The translations under genes were made by a program, and so were the position numbers. Positions 1 through 64,000 of a stretch of DNA of 64,000 nt are shown piece after piece (the stretch's first letter is position 1; every line of letters begins with the position of its first letter). The DNA is taken from the NCBI RefSeq assembly GCF_039634785.1, contig NZ_JBBIAB010000012.1:62001-126000 (forward strand). Reading direction: 5' to 3'. The notes beneath the pieces were generated by a model. That model saw only the letters and a list, made by a program, of their open reading frames with translations. It was not told where the DNA came from and made no database searches. The DNA comes from Tistrella mobilis. GTDB taxonomy: Bacteria > Pseudomonadota > Alphaproteobacteria > Tistrellales > Tistrellaceae.

Positions 1-45
1 GGGGCACGCCGTCACAGCCACCGGCATCACGTCCCTGAGCCGGCA

Positions 46-573
46 TCACGTTCCAGAGGAGGTGTCGATCAGCACCGCGATCAGCTGCGCCGGCTGGTCG
101 GACAGGTTCTGCCAGGCGTGGTTGGTCTCGCGCTGGATGACCACGTCGAAGGGCTCCAGGATGGTTTCCTCCTCGTCGAGGATCAGCTTCACCCGGCCCG
201 AGAGCAGGACGATGTAGTCGATCGATCGGGTGCAGTGCATGTTGGGATGTTTCGCATCCGCATCATGGGCGTCGCTCGCCCCCATGCGGGCGAAGACATC
301 GGCCGACAGCACCCGGTCGTTCTCTCCCACCCCGGCCGGCGGCAGCTGAAAGATCCGGAAGGTGTTGCCGCCCCGGGCGGGGGCCAGCACCACCGGCCGG
401 TCGGCGCCGTCCGGGGTGGCGGTGTCCGGGCCATCCTCGGCCATGGCCCAGAGATCGATCAGACCGCGATGGGTTGCCGTTTCCAGCACATGCGGCGAGG
501 GACCGTCGGAGAGGATCCGCGAGCGGCCTTCGGCCGTGTTGGTGGTGACGATGCGGCGAATGGGTTTGAGCAT
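46..573 (-). CDS. Cupin-domain protein
   Basis: 175 aa. The C-terminal part (about residues 110-170) has the look of a single cupin_2 barrel: a His at 113, a beta-rich stretch with the LLSGRVKLILDEEE pattern, and NHAW with His152. The N-terminal 100 residues are not recognised. It is the last gene of a minus-strand run dctP-dctQ-dctM-cupin, starting 33 bp after the dctM stop, so it probably shares that transcript. Small cupins next to catabolic transporters are often isomerases, lyases or sensors of the transported compound. The substrate cannot be read from the sequence. Start is ATG at 573. Confidence 0.8.
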   Translation of the reverse strand: MLKPIRRIVTTNTAEGRSRILSDGPSPHVLETATHRGLIDLWAMAEDGPDTATPDGADRPVVLAPARGGNTFRIFQLPPAGVGENDRVLSADVFARMGASDAHDADAKHPNMHCTRSIDYIVLLSGRVKLILDEEETILEPFDVVIQRETNHAWQNLSDQPAQLIAVLIDTSSGT

Positions 574-606
574 ATGCGTTTTCCATATCCGGGGAGCGGG
601 AAGGGT

Positions 607-1902
607 TCAGGAGGTGAGCAGGTAGAGCGACAGCACCGGAAACACCGCGAGCAGGATCAGGCGCAGCAGATCCGAGACCACGAAGATCGAGACGCCGCGG
701 AAGATGGTCCCGAGCGGGATGTTGCCGGCGACGCCTTTGAGGACGAAGACGTTGAGGCCGATCGGCGGCGTGATCATGCCGAGCTCGATCACCACGATAT
801 TCACGATCGCCCACCAGACCGGGTCGTAGCCGAGCGAGACGACCAGCGGCAGCACGAAGGGCAGGGTGATCAGCATCGCCGAGACGGTCTCGAACACCGC
901 CCCCAGCGCCAGATACATCACCAGCAGCGCGAAGATGATCACCAGCGGCGGCACCTCCATGGCACCGATGGTCGAGACCAGCACCTGCGGTGCGCCGCTG
1001 ATCGTGAAGAAATACGAGAAGATCGAGGCGCCGAAGATGATCAGATAGATCACCGCCGTGTTGGTGGCGGTCTCGCCCAGCGCATGCAGGAAGCTGCCCC
1101 AGCTCAGGCGCCGGCGCAGCAGGGCCAGGAACAGGGTGAAGCAGGCGCCGACCGCGGCCGCCTCGTTCACCGTGACGATGCCGCCATAGATGCCGCCGAT
1201 CACGGCGGTCAGCAGAACCAGCACCGCCCAGCTTTCGCGCAGCACCTTCCACCGCTCCGCCCAGCCGGTCCGAGGCCCCGCGGGACCGGCTTCGGGCACG
1301 AAGCGGGTATAGACGGTGATCGCGATGCCGTGGAAGACGACGGCGATGATCGCCGGGATCACGGCAGCCACGAAGACGTCCAGGATCGAGACCTGGGCCA
1401 GCACCGCATAGATGATCATGATGATCGAGGGCGGAACCAGGGCGCCGAGCGTGCCGCCGGCGGCGATGCAGCCGGTGGCGAAAGAGGGCGCGTAGCCGCG
1501 GTCCAGCATCTGGGGCAGGGCCACCCGGCCGAAGGTCGCGGCCGTGGCGGGCGACGAGCCGCAGACCGCGCCGAACAGCGCGCAGCCGCCCATGGTCGCG
1601 ATCGCGAGCCCGCCGCGACGATGACCGACGAAGGCATGGGCCAGGCGGTAGATTTCGGCCGACAGGCCGCCGGCGGTGGCGAAACTGCCCATCAGCAGGA
1701 AGAGCGGGATGACCGCGAATTCGTAATTGGCGATGATCCCGGCCGGCTCCGAGACCAGGATGCTGAGCGAGGGCTTCACCCCGCCCAGGATCGCATAGCC
1801 GATGAAGCCGGCCATGCCCATGGCGATGCCGATCGGCACCCGGACCAGGATCAGGGCGAACATCAGGGCGAGGCCGAGCGCGCCGGTGGTCAAGGGATCC
1901 AT
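607..1902 (-). CDS. dctM: TRAP transporter large permease DctM
   Basis: 431 aa, almost entirely hydrophobic with about 12 membrane segments and the usual length of the DctM/SiaM large TRAP subunit. It forms the sodium-coupled channel that imports the ligand delivered by DctP. An upstream in-frame start is possible, but the ATG at 1902 is preferred: it overlaps the stop of dctQ as TGATG, which implies translational coupling, and the protein then begins directly before the first membrane helix (MDPLTTGALGLALMFALI). The transported substrate is unknown; the neighbouring amidohydrolase and fumarylacetoacetase suggest a carboxylate or ring-derived acid (inference). Confidence 0.92.
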   Translation of the reverse strand: MDPLTTGALGLALMFALILVRVPIGIAMGMAGFIGYAILGGVKPSLSILVSEPAGIIANYEFAVIPLFLLMGSFATAGGLSAEIYRLAHAFVGHRRGGLAIATMGGCALFGAVCGSSPATAATFGRVALPQMLDRGYAPSFATGCIAAGGTLGALVPPSIIMIIYAVLAQVSILDVFVAAVIPAIIAVVFHGIAITVYTRFVPEAGPAGPRTGWAERWKVLRESWAVLVLLTAVIGGIYGGIVTVNEAAAVGACFTLFLALLRRRLSWGSFLHALGETATNTAVIYLIIFGASIFSYFFTISGAPQVLVSTIGAMEVPPLVIIFALLVMYLALGAVFETVSAMLITLPFVLPLVVSLGYDPVWWAIVNIVVIELGMITPPIGLNVFVLKGVAGNIPLGTIFRGVSIFVVSDLLRLILLAVFPVLSLYLLTS

Positions 1903-2432
1903 CAGACCTCTCCCTGATGCGCGGCAAGACGGGCGGTGTCGCCGGTGGCGAGGTCGCGCAGCGCCGTGGCGACCACCACCAGCTGCACCGGCACGCAGAG
2001 CATGAAGAGAGCGGTGGCGGCCACCCACCAGGGGGCGATTTCGACCTCGAGGATGAACGAGGTCTCGCCGCTGTCGATCAGCTCCTGCGTGTAGACCACC
2101 AGCTGCCAGGCGAGCAGGGTGAAGAAGACCAGGGTCATGATTTCGGCGAAGAGATCGCAGGCGAGCTGCGCCCGCCGCGGCAGCCGGTCGGCCAGGAAGG
2201 TGACCTTGATGTTCTGCCGGCTGGCGATGGCGGCCGGGAAACAGGCCGCCATCGCCACCGCGATGAACAGGGTCGAGAGATCATAGACCCCGGCGATCGG
2301 GGCATCGGCGAGCCAACGCGCGCCGACATCGGCCAGGGTCGCGATGGCGATGATCAACAGGGCGGCGAGGCCTGCCAGCGCGATGAGCCGCGTGCAGGCG
2401 ACGTTGAGCCCGTCGAGGCGGTCGAGGGTCAT
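1902..2432 (-). CDS. dctQ: TRAP transporter small permease DctQ
   Basis: 176 aa with four predicted membrane helices, matching the DctQ small subunit that partners DctM in the inner membrane. The stretch SRQNIKVTFLADRLP after helix 2 is typical of this family (SGHIRVDLL-like region). It lies 36 bp downstream of dctP and overlaps the start of dctM by one base. Order dctP-dctQ-dctM is the standard TRAP arrangement. Confidence 0.9.
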   Translation of the reverse strand: MTLDRLDGLNVACTRLIALAGLAALLIIAIATLADVGARWLADAPIAGVYDLSTLFIAVAMAACFPAAIASRQNIKVTFLADRLPRRAQLACDLFAEIMTLVFFTLLAWQLVVYTQELIDSGETSFILEVEIAPWWVAATALFMLCVPVQLVVVATALRDLATGDTARLAAHQGEV

Positions 2433-2468
2433 GTCAGACGCTCCGCTCCCGGGGGATCACCGGCCGGA

Positions 2469-3488
2469 TCATTCGGCGCGGATACGGTCGAGTTCGGCCT
2501 TGAAGGCCGCGGCGAGCGCCGCTCCGTTCTCCTGCTCCGCAACGAATCTGTCCGAGCAGCCGGCCATCGCCGCCGACCAGGCGGCTGCGTCTTCGGCGGT
2601 CGGGATCACGATCGTCTGCCCGGGCGCCGCTTCGGTCTCCGCCAGCCGGCGGGCGTTTTCGGCATCCATGGCGGCGCCGAAGATGCGTGCCAGCTTTTCG
2701 CCACCCTCCGCCTGCATGGCCTTCTGCACGTCTTCGGGCAGGGCCTCGAACCGCTCCCGGGTCATCACGAAGCCGAAGGGCATCGAGCCCAGCGCCGCGT
2801 GGTAGTGATATTTCGTGGCACTGGAAATGCCGAAGGCATAGAGCGCGGCATAGTGCATCGGAGTGGCATCGATGATCCCGCGGCTCAGGCTTTCGGGGAT
2901 CTTGGTGATCGGCATGCCGACCGGCACGCCGCCCACCGCCTCGACGCATTGCTGTTCCAGCTTTCCGGCGATCCGGATCTTCTGGCCCTTCAGGTCCGCA
3001 ACCCGGTTCATCGGCTTGTTGCCGTGGAGCAGATAGGGCGAGGTGGCGACCATGCTCAACACCTCGAAGCCGTCATAGCCCCTGAGCCGGCCGCTTTCGA
3101 CCATCCGCCAGAAGGCGACCGAGCCTTCGCCTGCGGTCCGGGAGGTGTCGGGCAGCTCAATCACCCAGTTGTCGGGGAACAGCCCCGGATTGTAGGCCGG
3201 GATGATGAAGGCGATGTCGGCGACGCCGTCGTTCAGCATCTTGATCTGCTTGGACCCGTCGCGCCCGAGCGTGCCGCCGGGGAAAAGCTGGATCCGGACC
3301 CGGCCGCCCGCGGCCTCTTCCACCGCCTGGACCCAGGGCTTGATCGCCTCCTGATAGGTGATCTCCTGCTCGGGCGTGAAGACGGCGAATTTCAGGTCGA
3401 TGACCTCGTCGGCCCGGGCGGCGCCGGCGGCCAGCGTCGCCGTTGCCAGCGTGGCGGCCAGGACGGCCGCGATGCGCGGAAACCTCAT
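2469..3488 (-). CDS. dctP: TRAP transporter substrate-binding protein DctP
   Basis: 339 aa. A signal peptide is visible (basic start, hydrophobic run, cleavage after ARA about residue 26), then a DctP-family periplasmic binding protein. Family features include the KIRIAGKLEQQ strand and the following PITKIPESLSRGIIDA segment that lines the ligand cleft. The start at 3488 is supported by a strong Shine-Dalgarno (GGGGGAGGAAGC) just upstream; longer in-frame starts would place 48 non-secretory residues before the signal peptide. First gene of the minus-strand TRAP-cupin run and divergent from the amidohydrolase at 3694. Confidence 0.92.
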   Translation of the reverse strand: MRFPRIAAVLAATLATATLAAGAARADEVIDLKFAVFTPEQEITYQEAIKPWVQAVEEAAGGRVRIQLFPGGTLGRDGSKQIKMLNDGVADIAFIIPAYNPGLFPDNWVIELPDTSRTAGEGSVAFWRMVESGRLRGYDGFEVLSMVATSPYLLHGNKPMNRVADLKGQKIRIAGKLEQQCVEAVGGVPVGMPITKIPESLSRGIIDATPMHYAALYAFGISSATKYHYHAALGSMPFGFVMTRERFEALPEDVQKAMQAEGGEKLARIFGAAMDAENARRLAETEAAPGQTIVIPTAEDAAAWSAAMAGCSDRFVAEQENGAALAAAFKAELDRIRAE

Positions 3489-3693
3489 GCTTCCTCCCCC
3501 CTGTCTTTTTGGATGTGGTCGGTCTTCGACGGATCGGGCCGATGTGCAGCAGGCGTCCGTCTGCCTTGGGGAATTGGTAGGCGACGCTTCGGCAGATGTA
3601 AAGCGCTTGTTTGAATCAGATGATTGGATCACTTGCTTGATGCAGGTGCTGGGGCTATGGTTGCATCAACGAACCGAAGGGAGGACACCGCCC
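3489..3693. promoter_or_regulatory. Divergent control region between dctP and amidohydrolase
   Basis: 205 bp separate two diverging units. Two inverted repeats are visible: AATCA-GA-TGATT at 3614-3625, preceded by TT so that it reads TTGAATCA, and TTGATGCA (3637-3644) with TGCATCAA (3662-3669), eight-base perfect arms 17 bp apart. They lie 25-80 bp before the amidohydrolase start and are plausible operators for the TetR regulator encoded downstream (inference). The TTGAATCA element recurs before the paralogous amidohydrolase near 47352. Confidence 0.45.
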
Positions 3694-5100
3694 GTGCCCA
3701 ACGAAATCCTGATCAGGAACGTCTATCCGGCGGATCCGGATCTGGCCCCGCAGACCCGCCCGCGCCCGACCGACATCCTGGTGCGGGACGGCCGGATCGC
3801 GGCGGTCGAAGACGGGATCCAGGCGCCGGATGCCGAGGTGATCGAGGGGGATCGGGCGATTGCGGTGGCCGGCATGGTCGACAGCCATCGCCATGTCTGG
3901 CAGACGGCGATCCGCGGCGTGGCGGCCGACTGGTCACTGGCGGACTATGTGCGCGAGATCCGGGTCGGCTATGCCACCGCCTACACGCCCGAGCATATCT
4001 ATCTGGCCAATCTGGCCGGTGCGCTCGAAGCGCTGGACACCGGCGTCACCACGCTTTGCGATTTCTCGCATCTGATGAACAGCCCCGCGCATGCCGAAGC
4101 CGCGATCCAGGGGCTGACCGATGCGGGCATCCGCGGCGTGTTCTGTTATGGCTTCTACGACGTGCCGGCGCGGGAGCGGGCCTTCGCCAGCCATGACGAT
4201 CGCCTGCGCCATGCGGAAGAGGTGGCGCAGAGCTTTCGAGCGACCGCGGGGCCCTTGCTCGATTTCGGCGTCGCCCTGACCGAATTCGGCCTGGTCGGGC
4301 CGGATGTGACGGATCGGGAGCTGGCCTTCGCGCGGCGCCATGACGCGCTGATCACGCTGCATGTCGGCACTTTCGGCTCGCCCCACGGCATTGCCGATCT
4401 CGACCGTCGCGGCCGGCTGGGGCCGGACATGCTGCATGTCCATGCGAATATGTGCGGCGACGACGAGCTGGAACGGCTGGTCGCCTCGGGTGGCGGGCTG
4501 TCGATCACGCCCGAGACCGAGATGCAGATGGGCATGGGCTGGCCGGTGACCAACCGGCTGATCGAAGCCGGCGGGCTGCCCAGCTTCGGTGTCGACATCG
4601 CATCCAATATCGGCGGCGACATGCTGACCCAGATGCGTCTGGCCCTGCAGACGGCGCGCGCGATCGACAATCAGAAGGTGCTGGATCAGGGCATCGTGCC
4701 CGACAGGATCGGGCTGACCGTGCGCGATGCGCTGCGCTTCGGCACCGAGGGCGGGGCGCGTGCGATGCGGATGGGCGGGGAAATCGGCACGCTCCGCAAG
4801 GGCGCCCGGGCCGATATCGCGCTGTTCGCGACCGGCGGGCTGAATATGATGCCGATGGGCGACCCGGTTGCGATGCTGCTGCTGGAATCGCGGCCGGGCG
4901 ACGCGGTGACCGTGCTGGTCGACGGCCGGGTGGTGAAGCGCGACGGCCGGATGGTCGGCGTGGATCTGGCGGGGCTGCGCGAGAAGCTGGACCGGGCCTT
5001 CGGCGAGATCGCCGACCGGGTGGCAGAGAGCCGCGACACCGCCGCCGGATCGTCCAATGCCTATGCACGTGTGGTGAAGAGAGCGACCGGAACCGATTGA
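3694..5100 (+). CDS. Amidohydrolase (ATZ/TRZ-chlorohydrolase type)
   Basis: 468 aa from a GTG start at 3694, chosen because GAAGGGAGGA sits about 8 bp upstream; longer frames would run back through the divergent promoter. Metal-dependent hydrolase barrel: HxH at residues 65/67 (DSHRHVW), further candidate ligands His223, His248 or 250 and Asp301 (VDIASN). This is the amidohydrolase superfamily that holds cytosine deaminase, 8-oxoguanine deaminase and triazine hydrolases; the substrate is unknown. It is a close paralogue of the protein at 45870-47282, aligning without gaps over the first 150 residues or so (VAADWSL, LEAL.aGiTT, CYG). Followed by a TetR gene in a TGATG overlap. Confidence 0.88.
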   Translation: MPNEILIRNVYPADPDLAPQTRPRPTDILVRDGRIAAVEDGIQAPDAEVIEGDRAIAVAGMVDSHRHVWQTAIRGVAADWSLADYVREIRVGYATAYTPEHIYLANLAGALEALDTGVTTLCDFSHLMNSPAHAEAAIQGLTDAGIRGVFCYGFYDVPARERAFASHDDRLRHAEEVAQSFRATAGPLLDFGVALTEFGLVGPDVTDRELAFARRHDALITLHVGTFGSPHGIADLDRRGRLGPDMLHVHANMCGDDELERLVASGGGLSITPETEMQMGMGWPVTNRLIEAGGLPSFGVDIASNIGGDMLTQMRLALQTARAIDNQKVLDQGIVPDRIGLTVRDALRFGTEGGARAMRMGGEIGTLRKGARADIALFATGGLNMMPMGDPVAMLLLESRPGDAVTVLVDGRVVKRDGRMVGVDLAGLREKLDRAFGEIADRVAESRDTAAGSSNAYARVVKRATGTD

Positions 5101-5792
5101 TGACCGAGATGGAAGCCCAGGGACAGTGTCAGCCGGCCGAGGGGCCGAAGGAGCGTATCCGGCTGGTCGCCCGCATGCTGATCAGCGAGCGCGGCGTCGA
5201 TGCCGTCACCACCCGCGACATCGCGCGCGGCGCCGGGCTGAACGTGGCCGCGGTGAACTATCATTTCGGCACCAAGGACAATCTGGCCGTCGACGTCTTC
5301 CGCCAGGTGGCGCGGCGGAGCGCCGAATACCGGCTGGAGCAGCTGGACCGGCTGGAGGCAGAGGCCCGCGCCGCGGGGCGTCGGGTCCGGATCCGCCAGA
5401 TCGTCGAGAGCTTCGTCAGCGGCTATTTCCGCGAGGATACGCCGGCCGAGGGCGGGCTGCTCGCCAATCTGATCCTGAAGAACCGGCTGATGCCGACCGA
5501 ATGGACCTCGAACCTGATCGCCGAAGAGCTGGACGGCATGGCCCGGCGCTATATCGCCGCGATCGCGGCGGCGGCGCCCGACCTCGATCACGCCGAAGTC
5601 TGCTGGTTCTACAATTTCATGGTCGGCACGGTGCTGATCTCGGTCAGCCAGCGCGATGACGGCCGCCGGGTGGAGCGTCTGTCGGACGGCGGCTGCTCCA
5701 TCCTGGCACGCGACGAGATGCGCGAGCACCTGGTGCGGTTCATTACCGGCGGGATCTCCACCGCCGGCCGGAAGACCGCCGGTCAAGACTGA
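5100..5792 (+). CDS. TetR/AcrR-family transcriptional regulator
   Basis: 230 aa. A TetR N-terminal helix-turn-helix is clear at about residues 18-65 (TTRDIARGAGLNVAAVNYHF then GTKDNL). The C-terminal ligand-binding half is not assignable. The ATG at 5100 overlaps the TGA of the amidohydrolase as TGATG, so the pair is translationally coupled. It probably controls the surrounding catabolic genes through the inverted repeats at 3614-3669 (inference). Confidence 0.9.
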   Translation: MTEMEAQGQCQPAEGPKERIRLVARMLISERGVDAVTTRDIARGAGLNVAAVNYHFGTKDNLAVDVFRQVARRSAEYRLEQLDRLEAEARAAGRRVRIRQIVESFVSGYFREDTPAEGGLLANLILKNRLMPTEWTSNLIAEELDGMARRYIAAIAAAAPDLDHAEVCWFYNFMVGTVLISVSQRDDGRRVERLSDGGCSILARDEMREHLVRFITGGISTAGRKTAGQD

Positions 5793-5807
5793 AGGAAACC
5801 GCTACAC

Positions 5808-7064
5808 ATGTCCGGGCGTCTGGAAAGCTGGGTCGCAAGCGCGAACCAGGCCGAGACTTCTTTTCCCCTCAACAACCTGCCCTGCGGGGTGTTCAGCCGT
5901 GGCGGAGATGCACCGCGCTGCTGCATCGCGATCGGCGATCAGGTGCTGGATCTGGCCTGGCTGCAGCGCGCCGGCCTGCTCGACGGTCTGCCGGCGGTCT
6001 TCGATCAGCCGTCCTGGAATGGCTTCATGGCCGCGGGGACGGCGGCATGGTCGGCCCTGCGGCAGCGGTTGACCGGCCTGCTGTCGGCCGGTGCGGCCGA
6101 AGCGCCGCTGCTGCGCCCGGCGCTGGTGCCGCTGACGGAGGTGCAGTTGCATCTGCCGTTCACGGTTGCCGAATACACCGATTTCTTCTCGAGTGAAGAC
6201 CATGCCCGCAATGCCGGCATGGCGCTGCGCGGCGCCGATACGCTGGCCGAGAACTGGGTGCATATCCCCGTCGGCTATAACGGCCGGGCCTCGACGGTGG
6301 TGGTCTCGGGCACGCCGGTCCGGCGGCCGCTTGGCCAGGTTCTGCCGGCCGGTGCGACGATGCCGGTCTTCGCCGCTTCGGCGCGGATGGATTTCGAACT
6401 GGAACTGGGGGCGGTGGTCGGCCTGCCCAACCGGCCGGGTGAGCCCGTCACCCTGGCCGAGGCCGAGGCGATGATCTTCGGCTATGTGCTGCTCAACGAC
6501 TGGTCGGCCCGCGACATTCAGGGCTGGGAGAACCGGCCGCTCGGGCCCTTTCAGTCCAAGGGCTTCGCCACCTCGATCGGCGCCTGGATCGTGACCCGCG
6601 AGGCGCTGGCGGCGGCACGCTGCGCCGCCCCCGCACGGCACCTGCCGCTGCTGCCCTATCTGGACGATGCGGGCCGGCCGGCGCATTTCGACATCGACCT
6701 CACCGCAGAGCTGACCACCTCCGCGGGCACCGGGGCCGTCATCACCCGGACCAATTACCGGCGGATGTATTTCTCGCTGGTTCAGCAGCTCTGCCACCAT
6801 GCCGCCAATGGCTGCGCCATGCGCACCGGCGACCTGATCGGATCCGGCACCGTCTCGGGCCCGGCCCCCGAAAACCGCGGCTGCCTGCTCGAAATCACCT
6901 GGAACGGCCGCGACCCGCTGCACCTGCCCGACGGCACGACCCGGCGCTATCTGGAAGACGGCGATACGCTCACCCTGTCCGGCTACGCTGACTGCGACGG
7001 CTACCGGATCGGCTTCGGCGAATGTGCGGGGACCATCACGGCGGCTGTGGCCGAGAGCGGCTGA
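5808..7064 (+). CDS. fahA: Fumarylacetoacetase
   Basis: 418 aa, the usual length for full fumarylacetoacetase (EC 3.7.1.2). It has the N-terminal SH3-like domain followed by the FAA_hydrolase fold: DFFSSEDHARNAG, DFELELGAVVG (metal-binding Glu), NDWSARDIQGWE and GPFQSKGFATSIGAWIVT. The enzyme cleaves fumarylacetoacetate to fumarate and acetoacetate in tyrosine/homogentisate catabolism. No homogentisate dioxygenase or maleylacetoacetate isomerase lies in the window, so here it may act on a related diketone produced with the upstream amidohydrolase (inference). 15 bp separate it from the TetR gene, with an AAGGAAA ribosome site. Confidence 0.9.
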   Translation: MSGRLESWVASANQAETSFPLNNLPCGVFSRGGDAPRCCIAIGDQVLDLAWLQRAGLLDGLPAVFDQPSWNGFMAAGTAAWSALRQRLTGLLSAGAAEAPLLRPALVPLTEVQLHLPFTVAEYTDFFSSEDHARNAGMALRGADTLAENWVHIPVGYNGRASTVVVSGTPVRRPLGQVLPAGATMPVFAASARMDFELELGAVVGLPNRPGEPVTLAEAEAMIFGYVLLNDWSARDIQGWENRPLGPFQSKGFATSIGAWIVTREALAAARCAAPARHLPLLPYLDDAGRPAHFDIDLTAELTTSAGTGAVITRTNYRRMYFSLVQQLCHHAANGCAMRTGDLIGSGTVSGPAPENRGCLLEITWNGRDPLHLPDGTTRRYLEDGDTLTLSGYADCDGYRIGFGECAGTITAAVAESG

Positions 7065-7076
7065 CAGCGAGGCCGG

Positions 7077-7208
7077 TTACTTCGTCTCACGGCCTGCATC
7101 ATCGCCGTTCTTTCGGGTCCAATTCATCGGCGGTGGTGCAGGCTTTGCCGCGTCGGCGGGCTGCGAGGTTTCGGACGTCGCCGGAGGAGACACGGGTTTG
7201 CCACTCAT
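7077..7208 (-). CDS. Possible small ORF (43 aa), coupled to the 59-aa ORF
   Basis: Reads MSGKPVSPPATSETSQP and onward, Pro/Ala/Lys-rich, in the same frame as the C-terminal end of the 328-aa membrane ORF. Its ATG overlaps the stop of the small ORF at 7205 as ATGA. It may be a separate coupled product or simply the tail of the membrane protein. No family recognised. Confidence 0.3.
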   Translation of the reverse strand: MSGKPVSPPATSETSQPADAAKPAPPPMNWTRKNGDDAGRETK

Positions 7209-8063
7209 CGTGTCTTCTTCTGTCTGAGGTCCTCCACGTCCCCCGGGACTTCCCCGTAAGTCCAGAAGCCCTTCACGACCTTGCGCATCCGTGGCGGCTG
7301 CGGCTTCTCCATCACCTGTCCCGTCTTCGGATCCCGCATCACGCGGTTGCGCAACTTCTGTGCCAGAGAGGCGATGTCTTCCATGTGATCCTCCATGGAT
7401 CATGCTCTGAAAAAGCATAACGCAGATCAGTACGAGCGCGAAGCCCAACCCCATGATCAGAAAATGGAAGGCTCTGCTGCGGGCTTTCAGGCGTGCCCAA
7501 TTGTTGCGGCGGCTGATTCCGGCCGATTTGGCGAGCTGTGTTATGAAGACGTTGCGAAGGTCTTCCAGAACGGCACGCTCCACGATCGCGTGGACGTCAA
7601 GATCACCTCCGGGCGTATCCGACCTGACGACCTCCAATGTATTCGCCTCAAGGTCGCTGTCTGCTGGTGAGGCCGGGGGTGTCGGCGTATAGTACGATAT
7701 CAGCCGTTCTGCATAATCGAGCAGGTCTTCCTCGTGCATAGGATAACCAAACGCACGTGTACGTATTGCCTGATGAAGAAAATACAGAAGAGCAAAGATA
7801 TCTGCGATCAATAGGATCAGAATCCCATAGATAAATATTATCCATAGATCATGATCCGCCGTTGGCAAATTGTGAAGAGCAAGGCTGATCAGGGTGATTA
7901 GTATACCGATAGATGTCGCGAAGAATGGCAAGCTTCGAACGACATTTTCTTCCTGATCTAGTTCCCGTTTGAAGCCATCAAGGACGAGCTTCTCCAAATA
8001 GTCCCCGGCTCTTCCTGAGGGAAGCCGCGCATAGGCTGGATCTGTCAGGTTATCTGCGTGCAT
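7077..8063 (-). CDS. Unrecognised three-helix membrane protein, atypical codon use
   Basis: 328 aa reading frame. Visible: an amphipathic N-terminal helix (residues 22-42), two adjacent membrane helices (about 46-66 and 72-96), a cytosolic helical stretch with a Pro/Ser linker, and a third membrane helix at about 206-226. Residues after 228 are Gly/Arg/Asp-rich and look like a shifted frame of the small ORF at 7205-7384. Codons are AT-rich at third positions (CTT, ATA, TTG, TAT), unlike every neighbour, and the upstream 140 bp are AT-rich too, which points to acquisition. The helix-pair layout recalls SLATT-like membrane effectors, but no family motif is recognised and no sensor gene is adjacent. 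Confidence 0.65.
   Translation of the reverse strand: MHADNLTDPAYARLPSGRAGDYLEKLVLDGFKRELDQEENVVRSLPFFATSIGILITLISLALHNLPTADHDLWIIFIYGILILLIADIFALLYFLHQAIRTRAFGYPMHEEDLLDYAERLISYYTPTPPASPADSDLEANTLEVVRSDTPGGDLDVHAIVERAVLEDLRNVFITQLAKSAGISRRNNWARLKARSRAFHFLIMGLGFALVLICVMLFQSMIHGGSHGRHRLSGTEVAQPRDAGSEDGTGDGEAAAATDAQGREGLLDLRGSPGGRGGPQTEEDTMSGKPVSPPATSETSQPADAAKPAPPPMNWTRKNGDDAGRETK
7205..7384 (-). CDS. Small ORF nested in the membrane protein gene (59 aa)
   Basis: MEDIASLAQKLRNRV then RDPKTGQVMEKPQPP and KGFWTYGEVPGD. The ATG at 7384 follows GGAGG at a five-base spacing, an ideal ribosome site, and third codon positions are strongly G/C as in normal genes of this genome, whereas the overlapping frame of the 328-aa ORF is not. 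This suggests the 59-aa frame is the real coding frame here. No family recognised; a four-base-longer-residue start at 7396 is possible. Confidence 0.5.
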   Translation of the reverse strand: MEDIASLAQKLRNRVMRDPKTGQVMEKPQPPRMRKVVKGFWTYGEVPGDVEDLRQKKTR

Positions 8064-8209
8064 ATCGTCATCCAGCAGGTCGAAACGCCTGACGTTGCCG
8101 GGGATCCATCTTCAGGTTCAATTTCTTCTGAATTTATACAGGCGTCAACGAATTTAACTTATGAGTTAGATGCAACCAGTTCGTGTAGTGGTGAATATTT
8201 ATCTATACT
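8064..8209. other. AT-rich upstream region of the membrane protein
   Basis: Marked drop in GC from about 8120 to 8215 (runs such as TTTATCTATACTTTACAG). It presumably carries the promoter of the minus-strand membrane gene and the 3-prime end of the exported-protein gene. No repeat or attachment-site duplication was seen. Confidence 0.35.
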
Positions 8210-8569
8210 TTACAGCCATGCCCCACCATCCCGCTCCACCGGCCGTCCCCGGTCCGGCCTCTCGCCCTCGCGTTCGTCCGGGGCCTTGTCGCCCTCAAGC
8301 GGTGCGCCGTGTTGGGGCAGGCGGCGCATGATGATGTTGCCGTCGCCGTCGATTTCCGGGGCGGCGTAGCGGGGCAGGTCTTCGATGGCGTCGCGCAGGC
8401 TGGTCAGGGCCTCGTCCGCCGCGCGGCCCAGGCGTTCGAGCTTGGGCCCCAGACCCTCTTCCGGCGGCTCGTTTCCGGCGGCGAGGGCCGGACCGCCTGC
8501 AAGCAGGGCAATCCCCAGCATGGCCGTGGCGATGCGGTGCGTCGTCTTCCGGTTGCCGTGCGGGCGCAT
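8210..8569 (-). CDS. Small exported protein, conserved alphaproteobacterial type
   Basis: 119 aa. The start at 8569 follows GGAGG by about eight bases. A signal peptide is clear (TAMLGIALLAGGPALAAG), then a short helical segment (PKLERLGRAADEALTSLRDAIEDL) and the ending APEIDGDGNIIMRR, which resembles the PNGDIIIRR tail of small periplasmic proteins common in Rhodobacterales and relatives (from memory). The last 30 residues are charged and disordered. Function unknown. A 698-aa frame running through it on the same strand is antisense to gabD and is not real. Confidence 0.7.
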   Translation of the reverse strand: MRPHGNRKTTHRIATAMLGIALLAGGPALAAGNEPPEEGLGPKLERLGRAADEALTSLRDAIEDLPRYAAPEIDGDGNIIMRRLPQHGAPLEGDKAPDEREGERPDRGRPVERDGGAWL

Positions 8570-8785
8570 GACCTGATCCTCCAGCCCTGCATGATCCGCG
8601 GAACAGGGTCCACGGCGTGTGGGGGTTCCTTGCGGCACCCCCGGCCGCCATATAGTCTGATGCCGCATTCGGGCGGGTTCAACCCATGGCCGGCCCGGAG
8701 GGCGGCGAAGTTTCGCGTGCGGACCCCCGGGGCGGTCGCCCCGGAGCCAGGCCGCATGTGGGAGACATTCCAGGGAGGACTTCAG

Positions 8786-10246
8786 GTGATTCAGCTCTCG
8801 CACAAGGGTCTGATGCGCGAGGCGTGCTATATCGACGGCGCCTGGGTCGGCGCCGATGATGGCGCCACCATCACCGTCGACAATCCGGCGACGGGCGCCG
8901 TTATCGGCCGCGTGCCCAAGATGGGCGCCGCCGAGACCCGCCGCGCGATCGAGGCCGCCAATGCCGCGCTGCCGGCCTGGCGTGCCAAGACCGGCAAGGA
9001 GCGGGCGGCCCTGCTGCGCAAGTGGTTCGAGCTGATCATGGCGCATCAGGAAGACATCGCCCGGATCATGACCACCGAGCAGGGCAAGCCGCTGGCCGAG
9101 GCGAAGGGCGAAGTCGCCTATGCCGCGTCGTTCATCGAATGGTTCGCCGAAGAGGCCAAGCGCGTCTATGGCGACACCATCCCGACCTTCTCGGCCGGCA
9201 AGCGGATCGTGGTGACCAAGGAGCCGGTGGGCGTCGTCGGCGCGATCACGCCCTGGAACTTCCCCGCGGCGATGCTGACCCGCAAGGCCGGCCCGGCCCT
9301 GGCTGCCGGCTGCACTATGGTCTGCAAGCCCGCCTCGCAGACCCCGTTCACCGCGCTGGCCCTGATGGTGCTGGCCGAAGAGGCCGGCATCCCCAAGGGC
9401 GTGCTGAACCTGGTGACCGGCTCGGCCTCGGCGATCGGCGGCGAGATCACCTCCAGCCCGATCGTGCGCAAGCTGACCTTCACCGGCTCGACCGAGATCG
9501 GCAAGGTGCTGATCGAACAGTGCGCCGCCACCGTCAAGAAGGTGTCGATGGAGCTGGGCGGCAATGCGCCGTTCATCGTGTTCGACGATGCCGATCTGGA
9601 TGCGGCGGTGGAAGGCGCGATCGTCTCCAAATATCGCAACAACGGCCAGACCTGCGTCTGCGCCAACCGGCTTTATGTCCAGCGCGGCGTGGCCAAGGCC
9701 TTCGCCGAGAAGCTGGCGGCCCGCGTCGCCCAGATGAAGGTCGGCGACGGCCTGGAGCAGGGCGTGGTCCTGGGGCCGCTGATCGACGACGCCGCGGTCG
9801 AGAAGGTCGACGAGCTTCTGGCCGATGCCACCTCGAAGGGCGCGGAAGTCATGCTCGGCGGCGGCCGTCACGAACTGGGCGGCCGGTTCTACAAGCCGAC
9901 CATCGTCTTCGGCACCACCCAGGAGATGCGGGTGGCACGCGAGGAGATCTTCGGGCCGGTGGCGCCGATCTTCGTCTTCGACGAGGAGAAGGAGGCGGTC
10001 GCCTATGCCAACGACACCGAATTCGGCCTGGCCTCGTATTTCTATACCCGCGATGTCGGCCGGGTGTTCCGGGTGATGGAAGCCCTGGAATATGGCATCG
10101 TCGGCATCAATGAAGGCCTGATCTCCACCGAAGTCGCCCCCTTCGGCGGCGTGAAGGAGAGCGGCATGGGCCGCGAAGGCTCGAAGTACGGCATCGAGGA
10201 CTACCTCGAAGTGAAGTACGCCCTGATCGGCGGCATCGGCGCCTGA
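8786..10246 (+). CDS. gabD: Succinate-semialdehyde dehydrogenase (NADP-type)
   Basis: 486 aa from a GTG start at 8786, supported by AGGGAGGA seven bases upstream and by family length (482-490). NAD(P)-binding Rossmann part includes TPWNFP (about 155-160) and Lys181; catalytic Glu256 in MELGGNAP and Cys290 in NNGQTCVCANR. The NGQTCVCANRLYVQ stretch is typical of GabD and separates it from general aldehyde dehydrogenases. It oxidises succinate semialdehyde to succinate in GABA breakdown. No GABA aminotransferase is adjacent, so it may serve another semialdehyde route. Confidence 0.92.
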   Translation: MIQLSHKGLMREACYIDGAWVGADDGATITVDNPATGAVIGRVPKMGAAETRRAIEAANAALPAWRAKTGKERAALLRKWFELIMAHQEDIARIMTTEQGKPLAEAKGEVAYAASFIEWFAEEAKRVYGDTIPTFSAGKRIVVTKEPVGVVGAITPWNFPAAMLTRKAGPALAAGCTMVCKPASQTPFTALALMVLAEEAGIPKGVLNLVTGSASAIGGEITSSPIVRKLTFTGSTEIGKVLIEQCAATVKKVSMELGGNAPFIVFDDADLDAAVEGAIVSKYRNNGQTCVCANRLYVQRGVAKAFAEKLAARVAQMKVGDGLEQGVVLGPLIDDAAVEKVDELLADATSKGAEVMLGGGRHELGGRFYKPTIVFGTTQEMRVAREEIFGPVAPIFVFDEEKEAVAYANDTEFGLASYFYTRDVGRVFRVMEALEYGIVGINEGLISTEVAPFGGVKESGMGREGSKYGIEDYLEVKYALIGGIGA

Positions 10247-10257
10247 TCCGGACCGGC

Positions 10258-10288
10258 GGGGCAGGGCGGGTCTCGGCCCGTCTGCCCC
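10258..10288 (+). terminator. GC hairpin between gabD and gor
   Basis: GGGGCAGGGCGGG and CCCGTCTGCCCC form a stem with a one-base bulge and a six-base loop 11 bp after the gabD stop. There is no T-run, so it may only stabilise the gabD 3-prime end. Confidence 0.35.
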
Positions 10289-10338
10289 TGCCGGACGACG
10301 ACGCACCCAGGGACGCGAACGCCAGGAGACGCGAACGC

Positions 10339-11688
10339 ATGTACGATTACGACCTGCTCACCATCGGCGCCGGATCGGGCGGCGTCGCAGGCTCGCGGCG
10401 CGCAGCCGAATACGGCGCCCGTGTCGCCATCGTCGAAGCGGGCCGGGTGGGCGGCACCTGCGTGCTGCGGGGCTGCGTGCCCAAAAAGCTGCTGGTCTAT
10501 GGTGCGCATTTCCGCGACGAGATCGAGGATGCCCGCGGCTTCGGCTGGACGATCGAGGGCGCCAGCCACGATTGGGGCGCGCTGATCCGCACCAAGAACC
10601 GCGAGCTGGAGCGGCTGGAAGGCATCTACGAGACGATGCTGGCCAATTCGGGCGTGACCGTGCTGCGCGGCCGCGGCCGGGTTACCGGCCCGCACGAGGT
10701 GGAGGTCGACGGGCGCACCGTCACCGCCGAACGGATCCTGATCGCCACCGGCGGCCATGCCTATCTGCCGAAGATTCCGGGCATCGAGCACGTCATCACC
10801 TCGGACGAGGCGCTGGATCTGACCGAGCGCCCCGAACGGCTGGTGATCATCGGCGGCGGCTATATCGCCACGGAATTCGCCTCGATCTTCTCCACGCTCG
10901 GCACGCAGACGACGCTGGTGCTGCGCGGCGACCGGATCCTGCGCGGCTTCGACGCCGATATCCGCACCGCCGTCGAGGGCGAGATGCAGGCGCGCGGCAT
11001 CGGCTTCCGCACCGGTGTCGAGCCGGTGCGCATCGATCGCCTGGCCGACGGTTTCGCCGTCACCCTCACCTCGGGTGAGGTGCTGGAGGCCGACCGGGTG
11101 ATGTTCGCGACCGGCCGCGTGCCCAACACCGCCGGCCTCGGGCTCGAAGAGGTGGGTGTGCACATCCGCGAGAACGGCGCGATCGTGGTGAATGATCGCT
11201 ACGAGACCCAGCTCCGCTCGATCCTGGCGGTGGGCGACGTGACCGACCGCTTCCAACTGACCCCGGTTGCGATCGCCGAGGCGCGCTCGCTGGCGGAGCG
11301 GCTCTATAACGACAACAACTACCGGCTGCGCTACGACACCCTGCCGACCGCCGTGTTCTGCACCCCCCAGGTGGGCACGGTCGGCCTGACGGAAGAGGCG
11401 GCTCGGCGGATGTACGCCTCGATCCGGATCTATCGGGCGCGCTTCCGGCCGATGAAGCACACGCTGACCGGCCGCGAGACCCGGGTGCTGATGAAGCTGG
11501 TGGTCGACGGTGCCAGCGACCGCGTGCTCGGCGCCCATATGGTCGGCGACGATGCGGCCGAAATCATCCAGTCGCTGGCGGTCGCGATCACCTGCGGCGC
11601 CACCAAGAAGCAGTTCGACGAGACGATCGCGCTGCACCCGAGTGCGGCCGAGGAATTCGTCACCATGCGCAGCCCGGTGAAGGATTGA
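10339..11688 (+). CDS. gor: Glutathione-disulfide reductase
   Basis: 449 aa, class I pyridine nucleotide-disulfide oxidoreductase. N-terminal FAD site GAGSGG (10-15), redox pair Cys41/Cys46 in GGTCVLRGCVPKK, NADPH-binding IIGGGYIATEFAS, second FAD motif in ILAVGDVTD, and the C-terminal dimer domain ending with the catalytic His of IALHPSAAEE. The GCVPKK form and absence of lipoamide features favour glutathione as substrate. It regenerates GSH in the cytoplasm using NADPH. Separate from gabD by 92 bp. Confidence 0.93.
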   Translation: MYDYDLLTIGAGSGGVAGSRRAAEYGARVAIVEAGRVGGTCVLRGCVPKKLLVYGAHFRDEIEDARGFGWTIEGASHDWGALIRTKNRELERLEGIYETMLANSGVTVLRGRGRVTGPHEVEVDGRTVTAERILIATGGHAYLPKIPGIEHVITSDEALDLTERPERLVIIGGGYIATEFASIFSTLGTQTTLVLRGDRILRGFDADIRTAVEGEMQARGIGFRTGVEPVRIDRLADGFAVTLTSGEVLEADRVMFATGRVPNTAGLGLEEVGVHIRENGAIVVNDRYETQLRSILAVGDVTDRFQLTPVAIAEARSLAERLYNDNNYRLRYDTLPTAVFCTPQVGTVGLTEEAARRMYASIRIYRARFRPMKHTLTGRETRVLMKLVVDGASDRVLGAHMVGDDAAEIIQSLAVAITCGATKKQFDETIALHPSAAEEFVTMRSPVKD

Positions 11689-12044
11689 GACGGCAGAGAG
11701 GCTGAACGCGCAGGTATTTGTTGCGATGCACAAAGCCGGCTTGCCGGATATTACATCCGTCACTGATCGGCCGTGCGGCGGTGTTGCATCATCTTCCGGC
11801 CCGCGTTTTGTTTGAAAACCACCGGGGGCGGCGGTATAGGTTCGAAACCGGCGACCGTCCGGGGGCCGGAGAAGATCCGGTCCATGGGGGGCGCGTTGCC
11901 GCCGCCGCTCTTTGTCTCTCCGGCCGGCATCCGGTGCCGGCCGTGCCTTCTCCGTGACCAGCTCACGTCCCGCCCAACGCACCACGTAAAGCCGTCCGAC
12001 CAGATCGGCCCGCCGATCCCGACGCCCGCGAGGACCGAGACCCG
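11689..12044 (+). promoter_or_regulatory. Leader and promoter region of DAHP synthase
   Basis: 356 bp with no convincing gene. A sigma70-like promoter TTGAAA (11812-11817), 17 bp, TATAGG (11835-11840) reads toward the DAHP synthase and would give a leader of about 200 nt. Within it lies a perfect nine-base inverted repeat CGGCCGGCA/TGCCGGCCG (11921-11943) with a five-base loop. Such a long structured leader before the first aromatic-biosynthesis enzyme could carry attenuation (inference). Confidence 0.5.
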
Positions 12045-13439
12045 ATGCCTGCCACCTGGACCCCGCAAGCCTGGCGCGCGCTGCCCATCAAGCAGCAGCC
12101 GACCTACGACGATCCGGCGCATCTCGCGCGCGTCGAGGCCGAGCTTGCGGGCTATCCGCCGCTGGTCTTTGCCGGCGAGGCGCGGCGCCTGAAGGCGCAT
12201 CTTGCGCGCGTCGCCGAAGGCAAGGCCTTCCTGCTCCAGGGCGGTGACTGCGCCGAGAGCTTCGCCGAGTTCAGCCCCAACAACATCCGCGACACGTTCC
12301 GCGTGCTGCTGCAGATGGCGGTCGTGCTGACCTATGGCGCCGGCATGCCGGTGGTGAAGGTGGGCCGCATGGCCGGCCAGTTCGCCAAGCCGCGCTCCGA
12401 GGATTTCGAGAACCGCGACGGCGTCGCGCTGCCGTCTTATCGCGGCGACATGGTCAACGGCATCGAGTTCGACGCCGCGGCCCGCAAGCCCGATCCCGAC
12501 CGGCTGATCCGGGTCTACAACCAGTCGGCGGCGACGCTGAACCTGCTCAGGGCCTTCGCCCAGGGCGGCTTCGCCGACCTCAACCTGGTGCACAAGTGGA
12601 ACCTGGCCTTCGTCGGCGGCTCCGAACAGGCCGAGCGCTACCGCGCGACGGCCGAGCGGATCTCGGATGCGCTCGACTTCATGGCCGCCTGCGGGGTGAA
12701 TTCGGAAACCGCGCCGCAGCTGCGCCAGACCGATTTCTTCACCAGCCACGAGGCGCTGCTGCTGGGCTACGAGCAGTCGCTGACCCGTGTCGACAGCACC
12801 TCGGGCGACTGGTACGCCTGTTCGGCCCATATGCTGTGGATCGGTGACCGGACCCGCCAGCTGGACGGCGCCCATGTCCAGTTCATGTCTGGCATCGCCA
12901 ACCCGATCGGCGTCAAGGCCGGCCCGTCGATGGATCCGGACGAGCTGCTGCGCCTGATCGATGCGCTGAACCCCGCCAACGAGCCCGGCCGGCTGACCGT
13001 GATCGTGCGCATGGGGGCGGACAAGGTGGCCGACAAGCTGCCGGCCCTGGTCCGCAAGGTCGAAGGCGAGGGCCGCAAGGTGGTCTGGTCCTGCGATCCG
13101 ATGCATGGCAACACCATGAAGACCGAGACCGGCTACAAGACCCGCTCGGTCGACCGGGTGCTGGCCGAGGTGCGGAACTTCTTCGCCGTCCATCAGGCCG
13201 AAGGCAGCCATGCCGGCGGCGTGCATTTCGAGATGACCGGCCAGGACGTCACCGAATGCGTCGGCGGCCTGCGCGCCATCGACCAGTATGGCCTGGCCGA
13301 CCGCTACCACACCCATTGCGACCCGCGGCTGAATGCCGAACAGAGCCTGGAACTGGCCTTCCAGATCGCCGATGCCCTGCGCCGTGAACGCCTGGGCCTG
13401 CCCCAGGCCCCGGCCGCGGCGGCGGGTGCCGCACGGTGA
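12045..13439 (+). CDS. Class II 3-deoxy-7-phosphoheptulonate synthase
   Basis: 464 aa, the length and pattern of the plant/mycobacterial-type (class II) DAHP synthase, EC 2.5.1.54. Diagnostic segments: [12 protein letters not shown] near the start, QGGDCAESF (65-73, metal Cys69), [14 protein letters not shown], the KWNLAF segment, and SCDPMHGNT with [19 protein letters not shown] for metal and phosphoenolpyruvate binding. It condenses PEP and erythrose-4-phosphate in the first step of the shikimate pathway. The stop overlaps a GTG start of the next gene as GTGA. Confidence 0.95.
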
Positions 13440-14740
13440 CATCCGTATCCGCGACCCCCAAGGGTCGGACCGATGCGGCGGCCCCGGAGACCGGGGCCGC
13501 CGTCATTCCTTCCGCTGGCCCCCGAACATCCTCTGCCGACAGCTCTTCTGCCGACAGCTCATCCGCGGACGCCCCGTCCGCCGGCACCACGGAACTGCCG
13601 AGGCTGCGCATGTCTGCCACCAACGACTTCGTCGCCGCCTATACCGATGTCTACTTCAAGCGCACGCGGCGCATCGTCGAGCGTTTCGGCGATCGCAGCG
13701 TGACCTATGCCGTGTTCATGCGCCGCCCGGTGCTGGCGACGCTGAAACTCGCCATCGACTGGATCGAGGCGATGGCCCGGCTGCGCGGGGTGGAGATCGT
13801 GATCGAACCCTGCCACGAGGAAGGCTCGTGGGTGGGGGCGGGCGAGCCGCTGATGTACATCACCGGCCCGATGTCGGCGCTGGTCGAGCTTGAGACGGTG
13901 TATCTCCAGCGTCTGGGCGCCCCTTGTGTCGCCGCCTATAACGCCTGGAGCATGGCGGTCGCCCTGCCGCGCGCGGCCTTCCTCGCCATGGATGCCCGCC
14001 ATTGCGCCGGTGCCGAAATGGCCGAGATGATGGCCTATGCGGCGAGCGTCGGCTCGGCTGCGGCCCAGGCGGAAGGGGCGGTGGGCTTCATCGGCAATGC
14101 CACCGATGCGACGGCGGTGCATTTCGGCAATGCCCATGGTTTCGGCACCATGCCCCATGCGCTGATCGGCTATGCCGGCTCCACGCTTCGGGCCGCGGAG
14201 ATGTTCGTCGACACCTTCCCGGGCGATGCGCTGACCGTGCTGGTCGACTATTACGGCGCCGAGATCACCGATGCGCTGGCGGTCTGCCGCCGCTTCCCCG
14301 AGATGGCGGCGGCCGGCAAGCTGTCGGTACGGCTCGACACCCATGGTGGCCGCTTCCTGGAAGGGTTGGATCCGGCGCTGTCTTATGCGGCGCTGGAACG
14401 CAACCGCCCCGACGCGATCCGTCGCTATCGCAGCGAGACCGAGCTGAAATGGCTGCTCGGCCCCGGGGTTTCGGCGGCGGCGATCTTCCAGATGCGGAAC
14501 GCCCTGGACGATGCCGGGTTCGATAAGGTGCGCATCGTCGCTTCCAGCGGCTTCGGGCCCGAGAAGTGCCGGGTGATGGGCAGCGTCGAAGCCCCGATCG
14601 ACGTGGTCGGCACCGGCTCTTTCCTGCCCGAGAAGTGGAGCGAGACCTACGCGACCGCGGACATCGTATCGTATGACGGGCGCGAGAGCGTGAAGGTCGG
14701 GCGCGAATTCCTGCTGCCGTCGCGGCGGCCCCGCCGCTGA
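13436..14740 (+). CDS. pncB: Nicotinate phosphoribosyltransferase
   Basis: 434 aa from GTG 13436, or 376 aa from ATG 13610. The core has the NAPRTase fold: TDVYFKRT near the start, [59 protein letters not shown], and [10 protein letters not shown] for phosphoribosyl binding. It turns nicotinate and PRPP into NaMN in the Preiss-Handler route. The N-terminal 58 residues of the long form are Ser/Ala/Asp-rich with a 15-bp tandem repeat and have no family match, while ATG 13610 follows GAGG by six bases; the GTGA overlap with the upstream stop supports the longer form. nadE follows 41 bp downstream. Confidence 0.85.
13532..13561 (+). repeat. 15-bp tandem repeat in pncB N-terminal region
   Basis: Two copies of TCTGCCGACAGCTCW in a row (13532-13546 and 13547-13561), followed by a third degenerate unit, encode Ser-Ala-Asp-Ser-Ser repeats. 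In-frame unit size (five codons) would allow length variation without frameshift. Confidence 0.75.
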
Positions 14741-14781
14741 CGGCTCTCCGTGCCGTGCTTTCCGACAGGATCCGGACCGAC

Positions 14782-16446
14782 ATGACCCAGCTTCTGACCC
14801 TGGCCCTGGCCCAGATCAACCCCGTCGTCGGCGATGTCGAGGGCAATGCCCGGCAGCTGCTGGAGGCACGGCAACAGGCGGCGGAACAGGGCGCCGATCT
14901 CTGCGTCACCGGCGAGCTGTCGCTGATCGGCTATCCGCCCGAGGATCTGGTGCGCAAGCCGGCGCTGATGCGCGCGGTGGCATCCGCGCTCGACATGCTG
15001 GCGGCCGCGACCGCCGATGGCGGGCCGGCGCTGATCGTGGGCGCCCCCCATGCCGAGGGCGGCAAGCTTTACAACGCGGCCTATGTTCTGGATGGCGGCC
15101 ACGTCACCGGCGTGGTGCGCAAGCATGCGCTGCCCAATTACGGCGTGTTCGACGAACTCAGGGTCTTCGACCTGGCGCCGCCGGCCGGGCCGGTGGTGAT
15201 CCGCGGCTGGCGGGTCGGGCTGATGGTCTGCGAGGATATGTGGCGGCCGGATTCGGCCGAATGCCTGGCCGAAAGCGGGGCCGAATTCCTGCTGGTGATC
15301 AACGGCAGCCCCTATGAGGTCGACAAGCGCGACCAGCGTCTGGCCCATGCGGTGGCGCGGGTGCACGAAACCGGCCTGCCGCTCGCCTATGTCAATCTGG
15401 TCGGCGGCCAGGACGAGCTGGTCTTCGACGGTGCCTCTTTCGTGCTCGACCGCGACGGTGCGCTGAAGGTTCAGGCGCCGGCCTGGATCAGCGGCACCAC
15501 GCCTGCCCATATCCGCCGCACCGAGGCGGGCGAGGTGGTGGCCGAGGCTGGCCCGCTGTCGCCCGAGCCCGAGGTGCTGGAGGCGATCTACTCGGCGATG
15601 ATGCTGGGCCTGGCCGATTACGTGAACAAGAACGGTTTCCCGGGCGTGGTGCTGGGCCTGTCGGGCGGCATCGACAGTGCCCTGTCGCTGGCGGTGGCGG
15701 TGGATGCGCTGGGGGCGGATCGGGTCCGCGCGGTGATGATGCCCTCGCGCTATACCAGCCGCGACAGCCTGGACGATGCGGCGCTTTGTGCCGAACTCTG
15801 CGGTGTGCGGCTGGACGAGATCCCGATCGAGCCGGCGGTGCAGGCCTTCTCGACCATGCTGGCGCCGGTCTTCGGCAATCGCGGCCCGGATGTGACGGAA
15901 GAGAACATCCAGTCGCGCATCCGTGGCGTCATCCTGATGGCGATGAGCAACAAGTTCGGCGACATGGTGCTGACCACCGGCAACAAGTCCGAGATGTCGG
16001 TCGGCTATGCCACGCTTTATGGCGACATGTGCGGCGGCTATTCGGTGCTGAAGGACGTCTACAAGATGACGGTCTTCGAGCTGTCGCGCTGGCGCAATGC
16101 CCAGAAGCCGGAAGGCGCGCTCGGCCCCGACGGGCCGGTGATGCCCGAGCGGGTGATCGCCAAGCCGCCATCGGCCGAGCTGCGCGAGGATCAGAAGGAC
16201 GAGGACAGCCTGCCGCCCTATGAACGGCTGGACGCCATTCTGGAAGGCCTGGTCGAGAAAGAGCTGCCCCACCGGGTGCTGGTGGAGCAGGGCCAGGATC
16301 GTGACGAGGTCGACCGTATCGCCCGCCTGCTCTATGTGGCGGAATACAAGCGTCGCCAATCGCCCCCGGGCGTGAAGATCACCGGCCGTGCCTTCGGGCG
16401 CGACCGGCGCTATCCGATCACCAACCGCTTCCGCGACCGGGCCTGA
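14782..16446 (+). CDS. nadE: Glutamine-dependent NAD+ synthetase
   Basis: 554 aa. N-terminal nitrilase-type glutaminase (about 1-265) with catalytic Glu in GELSLIGYP, Lys in VRKHALPNYG and Cys in LMVCEDMW. C-terminal ATP pyrophosphatase synthetase with the P-loop LGLSGGIDSALS, then TGNKSEMSVGY and the DVYKMTV segment. It makes NAD from nicotinic acid adenine dinucleotide using glutamine nitrogen. Start at ATG 14782 rather than 14755 because MTQLLTLALAQINPVVGD begins the nitrilase strand directly. Placed behind pncB, it shares the same pathway. Confidence 0.95.
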   Translation: MTQLLTLALAQINPVVGDVEGNARQLLEARQQAAEQGADLCVTGELSLIGYPPEDLVRKPALMRAVASALDMLAAATADGGPALIVGAPHAEGGKLYNAAYVLDGGHVTGVVRKHALPNYGVFDELRVFDLAPPAGPVVIRGWRVGLMVCEDMWRPDSAECLAESGAEFLLVINGSPYEVDKRDQRLAHAVARVHETGLPLAYVNLVGGQDELVFDGASFVLDRDGALKVQAPAWISGTTPAHIRRTEAGEVVAEAGPLSPEPEVLEAIYSAMMLGLADYVNKNGFPGVVLGLSGGIDSALSLAVAVDALGADRVRAVMMPSRYTSRDSLDDAALCAELCGVRLDEIPIEPAVQAFSTMLAPVFGNRGPDVTEENIQSRIRGVILMAMSNKFGDMVLTTGNKSEMSVGYATLYGDMCGGYSVLKDVYKMTVFELSRWRNAQKPEGALGPDGPVMPERVIAKPPSAELREDQKDEDSLPPYERLDAILEGLVEKELPHRVLVEQGQDRDEVDRIARLLYVAEYKRRQSPPGVKITGRAFGRDRRYPITNRFRDRA

Positions 16447-16526
16447 GGCCCGGCCGCCGCCCTGTCGGCGCCGCGGCTGCGGACCGGCGCGGCCATCTGC
16501 CCTGGTTCCACCGAGTATCGGCCCAT

Positions 16527-17882
16527 ATGACCGTCAAGACCCGCTTCGCGCCGTCTCCGACCGGACGTCTCCATGTCGGCAATGCCCGCACCGCGCTGGT
16601 GAACTGGCTCTATGCCCGCGCCCATGGCGGGGTGATGCAACTCCGGATCGATGACACCGATCGCGAGCGCAGCCGCGAGGACTATGTGGCGGGCGTTCTG
16701 GCCGATCTCGACTGGCTGGGCATTCCGGCCGACGAGAGCTTCCGCCAGACCGAACGCGCCGATCGCCATGCCGCCGCTTTCGAACGCCTGGTCGCCTGCG
16801 GCCGGCTCTATCCCTGTTACGAAACCCCGGAAGAGCTGTCGGCGCGGCGTGCGGCCCAGCTGGCCGCCGGTCGGCCGCCGGTCTATGACCGTGCGGCGCT
16901 GTCCCTTTCCGATGCCGATCGTGCGGCGCTGGAGGCCGAAGGCCGCCGGCCGCACTGGCGCTTCCGGCTGGATGACCGCGAGACATCCTGGGAGGATCTG
17001 GTCCGCGGCCGGATCGACGTTCATGCCGGATCGCTGTCCGACCCGGTGCTGATCCGCGCCGACGGTGCCCCCACCTATACGCTCGCCACCGTGGTCGACG
17101 ACGCCGAGACCGGCGTCACCCATGTGATCCGCGGCGAGGACCACATCACCAACACGGCGGCGCAGATCCAGCTGTTCCATGCGCTGGGGGCCGCCGAACC
17201 GCATTTCGGCCATCTGGCTTGGCTGCTGGATGCCGGCGGCGCCGGGCTTTCCAAGCGCGTCGGCTCGCTTGCGGTGGCGGAACTGCGCGAGGACGGCATG
17301 GAGCCGCTGGCGGTGGCGGCCTTCCTCGCCCGGCTCGGCACTTCGGATGCGATCGAACCGGTCGCGGGGCTGGACGAGCTGGTGGCGAGCTTCGATATCA
17401 GCCGCTTCGGCCGGGCGGCTGCCCGTTTCGACCCCGCCGATCTGGTCCAGCTGAATGCCCGGCAGATCCGGCGTCTGGATGCCGGGGGCGTGCGCACGCG
17501 GCTGGTCGGGCTGGGCGTGCCCGATGATCTGGTGGCCCCGTTCTGGGATGCCGTCTCGGGCAATATCGAGCGGATCGCCGAGGCGGGCCGCTGGTGGCAG
17601 GTCGTGGCCGGGCCGGTGACGCCGGTGATCGAGGCCGACGAGACGTCGCAGGCGGTGCTTGCCGCGGCCCGCGACACCTTGCCGCCGGAGCCCTGGGACG
17701 AGACGACCTGGAGCGCCTGGACCCGCGGGATTCAGGGCCTGACGGGGGTGAAGGGGCGGGGGCTTTTCAGGCCGCTCCGCCTGGCGCTGACCGCGGCCGA
17801 GCATGGACCGGAGCTGAAAAAGCTGCTACCGATGATCGGCGCCGCGCGTGCCGCGGCCCGGCTTTCCGGCCAGGATGCCTGA
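16527..17882 (+). CDS. gltX: Glutamyl-tRNA synthetase
   Basis: 451 aa class I synthetase. HIGH-type motif in APSPTGRLHVGNART, IRGEDHITNTAAQ in the catalytic barrel, and the KMSKS equivalent GLSKRVGS. The SKR-VG variant and short length match the second alphaproteobacterial GluRS group, which in some species charges tRNA-Gln as well for later amidation; that specificity is not readable here. Start ATG 16527 begins MTVKTRFAPSPTG. Confidence 0.94.
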   Translation: MTVKTRFAPSPTGRLHVGNARTALVNWLYARAHGGVMQLRIDDTDRERSREDYVAGVLADLDWLGIPADESFRQTERADRHAAAFERLVACGRLYPCYETPEELSARRAAQLAAGRPPVYDRAALSLSDADRAALEAEGRRPHWRFRLDDRETSWEDLVRGRIDVHAGSLSDPVLIRADGAPTYTLATVVDDAETGVTHVIRGEDHITNTAAQIQLFHALGAAEPHFGHLAWLLDAGGAGLSKRVGSLAVAELREDGMEPLAVAAFLARLGTSDAIEPVAGLDELVASFDISRFGRAAARFDPADLVQLNARQIRRLDAGGVRTRLVGLGVPDDLVAPFWDAVSGNIERIAEAGRWWQVVAGPVTPVIEADETSQAVLAAARDTLPPEPWDETTWSAWTRGIQGLTGVKGRGLFRPLRLALTAAEHGPELKKLLPMIGAARAAARLSGQDA

Positions 17883-17976
17883 TGCCTGGCGCCTGATGCC
17901 CGAGGCCACCTGATTCAACCGGCCGGCGCCTCCGCCGTTCGCCCGTCTTTGATTGCCTGCCCGAGGACGAGCCATC

Positions 17977-19368
17977 ATGGCGCTTTCCGTCTACAACACC
18001 CGCACCCGTGCCAAGGAAGCTTTCGAGCCGATCGATCCGGACCATATCCGGATGTATGTCTGCGGCCCCACGGTCTATGACCGCGCGCATATCGGCAATG
18101 CCCGGCCGGTGGTGGTGTTCGACACCCTCTACCGCCTGCTGAAGGCGAGCTATCCGCGCGTCACCTATGTCCGCAACATCACCGATGTCGACGACAAGAT
18201 CATCGTGCGGGCGAAGGAAAGCGGCGAGGCGATCGAGACCCTGACCGCCCGCACCGCGCTGATGTTCCACGAGGATATGGGCGAGCTGAACGCGCTGCCG
18301 CCGTCGATCGAGCCGCGCGCGACCGAGCATATCCCGCAGATGATCGACATGATCCGCCGGCTGATGGCCAAGGATCATGCCTACGAGGCCGAGGGCCATG
18401 TGCTGTTCAGCGTGCCGTCGATGCCCGATTACGGCGGGCTGTCGCGCCGCGATCGGGAAGAGATGGTGGCGGGGGCCCGGGTGGAGGTGGCACCCTACAA
18501 GCGCGATGCCGCCGATTTCGTGCTCTGGAAGCCGAGTGCCGATGATCAGCCCGGCTGGTCCAGCCCCTGGGGCCGCGGCCGTCCGGGCTGGCATATCGAA
18601 TGCTCGGCCATGGCCGAGGCCCATCTGGGCGAGACCTTCGACATCCATGGCGGCGGCCAGGATCTGATCTTCCCGCATCACGAGAACGAGATCGCCCAGA
18701 GCCAGTGCGCCCATGACGGCGCGCTGTTCGTCCGCTACTGGATGCATAACGGCTTCATCAATGTCGACGGCGAGAAGATGTCGAAATCGCTCGGCAACTT
18801 CTTCACCGTCCGCGACCTGCTGGGCCATGTGCCGGGCGAGGCGGTGCGTCTGCTGATGCTCCAGACCCATTACCGCCGGCCGCTGGACTGGACGCAGGAG
18901 GGTATGGAGCGGGCGAAGCAGACGCTCGACCGCTTCTACAACACCCTGCGGCTGATGGACGAGATCGAGCCCGACGGCGATTGCCGCGTCTATCCCGACG
19001 CGGTGCGTGCGGCGCTTGAAGACGACCTCAACACCCCGCTTGCGCTGATGCATCTGCATGAGCTGGTGGGGGAGGCGAACCGCACCACCGATCGGGCCGA
19101 ACGGGCCCGGCTGAAGGCGCAGATCCTGGGGGCGGGGCATGCGCTCGGCCTGCTGCGGCTCGACCCCGAAGCCTGGTTCCGCGGCGGCCCCGCCTCGGGC
19201 GGCGAGACCGGCCCCGACGAGGCCGAGATCGAGCATCTGATCAACGAACGCCTGGCCGCGCGCCGCAACCGCGACTTCGCCACCGCCGACCGGATCCGCG
19301 ACGATCTGAAGGCACGCGGCGTGGTGCTGGAAGACGGGCCCGACGGCACGCGCTGGAAGCGCGGCTGA
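17977..19368 (+). CDS. cysS: Cysteinyl-tRNA synthetase
   Basis: 463 aa. Signature segments: [17 protein letters not shown] (HIGH region with the first zinc Cys), [15 protein letters not shown] (zinc ligands), [19 protein letters not shown], and [11 protein letters not shown] (KMSKS). C-terminal DALR-like domain ends with DGTRWKRG. The ATG at 17977 is preferred over 17953: it follows GAGGA by about nine bases and gives the normal family N-terminus ([10 protein letters not shown]). Confidence 0.95.
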
Positions 19369-19488
19369 GGCATTACCCGGCACAATTGATGTGCCGCAGG
19401 TGTGACTTGCGTATTTCCGTTTCGCATCGGCTGGTTCCGGGTGCTAAACATGTCCCGGAACAGCCGATCGACGGAGAATACGACCCCC

Positions 19489-21126
19489 ATGTCCGGTGAG
19501 CGCATCTATCTCTACGACAGCACGCTGCGCGATGGCGCGCAGACCCGTGGCGTTGATTTCACGGCGGCCGACAAGGCCGCGATTGCGCGTGAACTGGACC
19601 GGCTGGGCATTGACTATATTGAAGGCGGCTGGCCGGGCGCCAACCAGACCGACGACGCCTTCTTCGGCGATCTGCCGCGGATGCAGCGGGCGCGGATCTC
19701 GGCCTTCGGCATGACCCGGCGGTCGGGGCGCTCGGCCGAGAACGATCCCGGATTGTCCGCGGTGCTGAACGCGCCGGTCCAGGCGGTGTGTCTGGTGGGC
19801 AAGAGCTGGGATTTCCAGGCGACCGTGGCGCTGGGTGTCGATCTGGACGAGAACCTGCGCATGGTGTCGGACAGCATCGGCCATGCCGCGCGGGTCAAGG
19901 CCGAGGCGATGTTCGATGCCGAACATTTCTTCGACGGCTACAAGGCCAATCCCGACTATGCGCTGGCCTGCGTCAGGGCGGCATATCAGGCCGGCGCCCG
20001 CTGGGTGGTGCTCTGCGACACCAATGGCGGCACGCTGCCGCATGAGATCGAGGACATCGTCTCCCATGTGGCGACGATCGTTCCCGGCGAGCGGCTGGGC
20101 ATCCACTGCCATGACGATACCGGCAATGCCGTCGCCAACAGCCTGGCGGCGGTCCGTGCCGGGGTGCGCCAGATCCAGGGCACGCTGAACGGCCTGGGGG
20201 AGCGCTGCGGTAATGCCAATCTGGTGACCCTGCTGCCGACCCTGATGCTGAAGATGGGCTATACGACCGGGGTCGACGAGGCCGGGCTCGCCCATCTGAC
20301 CAGCGTCAGCCGCGCCTTCGACGAGCGGATGAACCGGGCGCCGAACATTCATGCGCCCTATGTCGGCGCCGCCGCCTTCGCCCATAAGGGCGGGCTGCAT
20401 GCGAGCGCGGTGCTCAAGGATCCGCGCGCCTATGAGCATATCCGCCCGGAACAGGTCGGCAATCAGCGCCATGTCCTGGTCTCGGACCAGGCCGGCCGGG
20501 CCAATCTTCTGGCGCGGCTCGCCGAGATCGGCATCGAGGTCGACCCGTCGGATCCGCGCCTGCCGACCCTGCTGGAGCAGGTGAAGGCCAACGAGCATAT
20601 GGGCTATGCCTATGACGGCGCCGAGGCCAGCCTGGAGCTGCTCGCCCGTCGCGCGCTGGGCGAGGTGCCGGAATATTTCCGCCTGCTGTCCTTCCGGGTG
20701 ATCGACGAGCGCCGCTACAATGCCCGCGGCGAGCTGGTGACCCTGTCGGAAGCGACGATCAAGATCTCGGTCGGCGGGGTGCCGGTGATGGCGGTGGCAG
20801 AGGGCAACGGCCCGGTCAACGCGCTCGACACCGCCCTGCGACGGGCGATCGCCCAGACCTATCAGCCGGTGCGCGACATGCGGCTGGTCGATTACAAGGT
20901 CCGGATCATGTCGGCCCCGGACGGCACCGGCACCGATGCGGTGACCCGGGTGGTGATCGAAAGTGCCGATACCGCCGGCGACCACTGGTCGACGGTCGGC
21001 GTCTCGGCTAACGTCGTCAATGCCTCTTACGAGGCGCTGGCCGACGGCATCACCTGGCGGCTCTATCGCGCCGGGGTATCGGTGCAGGCGGCGGCAGAGG
21101 TTGCGGCGGCCAATAGCGTCGCCTGA
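19489..21126 (+). CDS. cimA: Citramalate synthase (CimA, LeuA-like)
   Basis: 545 aa. HMGL-like TIM barrel at the N-terminus: IYLYDSTLRDGAQTRG, DYIEGGWPGANQTDDAFF, metal-binding HCHDDTGNAVANS and the GTLNGLGERCGNANL loop. C-terminal LeuA dimer/regulatory domain from about residue 415. The family (TIGR00977-like, by recollection) condenses pyruvate and acetyl-CoA to (R)-citramalate, a threonine-independent entry to isoleucine. 2-isopropylmalate synthase is the main alternative, but the GWPGAN segment and short gap pattern favour CimA. Start at 19489 has GGAG upstream; the longer 19402 start adds an unrelated 29 residues. Confidence 0.88.
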   Translation: MSGERIYLYDSTLRDGAQTRGVDFTAADKAAIARELDRLGIDYIEGGWPGANQTDDAFFGDLPRMQRARISAFGMTRRSGRSAENDPGLSAVLNAPVQAVCLVGKSWDFQATVALGVDLDENLRMVSDSIGHAARVKAEAMFDAEHFFDGYKANPDYALACVRAAYQAGARWVVLCDTNGGTLPHEIEDIVSHVATIVPGERLGIHCHDDTGNAVANSLAAVRAGVRQIQGTLNGLGERCGNANLVTLLPTLMLKMGYTTGVDEAGLAHLTSVSRAFDERMNRAPNIHAPYVGAAAFAHKGGLHASAVLKDPRAYEHIRPEQVGNQRHVLVSDQAGRANLLARLAEIGIEVDPSDPRLPTLLEQVKANEHMGYAYDGAEASLELLARRALGEVPEYFRLLSFRVIDERRYNARGELVTLSEATIKISVGGVPVMAVAEGNGPVNALDTALRRAIAQTYQPVRDMRLVDYKVRIMSAPDGTGTDAVTRVVIESADTAGDHWSTVGVSANVVNASYEALADGITWRLYRAGVSVQAAAEVAAANSVA

Positions 21127-21188
21127 GGACCCGATAGCGTCTTTGTCCGGCGGCCGGCTCCCTTCGCAGCAACAAGATATATGAGCGC

Positions 21189-22763
21189 ATGACCGATCAG
21201 TCCGAGCAGCGGCCGCCCAAGGCGGCCGCCACCCGTGGCATTGAAGGTGCCGTCGGCAACCAGGCCGCCATCATACTGGTGAACACCCAGATCGCCGACA
21301 ATATCGGCTCGGCCGCACGGTCGATGCTGAATTTCGGCCTGACCGACATGCGCCTGGTGGCACCGCGCTGCGAATGGCCGAGCGAGCGGGCGCGGGTTCT
21401 GGCCTCGGGCGCCGATGCGGTGCTCGACAACGCCCGGATCTATGCGACGGTGGCGGATGCGGTCGGCGATCTGGATTTCGTGGTCGCCTCCACCGCGCGG
21501 CCGCGCGACATGGTGAAGCCGGTGGCGACACCCGCCGCGGCGGCGGCGCGCATGCGCGGCCATGTCGAGGCCGGCGGCCGGGTCGGCATTCTGTTCGGCC
21601 CCGAGCGCACCGGGCTTGAGAATGACGATGTGGCTCTGGCCGATCTGATCCTGACCGTGCCGCTCAACCCCGCTTTCGCCTCGCTGAACCTTGCCCAGGC
21701 GGTGGCGCTGGTCTCGTATGAATGGTTCACCGCACGCGACGAGACCGTGCCGGTGCAGCTCGATTTCGGCCGCTATGGCCGGGCGAGCAAGCAGGAGATC
21801 GATGCCTTCCTGGAGCATCTGGGCCAGGCGCTCGACTGGTCGGGGGTGGTGCGCAACCGGCAGATGCGGCCGACGATGCTGCGCAATCTGCAGGCCATGT
21901 TCCTGCGCGCCGATCTGACCGGGCAGGAGGTCCGCTCGCTGCGTGGCTTCCTGCACGGGCTGATGATCCGGGGCGCGCGCGACGAGGAACTGGCGGCCTT
22001 TCCGTCCTATCGCCGCCGCCGCGAGGCGCTGGATCAGGCCGAGACCGGCGGCGCCCCGGCCGAGACCGGCGGTCGCCGGTCGTCCCGTCGCCGCCGCCAT
22101 GCCGAAGCCGAGGCGCGCGCCGAGGCCCTGCGTCTGCGCCCGGGCGCCGGCGATGCGCTGATCGTGACCGATCCGCAATATGATTTCATGCCCGGCGGCG
22201 CGCTGGCGGTCGCCGGCGGCGACCAGATCGTGCCGGTGGTCAACCGGATCGGACGGCTGTTCACCGAGGTGGTGCTGACCCAGGACTGGCACCCGGCCGG
22301 CCATGCCTCTTTCGCTTCCAGCCATGCCGGCAAGGCGCCGTTCCAGACCGCGGAGCTTGCCTATGGCACCCAGGTGCTCTGGCCCGACCATTGCGTGCAG
22401 GGCAGCCATGGCGCCAGGCTGCATGACGATCTGGATCTGCCCCATGCCCGGCTGATCATCCGCAAGGGCGACGACGCCACGGTCGACAGCTATTCGGCCT
22501 TCCTCGCCGCCGACCGGCGCAGCGCCACCGGGCTCGACGGCTATCTGCGCTCGCGCAGCGTCAAGCGGGTTTTCGTCTGCGGGCTCGCCACCGATTTCTG
22601 TGTCGCCTGGACGGCGCTCGACGCCCGGGCCGCCGGTTTCGAGGTGGTTCTGGTGGAAGATGCCTGCCGGGCCATCGATACCGACGGCTCGCTGGACCGC
22701 GCACGCGCCGAGATGACGGCGGCCGGTGTGCGCTTCGTATCCGCCGGTGATCTGTTCATCTGA
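21189..22763 (+). CDS. TrmJ-type RNA methyltransferase fused to nicotinamidase PncA
   Basis: 524 aa in one uninterrupted frame. Residues about 23-280 are a SpoU/TrmJ methyltransferase: NIGSAARSMLNFGL (39-51), GILFGPERTGLEN (133-145), VPLNPAFASLNLAQA (157-171), the knotted SAM site used for tRNA position-32 ribose methylation. Residues 281-320 are an Arg/Glu/Ala-rich linker. Residues 321-524 are a full nicotinamidase: Asp328, Lys426, Cys471 as catalytic triad and Asp366, His368, His401 (DWH, WPDH) as metal ligands. No in-frame ATG lies in the linker that would free the second domain. Nicotinamide deamidation feeds PncB and NadE encoded 5-8 kb upstream. I know of no described protein with this pairing. 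Confidence 0.92.
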   Translation: MTDQSEQRPPKAAATRGIEGAVGNQAAIILVNTQIADNIGSAARSMLNFGLTDMRLVAPRCEWPSERARVLASGADAVLDNARIYATVADAVGDLDFVVASTARPRDMVKPVATPAAAAARMRGHVEAGGRVGILFGPERTGLENDDVALADLILTVPLNPAFASLNLAQAVALVSYEWFTARDETVPVQLDFGRYGRASKQEIDAFLEHLGQALDWSGVVRNRQMRPTMLRNLQAMFLRADLTGQEVRSLRGFLHGLMIRGARDEELAAFPSYRRRREALDQAETGGAPAETGGRRSSRRRRHAEAEARAEALRLRPGAGDALIVTDPQYDFMPGGALAVAGGDQIVPVVNRIGRLFTEVVLTQDWHPAGHASFASSHAGKAPFQTAELAYGTQVLWPDHCVQGSHGARLHDDLDLPHARLIIRKGDDATVDSYSAFLAADRRSATGLDGYLRSRSVKRVFVCGLATDFCVAWTALDARAAGFEVVLVEDACRAIDTDGSLDRARAEMTAAGVRFVSAGDLFI

Positions 22764-22795
22764 CCGAGGCCCCCGCAGCATGTCTGTCGGGGGCG

Positions 22796-22824
22796 TTGCA
22801 TCATCTGAAAATGTTATGTTATAT
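22796..22824 (+). promoter_or_regulatory. Promoter of the cobalamin operon with AT-rich dyad
   Basis: TTGCAT (22796-22801), 17 bp, TTATAT (22819-22824): a good sigma70-type promoter 60 bp before the riboswitch. The stretch from 22809 to 22829 (AAATGTTAT then TATATCGTAT) resembles a Zur-type dyad and covers the -10, so a second metal-responsive control is possible but unproven. Confidence 0.5.
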
Positions 22825-22884
22825 CGTATCAATAACCAGGAGGGCGGGATGCTTGACCAGTCATGGGCGGCTCCACTATCGTCA

Positions 22885-23085
22885 TCCGCGACGGTTCCCC
22901 TCGGGGATCAAAAGGGAACGGGGTGCAGGCGGTGATCCGCGTCAGGCCCCGGCTGCCCCCGCAACTGTAGACGGCGAGCTGGCCGTCAGCGATGCCACTG
23001 GTTGCCCGGCATATCGGGGCGCCGGGAAGGCGACGGACCGGCGATGACTCGTGAGCCAGGAGACCTGCCGTCATTCGTGGTCACG
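22885..23085 (+). ncRNA. Cobalamin riboswitch
   Basis: The conserved core is present in order: AAAAGGGAAC then GGTGC at about 22910-22925, the CTGCCCCCGCAACTGTA block at 22953-22969, GCCACTG at 22994-23000, CGGGAAGG near 23023-23030, and the B12 box AGCCAGGAGACCTGCC at 23054-23069. It binds adenosylcobalamin-type ligands and represses downstream expression. An expression-platform hairpin GATCCGGG/CCCGGATC follows at 23118-23145; it lacks a T-run, so control may act on translation or through Rho. Confidence 0.95.
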
Positions 23086-23117
23086 CGCGTGCCCATCGGT
23101 CGGGGTGTATCGATGGC

Positions 23118-23145
23118 GATCCGGGGGGAATGCTCCACCCGGATC
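23118..23145 (+). other. Hairpin downstream of the cobalamin riboswitch
   Basis: Perfect eight-base arms GATCCGGG (23118-23125) and CCCGGATC (23138-23145) with possible extra G-C pairs inside. It lies 33 nt after the riboswitch and 37 nt before the methyltransferase start, the right place for the regulatory switch helix. Confidence 0.5.
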
Positions 23146-23182
23146 CGGCCTGCGGTGACGTGCCACGCAGGTGAGGCCCAAG

Positions 23183-24004
23183 ATGTCCGCCACGCCCCGG
23201 GCTGCCGTGCCATCGGCCGCGGCCAGCTCTCCATTTGCCAGCCCACCATCCGCCCTCTGGGCGGATGCCGATGCCGCCTTCTTCGCCGAACAACTCGCGC
23301 GGTCGGACTATGCCCGCAATCTGGGCGATACGCTTCGTGCGCTTTACGGCGGCCGGCCGCGCAGCCTGATCGATATCGGCGCCGGATCGGGCCTGCTCGG
23401 CCAGGCCGTGATCGCCCGCGGCGGGCGCTGGTGCGCCATCGAACCCAATGCCCATATGCGCGGCCGGCTGGCCGGGCTTGCCGAGGCGCGGCCCGACCTG
23501 TCGATCGAGATCCGCGACGCCGTCTGGCAGGAGCTTGCGCCCGCCGATCCGGCGGCGCCGGCCGATCTGGTGCTCTGCGCCAATATTCCGGGGCCGATCG
23601 GACAGGCCCGGGCGCTGCATGCCCGCACCCGGCCGCTCGGCCGGATGCTCGCCTGGATCGTGCCGGCCCAGGCGGGACCGCGCAGCTGGTGTCTGGCGGG
23701 TTTTCTGCCATCCCATCTTCATGGTGAAGACATCACCCCCGGCGACCGGCTGGCGCTCGACGAGCTGGGGGGCGACCTTGCCCCCGATACGGTCCATCTG
23801 GTGCCCTGGACCTTCCGGGCGCTGTTTCCCGACCGTGCCGCCGCACGCGCGCATATGCTCGACCATCTGGGCCGCCGCGGTCATGCGGTGGACGATCTGG
23901 AGGCGCGGCTCGATCATCATCTCGATCTGGCGCTGGTCGAAGCCGATGGCGGGGTGATCGCCGAGGCGCCCAAGCTCTCCGCCGTCTTCCTCTGGCACGC
24001 CTGA
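23183..24004 (+). CDS. Class I SAM-dependent methyltransferase under riboswitch control
   Basis: 273 aa. SAM motif I is LIDIGAGSGLLGQ (62-74) with the acidic ribose-binding residue in WCAIEPNAHM (motif II). ADLVLCANIPGPIG occupies the motif IV position. The C-terminal third, with VPWTFRALFPD, is not assignable. ATG 23183 has GGTGAGG upstream; GTG 23171 is an alternative. Being first behind the cobalamin riboswitch and before the TonB receptor, it should be expressed only when cobalamin is scarce. Its substrate is unknown; corrinoid salvage or modification is an inference, and a role in a B12-independent bypass is equally possible. Confidence 0.82.
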   Translation: MSATPRAAVPSAAASSPFASPPSALWADADAAFFAEQLARSDYARNLGDTLRALYGGRPRSLIDIGAGSGLLGQAVIARGGRWCAIEPNAHMRGRLAGLAEARPDLSIEIRDAVWQELAPADPAAPADLVLCANIPGPIGQARALHARTRPLGRMLAWIVPAQAGPRSWCLAGFLPSHLHGEDITPGDRLALDELGGDLAPDTVHLVPWTFRALFPDRAAARAHMLDHLGRRGHAVDDLEARLDHHLDLALVEADGGVIAEAPKLSAVFLWHA

Positions 24005-24033
24005 CACCATAAGAAAAACCGGATCATCAGCCC

Positions 24034-26178
24034 ATGCGCATCCCCTCGCTGCGCCGGCCCGCCCTTGGCGTGCTGGCCCTGTCCTGCTCCGTCGCCTGTC
24101 TTCCCGATGCGGCGGAGGCCGACGTCGCCACCGAACTCGACCGCATGCTGATCACCGCCCAGGGCCGCGACGAACCCCGCGCCCGGGCCGCCGGCACCGT
24201 GCAGGTGATCGACACCGCCACCATCCGCCGGTCGTCCGCCCGGTCGGTGACCGATCTGCTGGCGGAAAACGCCGTCGGCTTCTTCAGCGACTGGAGCCCG
24301 GGCCAGACCTCGTTCAACATCCGCGGCGGCGCGACCGACGGCCAGGGCCGCGACTGGCGCAGCCAGGTGACGGTGCTGATGAACGGCCGCCGTGCCGGCA
24401 CCGCCAATCTCTCCAAGCTCTCGCCCGATGATCTGGACCGGATCGAGATCATCCGCGGCCCGGCCTCGGTGATCTATGGCGCCCAGGCGATCGGCGGCGT
24501 GGTCAACCTGGTTACCCGCAGCGGCGCCACCGAGGATCCGGGCAGCGAGATCACCGCCCGGGTCGGTTCCTTCGGCCTGGTCCGCGGCCATGCCGCCAAT
24601 GCCGGCAGCACGGCCGGCTTCGACCATTATGTCGGCATCGGCGGTGGTCTCTCCGACGACTACCACACCCCCGAGGGGCAGCTTGCCAACACCGCCTGGA
24701 AACGCGGCGGCGGTCTGGCAGCGCTTGGTTTCGAGAGTGAGGATGTCGGGCGCATCGACCTGACGCTCCGCACCGACGGTGTCTATGATGCCGGCTTCCG
24801 CGGCTCGCAATGGGATCTGGACAACACCGACGACCGGCGCAACGCCTCGCTCGATCTTGCCTGGGACACCGAATTCGGCGGCGGGCTGGGGCTTTCGGCC
24901 CAGGCCTATGCGGTGCGTGATGTCGACAGCTTTCACTGGGGGTCGGAGCGTCAGCGCAGTGGTGCGCCGGGCTTTTCGGTCGACGACAACCGCCGCCAGC
25001 TCGACGTGCTGGGGCTGAAGCTGGCGCCGCGGCTGGCGGTGGGGGACGATACCGACCTTCTGTTCGGCATCGATGCTGAAACCGCGAAACTGCGCAGCGA
25101 CCGCTTCCGCCAGTCGGTCTCGGGCGGGGCCACCTCTCAGGTGCCGCCCTATGACATCAACCAGGATACCGAGGATTTCGGCGTGTATGGCGAGGGCGTG
25201 CATCGGGCCTTCGACGACGCGCTGACCCTGCGGGCCGGCGCCCGCTGGACCTATGGCCGGGTTTCGACCAGGGCCACCCCCAACCAGCCGCTGCTGGTGG
25301 AGCGCACCGAAAGCTGGGACGATGTCACCTGGAGTGTCGGCGCCGCCTGGGCGGCCTGGCCGACGGTGACCCTCAGGGCCGGCGTCGCCACCGGCTTCCG
25401 CGCGCCGACCGGCACCGAGCTTGGGGCGGACTTCACCGCCGTCGGCGGCGGCCGCACCTTCGGCAATCCGAACCTCGATCCCGAACGCAGCCTGCAATAC
25501 GAAATCGGCGCCGCCCATGCCGATGGGCCGCTGTTCCTGGATCTGGCGCTGTTCCAGAACACCATCACCGACCGGATCACCACCGTCACCACCGGGCCGG
25601 ATGAGCGGACCTATGCCAATTCCGCGGGCGATGCGGTGATCCGCGGCCTGGAGCTGCAGGCGGCCTATGACATCGCCCGGCGCCTGGGCTGGGACGGCTG
25701 GACCCTGATCGCGCGCGGCTCCGGCGTGTGGAATTTCGAGATGCGCGACAAGGGTGCCGATGCGGCCCTGACCGGGCCCTATACCGACAAGCTGCAGCGC
25801 ATGCATGAAACCCAGGCGGCGCTCGGCATCACCACCGGCCAGCCCGGGGTGTGGAGCCTGACCACCACGGCTGTGTTCCGCGGCCCGCTCTATTACGATA
25901 CCGAAGAAAGTCTGGTGGCGGGGGCCGAGCCCGACAGCCGCTATGTCCATCGCAAGGGATCGAGCTGGCTGATGAACCTGCGCGGCGACTGGTTCGTGAC
26001 CGAGACGCTGACGCTGTTCGCCGGCGTCGACAACCTGTTCGATGTGAACGACCACCCGCTGTTCATCGCCACCGACACCGTGCCCTCGCTCGGCGATCCG
26101 GTGTCGTCGAATGGCGGCGGCACCGGCAACAGCCAGGCGGGGCGGGCGGCCTATGTCGGCCTGACCTATCGCTTCTGA
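24034..26178 (+). CDS. btuB: TonB-dependent receptor, probable cobalamin transporter BtuB
   Basis: 714 aa outer-membrane barrel. Signal peptide ending near AEA, plug domain beginning GTVQVIDTATIRR with LLAENAVG and FNIRGGATDGQG, then IEIIRGPASVIYGAQAIGGVVNLVT (classic plug end), and a 22-strand barrel finishing with Tyr-Arg-Phe. Size is a little larger than E. coli BtuB (about 614). The cobalamin call rests on its position behind the riboswitch and before BtuF-C-D. Transport would be TonB-driven. Confidence 0.85.
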   Translation: MRIPSLRRPALGVLALSCSVACLPDAAEADVATELDRMLITAQGRDEPRARAAGTVQVIDTATIRRSSARSVTDLLAENAVGFFSDWSPGQTSFNIRGGATDGQGRDWRSQVTVLMNGRRAGTANLSKLSPDDLDRIEIIRGPASVIYGAQAIGGVVNLVTRSGATEDPGSEITARVGSFGLVRGHAANAGSTAGFDHYVGIGGGLSDDYHTPEGQLANTAWKRGGGLAALGFESEDVGRIDLTLRTDGVYDAGFRGSQWDLDNTDDRRNASLDLAWDTEFGGGLGLSAQAYAVRDVDSFHWGSERQRSGAPGFSVDDNRRQLDVLGLKLAPRLAVGDDTDLLFGIDAETAKLRSDRFRQSVSGGATSQVPPYDINQDTEDFGVYGEGVHRAFDDALTLRAGARWTYGRVSTRATPNQPLLVERTESWDDVTWSVGAAWAAWPTVTLRAGVATGFRAPTGTELGADFTAVGGGRTFGNPNLDPERSLQYEIGAAHADGPLFLDLALFQNTITDRITTVTTGPDERTYANSAGDAVIRGLELQAAYDIARRLGWDGWTLIARGSGVWNFEMRDKGADAALTGPYTDKLQRMHETQAALGITTGQPGVWSLTTTAVFRGPLYYDTEESLVAGAEPDSRYVHRKGSSWLMNLRGDWFVTETLTLFAGVDNLFDVNDHPLFIATDTVPSLGDPVSSNGGGTGNSQAGRAAYVGLTYRF

Positions 26179-26180
26179 CG

Positions 26181-27119
26181 ATGCGGGCCATCGGTCTTCT
26201 GCTGATCCTGTTCACCTGCATCGCCACCGGCCCCGTCGCGGCGGCGGAAGGCTGGCCGCGGCAGGTGACCGATGCGCTGGGGCGCAGGGTGACGATCCCG
26301 GCGCCGCCGCGCCGGATCGTCGCGATCTTTTCCAGCAATGTCGAAATGCTGGCCGCGATCGGCGCCGGGCCCGACATCGTGGCGATCGAGGCCTGGACGC
26401 GCTGGCCGCCGGATCTGGTCGCCCGCACCGCCCGGGTCGGCGGCCGGCTGGGCTTTTCGGTAGAGGCGATCGCGCGGCTCGATGCCGATCTGGTGGTGAT
26501 GACCCCGGCGCGCCAGGCGGCGGCGGGGCTGGTCGATCCGCTGGGCCGGATCGGCATCCCGGCCCTGGTGCTGACCCATGACCGGCTGGCGGATATTCAG
26601 GCCAATATCCGCCGCCTGGGGCGCGCCACCGGGCGCGAGGCGGCCGCGGATGCGGTCGCCGAACGCATGGGCGCCCGGATCGCGCATCTCGGCGCCTGCC
26701 TGGAGGGGCGGCCGCCCGTGCCGGTCTATCTGGAAACCGGCAGTGACGAGCGCGGCGCCGCCTTCACCATCCGCGATGCCACCTATACCGGCGACATCCT
26801 GCGCGCGGCGGGTGGTGTCAGCGTCTTCGCCGGCCGCGACCGGCTGGGGCGGGTGTCGGGAGAGGCGGTCTGGCGGGCCGATCCCGACCGGATCCTGATC
26901 GCCGGCCCACCGGCGCGGGTGCCCGCCCTGATGCAGCGCCCGGGCTGGGAGGGGATCCGTGCGGTCCGCGCCGGCCGGGTCGATGCGGTCAACCGCGCGC
27001 TGCTGCTGATCCCGGGGCCGCGGGTGGTGGAGGGGGCGGAAATGCTGGCCCGGCTGCTCCATCCCGAGGCCTTCACCGCCGGCGGCAGCTGCATCATGGC
27101 GGCGGAGGGCGATCGATGA
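26181..27119 (+). CDS. btuF: Cobalamin ABC transporter substrate-binding protein BtuF
   Basis: 312 aa. Signal peptide cleaved about Ala22, then a class III periplasmic binding fold: QVTDALGRRVTIPAPPRRIVAI, the central helix, and VYLETGSDERGAAFTIRDATYTGDILRAAGG typical of cobalamin/iron-complex binders. Starts 3 bp after the receptor stop, and its own stop overlaps the permease start as ATGA. Delivers the corrinoid from periplasm to BtuC. Ligand identity is inferred from the riboswitch. Confidence 0.88.
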   Translation: MRAIGLLLILFTCIATGPVAAAEGWPRQVTDALGRRVTIPAPPRRIVAIFSSNVEMLAAIGAGPDIVAIEAWTRWPPDLVARTARVGGRLGFSVEAIARLDADLVVMTPARQAAAGLVDPLGRIGIPALVLTHDRLADIQANIRRLGRATGREAAADAVAERMGARIAHLGACLEGRPPVPVYLETGSDERGAAFTIRDATYTGDILRAAGGVSVFAGRDRLGRVSGEAVWRADPDRILIAGPPARVPALMQRPGWEGIRAVRAGRVDAVNRALLLIPGPRVVEGAEMLARLLHPEAFTAGGSCIMAAEGDR

Positions 27120-28111
27120 CGACGCAGAGGGCCTTCGGTGCCCTGATCGCCCTGCTGCTGGCCGCGATCCTGGCGGGGCTCTGGCTGGGGACCGAGCCGG
27201 CGCGGATCGCCGATCTGGCGGCGCTGCTGCGTGGCGAGGACAGCCCCTTCACCCGGCTGCTGCTGGCCTGGCGGCTACCGCGGGTGCTGGCGGCGGTGGC
27301 GGTCGGCGCCTGTCTGGGGCTGGCGGGGGCGATCTTCCAGGGCGTGTTCCGCAATCCGCTGGCGGAGCCCTGGCTGCTGGGCACCGCCCCCGGGGCGGCC
27401 GTCGGTGCCGCGATCGCGCTGCTGGTGCCGCTGCCGGTGGCGCCGGGTCTGGCGCTGCCGGTGCTGGCCATCGCCGGTGCCTGGGGCGCCACCTGGGTGG
27501 TGATCGCCGCCGCGCGCGCCGCCGGCATCGCCGACGTCACCGGCGTGCTGCTGGCCGGGGTGGCGGTGGCGGCCGCACTCGGCGCCCTGCGCGGGCTGAT
27601 GCTGCTGGCGCTTTCCGACGACACGGTCAATCTGCAGGTGGTGATGAGCTGGACCATGGGCGGCATCCACACGCCCGACATGGCCGGGCTCGGCCTGCTC
27701 TGGCTGGCGACGCTTGCGGCACTCGCACTCGCGCTCGTGCTCGCCCCCGGTCTCGACCGGCTGGGGCTGGGCGACGAGGCGGCCGGCGCCATGGGGCTGA
27801 ATGTCCGCCGCTTCACCGAACTCGCCGTGCTCGCCGGGGCCGCGATCACCGCGATCGCGGTCGGCTGGGGCGGCCTCGTCGGCTTTGTCGGGCTGATGGT
27901 GCCGCATCTGGCCCGGCGCCTGGTCGGCCCGGCACATCATCTGCTGCTGCCGGCCTCCGCCCTCGCCGGGGGCGCGCTGGTTGCAATCTTCGACGGCCTC
28001 GCCCGATCCCTGTTGCCGCCGGCCGATCTGCCGCTCGGCCTGCTGACGGCGCTGGCCGGCGCGCCGGTCTTCCTGCTGCTGCTCGGCCGGGCGCGGGGAG
28101 GGGTGCGATGA
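27116..28111 (+). CDS. btuC: Cobalamin ABC transporter permease BtuC
   Basis: 331 aa FecCD/BtuC family permease with about ten membrane helices. The segment WRLPRVLAAVAVGACLGLAG and ATPase-coupling NPLAEPWLLG, GFVGLMVPHLAR are family hallmarks. It overlaps btuF and btuD at ATGA junctions, so all three are translationally coupled. Confidence 0.92.
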   Translation: MTTQRAFGALIALLLAAILAGLWLGTEPARIADLAALLRGEDSPFTRLLLAWRLPRVLAAVAVGACLGLAGAIFQGVFRNPLAEPWLLGTAPGAAVGAAIALLVPLPVAPGLALPVLAIAGAWGATWVVIAAARAAGIADVTGVLLAGVAVAAALGALRGLMLLALSDDTVNLQVVMSWTMGGIHTPDMAGLGLLWLATLAALALALVLAPGLDRLGLGDEAAGAMGLNVRRFTELAVLAGAAITAIAVGWGGLVGFVGLMVPHLARRLVGPAHHLLLPASALAGGALVAIFDGLARSLLPPADLPLGLLTALAGAPVFLLLLGRARGGVR

Positions 28112-28899
28112 GCGCGGCGGCCCTTGCCCTGGACCATGTCACCCTCAGCCTGGGCGGGCGGGTGGTGCTGGATGATCTCTCGCTCGATGTCCGGCCAGGG
28201 GAATTGCTGGCCCTGATCGGCCCGAACGGATCGGGCAAGACCACGGCGCTGCGCATGCTGACCGGCACGCTCCGCCCCCAGATCGGCCGGGCGCTGATCG
28301 ACGGCCGGCCGGTGGCGGGGCTCGGCCGGCGGGCGGTGGCGACCCGGATCGCCCATCTGCCCCAGGGGTTTCGCAGCCACTGGAACCTGACGGTGCGCGA
28401 TCTGGTCCGGCTGGGTGCGGCCCGCGGGGCAGGGTCGTGGCAGGCGGGCCGGCCGGCGGCACCCGATCCCGCCCTGGATCTGGGGGCGTTGCTGGACCGG
28501 CGGCTGGAAGATCTGTCGGGCGGCGAACGGGCACGGGCGGCGGTCGCCTGGGCGCTGGCCGCGCCGGCCGGTGCCCTGCTTGCGGATGAGCCGGCGGCGG
28601 CGCTCGATATCGGTCATGCTCTGTCGCTGATGCGGCTGTTCGAAGGGCTGCGCGGCGCCGTGACCGTGGTCGTGGTGCTGCATGATCTGGGGCTGGCGCT
28701 TGCCCATGCCGACCGGGTAGCGGTGCTGGCGAAGGGCCGGCTGCTGGCGCTGGACACGCCCGATGTCGTGCTGCAGAACGGGGCGATCGAGGCCGCCTTC
28801 GGCATCCGGCCGGTGCCGGCGCCGGTCGGCCCCGGGGCCTGGCCGGTGGCGGTGCGTGCGGGGGCCGAACCCCGCGGAAATCCGGGTGATTCCCTTTGA
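28108..28899 (+). CDS. btuD: Cobalamin ABC transporter ATPase BtuD
   Basis: 263 aa. Walker [13 protein letters not shown] signature [12 protein letters not shown], Walker [14 protein letters not shown], and the switch His in [15 protein letters not shown]. FepC/BtuD-type importer ATPase. The stop codon lies inside the -35 hexamer of the rpsD promoter. Confidence 0.92.
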
Positions 28900-28924
28900 C
28901 AACCGCGGGAAGCGCCTGTATTCA
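28896..28924 (+). promoter_or_regulatory. Promoter of rpsD
   Basis: TTGACA (28896-28901), 17 bp, TATTCA (28919-28924), a near-consensus sigma70 promoter. The -35 covers the TGA of btuD. It gives rpsD a leader of about 45 nt, separate from the cobalamin operon. Confidence 0.75.
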
Positions 28925-28975
28925 GTCCCGATCCTCTACTGCGGTCTACCCCGTTACCGAACGGTTCGCTCTCAA

Positions 28976-29590
28976 ATGACCAAGCGTATCCAGGCCAAGC
29001 ACAAGATCAGCCGGCGGCTCGGCGTGAATCTCTGGGGCACGGCCAAGAGCCCGGTGAATGCACGCTCGTATGGCCCCGGCCAGCACGGCCAGCGTCGCCG
29101 CAAGCCTTCCGACTACGGTCTGCAGCTCGCTGCCAAGCAGCAGCTGAAGGGTTACTACGGCAACCTGACCGAGAAGCAGTTCCGTCGCGTCGTCGAAGAG
29201 GCCACCCGTCGTAAGGGTGAGTCGACCGAGAACCTGATCGGTCTGCTCGAAAGCCGTCTCGACGCCGTCGTCTATCGTTCGAACTTCGTTGCGACGGTCT
29301 TCGCCGCGCGTCAGTTCATCAATCATGGCCATGTCGCGGTCAACGGCCGTCGCGTGACCATCCCCTCTTACCGCCTGAAGCCGGGTGACGTCGTGAGCGT
29401 CCGCGAGAAGTCGCGTCAGCTCACCTTCGTGCTCGAGGCCACCCAGCGCCGCGAGCGCGAAGTGCCGGAGTACATCGACGTCGACTTCGACAAGCTGACC
29501 GCGACCTATAATCGCATGCCGCAGCTGGCCGAAGTTCCCTATCCGGTCCAGATGGATCCGAAGCAGATCATCGAGTACTACTCGCGCTGA
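28976..29590 (+). CDS. rpsD: 30S ribosomal protein S4
   Basis: 204 aa, normal length. N-terminal [14 protein letters not shown], then the [16 protein letters not shown] rRNA-binding segment, and the S4 RNA-binding domain from about 95 ([32 protein letters not shown]). The zinc-binding Cys cluster seen in some S4 proteins is absent. Primary 16S rRNA binder of the small subunit; stands alone rather than in the alpha operon, as is usual in alphaproteobacteria. Confidence 0.97.
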
Positions 29591-29634
29591 TCCTGCCGGG
29601 TCCGGAGAGCTTTCGGGTTCTCAGGCACCAGATA

Positions 29635-29670
29635 CAAAACACCCCGCCGGGCGACCGGCGGGGTGTTTTG
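29635..29670 (+). terminator. Intrinsic terminator after rpsD
   Basis: CAAAACACCCCGCCGG and its perfect complement (29655-29670) form a 16-bp stem with a GCGA loop, ending in TTTTG. A-run and T-run on both sides make it bidirectional, serving the convergent minus-strand gene as well. Confidence 0.93.
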
Positions 29671-29697
29671 CTTTGCGGGTGACGGAGCTGGCGGCGG

Positions 29698-30414
29698 CTA
29701 CGGCAGGCAGAGCACCGCGGCGCCGACCGAGGGGATGACGGCCGAGAGCAGGCCCAGCGCGGCGATGGCGAGGCCCGCGGCCTTGCGCAGGCCGGGCAGG
29801 GCGGCGGAGCGGCGCAGCCCGGCAAAACCAAGGGCGGTGGCGGCGACGGCCGGCACGGTGCCGAGGCCGAACCCCGCCATCACCGAAAGTCCGCCTTCGG
29901 GGCTGCCGGTCATCATGGCGTAGAACAGCGCACCATAGACCATGCCGCAGGGCACGCAGCCCCAGGCGACGCCTGAGACGAAGGCCCCGCCGGGGCCGGC
30001 CGCGATGCCGCCGCCGATGCCGGCCGGGCGCAGCACCCGGGCGATGCCGGCGGTGAGCGGCATGGCCAGGCGATCGAGCCGGGCGAGGGAGGGTACCAGC
30101 CCGGCCACCGACAGCCCGACCCAGACCAGGGTGGCGGCGCCGATCAGCCGGGCGATTTCATAGCCGCCGGCACGGTCGAGCCCGGCATAGACCGAGGTGC
30201 CGATCGCCCCCACCACCAGGCCGGCGGTGGCATAGGCCAGCACCCGACCGGCATGGGCGGCGGCCAGCGCCTTGATCCGGCCATGTGTGCCGCCCTCACC
30301 ATCGAAGGAGAACATCAGCCCGGCCGCGATGCTGCCGCACATGCCGGCACAATGCAGACTGCCGGCGAAGCCCATCAGGGCCCCGCCGGCAAAGGTTAGT
30401 TCGGATACCGCCAT
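29698..30414 (-). CDS. SafE/TauE-like membrane protein of the cbb3 cluster
   Basis: 238 aa with six or so membrane helices. The motif GSLHCAGMCG (residues 19-28) with paired Cys and the later GCVPCGMVYGAL are the mark of the COG2836 group (sulfite-exporter-like/DsbD-related) often found with cytochrome cbb3 assembly genes. It probably takes part in copper or redox delivery to the oxidase (family-based inference). Start at ATG 30414; upstream frames are shadows. It is the last gene of the cco run, and no copper ATPase gene is present here. Confidence 0.82.
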   Translation of the reverse strand: MAVSELTFAGGALMGFAGSLHCAGMCGSIAAGLMFSFDGEGGTHGRIKALAAAHAGRVLAYATAGLVVGAIGTSVYAGLDRAGGYEIARLIGAATLVWVGLSVAGLVPSLARLDRLAMPLTAGIARVLRPAGIGGGIAAGPGGAFVSGVAWGCVPCGMVYGALFYAMMTGSPEGGLSVMAGFGLGTVPAVAATALGFAGLRRSAALPGLRKAAGLAIAALGLLSAVIPSVGAAVLCLP

Positions 30415-30443
30415 GGCCCGGTTCTCCGCGTGGGCAGCCGGGA

Positions 30444-31100
30444 TCAGTGCGGGGTGTTGCCGGCCGAGGGCACCTCGGGCTCGTCGCTGCCGTCGACCGC
30501 GACCAGCATCATGGTGGCGATCATCACCGGCACCGCGATCAGGGCGGCGTAGAGCGCCACACCCATGCCCAGCAGCACGCAGCCGATCACCAGCGCCAGC
30601 AGAAGATTGGCGAGCAGCAGCGGCAGGCCGCGCTCGGACACCATGCCCTTCAGGAAGCTGATCCCGCGGCTTTTCGCACGCTGGCCCAGCCGGCCCGCGG
30701 CGGCCAGATCGGGCAGGGTCGGCAGGGGGGCGGGCTGGATGCCGGTGCTGGCGGCCCGGGCATGGGCCGTGCGGGCGAGCGCCGCCGGCAGGCCGATGAT
30801 CAGCCAGACCAGGCTGGTGACGAACAGGCCGGGCAGGGCGATGGCGATGCCGCCGATCCGGCCGGCGGTATACATGGCCCGGCCGGCAATCGCGAAGGCG
30901 CCGACGCCGCCACGGCCGGCGATCATGATGATCCGCGGCAGCAGCGACACGATCAGCGCGCCCAGCCCGGCAACGACGGCCACTTCGGCCCCGGCGACCA
31001 TGCCGCCGATCGCCGCGGCGGCGATGATGGCGACGATCAGGGGCCACACGGCCGGCCGGCCACCCGAGATGCCGCCGGCAGGAGAGGTCGTCATGGACAT
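30444..31100 (-). CDS. Unrecognised membrane protein in the cbb3 cluster
   Basis: 218 aa. Five or six hydrophobic segments: about 19-35, 41-60, 85-106 and a C-terminal pair at about 160-198. Between them lies a basic loop with QRAKSRGISFLKGMVSERGLPL. No family recognised. It occupies the place where ccoI (copper P-type ATPase) would normally stand but has neither the DKTGT phosphorylation motif nor CPC, so it is not a CcoI remnant. ATG at 31100 or 31094 (MTTSPAGG). Confidence 0.7.
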   Translation of the reverse strand: MSMTTSPAGGISGGRPAVWPLIVAIIAAAAIGGMVAGAEVAVVAGLGALIVSLLPRIIMIAGRGGVGAFAIAGRAMYTAGRIGGIAIALPGLFVTSLVWLIIGLPAALARTAHARAASTGIQPAPLPTLPDLAAAGRLGQRAKSRGISFLKGMVSERGLPLLLANLLLALVIGCVLLGMGVALYAALIAVPVMIATMMLVAVDGSDEPEVPSAGNTPH

Positions 31101-31147
31101 GGCAGAAACTCCGGAAGATGTCGGACGTCGATCGGTTCGACGATCAA

Positions 31148-31198
31148 GGGGAGAGAGCAGACGCGGGCAAGGGGAGAGCAGACGCGGGCAGGGGAGAG
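31148..31198. repeat. 21-23 bp tandem repeat upstream of the membrane protein
   Basis: About 2.4 copies of GGGGAGAGCAGACGCGGGCA, the first carrying an extra AG. It lies in the 106-bp gap between ccoH and the unknown membrane protein, just before that gene's start on the minus strand. Confidence 0.75.
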
Positions 31199-31206
31199 AT
31201 AGCCGG

Positions 31207-31740
31207 TCAGCGGATCACCGGCAATTCGACGAGACGTCGCACCCCCTCATCCCCCTGCGTGACCTTCAGGCGGATGAACCAGTTGCCGCCATTGGGGAAG
31301 TCGAGCGTGCCGACCAGCCGGCCGGGGCCTGCGGCGGTGAAGCTGACGGGCAGGAGCTGCGGGATCCGGCCGGTATGCTCGGCCTCGCCCTGGACCACCA
31401 CAGCATCGAGCGGCTGCCCGCCGGCATCGGTCACCCGCACCACCAGCCGGCCGGTGCGGGGGGCATCGCCCGGCTCGAAGACGGCGTCCACCTGCCAGCC
31501 AAGGGCCGCTTCGCTCTCGCGCTCTTTCAGCACCCGGTCGTATTCGATGCCGGTGGCATAGGGATCCTCGGTGACCAGGCCGGTGAAGCTGTCATAGGCC
31601 AGCGTCACGAAACCGGCCTGGACCGAGCCCAGCACCAGGAAGAAGCCCACGATCGCCCGCGGGATCCAGCGATCCGACGGCCGGGGCGGCGGGTCCGAGG
31701 GGACGGTGTACTGTCGTGAACCGTGCCGGGGGGATGTCAT
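31207..31740 (-). CDS. ccoH: Cytochrome cbb3 assembly protein CcoH/FixH
   Basis: 177 aa. One N-terminal membrane anchor (about 27-48, IPRAIVGFFLVLGSVQAGFV) followed by a periplasmic beta domain with GWQVDAVF and LPNGGNWFIRL-like end, as in FixH. It is needed for stable cbb3 oxidase assembly. Overlaps the ccoG stop at ATGA. Confidence 0.88.
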   Translation of the reverse strand: MTSPRHGSRQYTVPSDPPPRPSDRWIPRAIVGFFLVLGSVQAGFVTLAYDSFTGLVTEDPYATGIEYDRVLKERESEAALGWQVDAVFEPGDAPRTGRLVVRVTDAGGQPLDAVVVQGEAEHTGRIPQLLPVSFTAAGPGRLVGTLDFPNGGNWFIRLKVTQGDEGVRRLVELPVIR

Positions 31741-33329
31741 CTCTCCGGCTCCCAGAAGCGGGTATCGACCCGGGCGAGTTCTGCGCCGGTCGACGTGTCG
31801 TGGAAGACCAGCACGATCGGGTGCGGCCCGGCCGGGGGCAGGGCCTCGCCACGCAGCGGCGGCTGGATCACCAGCAGCCGGTTCGCGGCGCTGCGCTGGC
31901 CACCCACCGCCATCTCGGCCGCATCGCCACCGTCGCCGCTGGTGAAGCGGAGCGTCGCCTCGGGCATGCCCTCGACCGAGGCGGTCACCCCGTCCAGCCG
32001 GGGCAGGCGGTGCGACAGGCGGACGGTGTAGTCGTTACGCACGCTGCCATCCGACAGCAGCACATAGCGGGGGGTGTTCTGCGGCTCGACATCGACCTGG
32101 ACGTCGGTGATGTTCGCCACGCCGAAGCTGACCGCCGCCAGCGCCACGATCATCGCGCTGCCGAAGATCATCGCCTTGGGCCGGAAGAAGCCGATGCGGG
32201 CCGGCGGGGCCATCGGTGCCGGGTCGGCCTCTTCGGCATCGAACCGGATCAGCCCGGTCGGCCGGTCGATCTTCGTCATCACCTCGTCGCAGGCATCGAT
32301 GCACAGACCGCAGCCGATGCAGCCCATCTGCAAGCCGTCACGGATGTCGATGCCGGTGGGGCAGACCTGAACACAGCGGCCGCAATCGATGCAGTCGCCG
32401 CGGCCGGCCGGTGTCGCGGCCGAGGTCGCGCCCGGCGCCAGGCCGACCGATCCGTCGGCGGCAAAGGCGAAGGCCTGCGGCGTGTCGCTTGCAGTCGCGG
32501 GCGCGGGCGCGGCCACGGGCGTCGCCAGCAGCTCGGGACGCAGCGCCACCCGCTTGCGGGCGCGCGGCTCGCCGCGGGTCCGGCGATAGGTCACGACCAG
32601 GCTGTCGCGGTCGAGCAGGGCGGCCTGAAACCGCGGCCAGGGGCACATGTGCAGGCAGACCCGCTCTCGCGCATGGGCGCCCAGCACATAGGTGAACAGC
32701 GCGATCAGGAAGACCGCGCCATAGACGGCGCCGGGCAGGCCGCCCCCCAGGAAACGGCCGGCCAGGCCCGGGGCGTCGACGAACCACTGGGCGAAGCCCA
32801 GGCCGGTCAGGATGGCGACGGCGGCGCTCATGGCGCCGGTCAGCGGCCCGATCGCGGCCTCGTTGCCCTTCGCGATCCGGTGCGCCAGCCGGCGCACGCC
32901 GCCGAAGATGTCGGTCCAGACCGTCTGCGGACAGGAAAATCCGCACCAGACCCGGCCCGACAGGCTGGTGGCATAGAACAGGCCGAAGGCACCGGCCACC
33001 ATCAGCCCCACCGCGATCGGCAGATCCTGCGGCCAGAGTTCCAGGCCGAAAGCGAACAGCCGCCGGCCGGGCAGGTCGAACAGCACCGCCTGATCGGGCA
33101 GGCCGGGCCCGCGATCCCAGCGGATCCACGGCACCAGGAACAGAATGCCGAGGAAGACCACGGTCAGCCGGGTCTTCAGCCGGCGGAAATGGCCGTGCAC
33201 CGGCTGGGGCAGATGGGGTTTGCGCCGCGGCCGGCGGGCGGCCGGGGCTGCACGCCCCGGCCGGTCCGTTGCGGCAGCGGCGTCGGTGGCGGCCACCGAG
33301 GCGTGTGTGATGCCCGATCCGGCGGTCAT
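31737..33329 (-). CDS. ccoG: Cytochrome c oxidase accessory protein CcoG
   Basis: 530 aa. Membrane-bound double [4Fe-4S] ferredoxin-type protein. Cys pairs GRVWCGFSCPQTVW and RVCLHMCPWPRFQ in the membrane part; cluster ligands Cys313/316/319/323 and Cys337/340/343/347. CcoG reduces copper(II) for insertion into CcoN in Rhodobacter. Residues about 257-310 form an Ala/Pro-rich insertion before the first cluster that typical CcoG proteins lack. Coupled to ccoP by ATGA. Confidence 0.94.
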   Translation of the reverse strand: MTAGSGITHASVAATDAAAATDRPGRAAPAARRPRRKPHLPQPVHGHFRRLKTRLTVVFLGILFLVPWIRWDRGPGLPDQAVLFDLPGRRLFAFGLELWPQDLPIAVGLMVAGAFGLFYATSLSGRVWCGFSCPQTVWTDIFGGVRRLAHRIAKGNEAAIGPLTGAMSAAVAILTGLGFAQWFVDAPGLAGRFLGGGLPGAVYGAVFLIALFTYVLGAHARERVCLHMCPWPRFQAALLDRDSLVVTYRRTRGEPRARKRVALRPELLATPVAAPAPATASDTPQAFAFAADGSVGLAPGATSAATPAGRGDCIDCGRCVQVCPTGIDIRDGLQMGCIGCGLCIDACDEVMTKIDRPTGLIRFDAEEADPAPMAPPARIGFFRPKAMIFGSAMIVALAAVSFGVANITDVQVDVEPQNTPRYVLLSDGSVRNDYTVRLSHRLPRLDGVTASVEGMPEATLRFTSGDGGDAAEMAVGGQRSAANRLLVIQPPLRGEALPPAGPHPIVLVFHDTSTGAELARVDTRFWEPER

Positions 33330-34195
33330 TTCTCGCCACCCCCAAGCGTGTGGACATAGACCGCGATCATCCGCACGGTCGATTCGTCCAGCCGGTCGCC
33401 GAAGGCCGGCATCACGCCCATGCGCGGATTGGCGATCTGCCGCTCGATCGCCTCCTGGCTGCTGCCATAGAGCCAGATGGCGTCGTTCAGCCGCGGCGCA
33501 CCGAAATCACGGCCGCCCTGACCCTCGGCCCCGTGGCACGAGGCGCAGTTGGCCGCGAACAGCGCCGCACCCGGCATGGTGCCGCGGCTGTCGGCGGCCG
33601 CGGGATCCGACAGGGCCTTCACATAGGCGGCCGTCTGGCTGATCTGCTCGGGCGTCAGGATCTGGCCGAAGACCGGCATCAGCGACTGCCGGGTATCGGG
33701 ATGGGCCGACCGGATGCCGTAGAGGATGGTCTGGCGGATGTCGGCGATTTTGCCGCCCCAGATCCAGTCATCGTCCACCAGCGCCGGGAACTGGCCGATC
33801 TGGCCGCCGGCACCCACGCCATGGCAGGCGGCGCAATTCTCGTTGAACGCCGCCTGACCGCCGGTGGTGGCAAAGCGACGGAGCGCGTCGTCGGCCTCGA
33901 TCTCCTCAAGCGGGGTCTCGATCAGGGCGTTGCGCATGGGGGCCTGGGCGGCACGGGCGGCCACCACCTCCTTGCGCAGCTCTTCGGCGCTGCTGTATTT
34001 CAGCGCGCCTTCGTAATACCGCTCGGTCGATGCGAAGGAGGGGTAGAGCACCATGTAGAGCAGGGCGACGGCGATCGAGATCAGGAAGACGCCGACCCAC
34101 CAGCCGGGGATCGGGGTCGACAGCTCTTTGATGCCGTCCCATTCATGGCCGGTGGTGTAGCGGCCGGTCAGGTCATCACGTTCAGGCGCGGCCAT
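33326..34195 (-). CDS. ccoP: Cytochrome cbb3 oxidase subunit III (diheme c)
   Basis: 289 aa. One N-terminal membrane helix (WWVGVFLISIAVALLYMVLYP) and two cytochrome c domains with CAACH and CASCH heme sites and Met ligands in LMPVFG and VMPAFG. Shuttles electrons to CcoO and CcoN. Its start overlaps the end of ccoQ by 14 bp. Confidence 0.96.
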   Translation of the reverse strand: MAAPERDDLTGRYTTGHEWDGIKELSTPIPGWWVGVFLISIAVALLYMVLYPSFASTERYYEGALKYSSAEELRKEVVAARAAQAPMRNALIETPLEEIEADDALRRFATTGGQAAFNENCAACHGVGAGGQIGQFPALVDDDWIWGGKIADIRQTILYGIRSAHPDTRQSLMPVFGQILTPEQISQTAAYVKALSDPAAADSRGTMPGAALFAANCASCHGAEGQGGRDFGAPRLNDAIWLYGSSQEAIERQIANPRMGVMPAFGDRLDESTVRMIAVYVHTLGGGEK

Positions 34196-34349
34196 CGTCT
34201 TCGTCCTTGATCAGGAAGGGGATGTTGGCATGCGCCTTCATCTGCTCGCGCGACGAAGGCCGGAAGGTGCGCAGCAGGATCAGCGCGAACAGCGCCACGG
34301 CGGCGACCAGCCAGTACTTGTAGACAAGGGCACTCAGCGCATCGATCAC
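34182..34349 (-). CDS. ccoQ: Cytochrome cbb3 oxidase subunit CcoQ
   Basis: 55 aa from a GTG start that overlaps the ccoO stop (GTGA). Reads [18 protein letters not shown], a single membrane helix, then [20 protein letters not shown] and an acidic tail: the usual CcoQ layout. Stabilises CcoP binding. Position between ccoO and ccoP and length agree with the family. Confidence 0.88.
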
Positions 34350-35107
34350 TGTCCGCCCTCCACCTTCGAGCCGGCGATGCCGGCACCGATGCCGCTTTCC
34401 AGCCGGACATCGGTGAAATCGACCATGGTGCCCAGCACCTGCAGATAGGCGACCAGCGCATCCATTTCGGTGATCCGGCCGGGCTGGCCGTCATAGTCGC
34501 CGACCTTCGCGCCCGGATAGCGGCGCTGCATCTCTTCCGGATCGGTGCCATTGGCCTGGGCGGTGAGATCGGCCTCGGCGCGGGCGATCATCTCCTGGCT
34601 GTAGGGGACACCCACAGCCCGCAGCGCACGCAGATGTTCCGAGACCTCCGAGACGTCCAGGTCGCGGTCCAGCAGGGCGGCGTAAGAGGGCATGATCGAG
34701 ACCGGCACGACGCTGCGCGGATCGACCAGATGCGCCACCTGCCATTCATTGGAGTATTTGAGACCGACCCGGGCGAGATCGGGGCCGGTGCGCTTCGACC
34801 CCCAGAGGAAGGGATGGTCGTACATGCTCTCGGCCGCGATCGAATAATGGCCGTAGCGCTCCACCTCGTCGCGGAACGGCCGGATCATCTGGCTGTGGCA
34901 GGTGTAGCAGCCCTCGCGGGTGTAGATGTTGCGGCCCATCTGCTCCAGCGGCGTGTAGGGGCGCACCCCTTCGACCGGCTTCACCGTGCTTTCCACCTTG
35001 AACAGCGGCACGATTTCGACCAGGCCGCCGATCGAGATGACCATCAGCGTCAGGATGAACAGCAGCGAGGTGCTGCGTTCGATGCGGGCGTGATTGAAAC
35101 GGGGCAT
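34346..35107 (-). CDS. ccoO: Cytochrome cbb3 oxidase subunit II (monoheme c)
   Basis: 253 aa. N-terminal anchor [22 protein letters not shown], heme site [14 protein letters not shown], and the conserved [10 protein letters not shown] and PGSxMPSYA-like regions ([12 protein letters not shown]). Membrane-bound cytochrome c subunit that passes electrons to CcoN. Confidence 0.96.
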
Positions 35108-35124
35108 GTGTCCGATCCTCCGCC

Positions 35125-36636
35125 TCAGGAACCCGCAGCCGGCGCGGCGCCACGCGCAGGCGCGGCATCGCTCGCGCCCGGCAGGATGGCCGGGGCGGGC
35201 TGGCGGATGGTCATGAAGATGTTGAAGGCGAACATCAGCCCGCCGGTCAGATAGAGCACCCCACCCAGCGCGCGGGTGACGTAATAGGGGTGCAGCATGG
35301 CGACGCTGTCGGCGAAGCTGTAACGCAGGAAGCCGAACTCGTCATAGGCGCGCCACATCAGGCCCTGGGCGATGCCCGAAACCCACATCGCGGTGATGTA
35401 GAGCACGATGGCGAGAGAGGCGATCCAGAAATGCCACTCCACCAGCCGCATCGACCAGAGCGGCCGGCGCCAGAGCCGCGGCACCAGATAGTAGAACGCG
35501 CCGAAGGTCATGAAGGCGACCCAGCCGAGGGCGCCCGAATGGACATGCCCGACCGTCCAGTCGGTATAATGGCTGAGCGCATTGACCGGCTTCAGCGCCA
35601 TCAGCGGGCCTTCGAAGGTCGCCATGCCGTAGAAGGCCACGGCCACGACCAGGAAACGCATGATCGGATCGGTGCGCAGGCGGCCCCAGGCGCCCGACAG
35701 CGTCATGATGCCGTTGATCATGCCGCCCCAGGACGGCATCCACAGCATGATGGAGAAGGCGGCACCCAGCGTCTGCGCCCAGTCGGGCAGGGCGGTGTAG
35801 TGCAGGTGGTGCGGCCCGGCCCAGATATAGAGGAAGATCAGCGCCCAGAAATGGACGATCGACAGCCGGTAGGAATAGATCGGCCGCTCCGCCTGCTTGG
35901 GCACGAAATAGTACATCACGCCGATAAAGCCGGCGGTGAGCAGGAAGCCGACCATGTTATGGCCGTACCACCACTGGATCAGCGCATCCTGCACGCCCGA
36001 GAAGTTCGAATAGCTCTTGGCGCCGACGAAGGACACCGGCATCGCCAGGTTGTTCACCACATGCAGCACCGCGACGGTGATGATGTAGGCCAGGAAGAAC
36101 CAGTTGGCGACGTAGATATGGGGTTCCTTCCGGCGCGCCAGCGTGCCGACGAAGATCGCCATATAGGCCAGCCAGACGATCGTCAGCCAGATGTCGGCAT
36201 ACCATTCCGGCTCGGCATATTCGCGGCTCTGGGTAACGCCCAGCACATAGCCCACGATGGCCATGACCAGGAATGCCTGGAAGCCCCAGAACACGAAATT
36301 CGCCAGCCGCGGGCCGCCCCAGAGGCCGGTCCGGCAGGTGCGCTGCACAACATAGAACGAGGTGGTGAACAGCGCATTGCCGGCAAAGGCGATCACGACC
36401 GCGGTGGTGTGCACCGGGCGCAGGCGGCCGAAGCTGCCCTCCAGCCCCATGTTCAGCTCGGGGAAGGCCAGCAGCAGGGCCACCCAGGTGCCGGCGGCAA
36501 AGCCGAAGACCGCCCAGAATACGGTGGCGATGGCGAAGCGGCGGACGATCGCTTCGTTATAGCCGGCGATGGTGTCGCTGCTCACCGGTGTGGATATGGC
36601 GGGGGCATGGCCCGCCACGGCTGTCGTCGCAGTCAT
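35125..36636 (-). CDS. ccoN: Cytochrome cbb3 oxidase subunit I
   Basis: 503 aa from ATG 36636 (a longer in-frame start at 36732 is less likely). Twelve-helix heme-copper oxidase core: [27 protein letters not shown] with a copper His, [13 protein letters not shown] with the His pair, and [17 protein letters not shown] heme ligands. High-affinity terminal oxidase for low oxygen. First gene of ccoNOQPGH. Confidence 0.96.
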
Positions 36637-37199
36637 TCCGAATGCCCCTGCATCGAGAGATGGCCGGTTTCTTCTGATGTCGACATCAGGATCTCTTGTG
36701 CCTGACGACATGGTGATGCTGTCGGGCGGCAATCGCCGACGCTGATGGAAGAAGCCATCTCATGACCTCACGGTATTTCTTGGATGCCGTCGTTCTGGTC
36801 ATGCCCGACGACGGAGGTCGCGGCATGGCCGGCAGCTTGGGGATGTGGCAAGGCGGCAGGGCAGGTCCCCGATGGGGGGCTGATCCTGCCTGCGCATGCA
36901 GGTCCGTCATCGGTCCAGCACAAAGAGCCACCACGACCGCAGTCGTGATGGGGCTGGAACCGAACCGACGGTGCGCCCGTGATCGGGCTGTTTTGCTGCA
37001 TCGCGCCATGGCGCGGACTATCGCGGATGCGTGACCGCGCATGCAATCGACAGACTGTCGCGGCGGCATTCTGTCGCACAGGAGCGCGCATGCCGCCGGA
37101 CGGCGGATCCCGTTCGGGTTAATCTGGGGGCTGGAGTGATCGCCATATGCGGAAGCGGCCGGACGAAGCCGCCCCCCCGACCAAGGAGAGCTGCACCCG
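36637..37199. promoter_or_regulatory. Divergent region between ccoN and thioesterase
   Basis: 563 bp without a supported gene. Two sites stand out: a perfect 16-bp palindrome CTGATGTCGACATCAG at 36674-36689, 38 bp before ccoN, and GCGGCATTCTGTCGC at 37063-37077, which fits every fixed position of the RegR/RegA-type box GNGRCRTTNNGNCGC as I remember it. No FNR/FixK TTGAT-N4-ATCAA box was seen, which is unusual for a cbb3 promoter. Confidence 0.4.
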
Positions 37200-37730
37200 A
37201 TGACCACCGATGGCTTCGACCCCTGGGCTGCCCTGCCAGACGCCCCCCTGCCCGAGATCCAGGAAAAGCGTGTCCGCGCCGGCGTGGCGGCACAGGGCTT
37301 TACCGCGCATCTGGGCGCGGAACTCACGGCCCTCGGCAGCGGCCGCTGCCGCATCGAGATCGCCGCACGGCCCGAGCTGATGCAGAACCACGGCGTGTTC
37401 CATGGCGGGGTGATCGGCTATCTGATCGACAATGCCTGTGCCTGTGCCGCCGCCACGCTGGTGCCCCTGGGCCATGGGGTAATGACGGCGGATTTCGGCG
37501 TCTCGCTGCTGGCCGCCGCGGCCGGCGGCCGGCTGGTGGCGGATGCCCGGGTGGTGAAACCGGGCCGTCGGCTGACCGCCGTGGAAGCGCGCGTTCATGT
37601 GCTGACGGACGGTGGCGCGCCCAGACTGGTGGCGACCGGCCGGGCCAGTATTGCCGTCATCGAGGGCCGCGAGAGCGCCGCGGCGGCGGCGACCCACAAT
37701 GTGTCTCAGGAACGCCCTCAGGGCGGATGA
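37200..37730 (+). CDS. PaaI-type hotdog thioesterase
   Basis: 176 aa. Hotdog fold with the PaaI-family signature MQNHGVFHGGVIGYLIDNACACAA, carrying the HGGxxxxLxD motif that places the catalytic Asp. Likely hydrolyses an acyl- or aryl-CoA; substrate unknown. AAGGAGAG ribosome site nine bases before ATG 37200. No adjacent CoA ligase to hint at the pathway. Confidence 0.85.
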   Translation: MTTDGFDPWAALPDAPLPEIQEKRVRAGVAAQGFTAHLGAELTALGSGRCRIEIAARPELMQNHGVFHGGVIGYLIDNACACAAATLVPLGHGVMTADFGVSLLAAAAGGRLVADARVVKPGRRLTAVEARVHVLTDGGAPRLVATGRASIAVIEGRESAAAAATHNVSQERPQGG

Positions 37731-37751
37731 GGGGTATCGGTGACGAAAAAT

Positions 37752-37781
37752 GGCGGGCACCCGTCCGAGACGGGGCCCGCC
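37752..37781 (-). terminator. Hairpin terminator reading on the minus strand
   Basis: GGCGGGC-A-CCCGTC and GACGGGGCCCGCC pair over 13 bases with one bulged A and a CGA loop. The T-run (ATTTTTCG) lies on the minus-strand exit side, so it best terminates leftward transcription from 37782-38200; on the plus strand it may only protect the thioesterase mRNA end. Confidence 0.6.
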
Positions 37782-38279
37782 CAAGTCAAGCCGGTTACCC
37801 AGTCGACGGACAAGGCGTGTCGTCATCCCTCCCTGCCGTCCCGACCGAGGATGCGGTTTCGGTACCGGAGCGTCAAGTAAGGGATTGGGGAAAAGCTTAG
37901 AAAATTTACTAATGGTTGTATGAAACGATTGTCTGACAGGGCATGTATGCTGTCGCTGCATATGAAAGTAGTACAACCTTATTGTATGGATTCTGCCCTC
38001 GGGCCGATGGATATTCGGCATGCGATTGCACGGTAAGGCACATCGTCGGGCGCGATACTGGCCGTATCCTCAGGGGAAACTTCTCCCGATATGTCGCAAC
38101 CTGAGGGTATTCGGCGGTTAAATCATCACAAAAGCTTATTGATTCCGTGTTTTTTTGAATTTTTTCTGACGCTGCGAACGGCATAGGATCTCCCCGACCC
38201 CCGGCAGACGTCGCATCCCCCGGGGAAGCGGGGATGCAGATCAGGCCGTCCCCGGGACGCTCACAGGGAAGGCAGAGAG
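37782..38279. other. AT-rich non-coding island with nested hairpins
   Basis: About 320 bp (37860-38180) are clearly AT-richer than the surroundings. Inverted repeats: GGTTGTA (37914-37920)/TACAACC (37972-37978) enclosing GACA-GG-GCAT/ATGC-TGTC; CCTCAGG (38068-38074)/CCTGAGG (38100-38106), extendable with a G-U pair; and GCATCCCC/GGGGATGC (38213-38237) in the tctC leader. The one long frame (37909-38184 minus, 91 aa) has no recognisable protein features. It may hold a small RNA or complex tctC promoter. Confidence 0.4.
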
Positions 38280-39239
38280 ATGAAGAAATTCCTGGCGACC
38301 GCCGTTCTGGGCGGCGTGCTGGCCCTCGGTCTCGGCGGTGCCGCCAAGGCGGAGTTCCCCGAGAAGAACGTGCGGATCATCGTGCCGTTCTCGCCCGGCG
38401 GCGCCGTCGACTTCACCAGCCGTCTGATCGCCGAGGTCGGCTCGGACTATCTGGGCGGCCAGAAGATCATCGTCGAGAACATGCCCGGCGGCGGCGCCGT
38501 GGTCGGCCAGAGCTATGTGTCCCGGGCCAAGCCCGACGGCTACACCGTGCTCGCCTATACCTCGTCGGTGATCAATAACCCGATCGTCAAGAAGACCCCC
38601 TACACCTACAAGTCGTTCCAGACGCTGGCGATGTACTGCCTGGATCCCGAGGTGGTGATCGCGCCGTCGAACTCGGCTTTCGCGAATGTGGCCGATCTGG
38701 TGAAGGCGTCGAAGTCGGGTGCGGTCAGTATCGCGACCCCGGGCCATTCCACCTCGCATCACATCGCAGCCCTGGTGCTCGCGAAGGAAGCCGGCGCGCA
38801 GTTCAACTACATCCACAACGAGAGCGCCGCCATGCAGTTCCAGCAGGTGATGGGCGGTCATGTGGATGCCGCCTTCGTCTCGATGGGCGAGGCGCTGAGC
38901 AATGCCAAGGACGGCCGGATCAAGATCCTGGGCGTGATGTCCGAAGAGCGCGTGCCCGCCATGCCCGACGTGCCGACGCTGGCCGAGGTCGGCCTGCCGG
39001 CGCTGGATCACATGGCGACCTTCCGCGGCCTGGCCGTGCCGGCCGAGACCCCGCGCGAGGTGGTCGACAAGCTGGCGGCCGCCCTTGAGAAGGTGGTCGC
39101 CGATCCCCGCTTCGTCGAGGGCATGAACAAGGGCGGCTACCCGATCGCCTATCGTGGCCCGGATGCCTTCTCGACCTATGTCGACAAGGTCGCCGTGGTG
39201 ATGGAGGAAATCCTCCCCACGCTGAAGAAGCCGGAATAA
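38280..39239 (+). CDS. tctC: Tripartite tricarboxylate transporter binding protein TctC (Bug family)
   Basis: 319 aa. Signal peptide MKKFLATAVLGG to AAKA, then a Bug-type binding protein: VRIIVPFSPGGAVDFTSRLIAE, IVENMPGGGAVVGQSYVSRAKPDGYT, GHVDAAFVSMGEAL and VPTLAEVGLPAL. It captures a carboxylate in the periplasm for TctAB. AGGGAAGGCAGAGAG precedes the ATG. Ligand unknown. Confidence 0.93.
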   Translation: MKKFLATAVLGGVLALGLGGAAKAEFPEKNVRIIVPFSPGGAVDFTSRLIAEVGSDYLGGQKIIVENMPGGGAVVGQSYVSRAKPDGYTVLAYTSSVINNPIVKKTPYTYKSFQTLAMYCLDPEVVIAPSNSAFANVADLVKASKSGAVSIATPGHSTSHHIAALVLAKEAGAQFNYIHNESAAMQFQQVMGGHVDAAFVSMGEALSNAKDGRIKILGVMSEERVPAMPDVPTLAEVGLPALDHMATFRGLAVPAETPREVVDKLAAALEKVVADPRFVEGMNKGGYPIAYRGPDAFSTYVDKVAVVMEEILPTLKKPE

Positions 39240-39422
39240 TCTCCGGCCCGGACGGTGTGACCGGCGGCGCCACCTCCCCCCAGGGGATCTCCGAGGCCCC
39301 TCCCTTCGCGGAGATCCCCGTCCCCCGCGGCCCGCCGGTCGCACCACCGTCTTCCGTCTTTCCGGCGATCGCCGCCCCCGGCGATCCCATGCGCGCCCCG
39401 ATTTCAGCAGGGATACGGCGTC

Positions 39423-39857
39423 ATGCCACGAGCATCGGGCGGCAGGCTGCCCGAGATCTGCCTCGGTGCCGCTTCGCTGGCACTTGCGGCCTTCGTCTTT
39501 TTCGAGACCGCCGGCTACGATTCGATCGCAGCGCTGGCGCCCGAACTCTTCGCCGGCATCCTTGCGGTCTGCGGGCTGCTGCTCTTCGTGCCGCAGGCCG
39601 GCCGCAAGGCCTCGGACTTCGTGCTCCGCCAGCAGATCCTGCCGGCCGCCATCGCCCTCGGCATCGGGCTGGTGATCCTGGCGGTCGAGCCTGCGGGCTT
39701 CGAGCTTCCGGCCTTCATCCTGTTCATCGTGATCGCGCGGCTGCTGGGCGACCCGCTGTCGATCCGTCTGGTGGTGACCGCGATCGTCTTCACCGCGGCG
39801 ATCCGTCTGGTCTTCGGCGTGCTGCTTGGCGTGCCGCTGCCCTCGATCACCGGCTGA
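39423..39857 (+). CDS. tctB: Tripartite tricarboxylate transporter small permease TctB
   Basis: 144 aa with four hydrophobic helices, matching TctB in length and in the SIRLVVTAIVFTAAIRLVFGVLLGVPLP ending split across helix 4. Lies between tctC (183 bp gap) and tctA (18 bp). Confidence 0.88.
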   Translation: MPRASGGRLPEICLGAASLALAAFVFFETAGYDSIAALAPELFAGILAVCGLLLFVPQAGRKASDFVLRQQILPAAIALGIGLVILAVEPAGFELPAFILFIVIARLLGDPLSIRLVVTAIVFTAAIRLVFGVLLGVPLPSITG

Positions 39858-39875
39858 CCCGGGAGGCCCCTGCAC

Positions 39876-41393
39876 ATGATCGATCAGATCCTTCCGGCCC
39901 TGCTGCATCTGGCAGAGCCCGCGGTCTTCGGCTTCCTGGTCTTCGGCGTGATCATCGGCCTGGTGGTGGGTGCCATGCCGGGGCTGAACGACAGCATCAC
40001 GCTGGCCGTGCTGGTGCCGATCACCTTTGCCATGCCGGGCGACCTCGCCTTTCCGCTGCTGGTCGGCATCTACTGCTCGGCCTGTTTCGGCGGGTCCTTT
40101 CCGGCCATCCTGCTCAAGATCCCCGGCACCGCGTCATCGGTGGTGACGGCGATCGACGGCAATGCCATGGCCCGCAAAGGGCAGGGCGGTCTGGCGCTGG
40201 GCATCGCCACCTACAGCTCGGTCTTCGGCGGCATCACCAGCGCGCTGGTCCTGCTGCTGTGTGCGCCTTTCCTTGCCGAACAGGCGCTGCGCTTCGGTCC
40301 GCCGGAATATTTCGCGCTGGCGCTGCTCGGTCTGTCGACCGTCATCGGCATGGCGACCGGCAATGCGGTGCGCAGCACCATCGCCTGCGTGCTCGGCCTG
40401 CTGATCGCCACGATCGGCTTCAGCCCGCAGAGCGGCTATCCGCGCTTCACCTTCGACGAGCCCTGGCTGTATGACGGCCTGCCGCTGGTGCCGATGCTGA
40501 TCGGCCTGTTCGGCATCGCCAGCCTGCTCGACATGGCAGAGGAAGCCTGGGTTCGCCGCCGCAACCCGGCCTCGGCCAAGGCGGCCGAGGTTGCGACCGC
40601 CGGTGTCCGCTTCCGCGACCTGCTGCTGCCGGCCTCGATGATCCGCCGCCTGCTGCCGACCTGGGTTCAGGCCTCGGCGATCGGCAATGTGATCGGCATC
40701 CTGCCCGGCGCCGGCATGCTGATGGCGATCTATATGGCCTATGGGCGTGTCGCCCGCCGCTTCGGCGCCCAGGCCGGCACCGGCCTGCCGGAAGGCGTTG
40801 CGGCGCCGGAGGCCGCCAACAACTCGGTGGTCGCAAGCTCGATGGTGCCGCTGCTCTCGCTCGGCATCCCCGGCAACTCCACCTCGGCGCTGTTCCTGGG
40901 CGCGCTGCTGATCCAGGGTCTGCGCCCCGGCCCGTCGCTGTTCACCGACAGCCCCGACATCGCCTATCTGATCGTCGTGGCCTTCGTCATCGCCAACATC
41001 CTGATGTTCCCGCTGGGCCTGGTCATGGCCCGGGCCATTCCGGGGCTGGTCGCCCGCATTCCGCAGGGCATGCTGGGGGCGGCGGTGGCGCTGCTCTGCA
41101 TCGCCGGTGCCTATTCGGTCGCGAACAGCACCTTCGGCGTGGTCGTGGCGCTGGGCTTCGGCATCTTCGGCTACCTGATGAACAAGCTCCATGTGCCGCT
41201 GTCGCCGCTGATCCTGGGCGTGGTGCTGGAGCCGGTCATCGAACGCTCGCTCTATCAGAGCCTGTCGCTGTCGGGCAATTCGCCCTGGATCTTCTTCGAG
41301 CGGCCGATTTCGGGCGTGCTGATGGTGGCGGCGATCGCCTTCGTGGCATGGCCGCTGATCGGCGGCCGCATCACGCGGCGCCGCAAGGCCTGA
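39876..41393 (+). CDS. tctA: Tripartite tricarboxylate transporter large permease TctA
   Basis: 505 aa, about 11-12 membrane helices. The two family repeats are visible: VVGAMPGLNDSITLAVLVPITF with IYCSACFGGSFPAILLKIPGTA, and later GVAAPEAANNSVVASSMVPLLSLGIPGNSTSALFLGALL. Forms the ion-coupled channel. Confidence 0.95.
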   Translation: MIDQILPALLHLAEPAVFGFLVFGVIIGLVVGAMPGLNDSITLAVLVPITFAMPGDLAFPLLVGIYCSACFGGSFPAILLKIPGTASSVVTAIDGNAMARKGQGGLALGIATYSSVFGGITSALVLLLCAPFLAEQALRFGPPEYFALALLGLSTVIGMATGNAVRSTIACVLGLLIATIGFSPQSGYPRFTFDEPWLYDGLPLVPMLIGLFGIASLLDMAEEAWVRRRNPASAKAAEVATAGVRFRDLLLPASMIRRLLPTWVQASAIGNVIGILPGAGMLMAIYMAYGRVARRFGAQAGTGLPEGVAAPEAANNSVVASSMVPLLSLGIPGNSTSALFLGALLIQGLRPGPSLFTDSPDIAYLIVVAFVIANILMFPLGLVMARAIPGLVARIPQGMLGAAVALLCIAGAYSVANSTFGVVVALGFGIFGYLMNKLHVPLSPLILGVVLEPVIERSLYQSLSLSGNSPWIFFERPISGVLMVAAIAFVAWPLIGGRITRRRKA

Positions 41394-41407
41394 GGTCCTG
41401 CCGGGCC

Positions 41408-42253
41408 TCAGCCGCGGGCGGCCATCAGCCGGAACAGGTTCTTGGCCGCTTCTGAAACCGCATCGTCGCGCTGATACAGGTAGTAGCGGATGCCGCCGAG
41501 CGGCGGCAGCCCGTCGGCCTCTCCCACCACCCGCAGTTCGGGCGTCAGCGCTTCGATGCTGCGGGCGGTGATGCCGAGGCCGGCTGCAACCGCCGCACGG
41601 ATGCCGGCAAGCCCCGGCGCGGTATAGCGCTCGTGCCAGGTCCGGCCGCTCCGCTCCAGCGCCGCCAGCGCGATCTTGCGGAAGATGCTGGGCTCGTCGG
41701 CCAGCACCAGCGGCAGGGGGCGGTTCGGATCGACCCGGAAATCATTGGCCGCGATCCACACGACCGGAGAGGTGCGGAGCAGAAAATGGCGCCGGCTTTC
41801 GTCGAAGCGGGTGGAGATGGTGAGGTCGATGGCGCCCTTCTTCAGCAGCTCCATCAGGTCGGGGCTGCGGCCGACATGGATCACCAGCGACAGGGCCGGG
41901 TTCGCCCGGGCGAAGCGGCGCAGCATCTCGGGCAGCACCGTGTCGGCGATGTCGGCGGGCGATCCCAGACGCACCGGGCCGCCGGTGGTCACCGCATGCA
42001 GCGCCGCCAGGGTCTCTTCCTGAAGCGCCAGCATGCGCCGGGCATAGTCGACCAGCTTGCGGCCCGAGGGGGTCAGTTCCTTGGTGCGGCCGCTGCGTTC
42101 GAACAGGGCCAGGCCAAGCTGATCCTCCAGCCGGCGCATCTGCTGGCTGACGGCGGCCTGGGTGCGGTGCACGGTTTCGCCGGCGCGGGCGAAGGTCTCC
42201 TGATCGGCGATCGCGACCAGGGTGCGAAGGGCGGCGAGGTCGAAGTTAATCAT
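41408..42253 (-). CDS. LysR-family transcriptional regulator
   Basis: 281 aa. N-terminal winged helix-turn-helix (about 5-62: FARAGETVHRTQAAVSQQMRRLEDQ, LFERSGRTKELTPSG) and a type 2 periplasmic-like co-inducer domain. It is convergent with tctA and divergent from the dioxygenase-rhodanese gene, so the latter is its most likely target. A LysR-like dyad ATAAC-TC-GTTAT sits at 42279-42290. Confidence 0.93.
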   Translation of the reverse strand: MINFDLAALRTLVAIADQETFARAGETVHRTQAAVSQQMRRLEDQLGLALFERSGRTKELTPSGRKLVDYARRMLALQEETLAALHAVTTGGPVRLGSPADIADTVLPEMLRRFARANPALSLVIHVGRSPDLMELLKKGAIDLTISTRFDESRRHFLLRTSPVVWIAANDFRVDPNRPLPLVLADEPSIFRKIALAALERSGRTWHERYTAPGLAGIRAAVAAGLGITARSIEALTPELRVVGEADGLPPLGGIRYYLYQRDDAVSEAAKNLFRLMAARG

Positions 42254-42278
42254 AAGCGTTCCTGATGGGAATCGCGGG

Positions 42279-42290
42279 ATAACTCGTTAT
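42279..42290. promoter_or_regulatory. Candidate LysR operator
   Basis: Perfect inverted repeat ATAAC-TC-GTTAT in the 127-bp divergent gap, 26 bp from the LysR start and 91 bp before the dioxygenase-rhodanese gene. It fits the T-N11-A style of LysR sites. Confidence 0.45.
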
Positions 42291-42380
42291 TTTCGGAATG
42301 AGTTTAGCGCTAGCCTGCAGAGATGCAACGCACTGCCTGTCGGGCAGGGCGCTGAACGGGAAGGAAGAAGGAATACGCGG

Positions 42381-44624
42381 ATGATCGATCGTCGCCGGAT
42401 TCTCGCCGACGGGATGGTGGCCGAAGCGCGCCAGATCCTGGCCGCCGAAGGTCTGACCCGGGCAGCTCTCGCCCAGGTGCTGGACCGCCTGAAGACCCTG
42501 GCGGCCCGTGCCGAACTCTGGTCCGAGGCGGATTTCCCGCCGCCGGAAGAGGGTGAGCGCCAGGCCCGCTACATGATCCGCGAGGACAGCGATCACGGTT
42601 TCGCGCTCTATCTGAACGTGATGCGCCCGGGCAAGCTGATCCCGCCGCACGACCACACCACCTGGGCCTGCGTGGCCGCGGTGGATGGGGTTGAGGTCAA
42701 CCGCCTTTACCAGCGCACCGATGACGGCACCGTGCCGGGCCGCGCGACCCTGGTCGAGGCCGGGCGGATCGAGGTCGGCCCCGGGCGGGGCGTGGCGCTT
42801 CTGCCCGACGACATCCATTCGGTGGTGATCGAGGGCGAGCAGATCATCCGCCATCTGCATTTCTACGGCCGCGCGCTGGAGACCCTGTCGGGCCGTACCA
42901 CCTTCGATCTGGCCGCCGGCACCTGCAAGACCATGGGGCTCGGCGTGCCGACCCGGTCGATCCCGGTGCCGCCGGCGCCGGTCGACGACACCCCGGCCGA
43001 GGGCGTGATCACCGCCGCCCATCTGAAGGCGGCGCTTCACGACGGCGGCGAGATCGCGCTGCTCGACGTGCGCGAGCATGGCCAGTACGGCTGGTCGCAT
43101 CTGTTCTATGCCGTGCCGCTGCCCTATAGCCGGCTGGAGCTGGACATCGAGCGGCTGGTGCCGAACAAGGCCGCCCGGGTCGTGGTCTATGACGACGGCC
43201 TGTCGACCGTTGCGGCCCGTGCCGCCGCCCGCGCCCGGGCGATCGGCTATCGCAACGTTCTGGTGCTGGATGGCGGCGTCGCCGCCTGGGCCGCGGCCGG
43301 CTACGAGCTGTTCGCCGGCGTCAACGTGGTCAGCAAGACCTTCGGCGAGGTGGTGGAGCACGAGCTCGACACCCCCTCGATCTCTGCCGAAGAGCTGCAG
43401 GCGGCGCTGGCGCGCGGCGAGGATCTGGTGGTGGTCGACGGCCGTCCGGTCGATGAATACCGCAAGATGAACATCCCGGGCGCGATCTGCTGCCCGAACG
43501 GCGAGCTGGTGCACCGCATCCGCAGCATCGCGCCCGACCCGAAGACCCGGATCGTGGTCAACTGCGCCGGCCGGACCCGCAGCATCATCGGCGCCCAGAC
43601 GCTGCGTGATGTCGGCGTGCCCAACCCGGTGGTGGCGCTGCGCAACGGCACCCAGGGCTGGCGCCTGGCCGGTTTCGATCTGGAGCATGGCAGCGACCGG
43701 CTCTATCCCGAAGCCGTCGACGGCAATGACGAGGCCGCGGACTGGCTGGTGGGCTTCGCCGCGGTCAACGGCATCACCTTCATCTCGCCCGAGGTTGCCG
43801 GCGCCTGGCTGCGCGATGCCAGCCGCACCACCTATCTTCTCGACGTCCGCACGCCCGAGGAATACGAGCTGCATCATGCGCCCGGCGCCCTGCATGCCCC
43901 GGGCGGCCAGCTGATCCAGGCCTCGGACCAGTGGCTGGGCGTGCGCAATGCCCGCGTCGTGCTGACCTGCGACACCGGCATCCGCTCGGCGGTCGTGGCC
44001 AACTGGCTGAAGCGCATGGGCTGGGACGTGGCGGTGCTGGAAGGCGGCCGGTCGGGCTGGGGCCGGATCGGTGCCTCGGGCCTTGGCCATGAAGAGGCGG
44101 CGGGCCGTCTGCCGGCGCTGGTGGTGCTGCGCCCGGCCGAGATTGCGGCCATGCAGGCCGATGGCGGCGCACCGGTGGCGCTGATCGATCTCCGCCCGGG
44201 CATGGCCTTCCGTAAGGGCCATGTCGAGGGGGCCCGCTGGGCGATCCGTCCGCGGCTGGCAGCGGCGGTGGCCGATCTGGCCGCCGATGCCCGCATCGTG
44301 CTGATCGCGGCCGATCCGCGCATCGCGCGCTGCGCCGCCATCGATCTTGCCGGGCTTGGCCGCAAGGTCGCGGGCCTGGCGACCGCCGATGCCGCCGGCT
44401 GGACGGCGGCGGGTTTCGACATGGTGGCGACCCCGGACGAGCCGTCGGAGGCCGATTGCATCGACTTCCTGTTCTTCGTCCATGATCGCCATGATGGCAA
44501 TCTGGAGGCCGCCCGCCGCTATCTGGCCTGGGAAACCGGGCTGCTGGCCAAGCTGGACGACCGCGAGCGGGCCGGTTTCGCCATCATCGGCGCCGGCCAT
44601 GACGTCAAGGAAGGGAATGCGTGA
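42381..44624 (+). CDS. Cysteine/thiol dioxygenase fused to four rhodanese domains
   Basis: 747 aa. Residues 1-190 are a cysteine-dioxygenase-type cupin with three-His iron ligands His90, His92, His146 and HFYG near Tyr162. Then rhodanese domains at about 207-312, 333-435, 466-562 and 583-682. The second has active Cys395 in NCAGRTRS and the third Cys530 in TCDTGIRS; the first (VYDDGLS) and fourth (AADPRIA) lack the Cys. A conserved-looking tail FVHDRHDGNLEAARRYLAWE follows. ATG 42381 has AAGGAAGAAGG upstream. In other bacteria the dioxygenase and multi-rhodanese are usually separate neighbours beside cystathionine beta-lyase; the single-chain form is unusual. Abuts metC with no gap. Confidence 0.92.
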   Translation: MIDRRRILADGMVAEARQILAAEGLTRAALAQVLDRLKTLAARAELWSEADFPPPEEGERQARYMIREDSDHGFALYLNVMRPGKLIPPHDHTTWACVAAVDGVEVNRLYQRTDDGTVPGRATLVEAGRIEVGPGRGVALLPDDIHSVVIEGEQIIRHLHFYGRALETLSGRTTFDLAAGTCKTMGLGVPTRSIPVPPAPVDDTPAEGVITAAHLKAALHDGGEIALLDVREHGQYGWSHLFYAVPLPYSRLELDIERLVPNKAARVVVYDDGLSTVAARAAARARAIGYRNVLVLDGGVAAWAAAGYELFAGVNVVSKTFGEVVEHELDTPSISAEELQAALARGEDLVVVDGRPVDEYRKMNIPGAICCPNGELVHRIRSIAPDPKTRIVVNCAGRTRSIIGAQTLRDVGVPNPVVALRNGTQGWRLAGFDLEHGSDRLYPEAVDGNDEAADWLVGFAAVNGITFISPEVAGAWLRDASRTTYLLDVRTPEEYELHHAPGALHAPGGQLIQASDQWLGVRNARVVLTCDTGIRSAVVANWLKRMGWDVAVLEGGRSGWGRIGASGLGHEEAAGRLPALVVLRPAEIAAMQADGGAPVALIDLRPGMAFRKGHVEGARWAIRPRLAAAVADLAADARIVLIAADPRIARCAAIDLAGLGRKVAGLATADAAGWTAAGFDMVATPDEPSEADCIDFLFFVHDRHDGNLEAARRYLAWETGLLAKLDDRERAGFAIIGAGHDVKEGNA

Positions 44625-45803
44625 ATGAGCGCGGATCGTGAGCTGTCTGAAGAGACCCGGCTGATCCATCTGGGTCGCAGCCAGCCGATGGAGGGCGTGC
44701 GCCCGGTGAGCCCGCCGGTCGTCCGCACCTCTACCGTGCTCGCCCCCGACATCGCCACCATGCGCGCCAACAAGGCGCGGCGCGAGGATGGCAGCCGGGT
44801 GTTCAGCTATGGTGCCCGCGGCACCCCCACCAACCATGCGCTGGAAGAAGCCTGGGCCGCGCTTGAAGGGGGGGAGCGGGCGCTGCTTTTCCCCACGGGG
44901 CTGGCGGCCATCGCCCATGTCCTGCTGACCTGCCTGCTGCCCGGATCGCATGTGCTGATCCAGAACACGGTCTATCCGCAGGTTCATGCCATCCGGTCGA
45001 AATTCCTGGAGCCGCGCGGTATCGCGTCGACCTATTTCGACGGCACGGTCGAGGATGCGGCGGCGAAGATCACGCCGGCCACCCGGATGATCTATGCCGA
45101 GAACCCGGGGTCCTGGGTCTATGACCTGATCGACGTCAAGGCGCTCTCGACGCTGGCGCATGATCACAACGCGCTGCTGGTGATCGACAACACCTGGGCC
45201 TCGGGCCTGCTGCACAAGCCGCTTCTGCACGGTGCCGACATCTCGGTCATTGCCGGCACCAAATATGTCGTCGGCCATTCCGACGTCATGATGGGTGCCG
45301 TGGTCGCCAATGGCGAGCTGGGCCGCGAGCTGTGGCGGATGCAGGTGGTGATGGGCCAGACCGTCAGCCCGGATGATGCCTGGCTGACCCTGCGCGGCCT
45401 GCGTACCATCGCGGCCCGACTGCCGATCCATGCGGCCAGCGCGCTCGGTATCGCCCGCTTCCTTCAGGATCATCCCCTGGTCGAGCGGGTGCTGCACCCG
45501 GCGCTGGAAAGCCATCCCCGCCACGACCTCTGGCGCCGCGACTTCACCGGCGCCAACGGGCTGGTGACCATCGGCATGCGCCCGGATCTGGATCTGGCTG
45601 CGGTCGACCGCTTCGTCGACACGCTCCGCCTGTTCGGCATCGGCTCGTCCTGGGGCGGGTTCGAAAGCCTGGCCCTGCCGCAGGCCCCCGAGACGGTGCG
45701 GGGCTGGACCGGGGCCGGCGTGCCGGTCCGCCTGCATATCGGCCTGGAGAACCCGGCCGATCTGGAAGCCGATCTGGCGCGCGGTCTGGCCGCGATCGGC
45801 TGA
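44625..45803 (+). CDS. metC: Cystathionine beta-lyase
   Basis: 392 aa Cys/Met-metabolism PLP enzyme. YGARGTPTNHALEEAWAALEGG near the N-terminus, LFPTGLAAI, LVIDNTWASG and PLP Lys in SVIAGTKYVVGHSDVMMG. The TPTN start and short C-terminus fit the MetC group rather than MetB or MetY. Releases homocysteine, pyruvate and ammonia from cystathionine, or sulfide from cysteine as a side activity. With the upstream fusion it suggests organosulfur breakdown more than methionine synthesis (inference). Confidence 0.9.
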   Translation: MSADRELSEETRLIHLGRSQPMEGVRPVSPPVVRTSTVLAPDIATMRANKARREDGSRVFSYGARGTPTNHALEEAWAALEGGERALLFPTGLAAIAHVLLTCLLPGSHVLIQNTVYPQVHAIRSKFLEPRGIASTYFDGTVEDAAAKITPATRMIYAENPGSWVYDLIDVKALSTLAHDHNALLVIDNTWASGLLHKPLLHGADISVIAGTKYVVGHSDVMMGAVVANGELGRELWRMQVVMGQTVSPDDAWLTLRGLRTIAARLPIHAASALGIARFLQDHPLVERVLHPALESHPRHDLWRRDFTGANGLVTIGMRPDLDLAAVDRFVDTLRLFGIGSSWGGFESLALPQAPETVRGWTGAGVPVRLHIGLENPADLEADLARGLAAIG

Positions 45804-45826
45804 TCTTGCGACATATGTGACGAGAG

Positions 45827-45858
45827 CGGCCCGTCCCCTTCCGGGGGCGGGCCGTTCT
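45827..45858 (+). terminator. Terminator after metC
   Basis: CGGCCCGTCCCC (45827-45838) pairs with GGGGGCGGGCCG (45843-45854) over 12 bases with one G-U pair and a TTCC loop, then TTCTTA. It separates metC from the convergent amidohydrolase gene. Confidence 0.8.
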
Positions 45859-45869
45859 TATGCCGGGGG

Positions 45870-47282
45870 TCAGGTCAGGTTGGCGAACAGGCCCGCGCCC
45901 ATGGCCTCGATCGGTGCGCGATCGACCCGGGCCGCCGCCGCGGTGATCCGCATCGCCGATGCTTCGAGGCGGGTGGCGAGACCCGGCCAGTCGACGCCGG
46001 CGAGCGTGCCGCGGCACTTGATGATCCGGCCGTCGACCATGACCATGTCGACGTCGGACGGGGCCGCATTCAGCACGACGGCGGCCACGGCGTCGATGGT
46101 CGGGCACATGTTGATGGTATCGGTGCGCACCAGGATCAGATCGGCGCGCTTGCCCGGCGCGATCGAGCCGATCCGGTCTTCCAGATGCAGGGCTTCGGCA
46201 CCGCCGAGGGTTGCCATCCGCAGCACCTCGCGGGCGGTGGGGGTGATCTGTCGCGGTGCGCCGCCCCGGGCTTCCAGTGCCGCATTGCGCCGGGCGCGCT
46301 CGGCCTGAAGCATCAGCCGCATCTGCCGGAACATGTCGCCGGCATAATTCGACACGATATCGATGCCGAGCCCCGTGCGGATGCCGGCCGCCTGCGCGGT
46401 GAAGGCCAGCGGATGGCCCATGCCCATCTGCATCTCGGTCTCGGGCGTCACCGACAGCCCGGCCCCGGCTTCGGCGATCGCCGCCTGTTCAGCCGCGGTC
46501 AGGGCGGCGCCATGCACGAACAGCAGATCGGGGCCCAGCGCGCCGGCATCGGCCAGCTGCTGCACCACGCGGTGGCCCTGATCGTAACCGCCCATGGCGA
46601 CATGCAATGAGATGCTGTGGGCGCCAAGCTCGCGCGCAAGGTTCAGCTCGCCCAGAAGATGGGGCAGCGGCGTCGCTTCGGCCTCGGCGGGCGCCATGCC
46701 GAACAGGATCCGGTTCTGGCCCGAGAAACCCGTGCCGGCCCGCAGCCGGCGGATATCGGTGGCAAGCCAGTCCGGCGCGATCTCGGCCACCAGCGGATCA
46801 TGGCCGCGTGGATTGCCGAACAGCCCGTAGCAGAAGATGCCCCGCCCACCGGCATCGATCAGCCCTTTGAGCGCCGCATCGGCATGGTCGGGGCTGTTCA
46901 GGATGTGGCAGTGGTCGACCATGGTGGTGATGCCGGCATGCAGCGCTTCCAGCGCGCCGATATGGTTGCCCAGCCAGACGTCGTCGGGCGAATAGAACGC
47001 CGAACAGATCATCCGCATACGGACGAAATAGTCGAACAGCGACCAGTCCGCCGCGACGGATCGCAGCTGGGTCTGCCAGACATGGCGGTGGGTGTCGACG
47101 AAGCCGGGCATCAGGATGCCGGCGGCGGCATCGATGACCTCTGCCTCCGGGTGATCGATCCGCCCGCCGACGGCCTGGATCACCCCATCGGCGATCAGCA
47201 GGTCGCCGGCCGTCTCGTCCTGGCCGTCGACCATGGTCAGAAGCCGGGCGTTCCGGATCAGGATCGGTCTCTCTGCGGTCAT
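45870..47282 (-). CDS. Amidohydrolase, paralogue of the protein at 3694
   Basis: 470 aa from ATG 47282, preceded by GGGAGGACATAAG. HxH at 65/67 (DTHRHVW), a later His in LLFVHGAALT, TPETEMQMGMGHP and GLGIDIVSNYAGD with the metal Asp. The N-terminal 150 residues align with the first amidohydrolase at the same residue numbers. Family: ATZ/TRZ-type hydrolase or deaminase acting on a heterocycle; substrate unknown. Diverges from a TetR gene, where in the first locus the TetR lies downstream. Confidence 0.88.
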   Translation of the reverse strand: MTAERPILIRNARLLTMVDGQDETAGDLLIADGVIQAVGGRIDHPEAEVIDAAAGILMPGFVDTHRHVWQTQLRSVAADWSLFDYFVRMRMICSAFYSPDDVWLGNHIGALEALHAGITTMVDHCHILNSPDHADAALKGLIDAGGRGIFCYGLFGNPRGHDPLVAEIAPDWLATDIRRLRAGTGFSGQNRILFGMAPAEAEATPLPHLLGELNLARELGAHSISLHVAMGGYDQGHRVVQQLADAGALGPDLLFVHGAALTAAEQAAIAEAGAGLSVTPETEMQMGMGHPLAFTAQAAGIRTGLGIDIVSNYAGDMFRQMRLMLQAERARRNAALEARGGAPRQITPTAREVLRMATLGGAEALHLEDRIGSIAPGKRADLILVRTDTINMCPTIDAVAAVVLNAAPSDVDMVMVDGRIIKCRGTLAGVDWPGLATRLEASAMRITAAAARVDRAPIEAMGAGLFANLT

Positions 47283-47465
47283 CTTATGTCCTCCCTGGTA
47301 TGCCGGCGCTCTGCTGGGGCCGGTCAGGAGGCATGATGGCGCGAGGAGGAATTGAATCACAATATGATTTTTATATCACGATATACAAATCTGATCGCGC
47401 CTTGCCGGCGCCACCGCCATGGTGCATAGCAGGGGGTGGAGAGACCGGTCGAAAGGGAGGGCAGG
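47283..47465. promoter_or_regulatory. Divergent operator region of the second amidohydrolase
   Basis: Contains AATCA-CAATA-TGATT (47355-47369), part of TTGAATCA, and TATATC-AC-GATATA (47372-47385), a 14-bp dyad. This AT-rich core stands out from its GC-rich flanks and is the likely binding place for the divergent TetR protein. Confidence 0.5.
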
Positions 47466-48209
47466 GTGGCTGCGACATCCGGCAGAGTGCGGCTTGCGGA
47501 CCGCAAGCGGGCCTTCGCGCGGGAGGAAATCCTGAACGCGGCGGAACGGCTGCTTCTGGCCGGGGATCTGCCCGACTTCTCGATGCGCGCATTGTCCGAG
47601 GAGGCGGGGGTCAGCTTCGCGACCCCGTTCAACCATTTCGGCAGCAAGACGGGCATTCTGCGCAGCCTGGCCCAGCGCATGTTCGACGCGATCACCGATC
47701 GCTATGTTGCGGACAGCACCACGGGTGCGGGCGATGCCATCGACCGGACCTTCATGATGGGGCAGGCGGGCTGCGCGGTCTGGCTGGAGCGTCCGGCCGT
47801 GCATCGCTATCTGATCGGCACGCTGGTGGCGGGCGGGCCCGCAGCCGGTGGCGGCAGCGCCGATGATCCCGAGGAATTCCGCCGGCGATCGCGGGCCCTG
47901 TGGATCCTGGCGCTTGGCGATCATGACGGCATCGATCCGGCCATGCGGCCGCTGGCGGTCGGGGCCCTGCCCGAACAGCTGGCGATCATGTTCCGCGGTG
48001 CCGCGGCACTCTGGGCCGGGGGAGAGGTCGCCGACGACCAGTTCGGCGCCGCCGTCGATCTGGGCATCGCCACCTCGCTGATCGGCTATGTTCCGGCCGG
48101 GCGGCGGGACGACCTGACCGACCGCATCGCCCGCGCCGCTGCGGTGCTGGCACCCCGGGGTGCCGTGGGGGAGAGTGTTGTTGTTGCGACCGGTTCGCAA
48201 TCCGACTAG
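47466..48209 (+). CDS. TetR/AcrR-family regulator
   Basis: 247 aa from GTG 47466, chosen for GGGAGGG about five to ten bases upstream; GTG 47436 would add ten residues. Helix-turn-helix at about 20-65 (MRALSEEAGVSFATPFNHFGSKTGIL). Ligand domain not assignable. Likely autoregulates and controls the divergent amidohydrolase. Confidence 0.88.
   Translation: MAATSGRVRLADRKRAFAREEILNAAERLLLAGDLPDFSMRALSEEAGVSFATPFNHFGSKTGILRSLAQRMFDAITDRYVADSTTGAGDAIDRTFMMGQAGCAVWLERPAVHRYLIGTLVAGGPAAGGGSADDPEEFRRRSRALWILALGDHDGIDPAMRPLAVGALPEQLAIMFRGAAALWAGGEVADDQFGAAVDLGIATSLIGYVPAGRRDDLTDRIARAAAVLAPRGAVGESVVVATGSQSD
48184..48200. promoter_or_regulatory. Fur-like operator before the ECF sigma gene
   Basis: TTGCGA-CCGGT-TCGCAA, perfect six-base arms; read as a 7-1-7 site it matches at six of seven pairs. 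It lies 55 bp before the sigma-factor start, overlapping the TetR 3-prime end. The same TGCGA-N5-TCGCA core is found before the iron receptor at 49841. Confidence 0.6.
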
Positions 48210-48254
48210 CATGCGACCGCATCGGGTTTCCGCCCCGGAAGGCATGCAGGCGCC

Positions 48255-48779
48255 GTGCGCGACGACGATCCCAGGCTCAAACTGTTTCTCGACCACCGCG
48301 CGACGCTCGTGGATTACGCGACGCCGATCGTGGGCGATCGCATGCGCGCCGAGGATGTCGTGCAGGAGGCTTATATCCGCTTCGCCCCCGGCGCCGCGGA
48401 CGGGGTGGCGGCCGGGCGGGTGGCGCAGCCGGTGGGCTATCTCTATCGCATCGTCCGCAATCTTGCGCTGGATGTCACCCGCAGACGCCAGACCGAGGAT
48501 CGCAACCGCCTGCAGCACCGCCCCGACTGGCTGGCCCCGGCCGAACTGCCGGCCCCGGATCAGGGGCTGCTGGATCGGGACGAGACCCGGCGGATGGCCG
48601 CGGCGCTTGCCGACCTGCCGGAGCGTGAACGGGTGGCGCTGAAGATGCATCGTGTCGACGGCCGCAGCCTTCAGCACATCGCCGATCATCTGGATGTGTC
48701 GGTCACCACCGCCCACCGGCTGGTTCAGGGGGCGGTGCTGCGCCTGACCCTGGCGCTGCGCGACGAGGACGGGGCATGA
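48255..48779 (+). CDS. FecI-type ECF sigma factor
   Basis: 174 aa. Region 2 (about 7-75: DYATPIVGDRMRAEDVVQEAYIRF, PVGYLYRIVRNLALD) and region 4 (LPERERVALKMHRVDGRSLQHIADHLDVSVTT helix-turn-helix). GTG start. Overlaps the FecR gene by ATGA. Iron-starvation sigma factor for the receptor gene downstream. Confidence 0.93.
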   Translation: MRDDDPRLKLFLDHRATLVDYATPIVGDRMRAEDVVQEAYIRFAPGAADGVAAGRVAQPVGYLYRIVRNLALDVTRRRQTEDRNRLQHRPDWLAPAELPAPDQGLLDRDETRRMAAALADLPERERVALKMHRVDGRSLQHIADHLDVSVTTAHRLVQGAVLRLTLALRDEDGA

Positions 48780-49735
48780 CCGCCGATCCTGCGCCCAGAC
48801 CTTCCGCCACCCTGCTCGCCGAAGCCGCCGACTGGCTGGTCCGGCTGGAGGCCGCACCGGGGGATCGTAGCCTGAGCCCGGCCTTCGAAGCCTGGTGCGC
48901 GGCCGATCCCGCCCATGCCGCGGCCTTCGCCGAGGTGCGGCGCAGCTGGCTTGCCGTGCCCCAGGGGCTGGCGGCCATGGCACCGGCCGCCCGGGCCGCC
49001 CGCCGCCCGCCGCGCCGCGGGCGATGGGCCGCGGGGCTTGCGGGCCTGGCGGTTGCGGCGGGTCTTGCGGTGATGCTGCTGCCGGGGCTGGCCCTGCGGA
49101 TGACGGCCGATGCCGCAACCGGGGTGGGGGAGCTGCGGCAGGTCACGCTTGCCGATGGCAGCCGCATGCAGCTGGCGCCGCTTTCGGCGGCCGACATGCA
49201 GCTGGACGGCAGCCATCGGCGGGTGATCCTGCGGCGCGGCGAGGCCTTCTTTCAGGTGGTCGCCGATGCCGGCCGACCCTTCGTGGTGCGGGCAGGCCGG
49301 GTGCAGGTCACGGTCACCGGCACGGGGTTCGAGGTCGACCGCGATGACGACCGGGTGACGGTCGCGGTCCGCAGCGGCACGGTGCGGGTAGAGGCTCCGG
49401 ACGTGCCGGCCGTGCAGCTCAACCCCGGTGAGACGGTCGAGATCCCGGCCGACGGCTCCGCCCCCATCCGCGGCCGCATCGCACCCGATGCCGTGGCGCT
49501 TTGGCAGGACGGCCGGCTGTTCGTCGACGGGGCGACGGTGGGCGAGGTGGTGGCCCGGCTGCGGGCCTATACCCCCGGGCTGATCCTGGTGGCGGATGAC
49601 GCCCTGGCCGACCGCCAGGTGACGGGGCTTTACGACCTGCGCGATCCGCAGGCGGCGCTTTCGGCGCTGATGCGGGCCCATGGCGGGCGGCTTCGCCGGA
49701 TCGGGCCGCTGCTGACCATCCTCGACGGCGCCTGA
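48776..49735 (+). CDS. FecR-type anti-sigma/signal transducer
   Basis: 319 aa. N-terminal DUF4880 cytoplasmic domain (ADWLVRLEAAPG, FEAWCAADPAHAAAFAEV), membrane helix about 83-103, periplasmic FecR domain (ADGSRMQLAPLSA, RRGEAFFQVVADAGRPFVVRAG, VTGTGFEV) and C-terminal DUF4974 segment (LYDLRDPQAAL). Transmits receptor occupancy to the sigma factor. Confidence 0.93.
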   Translation: MTADPAPRPSATLLAEAADWLVRLEAAPGDRSLSPAFEAWCAADPAHAAAFAEVRRSWLAVPQGLAAMAPAARAARRPPRRGRWAAGLAGLAVAAGLAVMLLPGLALRMTADAATGVGELRQVTLADGSRMQLAPLSAADMQLDGSHRRVILRRGEAFFQVVADAGRPFVVRAGRVQVTVTGTGFEVDRDDDRVTVAVRSGTVRVEAPDVPAVQLNPGETVEIPADGSAPIRGRIAPDAVALWQDGRLFVDGATVGEVVARLRAYTPGLILVADDALADRQVTGLYDLRDPQAALSALMRAHGGRLRRIGPLLTILDGA

Positions 49736-49741
49736 CCGCTG

Positions 49742-49780
49742 AGCCGCACCGTCTTCTGGTGGAAGATGCGGCTTTTTCTC
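49742..49780 (+). terminator. Terminator between fecR-like and receptor genes
   Basis: AGCCGCA (49742-49748) pairs with TGCGGCT (49767-49773), with an inner CTTC/GAAG pair, followed by TTTTCTC. It should cut read-through from the regulator pair into the receptor, so the receptor needs its own promoter. Confidence 0.75.
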
Positions 49781-49800
49781 AAAAAAATATCCGGATCTGC

Positions 49801-49829
49801 GGAAAATCCGCCCCGGCTCCACGTCTGTT
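49801..49829 (+). promoter_or_regulatory. Candidate FecI-type promoter of the receptor
   Basis: GGAAAA (49801-49806), 17 bp, TCTGTT (49824-49829). Compared with the E. coli fecA promoter GGAAAT-N17-TCCTTT it matches five of six and four of six bases at identical spacing. Confidence 0.45.
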
Positions 49830-49840
49830 GGTCCTGAAAA

Positions 49841-49855
49841 TGCGAAGCACTCGCA
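49841..49855. promoter_or_regulatory. Fur-like operator before the iron receptor
   Basis: TGCGA-AGCAC-TCGCA, perfect five-base arms, 34 bp before the receptor start and just below the candidate sigma-dependent promoter. Same core as the site at 48184-48200. Confidence 0.55.
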
Positions 49856-49888
49856 CATAGGGTCGGGCAGAGAATGAAGGAGACGGGT

Positions 49889-52369
49889 ATGAGCCAGGGC
49901 CAGCAGCGCCGCCGGAGGATGCCGCAGGGGGTCGCGGCCATGGTCGCGGCATCGGTCGCGACGCTTCCGGGACCCATGGCCATGGGCGGCGCGGGGATCC
50001 TTGCCGGGATGGCGATCAGCCGGGCCGAAGCGGCCGACATGGCGGCCGAGATCGGTTTCGACATTCCGGCACAGCCGCTGGCCGGCGCGCTCGGCGCCTT
50101 CGGCCGGCAGGCGGGGCTTCAGGTCTCGGCCGATACCGCCGTCACCCGGGGCGTGGAAAGCCGCGGTCTTCAGGGGCGGATGACGCCGGCGGCGGGGCTG
50201 GCGCAGCTCTTGGCCGGCACGCCGGTCACCGGGGCGATCACGCCCGACGGGGTGGTGGTGTTGCAGCGGCTGGCGGGCGAGGGGGCGACCGTGCTCGACC
50301 CGCTCCAGGTCGGCGCGGCCAGAACGGCCGAGGTGGCGACGGGGCCCGTCGCCGGCTATGTCGCGACCCGCACCGCCACCGCGACCAAGACCGACACGCC
50401 GCTGCTGGAAACCCCGCAATCGGTCTCGGTGGTCACCCGCGACCAGATGTCGGCCCGCGCCGTCACCACCGAGGGCGAGGCGCTGGCCTATACCGCCGGT
50501 GTCCGCGTCGGCGGCCGTGCCGGCGGCATCATGCCGGGCGGCGACAATATCCAGGTCCGCGGCTTCGGCGGCGACGGCACCTATGGCGCCTCGTCGAACG
50601 AATATCTGGACGGCATCAAGGTCGGCGGCGCCAATTTCGCGATCGGCGGCTTCGAGCCTTACATGTTCGAGCGGATCGAGGTGCTGAAGGGCCCGGCCTC
50701 GGTGCTCTATGGCCAGAACACCCCGGGCGGCATCGTCAACCGGGTGAGCAAGACCCCGTCCGACCAGGCGATGAACGAGGTGATGCTGCGCGGCGGCAGC
50801 TTCGGCCGCCATGAAGCCGGCGCCGATATCGGCGGCCGGCTGGTCGAGGACGGCCGGCTGGCCTTCCGGGTGGCCGGCCTGATGATGGAAAGCGACAATC
50901 AGGTCGACGGCATCGATCAGGAACGCACCGCCATCGCCCCCTCGCTGACCTGGCGGGCGGGGGACGACACCACGCTCACCCTGCTCGGCAGTTGGCAGCG
51001 CGACGATGTCGACGGCGGCTTTTCCAACATGCTGCCGATCGTCGGCACGCTGAAGGATGCGCCCTATGGCAAGCTGCCGCGCAGCTTCTATGCCGGCGAC
51101 ACCGATTACGGCCATTGGGACCGGGATCTCTATACCCTGGGCTACCAGTTCGAGCACCGCTTCGACGATGCGATCACCTTTCGCCAGAACGCCCGCTATA
51201 TCGCCAACCGGCTGGATTTCGCGACCGTCTACATCAAAGAGCTGAAGTCGGATGGCGTGACGTTGGATCGCAACGCCTTTGCCGCCCGCGAATCGTCGGA
51301 CGTCTATGTCGTCGACAACCAGGTGCAGATCGACGGCACCACCGGGCCACTGGACCACACCCTGCTCGCCGGTGTCGAATACCGCCGCCATGACAGCGAC
51401 ACCATCCGGCGCTTTGCCGGGGTGACTCCGATCACGCTGCCTCAGGGGGGCAATGCCACCTTTACCGGCGAGCCGGCGATCTATGAGAACGCCGAGCTTC
51501 GCCGGGACCAGTGGGGCTTTTATGTGCAGGATCAGATCCGCCTGGGTGGCTGGATCGTCAATCTCGGTGGCCGCTATGATCGCGCTGACATGCGTCTGAA
51601 GGACCGTTATAAGACGGGCGAAAACTCCCGGGATGACGAGGCCTTTACCAGCCGTGTGGGGCTTGGCTATGCCTTCGATTTTGGTCTGACCCCCTATGTC
51701 AGCTATTCGGAGAGCTTCGAGCCGCAGACGATTACGGTCAGGAGCACCCAGACTTTCGAGCCGACCCGGGGCACCCAGTACGAAGCCGGTCTGAAGTATC
51801 AGCCGCCCGGCTGGAATGCCATGTTCACCGCATCGGTTTTCCAGATCACGCAGACCAATGTTCCGAAATCCCTGGGGACGGGGAAGGGGTACCGTCAGAT
51901 CGGCGAGGTGACGAACAAGGGGCTTGAACTCGAAGCGGTGGCGAGCCTGGCCTCGGGCTGGGATATTCAGGCCGGCTTCACCTGGCTCGACAGCGAGGTG
52001 ACCAAGAGCACCGAGCTGGATCTTCACCACCGCCCGACCATGGTGCCCGAGGTGACCGCGGCGCTCTGGACCCGCTACACCTTCCAGGCCGGCTTCGCTG
52101 AAGGGCTGGGGCTTGGGGCCGGCGTGCGCTATGTCGGCAGCACCTATGGCAATGACACCAACACCCTGAAGGTGCCGTCCTACACCCTGTATGACGCGGC
52201 GGTCAGCTATGACCTGGGTCGGGCGTCGCCGACGCTCACCGGTGTCGAACTGGCGGTCAATGCCTCCAACCTGTTCGACGAGACCTATGTCTCGGGCTGC
52301 GAGGTCGACAGGCAGTGCTATTGGGGCCAGGGCCGCACGGTGCTGGGGACCCTGAAGTATAAGTGGTGA
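49889..52369 (+). CDS. TonB-dependent siderophore receptor with STN signalling domain (FecA/FpvA type)
   Basis: 826 aa from ATG 49889 (GAAGGAGA nine bases upstream); 49874 would add five residues. Long signal region ending near EAADM, then a secretin/TonB short N-terminal domain (about 55-110: FDIPAQPLAGALGAFGRQAGLQVS, GLAQLLAGTPV) that contacts FecR, plug (ETPQSVSVVTRDQM, NIQVRGFGG, IEVLKGPASVLYGQNTPGGIVN) and a barrel ending Lys-Tyr-Lys-Trp. The STN domain and upstream sigma/anti-sigma pair show surface signalling. PQSVSVVTRDQM-type plugs belong to ferric-siderophore receptors; the ligand is unknown. Confidence 0.94.
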   Translation: MSQGQQRRRRMPQGVAAMVAASVATLPGPMAMGGAGILAGMAISRAEAADMAAEIGFDIPAQPLAGALGAFGRQAGLQVSADTAVTRGVESRGLQGRMTPAAGLAQLLAGTPVTGAITPDGVVVLQRLAGEGATVLDPLQVGAARTAEVATGPVAGYVATRTATATKTDTPLLETPQSVSVVTRDQMSARAVTTEGEALAYTAGVRVGGRAGGIMPGGDNIQVRGFGGDGTYGASSNEYLDGIKVGGANFAIGGFEPYMFERIEVLKGPASVLYGQNTPGGIVNRVSKTPSDQAMNEVMLRGGSFGRHEAGADIGGRLVEDGRLAFRVAGLMMESDNQVDGIDQERTAIAPSLTWRAGDDTTLTLLGSWQRDDVDGGFSNMLPIVGTLKDAPYGKLPRSFYAGDTDYGHWDRDLYTLGYQFEHRFDDAITFRQNARYIANRLDFATVYIKELKSDGVTLDRNAFAARESSDVYVVDNQVQIDGTTGPLDHTLLAGVEYRRHDSDTIRRFAGVTPITLPQGGNATFTGEPAIYENAELRRDQWGFYVQDQIRLGGWIVNLGGRYDRADMRLKDRYKTGENSRDDEAFTSRVGLGYAFDFGLTPYVSYSESFEPQTITVRSTQTFEPTRGTQYEAGLKYQPPGWNAMFTASVFQITQTNVPKSLGTGKGYRQIGEVTNKGLELEAVASLASGWDIQAGFTWLDSEVTKSTELDLHHRPTMVPEVTAALWTRYTFQAGFAEGLGLGAGVRYVGSTYGNDTNTLKVPSYTLYDAAVSYDLGRASPTLTGVELAVNASNLFDETYVSGCEVDRQCYWGQGRTVLGTLKYKW

Positions 52370-52374
52370 TCGCC

Positions 52375-52626
52375 ATGCGGGGCGTTGGGCTGCGCCTGCT
52401 GGCGGCGGGGCCGGGGGGCTATCTGGTGGCGGCGTTGGCCGCCACCCTTGCCGTCCGGCTGCTGCCGGGGCCGGCGATCGAGACGGTGCTGGCCGGCAGC
52501 ATGGGCAGTTTCCTGGTCTGGGTGGCGGTGGTGATCCGGGTGTTCGCCGTCGACGACCCCCGCCGCGCCCTGGCCGAGGTGGCGGTGCTGGCCGGGCTGA
52601 TCGCCGCGGCGGGGGGCTGGCGATGA
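52375..52626 (+). CDS. DUF3649-type iron-uptake membrane protein
   Basis: 83 aa (GTG starts at 52363 or 52366 would add three or four residues; 52366 overlaps the receptor stop). Two to three membrane helices with the DUF3649-like pattern GYLVAALAATLAV, ETVLAGSMGSFLVWVAVVI. Found next to PepSY and DUF3325 proteins in siderophore-uptake clusters; role unknown. Confidence 0.75.
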   Translation: MRGVGLRLLAAGPGGYLVAALAATLAVRLLPGPAIETVLAGSMGSFLVWVAVVIRVFAVDDPRRALAEVAVLAGLIAAAGGWR

Positions 52627-54161
52627 GCTTCCGTCAGAAGATGTCCTGGCTTCATACCTGGGCCGGGCTGGTGGTCGGCTGGCTGCTGTTCGCGATCTTC
52701 CTGACCGGTACGGCCTGCTATTTCCGGCCCGAAATCTCGGCCTGGATGCACCGGCTGGCGCCGATCGCTCTGCCCGATCAACCGAGCCAGGCGCGCCTGG
52801 CGGCGGCATGGCTTCAGGCCGAAGCGCCCGATGCGGTCAGCTGGCTGATCGATTTCTCCGACGGGCGGGAACCGGTGCTGAAGGTCGCCGCCGGCCGGCC
52901 GCACGGCTATGTCGCCCAGAGGCTCGATCCGATGACCGGCGCGCCCGAGGCCGGGCCCGAGACGGTCGGCGGCGACTTCCTGTTCTATGTTCATTTCACC
53001 CTGATCATGTCCGACTGGGGCCGGATCCTGGGCCGCTATCTGGTCGGGATCTGCGCGATGATCATGGGGGTGGCGATCGTGACCGGGGTGATCGTCCACA
53101 AGCGGATCTTCAAGGACGCCTTCACCTTCCGCCCCCGTGCGGCCGCCCAGCGTGCCTGGCTGGACGGTCACAACCTGCTGGGCGTGATGTCGCTGCCCTT
53201 CCATCTGATGATCACCTGGAGCGGGCTGATCACCTTGATGCTGCTCTATATGCCCTGGGCGGTGGATGCCGGCTATCCGGGTGGACGGGCTGGTTATGCC
53301 GCCGATCTGGACGGGATCGCGGCGGCGGGGGCGCCTGCCGGACCGGCGCAGCCCGCAGCACTCACCGATCTGGGGCAGGTGGTGGCGGCGGCCAGTGCCG
53401 CATGGTCGGCCGATGGCCGCGACATCCGGGTCGGGCGGGTCGAGGTCGACCGGCCGGGCACCACGGCCGCACGGCTGACCCTGACACCCCAGGATGCCGA
53501 CCAGCTTGCCCGTCTGCCGGAGGCGCTGGTCTTCGACGGCACCACCGGCCGGTTGATCGCGGATGGCCGCGGGCAAGGCGGGGCGGCGGCCGCCGTTCAT
53601 CACACGCTGTACGGCCTGCATCTGGCGCGCTTCGCCGGGCTGCCGCTGCGCTGGCTGTTCTTCGCGGCCGGTCTTGCCGGCACGGCGATGATCGCAACCG
53701 GGCTGGTGCTCTGGTCGGTCAAACGCCGGCCGAAGACCGGCGCGGCGGGCCGCGGGCGCGGCCACCGGCTGGTCGATGCGCTCAATATCGGCTGTCTGGT
53801 CGGCCTGCCGGCGGCGATCGCCGGCCAGTTCCTGGCCAACCGCCTGTTGCCGGCCGATATCGCCGGCCGTGCGGTGCTGGAACCCGCCGCCTTCTATCTG
53901 GTCTGGCTGGCTTTTCTGCTGGCGGGGGCGTGGCGGTCCGACGGGTCAGGCTGGATGCGGGCGCTGCTCGCCGCGGCGCTGCTCTGGGCAGCGGTGCCGG
54001 TGGCGGATGTGCTGGTGACGGGCCGGGATCCGCTCGGTGCTCTGGCGGCCGGCGACCGGGTGTTCTGGGGCCTGCAGCTCGCCTGCCTCGTCATGGCGCT
54101 GGCGCTCGGCCGGCTGGCGATGATCCTCAGGGCACGCAGCCGGCGGGGAGGGGCGGCATGA
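52623..54161 (+). CDS. PepSY-associated membrane protein (PiuB-like reductase)
   Basis: 512 aa. Begins FRQKMSWLHTWAGLVVGWLLFAIFLTGT, the standard PepSY_TM opening with heme-type His in the first helix, four to six membrane helices and further His in LDGHNLLGVMSLPFHLMITWSGL and HHTLYGLHLARF. The family is thought to reduce or process ferric siderophores at the inner membrane. Overlaps both neighbours at ATGA. Confidence 0.9.
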   Translation: MSFRQKMSWLHTWAGLVVGWLLFAIFLTGTACYFRPEISAWMHRLAPIALPDQPSQARLAAAWLQAEAPDAVSWLIDFSDGREPVLKVAAGRPHGYVAQRLDPMTGAPEAGPETVGGDFLFYVHFTLIMSDWGRILGRYLVGICAMIMGVAIVTGVIVHKRIFKDAFTFRPRAAAQRAWLDGHNLLGVMSLPFHLMITWSGLITLMLLYMPWAVDAGYPGGRAGYAADLDGIAAAGAPAGPAQPAALTDLGQVVAAASAAWSADGRDIRVGRVEVDRPGTTAARLTLTPQDADQLARLPEALVFDGTTGRLIADGRGQGGAAAAVHHTLYGLHLARFAGLPLRWLFFAAGLAGTAMIATGLVLWSVKRRPKTGAAGRGRGHRLVDALNIGCLVGLPAAIAGQFLANRLLPADIAGRAVLEPAAFYLVWLAFLLAGAWRSDGSGWMRALLAAALLWAAVPVADVLVTGRDPLGALAAGDRVFWGLQLACLVMALALGRLAMILRARSRRGGAA

Positions 54162-54505
54162 TCACACTGGTGATCCTCGCCATCGGCATCTCCGCCGCCA
54201 CGGCACTCGCCCTCGCCATGACGCGCCATCACGAGCAATGCTACGGCCGCAATGCGGCGGCCCGACGGCAGCCGGTCCGGCGTCGCCTGGAAGGCTGGGG
54301 GCTGATCCTGATTGCAGCCGGCCTTGCCGTCTTTACCGACGGCTGGGGCCGCGGTCTGGTTCTGGTCGCGGGCGTGGTCGGCCTTGCCGCGCCGCTGGCA
54401 GCCGGTCTCTTCGCCTGGCGCCCGGCCTGGGCGGGGCGGGTGATCGCAGCCGGTTGGCTGGCCGTCGTGGCCGGGCTTTGCGGTCTGGTCTTCGGCTTTG
54501 CCTGA
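54158..54505 (+). CDS. DUF3325-type membrane protein
   Basis: 115 aa, three or four membrane helices, opening with an ALALAMTRHHEQCYGR segment that fits DUF3325 (ALAM.RH..qv.GR). Coupled to the PepSY gene by ATGA. Last gene of the iron operon; function unknown. Confidence 0.82.
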   Translation: MITLVILAIGISAATALALAMTRHHEQCYGRNAAARRQPVRRRLEGWGLILIAAGLAVFTDGWGRGLVLVAGVVGLAAPLAAGLFAWRPAWAGRVIAAGWLAVVAGLCGLVFGFA

Positions 54506-54524
54506 CGCCTGACGCCGGACGTGA

Positions 54525-54561
54525 AACGGCCCGCCTCTCCATCCCGGAAAGGCGGGCCGTT
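54525..54561. terminator. Bidirectional terminator between iron operon and grxD
   Basis: AACGGCCCGCCT (54525-54536) and AGGCGGGCCGTT (54550-54561) are perfect 12-base arms with a 13-base loop. Shared by converging transcripts. Confidence 0.85.
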
Positions 54562-54588
54562 CGGTCATCAGACGTCGTCAGTACCGGA

Positions 54589-54942
54589 TCAGCGCACGCC
54601 GACCTGGCGGGCGTCGATGCCCTGGCCGTTCAGGTATTCGCTGAGTTCACCGGTCTCGAACATTTCCGAGACGATGTCGCAGCCGCCCACGAACTCGCCC
54701 TTCACATAGAGCTGCGGGATGGTCGGCCAGTTCGAGTACTGCTTGATACCCTCGCGGATCCCGCCATCGGCAAGGACGTTCACGTCGCGGAAGGGCACGC
54801 CCATGTAGTTCAGCACCTGAACCACCTTGGCGGAGAAGCCGCACATCGGCCGGTCGGCGGTGCCCTTCATGAACAGCACCACGGGCTCGGCGTCGATATG
54901 GGACTGGATCTCGGCGAAAACCGGATTGGACTGGTCGGTCAT
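54589..54942 (-). CDS. grxD: Monothiol glutaredoxin Grx4
   Basis: 117 aa from ATG 54942. CGFS active site (MCGFSAKVVQVLNYMG), VLFMKGTADRP before it, and WPTIPQLYVKGEFVGGCDIV glutathione-binding region. Binds [2Fe-2S] clusters and pairs with BolA proteins; the bolA gene lies 67 bp upstream. Confidence 0.96.
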   Translation of the reverse strand: MTDQSNPVFAEIQSHIDAEPVVLFMKGTADRPMCGFSAKVVQVLNYMGVPFRDVNVLADGGIREGIKQYSNWPTIPQLYVKGEFVGGCDIVSEMFETGELSEYLNGQGIDARQVGVR

Positions 54943-55009
54943 GATATCCTCGGACCTTGAAGGCATTCATTCCTGGACGCCGGCCCTCTGGCGCGGCCGG
55001 CGGCCCGCC

Positions 55010-55246
55010 TCAATCGGCGGGGGCGGAGGTCTGGAGGGCAAGGGCATGGAGCACGCCGCCCATGCGGCCCTGCAGCGCCTGATAGACCATCTGGTGCTGC
55101 TGCACGCGCGTCTTGCCCTTGAAGGCCGAAGAGACCACCCGCGCCGCATAATGATCACCGTCGCCGGCGAGGTCTTCGACCAGCACCTCGGCATCCGGCA
55201 GGGCGTCCTTGATCAGGCGCTCGATCTCGTTCTGGTCCATCGGCAT
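55010..55246 (-). CDS. bolA: BolA-family protein
   Basis: 78 aa from ATG 55246 (55240 and 55264 possible). BolA fold with DGDHYAARVVSSAFKGKTRVQQHQMVYQAL; His in the HxxL/VYQAL region is the usual cluster ligand. Partner of Grx4 in Fe-S trafficking. Follows purL by 79 bp. Confidence 0.92.
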   Translation of the reverse strand: MPMDQNEIERLIKDALPDAEVLVEDLAGDGDHYAARVVSSAFKGKTRVQQHQMVYQALQGRMGGVLHALALQTSAPAD

Positions 55247-55325
55247 CCGCGTCTCTCCCGTCACACGCGATCTTTGTGTCGCTGAACCGCGCCCCGGGGT
55301 CGCCGGAGCGCGGTCCCGCCGGTGA

Positions 55326-57533
55326 TCAGGCCGGCGTCGACATCAACCCCGGCAGCCATCCCTCGTGGGCGCTGCGCAGCGTCTCCAAGGATATCGTGCC
55401 GGCCCCGGTCAGAGTCAATTCGGTGCCGCCGGTCACGCCGATCTGAGCGGCCGGCACGCCGGTCACCCAGGCCTGGGCGATGACGGCATCGGCCGCGGCC
55501 GCCGGGGCGGCGATCACATAGCGGCCCTGATCCTCGCCGAAGGCCCAGGCGAGCGGCGCCTGGAAGGCCGGCGGATCGATCTTCGCACCGATGCCCGAGG
55601 CCAGCGCCATCTCGGCCAGCGCCACCATCAGGCCGCCGTCGGAGACGTCGTGGACGGTGCTGATCAGCCCTTCCGAGATCAGCGTGCGGACAAAATCGCC
55701 GTTGCGGCGCTCCACCGACAGATCGACCGGCGGGGTTTCGCCGTCCTCGCGGCCCAGAACCTCGCGCAGATAGAGCGACTGGCCCAGATGGCCGCGGGTT
55801 TCGCCGATCACGATGATCGCGTGATCCTGGCCCTTGAAGGCGATGTCGGCCCGGCGCGAGACGTCGGCGATCAGGCCCACGCCGCCCACGGCCGGGGTCG
55901 GCAGGATGCCGGTGCCCTGGGTTTCGTTGTAGAGCGAGACATTGCCCGAGACGACCGGGAAGTTCAGCGCCCGGCAGGCTTCGGCCATGCCCTGGATGCA
56001 GCCGACCAGCTGGCCCATGATCTCGGGCTTTTCGGGGTTGCCGAAATTCAGGCAGTCGGTGATGGCCAGCGGCTTCGCACCCGTGGCGGTCAGGTTGCGC
56101 CAGGTCTCGGCGATCGCCTGACGGCCACCCTGATAGGGATCGGCATAGCAGTAGCGCGGCGTGACGTCGGTGGTGATCGCCACCGCCTTCTGGGTGCCGT
56201 GGATGCGCACCACCGCCGCATCGCCGCCGGGGCGGCCGACGGTGTCGCCCATCACCATGTGGTCGTACTGTTCCCAGATCCAGCGCCGGGAGGCGAGATC
56301 GGGCGAGCCCATCAGCTTTTCCAGCGTCGGCAGCACGGTGTCCAGATCGTCGCGGCCGCGGGGCAGCACGATCGGCCGGCGCTGGGGCGTGGGCGTCCAC
56401 GGGCGGTCATATTCCGGGCTGCCATTGGCCAGCGGCTTGATCGGCAGATCGCCGGCCACGGCATCGTGGAACTTCAGCACCATGCGGCCGGTATCGGTCA
56501 CCTTGCCGATGACGGCGAAATCCAGCTCCCACTTCTCGAAAACCCGCCGGGCCTCGTCCTCGCGGCCGGGCTTCAGCACCATGAGCATGCGCTCCTGGCT
56601 TTCCGACAGCATCAGCTCGTAGGGCGTCATGCCCACTTCGCGGGTCGGCACCTTGTCGAGCCACAGCTCGATGCCGGCATCGCCCTTGTCGGCCATCTCG
56701 AACGACGACGAGGTCAGGCCCGCTGCACCCATGTCCTGGATGGCGACGATGGCGTCCGACTTCATCAGCTCCAGGCAGGCCTCGATCAGCAGCTTTTCGG
56801 TGAAGGGGTCGCCCACCTGCACCGTCGGCCGCTTCTGCTCGGCATCCTCGCCGAATTCGGCCGAGGCCATCGAGGCGCCGTGGATGCCGTCGCGGCCGGT
56901 CTTGGAGCCGACATAGACCACCGGGTTGCCGATGCCGGCGGCGGCCGAATAGAAGATCTTGTCGGCATCCGCCAGGCCCACGCACATGGCGTTGACCAGG
57001 ATGTTGCCGTTATAGGCCGGGTGGAAATCGGTCTCACCACCCACCGTCGGCACGCCGACGCAGTTGCCGTAGCCGCCGATGCCCGACACCACGCCCGAAA
57101 TCAGGTGCTTCATCTTCGGATGCGACGGATCGCCGAAGCGCAGTGCGTTCATCATCGCGATCGGCCGCGCACCCATGGTGAACACGTCGCGCAGAATGCC
57201 GCCCACACCCGTCGCCGCGCCCTGATAGGGCTCGATATAGGACGGGTGGTTGTGGCTCTCCATCTTGAAGATGATCGCCTGGCCGTCGCCGATATCGACG
57301 ACACCGGCATTCTCGCCGGGGCCGCAGATCACCCAGGGGGCGGTGGTCGGCAGGGTCTTCAGCCACTTCTTCGACGACTTGTACGAGCAGTGCTCGCTCC
57401 ACATCGCCGAGAAGATGCCGAGTTCGACCAGGTTGGGCTCGCGGCCCATGATCTGGCGGATCCGCTTGTATTCGTCGCGGGTCAGCCCGTGCTCGGCGAC
57501 GATCTCGGGGGTGATCTTGGTTTCGGCCGTCAT
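55326..57533 (-). CDS. purL: Phosphoribosylformylglycinamidine synthase subunit PurL
   Basis: 735 aa, the small-type PurL found with separate PurQ and Pur[19 protein letters not shown] at the N-terminus, [16 protein letters not shown], the [10 protein letters not shown]-type ATP segment ([13 protein letters not shown]), and two AIR-synthase-like halves. ATP-dependent amidation of FGAR in the fourth purine step. Confidence 0.97.
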
Positions 57534-57610
57534 CGGTCGCGATTCCCGTCAGTCTCGGAAACTTGGGGCCCGGCCATGCCGGGCTTCGGAGGCTGGAACT
57601 CCGGGGCGGT

Positions 57611-58300
57611 TCAGGAGAGCCCGCCCAGCAGCGAGCGGAACATCTGAGCCCCGTCGGTGCCGCCCAGCGCCGGGTCGGCCAGACGTTCGGGATGCGGCAT
57701 CAGCCCCATCACATTGCGCGCCTCGTTGTAGACGCCGGCAATGTTGCGGGCCGAGCCGTTGGGGTTCGCCGCCCCGGTCGGGTTGCCGCCGGCATCGACA
57801 TAGCGGAAGGCGACCAGGCCTTCGCCCTCGATCCGCGCCAGCGTCTCGTCGTCGGCGAAATAATTGCCCTGGTGATGGGCGACCGGGAACCGCACGACCG
57901 CGCCCTGCTCATAGCCCGCGGTGAAGGGCGTGTCGTTGCGCTCCACCTTCAGCAGCACGTCGCGGCAGACGAATTTCAGGCCGGCATTGGTCATCAGCGC
58001 GCCCGGCAGCAGCCCGGCCTCGATGGCGATCTGGAAGCCGTTGCAGATGGCGAGCACCCGGGTGCCCTTTGCGGCGGCGGCCTTCACCTGCGCCATGATC
58101 GGCGAATTCGCGGCGATCGCGCCCGAGCGCAGATAGTCGCCATAGGAAAAACCACCCGGAAGGACGATCAGATCGACCTTGGGCAGTTCATCGGCACGGT
58201 GCCAGACCATGTGCGGCGCACGGCCCAGCGCCGCCTCGACGGAAACGGCCACGTCGCGGTCGCAGTTCGAGCCGGGAAAGACGATGACGGCGGCATCCAC
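57611..58300 (-). CDS. purQ: Phosphoribosylformylglycinamidine synthase subunit PurQ
   Basis: 229 aa from GTG 58300, which yields the normal N-terminus ([15 protein letters not shown]); an ATG at 58348 would add 16 residues. Class I glutaminase: [14 protein letters not shown], nucleophile Cys in LAICNGFQ, and the His-Glu pair in GLMPHPERL. Supplies ammonia to PurL. Confidence 0.94.
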
Positions 58301-58385
58301 GGGCTTGGATTCCCTGATTTCGGATCGGGTCGGCAGGGGCTGAAACATCGCCGGCCCGGGCGGGTGGCCCGGGCCGGCGGCGGGA

Positions 58386-58628
58386 TCAGTCCGCGATCTC
58401 GATCGCGTAGTTCTCGACCACGGTGTTGGCGAGCAGGCGCTCGCACATCTCGGCGACGCGGCTGCGGGCGGTCGCCGCATCGGCGGCGTCGACGTCCAGC
58501 TCGATATACTTGCCGAGACGAACCTCGCCCGCTTCGGCATAGCCGAGGCCGTGGAGCGCGTTGGCGATGGCCTTGCCCTGCGGGTCGAGCACGCCGGGCT
58601 TCAGGGTCACGTGAACGCGGGCCTTCAT
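58386..58628 (-). CDS. purS: Phosphoribosylformylglycinamidine synthase subunit PurS
   Basis: 80 aa: [32 protein letters not shown], then [18 protein letters not shown], a complete PurS. Two ATGs in tandem (58631 and 58628); the second has the better spacing from GAGGA. Overlaps the purC stop. Confidence 0.95.
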
Positions 58629-59398
58629 CATGCGTCCTCCTCGGTCGGGGTCTCGGCCGTGTCGCGACCCGGATCCTCGGGCAGGATGCCGAGCCGGCGG
58701 GCGACCTCCTGATAGGCTTCCTCGACGCGGCCCATATCGCGGCGGAACCGGTCCTTGTCGAGCTTCTCGTTGGTCTTGACGTCCCAGAGCCGGCAGTTGT
58801 CGGGGCTGATCTCGTCGGCCAGGATGATCATGTCCTGGTCCTCGTCGAAGACCCGGCCGAATTCCAGCTTGAAGTCGACCAGCTTGAGGCCGATGCCGAG
58901 GAACAGGCCCGACAGGAAGTCGTTGACCCGGATCGACATGTTCAGGATTTCGTCGATCTCGGGGATCGTGGCCCAGCCGAAGGCGGTGATGTGCTCTTCG
59001 GTCACCATCGGATCGTTCAGATGGTCGGCCTTGTAGTAGTATTCGACGATCGAGCGCGGCAGCCGCTCACCCTCTTCGAGGCCGAGGCGGGTGGCGAGCG
59101 AACCGGCGGCGACGTTGCGGACCACCACCTCGATCGGGATGATCTCGACCTGCCGCACCAGCTGCTCACGCATGTTCAGGCGCTTGATGAAGTGGGTCGG
59201 CACGCCGATTTCGGCCAGCCGGGTCATCAGGTATTCGGAGATGCGGTTGTTCAGCACCCCCTTGCCGGTGATGACACCCTTCTTCTTGTTGTTGAAGGCG
59301 GTCGCGTCGTCCTTGAAGTACTGGATCACGGTGCCGGGCTCCGGACCCTCGAACAGGATCTTGGCCTTGCCTTCGTAGATGCGCCTGCGGCGGGACAT
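58628..59398 (-). CDS. purC: SAICAR synthase
   Basis: 256 aa from ATG 59398. [33 protein letters not shown], and [10 protein letters not shown]-like motif with the catalytic Asp region ([13 protein letters not shown]). Joins aspartate to CAIR. The longer frame to 59734 is a non-coding extension. First gene of purC-S-Q-L-bolA-grxD. Confidence 0.96.
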
Positions 59399-59751
59399 GG
59401 GCGTCCTCCGGGGAGTTCGGACGGGCGGTACGCCGTCGACGGGTCCGCACAGCCGGGGATCGACCCGGGAGCGTCGGATCTCGACGAGCTGAGCCCAGGT
59501 CCGTGAGCAAATCGGGTCCATGAGCAAATCAGTCGGGCCGGGCCGACTGGGCGGTCGGTCCGGCGCGCGCGAAACATAGACAATCCGCTCCGCCAAGACA
59601 ACGGCTTCCGACGCGACCCGGCCATGCGGTTTCGCCCGCTGCGCGAGCCTGGCAGGCCTGCCCCGGCAGGCCCGGCGGACTCTGCGCTCGCGATTGTCAT
59701 GCTGCAGGTGCACACTGCCGTTTAGCAGATGCAACCACGGAGTCGCTTCAG
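59399..59751. promoter_or_regulatory. Divergent promoter region purC/fabI
   Basis: 353 bp without a gene. On the minus strand TTGTCT (complement of 59596-59601), 17 bp, TATGTT (complement of 59573-59578) forms a sigma70-like purC promoter with a leader of about 170 nt. No clear fabI promoter hexamers were picked. A direct repeat AGCAAATC/GAGCAAATC near 59505-59530 is present. Confidence 0.45.
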
Positions 59752-60534
59752 ATGACCACCACCGCCGTCCCCGGGCCGCTGGCCGGCCGCAAGGGCCTGA
59801 TCGCCGGCATCGCCAACGAGCATTCGATCGCCTGGGGCTGCGCGAAGGCGTTTCGGGCGCTGGGCGCGGATCTGGCCATCACCTATCTGAACGACAAGGC
59901 GCGCCCGCATGTCGAGCCGCTGGCGCGCGAGGTGGATGCCCAGCTGCTGCTGCCGCTGGATCTGCGGGTCGACGGCGCAGTGGAAGCGGTGTTCGAACAG
60001 GTCGAGGCCGATTGGGGCCAGCTCGATTTCCTGGTCCATTCGATCGCCTTTGCGCCGGTCGAGGATCTGCACGGCCGGCTGACCGACTGTTCCAAGGCGG
60101 GTTTTCTGCAGGCGATGGACGTGTCCTGCTGGTCGTTCATCCGCATGGCGAAACTGGCCGAGCCGCTGATGAAACAAGGCGGCACCCTGGTCTGCATGAG
60201 CTATTTCGGCGCCCAGATGGTGGTCGACCATTACAACGTCATGGGCCCGGTCAAGGCGGCGCTTGAATGCGCGGTCCGTTATCTGGCGGCTGAACTCGGG
60301 CCCAAGGGCATCCGCGTCCATGCGGTGTCGCCCGGGCCGCTGGCCACCCGCGCGGCCTCGGGGCTGACCGGGTTCGACGATCTTCTGGCCAAGGCCCATG
60401 AAAAGGCGCCGATCTCGTCGCTGCTGTCGATCGAGGATGTGGGGGCCGCGACCGCGCATCTCGCCACCGACGCCGCCCGGCTGATGACCGGCCAGACCCT
60501 GTTCGTCGATGGCGGCTACCATATCATCGACTGA
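59752..60534 (+). CDS. fabI: Enoyl-ACP reductase FabI
   Basis: 260 aa short-chain reductase of the enoyl-ACP type. Glycine-rich [11 protein letters not shown] (NADH site), [12 protein letters not shown], and the catalytic Tyr-(6)-Lys spacing in [12 protein letters not shown], with [11 protein letters not shown] instead of the usual GPIRTLAASGI. It completes fatty-acid elongation. Several paralogues are common in these genomes, so it may not be the only one. Confidence 0.93.
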
Positions 60535-60706
60535 GCGGCCATATGATCGGGAGGATACCGGCCGGTTGCGCTAGGCATGGCCGCCCGCTGCTGGTATGAG
60601 AGGGGGCGACGGGGCCGTCGCGCCGCGAGATGGCAAACGCTGCCGCGGCAGACTGGCCGGAGCCGGGTCCGCACCACCGATCAGGTTTTGCAGGAGTAGT
60701 CCAGCG

Positions 60707-61024
60707 ATGAGCACCTTCGACAACCGCGAGCGCGCCGAAGAAAACCGCTTCGCCCACGACCAGGAACTGGCCTTCAAGGCCCGCGTGAAGCGCGCCCGGC
60801 TGCTCGCCGCCTGGGCCGGGCCGCAGATCGGCCGCACCGACATCGCCGCCTATGGCGACGAGCTGATCGATGCCGACATGAAGGAGCCGGGCGACGAGGA
60901 CATCATCGCCCGTCTGCTGGCCGATTTCGCCGCCGCGAATGTCGAGACCTCGCGCCATGTCGTCGAGATCCAGCTTCAGCGCCTGGGCGAGGAAGCCAAG
61001 GCGGCGGTGCTCGCCCAGGGCTGA
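60707..61024 (+). CDS. DUF1476 protein, F1-ATPase zeta-type inhibitor
   Basis: 105 aa. FDNRERAEENRFAHDQELAFKARVKRARLLAAWA is the hallmark of the alphaproteobacterial zeta subunit, which blocks ATP hydrolysis by F1. The N-terminal segment acts as the inhibitory helix in Paracoccus. CAGGAG precedes the ATG. Near purC in many alphaproteobacteria. Confidence 0.93.
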   Translation: MSTFDNRERAEENRFAHDQELAFKARVKRARLLAAWAGPQIGRTDIAAYGDELIDADMKEPGDEDIIARLLADFAAANVETSRHVVEIQLQRLGEEAKAAVLAQG

Positions 61025-61053
61025 TCGCCCGGGCACCGAGACCGACTTCAGCG

Positions 61054-61085
61054 AACCCGCCCGGGCCCGGCCCTGGCGGGTTTTC
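61054..61085 (+). terminator. Terminator after the zeta-inhibitor gene
   Basis: AACCCGCC (61054-61061) and GGCGGGTT (61075-61082) with T-run; the 13-base loop has extra GGGCC/GGCCC pairing. Confidence 0.8.
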
Positions 61086-61108
61086 TGCATTCGGGGAGAG
61101 GGGCTGCG

Positions 61109-61948
61109 TCAGATGGTGAGCAGGGCGAAGTCTTCCGAAAGCCCTTCCTCGGGATAGCCCCACTGGCGGGCGACCACGCGGGTCCGGCCGACCCGGTAAT
61201 CGACATCGTGATGGGTGTGGCCATGCAGCCAGAGCGCCGGCTCATGCGCCTGCATCAGATCGGTCATGTCCGAGACGAAGGCGGGGGAGAGGGGGCTGCC
61301 CGCGAAGCGTTCGGCCACCGAAGCCGCCGCGGGCCCGTGATGGGTGACGACCACGGTCGCCGACGGATCCGAGGCGGCGAGTTCCCGCGCCAGCCAGGCC
61401 CGGAAATCCAGATGCAGGCCGCGGGCATCTTCCGGGCTGAACGGGCGGTCGCCCTCGCGGATGCGCTGATGGTCGTAGAGCACCTGGCCCGCCAGATCCA
61501 TGGCCGTGCCGGCGGCGGCATCGCCATAGAGCCGGTAATCGGTCCAGGCCGTGCCGCCCAGAATGCGGACCCGGCGGTCCCGGGCGTCGATGTCGATCGC
61601 ATCACCGTCCAGCACGCGCAGATTGCCGGCGGCCGTCGCCGCCCGGCGCATGTCCCGGATCAGCGGCGCCCGGTCATGGCCGTAGAATTCGTGATTGCCC
61701 GGGATATAGAGCACCGGCAGATCGCCGAAATTCCGGCCGGCCCAGTCGATCCCGCCGGTACCGTTGGCGATGTCGCCGGCCAGGATCACGAGATCGGCCC
61801 CGGCATCCCGTGCGGCATCGGCCGTCCGGCGCCCCAGATCGTCGATCGCCGCCAGGGCGGCCTCCGGTTCCAGGCCGGCGCGTTCCAGCCGTCGGCGCCT
61901 GACGTCGAGATGAAGGTCCGAGAGAAGGGCGAGGCGGAGATCGGTCAT
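61109..61948 (-). CDS. Metallophosphoesterase
   Basis: 279 aa calcineurin-like phosphoesterase. Metal motifs in order: SDLHLD (10-15), GDIANG, GNHEFYGHD, THHGP and HGHTHHDVDYRVG. Complete dinuclear centre. Substrate unknown (nucleotide, cyclic nucleotide or phosphoprotein are family options). The ATG at 61948 lacks a clear Shine-Dalgarno. Standalone. Confidence 0.92.
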   Translation of the reverse strand: MTDLRLALLSDLHLDVRRRRLERAGLEPEAALAAIDDLGRRTADAARDAGADLVILAGDIANGTGGIDWAGRNFGDLPVLYIPGNHEFYGHDRAPLIRDMRRAATAAGNLRVLDGDAIDIDARDRRVRILGGTAWTDYRLYGDAAAGTAMDLAGQVLYDHQRIREGDRPFSPEDARGLHLDFRAWLARELAASDPSATVVVTHHGPAAASVAERFAGSPLSPAFVSDMTDLMQAHEPALWLHGHTHHDVDYRVGRTRVVARQWGYPEEGLSEDFALLTI

Positions 61949-62122
61949 GGGGGGAGAACTCGCATGGGGTCGATGATGGCATATCATAACATGACGCGGC
62001 GGACGGGCCGATGACACAGCCTGTACGGGACGGGAATTCGCGGATCGTTCGAAAGAATTGACGCCTTGATCCCGTATGATAGCGTGTGCGGAGAGAGTTA
62101 CCTTTCCCGAGTGCCCCGCCTC

Positions 62123-62584
62123 ATGGACACCTTCAATCTCCAGACTTTCGAAACCTTGGTCGAGACTCACGACTACGGGTTTCACAAGAGCATCCCGATC
62201 GAGACCCTGGCCGAGTGGCTGGAGATGGAGTATCGCGAGGCGCTCGAGACCGCCAAGCGGATCGAGGCGCTGACCGACTGGCAGCTGGTGATCGGCCGCC
62301 GTGGCCAGAAGACCCGGCTGGTGAAGCGCGATGCCGCCGCGATCGCGGCCGAGCCGCAGACGGTCGCCGCTTCTGACGCGGCAGCGCCGGCCCAGCCCTT
62401 CTATGCCGTCCGCACCCGCACCGGCGGCCCCCGCACGACCGAGACGGTCGAGGTCTATTTCCCGATCCGCCTCGGCCAGAACGTCGCGCTGCGCCTGCCG
62501 GCCGATGTGACGCGCGAGGAGCTGGACCGTTTCGCGCTGTTTCTGAAGAGCCTGCCGGTCCGCGAACCTCTCAACGACGACTGA
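62123..62584 (+). CDS. Unrecognised protein with a helical N-terminal domain
   Basis: 153 aa from ATG 62123. N-terminal 65 residues look like a winged-helix or coiled helix pair (HKSIPIETLAEWLEMEYREAL, RIEALTDWQLVIGRRGQ); then an Ala-rich linker (72-95) and a C-terminal piece with TETVEVYFPIRLGQNVALRLP then DVTREELDRFALFLKSLPV. No family assigned. Its own terminator follows, and codon use is normal for the genome. Confidence 0.75.
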   Translation: MDTFNLQTFETLVETHDYGFHKSIPIETLAEWLEMEYREALETAKRIEALTDWQLVIGRRGQKTRLVKRDAAAIAAEPQTVAASDAAAPAQPFYAVRTRTGGPRTTETVEVYFPIRLGQNVALRLPADVTREELDRFALFLKSLPVREPLNDD

Positions 62585-62592
62585 CGCATGAA

Positions 62593-62622
62593 AAAACCCC
62601 GCAGCAGCTGCCGCGGGGTTTT
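62593..62622. terminator. Bidirectional terminator between 62584 and purB
   Basis: AAAACCCCGC and GCGGGGTTTT, perfect ten-base arms with a ten-base loop; A-run and T-run on both sides serve the two converging genes. Confidence 0.93.
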
Positions 62623-62649
62623 CTCTGACGTCTGGTGTCGTGGTCGGGA

Positions 62650-63948
62650 TCAGGCCCGCCCGAACACCCGCCGGAAGATCGTGTCGACCTGCGCCATGTG
62701 ATAGCCCAGATCGAACAGCCCTTCGATCTCGGCGTCGGAGAGGCGGGCGGTGACCTCGGGGTCGGCCTTCAGCAGGTCGATGAACTGGCCCTCGCCGCGC
62801 CAGACCGGCATGGCGTTGCGCTGCACCAGGCGATAGGCGTCCTCGCGGCTGACGCCCTTCTGGGTGAGGGCGAGCAGCACGCGCTGCGAGTGGACCAGGC
62901 CGCCCAGCGCATCCAGATTGGCCATCATCCGCTCAGGGTAAACCACCAGCTTGTCGACCACGCCGGCCAGGCGGTTGAGCGCAAAATCGAGCACGATGGT
63001 GGCGTCGGGGCCGATCATCCGCTCCACCGAGGAATGCGAGATGTCGCGCTCGTGCCAGAGCGCCACATTCTCCATCGCCGGGGTGATATAGCCGCGCACC
63101 ACGCGGGCCAGACCGGTCAGGTTTTCGGTCAGCACCGGGTTGCGCTTGTGCGGCATCGCCGACGAGCCCTTCTGCCCGGGCGAGAAATACTCTTCCGCCT
63201 CGTAGACCTCGGACCGCTGCAGATGGCGGATTTCAACCGCCAGCCGCTCGACCGAGCTTGCCACCACGCCCAGCACCGCGAAGAACATCGCATGGCGGTC
63301 GCGCGGGATCACCTGGGTCGAAACCGGCTCGGGCTTCAGGCCCAGCTTTTCGGCCACATGCTCTTCGACCCGGGGGTCGATATTGGCGAAGGTGCCGACG
63401 GCGCCCGAGATGGCGCAGGTCGCGATCTCGTCACGCGCCGCCACCAGCCGGGCGCGGGCGCGCTGGAATTCGGCATGATAGCCGGCAAGCTTCAGGCCGA
63501 ACGTCACCGGCTCGGCATGGATGCCGTGGCTGCGGCCGATAGTGGGGGTGTCCTTGTATTCGAAGGCGCGGCGTTCCAGTGCGGCCAGCACCTTGTCGAC
63601 ATCCTCGATCAGCAGATCGGCGGCCTGCTTCAGCTGCACGGCGAGGCAGGTATCCAGCACGTCCGACGAGGTCATGCCCTGATGCACGAAGCGGGCTTCC
63701 TCGCCCACATGCTCGGCCAGGCTGGTCAGGAAGGCGATGACGTCGTGCTTCACCTCGCGCTCGATCTCGTCGATGCGCGGAATGTCGAAGGCGCCGCGCT
63801 CCCACACCGCCTTCGCGGCTTCCTTGGGGATCACCCCCAGCTCGGCCTGGGCGTCGCAGGCATGGGCTTCGATCTCGAACCAGATGCGGAACTTGTTCTC
63901 CGGTTCCCAGATCCGGACCATCTCGGGGCGGGAATAGCGCGGGATCAT
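62650..63948 (-). CDS. purB: Adenylosuccinate lyase
   Basis: 432 aa fumarase/aspartase superfamily. Signature GSSAMPHKRNP, the GRSHGIHAEPVTFG catalytic His region, and the opening IPRYSRPEMVRIWEPENKF. Acts twice in purine synthesis, on SAICAR and adenylosuccinate. Complete within the window; the start ATG lies at 63948. Confidence 0.97.
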   Translation of the reverse strand: MIPRYSRPEMVRIWEPENKFRIWFEIEAHACDAQAELGVIPKEAAKAVWERGAFDIPRIDEIEREVKHDVIAFLTSLAEHVGEEARFVHQGMTSSDVLDTCLAVQLKQAADLLIEDVDKVLAALERRAFEYKDTPTIGRSHGIHAEPVTFGLKLAGYHAEFQRARARLVAARDEIATCAISGAVGTFANIDPRVEEHVAEKLGLKPEPVSTQVIPRDRHAMFFAVLGVVASSVERLAVEIRHLQRSEVYEAEEYFSPGQKGSSAMPHKRNPVLTENLTGLARVVRGYITPAMENVALWHERDISHSSVERMIGPDATIVLDFALNRLAGVVDKLVVYPERMMANLDALGGLVHSQRVLLALTQKGVSREDAYRLVQRNAMPVWRGEGQFIDLLKADPEVTARLSDAEIEGLFDLGYHMAQVDTIFRRVFGRA

Positions 63949-64000
63949 CGCTGGGCTGTCCTTCGCAGGCGAAACACACGCGAACCGGAGCCGTCCGGCC

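Follow-up and report, generated by a model that had tools for sequence, protein, structure and literature searches.

A single stop-free frame in Tistrella mobilis joins a TrmJ-family tRNA methyltransferase to a nicotinamidase (Table 1). The window, i.e. the whole stretch of DNA that was analysed, comprises 64,000 nucleotides. The encoded chain of 524 residues consists of a SPOUT methyltransferase half (approximately residues 27–262) and a nicotinamidase half (approximately residues 321–524), and the one-frame fusion put forward in the original prediction was borne out, with both halves scoring above curated cut-offs. The SpoU_methylase score was 79.7 bits (Pfam cut-off, 29.7 bits) and the score for the TrmJ/YjtD subfamily model TIGR00050 was 177.1 bits (NCBIfam curated cut-off, 167.15 bits), whereas the TrmJ equivalog model NF011694 gave 119.8 bits against a curated cut-off of 280 bits; because of this lower score, the exact tRNA site of the TrmJ half is a predicted one. 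The nicotinamidase/pyrazinamidase equivalog model NF008623 scored 192.7 bits, above its NCBIfam cut-off of 174 bits. The best solved matches were 3onp and 5gra for the TrmJ half, and the nearest solved chain to the nicotinamidase half was 2wt9 (E = 7.6e-74).

Table 1 Coordinates (window positions) of the fused gene, its domains and residues, and the genes upstream of it.
Feature	Position	Strand	Basis or remark
Class II DAHP synthase	12045..13439	+	Pfam and NCBIfam
pncB-like nicotinate phosphoribosyltransferase	13436..14740	+	Pfam; under NCBIfam cut-offs
nadE (NAD synthase with CN_hydrolase domain)	14755..16446	+	PF02540 and PF00795
gltX-type glutamate-tRNA ligase	16527..17882	+	NCBIfam
cysS (cysteine-tRNA ligase)	17953..19368	+	NCBIfam
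cimA (citramalate synthase), directly upstream	19402..21126	+	TIGR00977, 639.3 bits
Fused gene, TrmJ-family methyltransferase and nicotinamidase, 524 aa	21189..22763	+	Single stop-free frame; Pfam and NCBIfam; same frame in 3/3 genus genomes
SPOUT (SpoU_methylase) domain, residues 27–177	21267..21719	+	Pfam PF00588, E = 3e-22; aligns with solved 3onp, 5gra, 4xbo
STARPR, residues 101–106, counterpart of TrmJ-specific TXARXR	21489..21506	+	Alignment with E. coli TrmJ
TrmJ C-terminal part, residues 178–262	21720..21974	+	TIGR00050 to residue 256; solved TrmJ chains to 257 or 258
Linker, residues 263–312	21975..22124	+	Invariant tail 263–281, variable hinge 282–302, invariant 303–312
Nicotinamidase (Isochorismatase) domain, residues 323–518	22155..22742	+	PF00857, E = 3.6e-24; NF008623; solved 2wt9
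Catalytic Asp328	22170..22172	+	Invariant, 28-row alignment
Metal ligands Asp366 and His368 (D-W-H)	22284..22292	+	Invariant, 28-row alignment
Ser374, counterpart by spacing of fourth (Ser) metal ligand	22308..22310	+	Invariant in 28 rows; role per accessible text of PMC5147024
Metal ligand His401	22389..22391	+	Invariant, 28-row alignment
Catalytic Lys426	22464..22466	+	Invariant, 28-row alignment
Catalytic Cys471	22599..22601	+	Invariant, 28-row alignment

Both halves carry the motifs expected of their families. The SpoU/TrmJ motifs predicted for the first half were recovered as the stretches at residues 38–44, 135–143 and 157–171, which we take to be the SPOUT motifs. The counterpart of TXARXR keeps the two arginines and has S instead of T as its first residue; in the accessible text of PMC5372735, this motif is TrmJ-specific and its two arginines serve tRNA recognition. 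The nicotinamidase triad and the three predicted metal ligands were found at the positions claimed for them, their roles being assigned here from the counterpart residues given in the accessible text of PMC5147024.

The fused gene is the last of a same-strand run that starts with the class II DAHP synthase gene. The pncB–nadE pair lies approximately 5–8 kb upstream, as originally described, but its nearness did not hold up as a sign of a functional tie. A locus of one relative (L131) carries a similar gor-aroH-pncB-nadE-cysS-cimA run followed by an unfused trmJ, and parts of the gor-to-cimA run were found in further relatives. The pair was thus rejected as special evidence for the fusion. cimA occurred upstream of trmJ, within approximately 3 kb, in 11/18 relatives outside the genus, and pncA was found in none of the stretches around trmJ in these 18. 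Given that trmJ keeps the position it has in relatives, where no pncA was found around it, pncA looks like the newcomer. In one genome from a different class of the phylum (L166, G482:C27), trmJ adjoins a pncA-like gene, but the two are convergent. Within the window, PncA, the PncB-like protein and NadE are possibly encoded in one transcription unit, and placement with the pncB-like gene and nadE could have favoured the join. A promoter and terminator scan of 11650–24100 gave counts similar to those of shuffled sequences.

Some features around the run differed between the genus genomes. cysS and cimA are separated by approximately 2.8 kb in G001 and by approximately 6.7 kb, including opposite-strand genes, in G002, so members of the genus do not all share this arrangement. 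The G001 insert (L125, 9085–11874) holds DUF1501 and DUF1800 genes on the same strand as the run, the G002 insert (L126, 9307–15973) holds, on the opposite strand, DUF1800 and DUF1501 genes plus one for an RTX-repeat protein, and the corresponding window interval (19369–19401) is without insert. A minimal start-stop, ATG AGC GCA TGA (window 21181–21192), overlaps the start of the fused gene by four bases and is identical in the three genus genomes, though the sequence farther upstream differs; translational coupling to the fused gene is possible. Downstream, a frame of 277 aa (23171–24004) matched no Pfam family and gave a weak RsmA-like match only. The stretch at 24034–28899 encodes a TonB-dependent receptor, then a FecCD permease and an ABC ATPase, and looks like an iron/heme/cobalamin uptake set.

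In the genomes searched, the order of the window is represented by one genus with three genomes; the accessible text of PMC10408702 places Tistrella in the Tistrellaceae. G001 belongs to the same species as the window, and the genus sample covers two species. The fusion was present in one frame in all three genomes (524, 523 and 522 residues), the other two proteins being 94% identical to that of the window, and the gene-wide nucleotide difference among the three assemblies was 7–9%. At 69% G+C, the presence of an open frame says little by itself, as an antisense frame also crosses the gene. This antisense frame (589 aa, window 21063–22832, minus strand) spans the entire fusion and is most likely a high-G+C by-product. 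The cheapness of long open frames at this composition is what speaks for a sequencing or assembly error having joined two genes; a sequencing-based frameshift in the linker was one of the possible refutations named in the original prediction. Since the three diverged assemblies share the frame and differ in length by whole codons, we rejected such an artefact as extremely improbable. The dN/dS ratios among the three genomes were 0.05–0.07 for the TrmJ half, 0.11–0.16 for the PncA half and 0.16–0.30 for residues 263–320, and both halves are under purifying selection. Judged from these sequences, the fusion is a real, inherited feature of the genus Tistrella.

The junction itself shows the pattern left by translation straight through it. 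In the two flanks of the hinge (residues 263–281 and 303–320) all nucleotide differences among the three genomes fall at third codon positions, with 14 in the former and 10 in the latter (each summed over three non-independent pairs). Within the hinge (residues 282–302), differences occur at all codon positions and length changes comprise whole codons, giving 9–12 amino-acid changes in 18–20 codons. A variable hinge between invariant flanks is as expected of a spacer. However, residues 303–320 are invariant in the three genomes, which exceeds what a plain spacer needs and counts against a simple-spacer view, though part of this stretch is the PncA N-terminus. In unfused relatives, the frame stops 1–44 residues past the counterpart of residue 262 in 24/25 loci (22 distinct genes), and the remaining locus carries a DUF559 domain after the TrmJ part. 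A repeat search around the linker returned short repeat pairs only. The structure model (28 rows; mean pLDDT 62.9, pTM 0.48) was confident for the PncA half only, owing to an alignment without TrmJ rows; it predicted helices at residues 272–285 and 295–316 (block pLDDT approximately 59–80), from which we draw no conclusion.

Such a junction raises the question of whether one protein or two are made. The original prediction stated that the linker holds no in-frame ATG, and none occurs within residues 263–320 of the window gene, but an in-frame ATG (Met259) stands just before the linker in all three genomes. The nicotinamidase would be freed if translation also began internally, for instance at Met259, or if a protease acted on the hinge, and the Arg-rich, variable hinge might be cut. 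GTG codons occur at 326 or its equivalent in 3/3 genus genomes and at 248, 283 and 290 in G002 only. Of these, GTG326 lies only two codons before catalytic Asp328, and the hinge codons GTG283 and GTG290, which could serve as starts in G002, have no equivalent in the other two genomes. No obvious purine-rich ribosome-binding site precedes ATG259, although this is a weak argument as none precedes the main start either. Overall, we consider the production of two proteins unlikely.

We further investigated the occurrence of the joined architecture outside the genus, as the original prediction had proposed. The joined form was present in 3/3 genus genomes and, among the matches listed for the sampled genomes, no match spanning both halves came from elsewhere. 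This included the class of the window (3/385 genomes, all three of the genus) and two samples of its phylum (1/120 and 1/398, each the window's own). No spanning match at E 1e-70 was found in the class of G607 (0/369 genomes) or in the orders of G061 and G203 (0/43 and 0/18 genomes). These samples overlap (1345 genomes searched with repeats; genome labels up to G1145), the lists for the 385-, 120- and 398-genome samples give the best matches, three or four candidates per genome were scored in the 385-, 398- and 369-genome samples, and weaker fusions would be hidden at the thresholds applied to the 398-genome sample (E 1e-45) and to the G607, G061 and G203 samples. The genome collections hold part of all species, and records near the window's genome may be absent from them.

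As a control, three TrmJ and three PncA sequences of the window's class were artificially joined and compared using blastp instead of the search tool. One spanning match was returned for 34/36 joins with linkers of 0–80 residues and for 2/9 joins with 120-residue linkers. The spanning matches shown scored 484–501 bits versus 298.7 bits for the best single-half match, so any fusion of this kind among the genomes of the class would be expected at the top of the list. This suggests that, at alphaproteobacterial divergence, the search would reveal fusions whose linkers do not exceed 80 residues, whilst it could overlook those that have long linkers or belong to distant groups. In the contig scan, the best 80 of 594 relatives all matched by their PncA part, and both halves were found in 6/144 collected loci, all six from the three genus genomes. 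Plasmid records matching the fusion protein numbered 176, none of which covered 80% of the fusion in one place, and three stretches of viral contigs fitted the TrmJ-half pattern, none being a relative. In a quick PncA tree (112 rows), the three genus rows grouped together (support 99) beside one Derxia row (87) in a mixed alpha- and betaproteobacterial set; as the Derxia neighbour falls below the 95 mark, no pncA donor was assigned.

A second copy of either half was not evident in the window's genome. At E 0.001, the TrmJ half matched no second relative in the three genus genomes, and the fused gene alone passed the nicotinamidase cut-off among eight matches in the window's genome. The same genome has six SpoU_methylase matches in Pfam, fusion included, and the five further matches were counted against a sole-copy reading of the TrmJ half. 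G002 has a second isochorismatase-like match (L006, G002:C1:37269–37751; 35% identity to residues 312–494, E = 3.5e-8), with no counterpart listed in the other two genus genomes, so the PncA part of the fusion may not be the sole one there. NadA exceeded its cut-off in 3/3 genus genomes; salvage is thus not the sole route to NAD, and we do not argue that PncA is essential.

The two halves each resemble a well-defined enzyme. TrmJ (tRNA position-32 2'-O-methyltransferase, COG0565; solved 4xbo and 4cnd, relatives 3onp and 5gra) shares with the fusion the SPOUT domain, a TXARXR-like stretch (STARPR in the fusion) and the C-terminal part, aligning over approximately residues 27–258, and differs in lacking the added nicotinamidase; the fusion also scores over the subfamily but under the equivalog cut-off. 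PncA, for which 2wt9 is the closest solved structure, shares the Asp-Lys-Cys triad, the Asp-His-His metal site and the Ser counterpart, but is free-standing, whereas in the fusion the nicotinamidase follows approximately 320 residues that make up the methyltransferase and the linker. Extra domains on SPOUT proteins have been described. The accessible text of PMC1829167, from 2007, reports COG0565 proteins with a C-terminal PD-(D/E)XK (DUF559) domain, the bll5746 group of Bradyrhizobium, and we observed a SpoU_methylase and DUF559 pair in L165 (G360). Like the fusion, the bll5746 group represents an extra C-terminal domain on an alphaproteobacterial COG0565 protein, but its partner is a putative nuclease domain and not a cofactor-salvage enzyme. 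In agreement with the original statement that no described protein is known to join tRNA modification to NAD salvage, no report of a TrmJ–nicotinamidase pairing was found in the literature searched, which covered few subscription papers, nor was a paper naming both Tistrella and nicotinamidase; the pairing was likewise not seen in the accessible parts of the fusion survey PMC4921024 and the knotted-fusion paper PMC11187310. An extra C-terminal domain on a TrmJ-family protein is therefore precedented, and a nicotinamidase as the partner is without a report in that literature.

Taken together, we favour, with a probability of approximately 0.72, a bifunctional enzyme that arose by gene joining, is inherited in Tistrella and has two active sites that are independent of each other and connected by a hinged linker. 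In an ancestor of the genus, pncA would have been placed downstream of trmJ, in the same frame, where the run shared with relatives has its 3' end, and loss of the trmJ stop would have given a single chain; the position downstream of cimA shared with relatives supports this reading. The chain would dimerize as TrmJ does and methylate an anticodon-loop ribose of tRNA, putatively at position 32, with each subunit bearing a nicotinamidase head on its hinged linker. These heads would convert nicotinamide by hydrolysis into nicotinate, which PncB and NadE would then salvage, the two sites most likely working independently. Each half would be retained because no other copy of its kind was found in the window's genome. 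The accessible texts describe TrmJ as a dimer (PMC5372735) and one nicotinamidase as dimeric (PMC5147024), so that higher-order assemblies of the chain, with unforeseen effects, are conceivable.

The join may instead be functional, if tRNA methylation responds to NAD turnover or to whether the nicotinamidase site is occupied, or if TrmJ tethers the amidase to tRNA. Retention of the joined form in both species examined, the invariant stretch next to the hinge and the pncB-like and nadE genes in the same run would all fit such coupling. However, among the sampled genomes the fusion is confined to one genus, the similar pncB–nadE context precedes an unfused trmJ elsewhere, no pncA was found in the stretches around trmJ in 18 relatives outside the genus, and the adjacent pair of G482 is convergent. 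In addition, no paper naming both nicotinamidase and TrmJ was found in the literature searched. We therefore regard a functional join as about as unlikely as the release of a separate nicotinamidase. More doubtful still is an allosteric unit in which the PncA head senses nicotinamide or NAD turnover and alters position-32 methylation, so that decoding would be tuned by the state of the redox cofactor.

Provided that both halves are active, the bifunctional enzyme would unite RNA modification with cofactor salvage in a single polypeptide, for which we found no report in the literature searched. As relatives carry an unfused trmJ and neither half is evidently duplicated in the window's genome, Tistrella lends itself to asking whether genes that are fused are also functionally coupled. 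Should the two halves turn out to work independently, the fusion would be a caution for the rule by which joint action is read from gene fusion.
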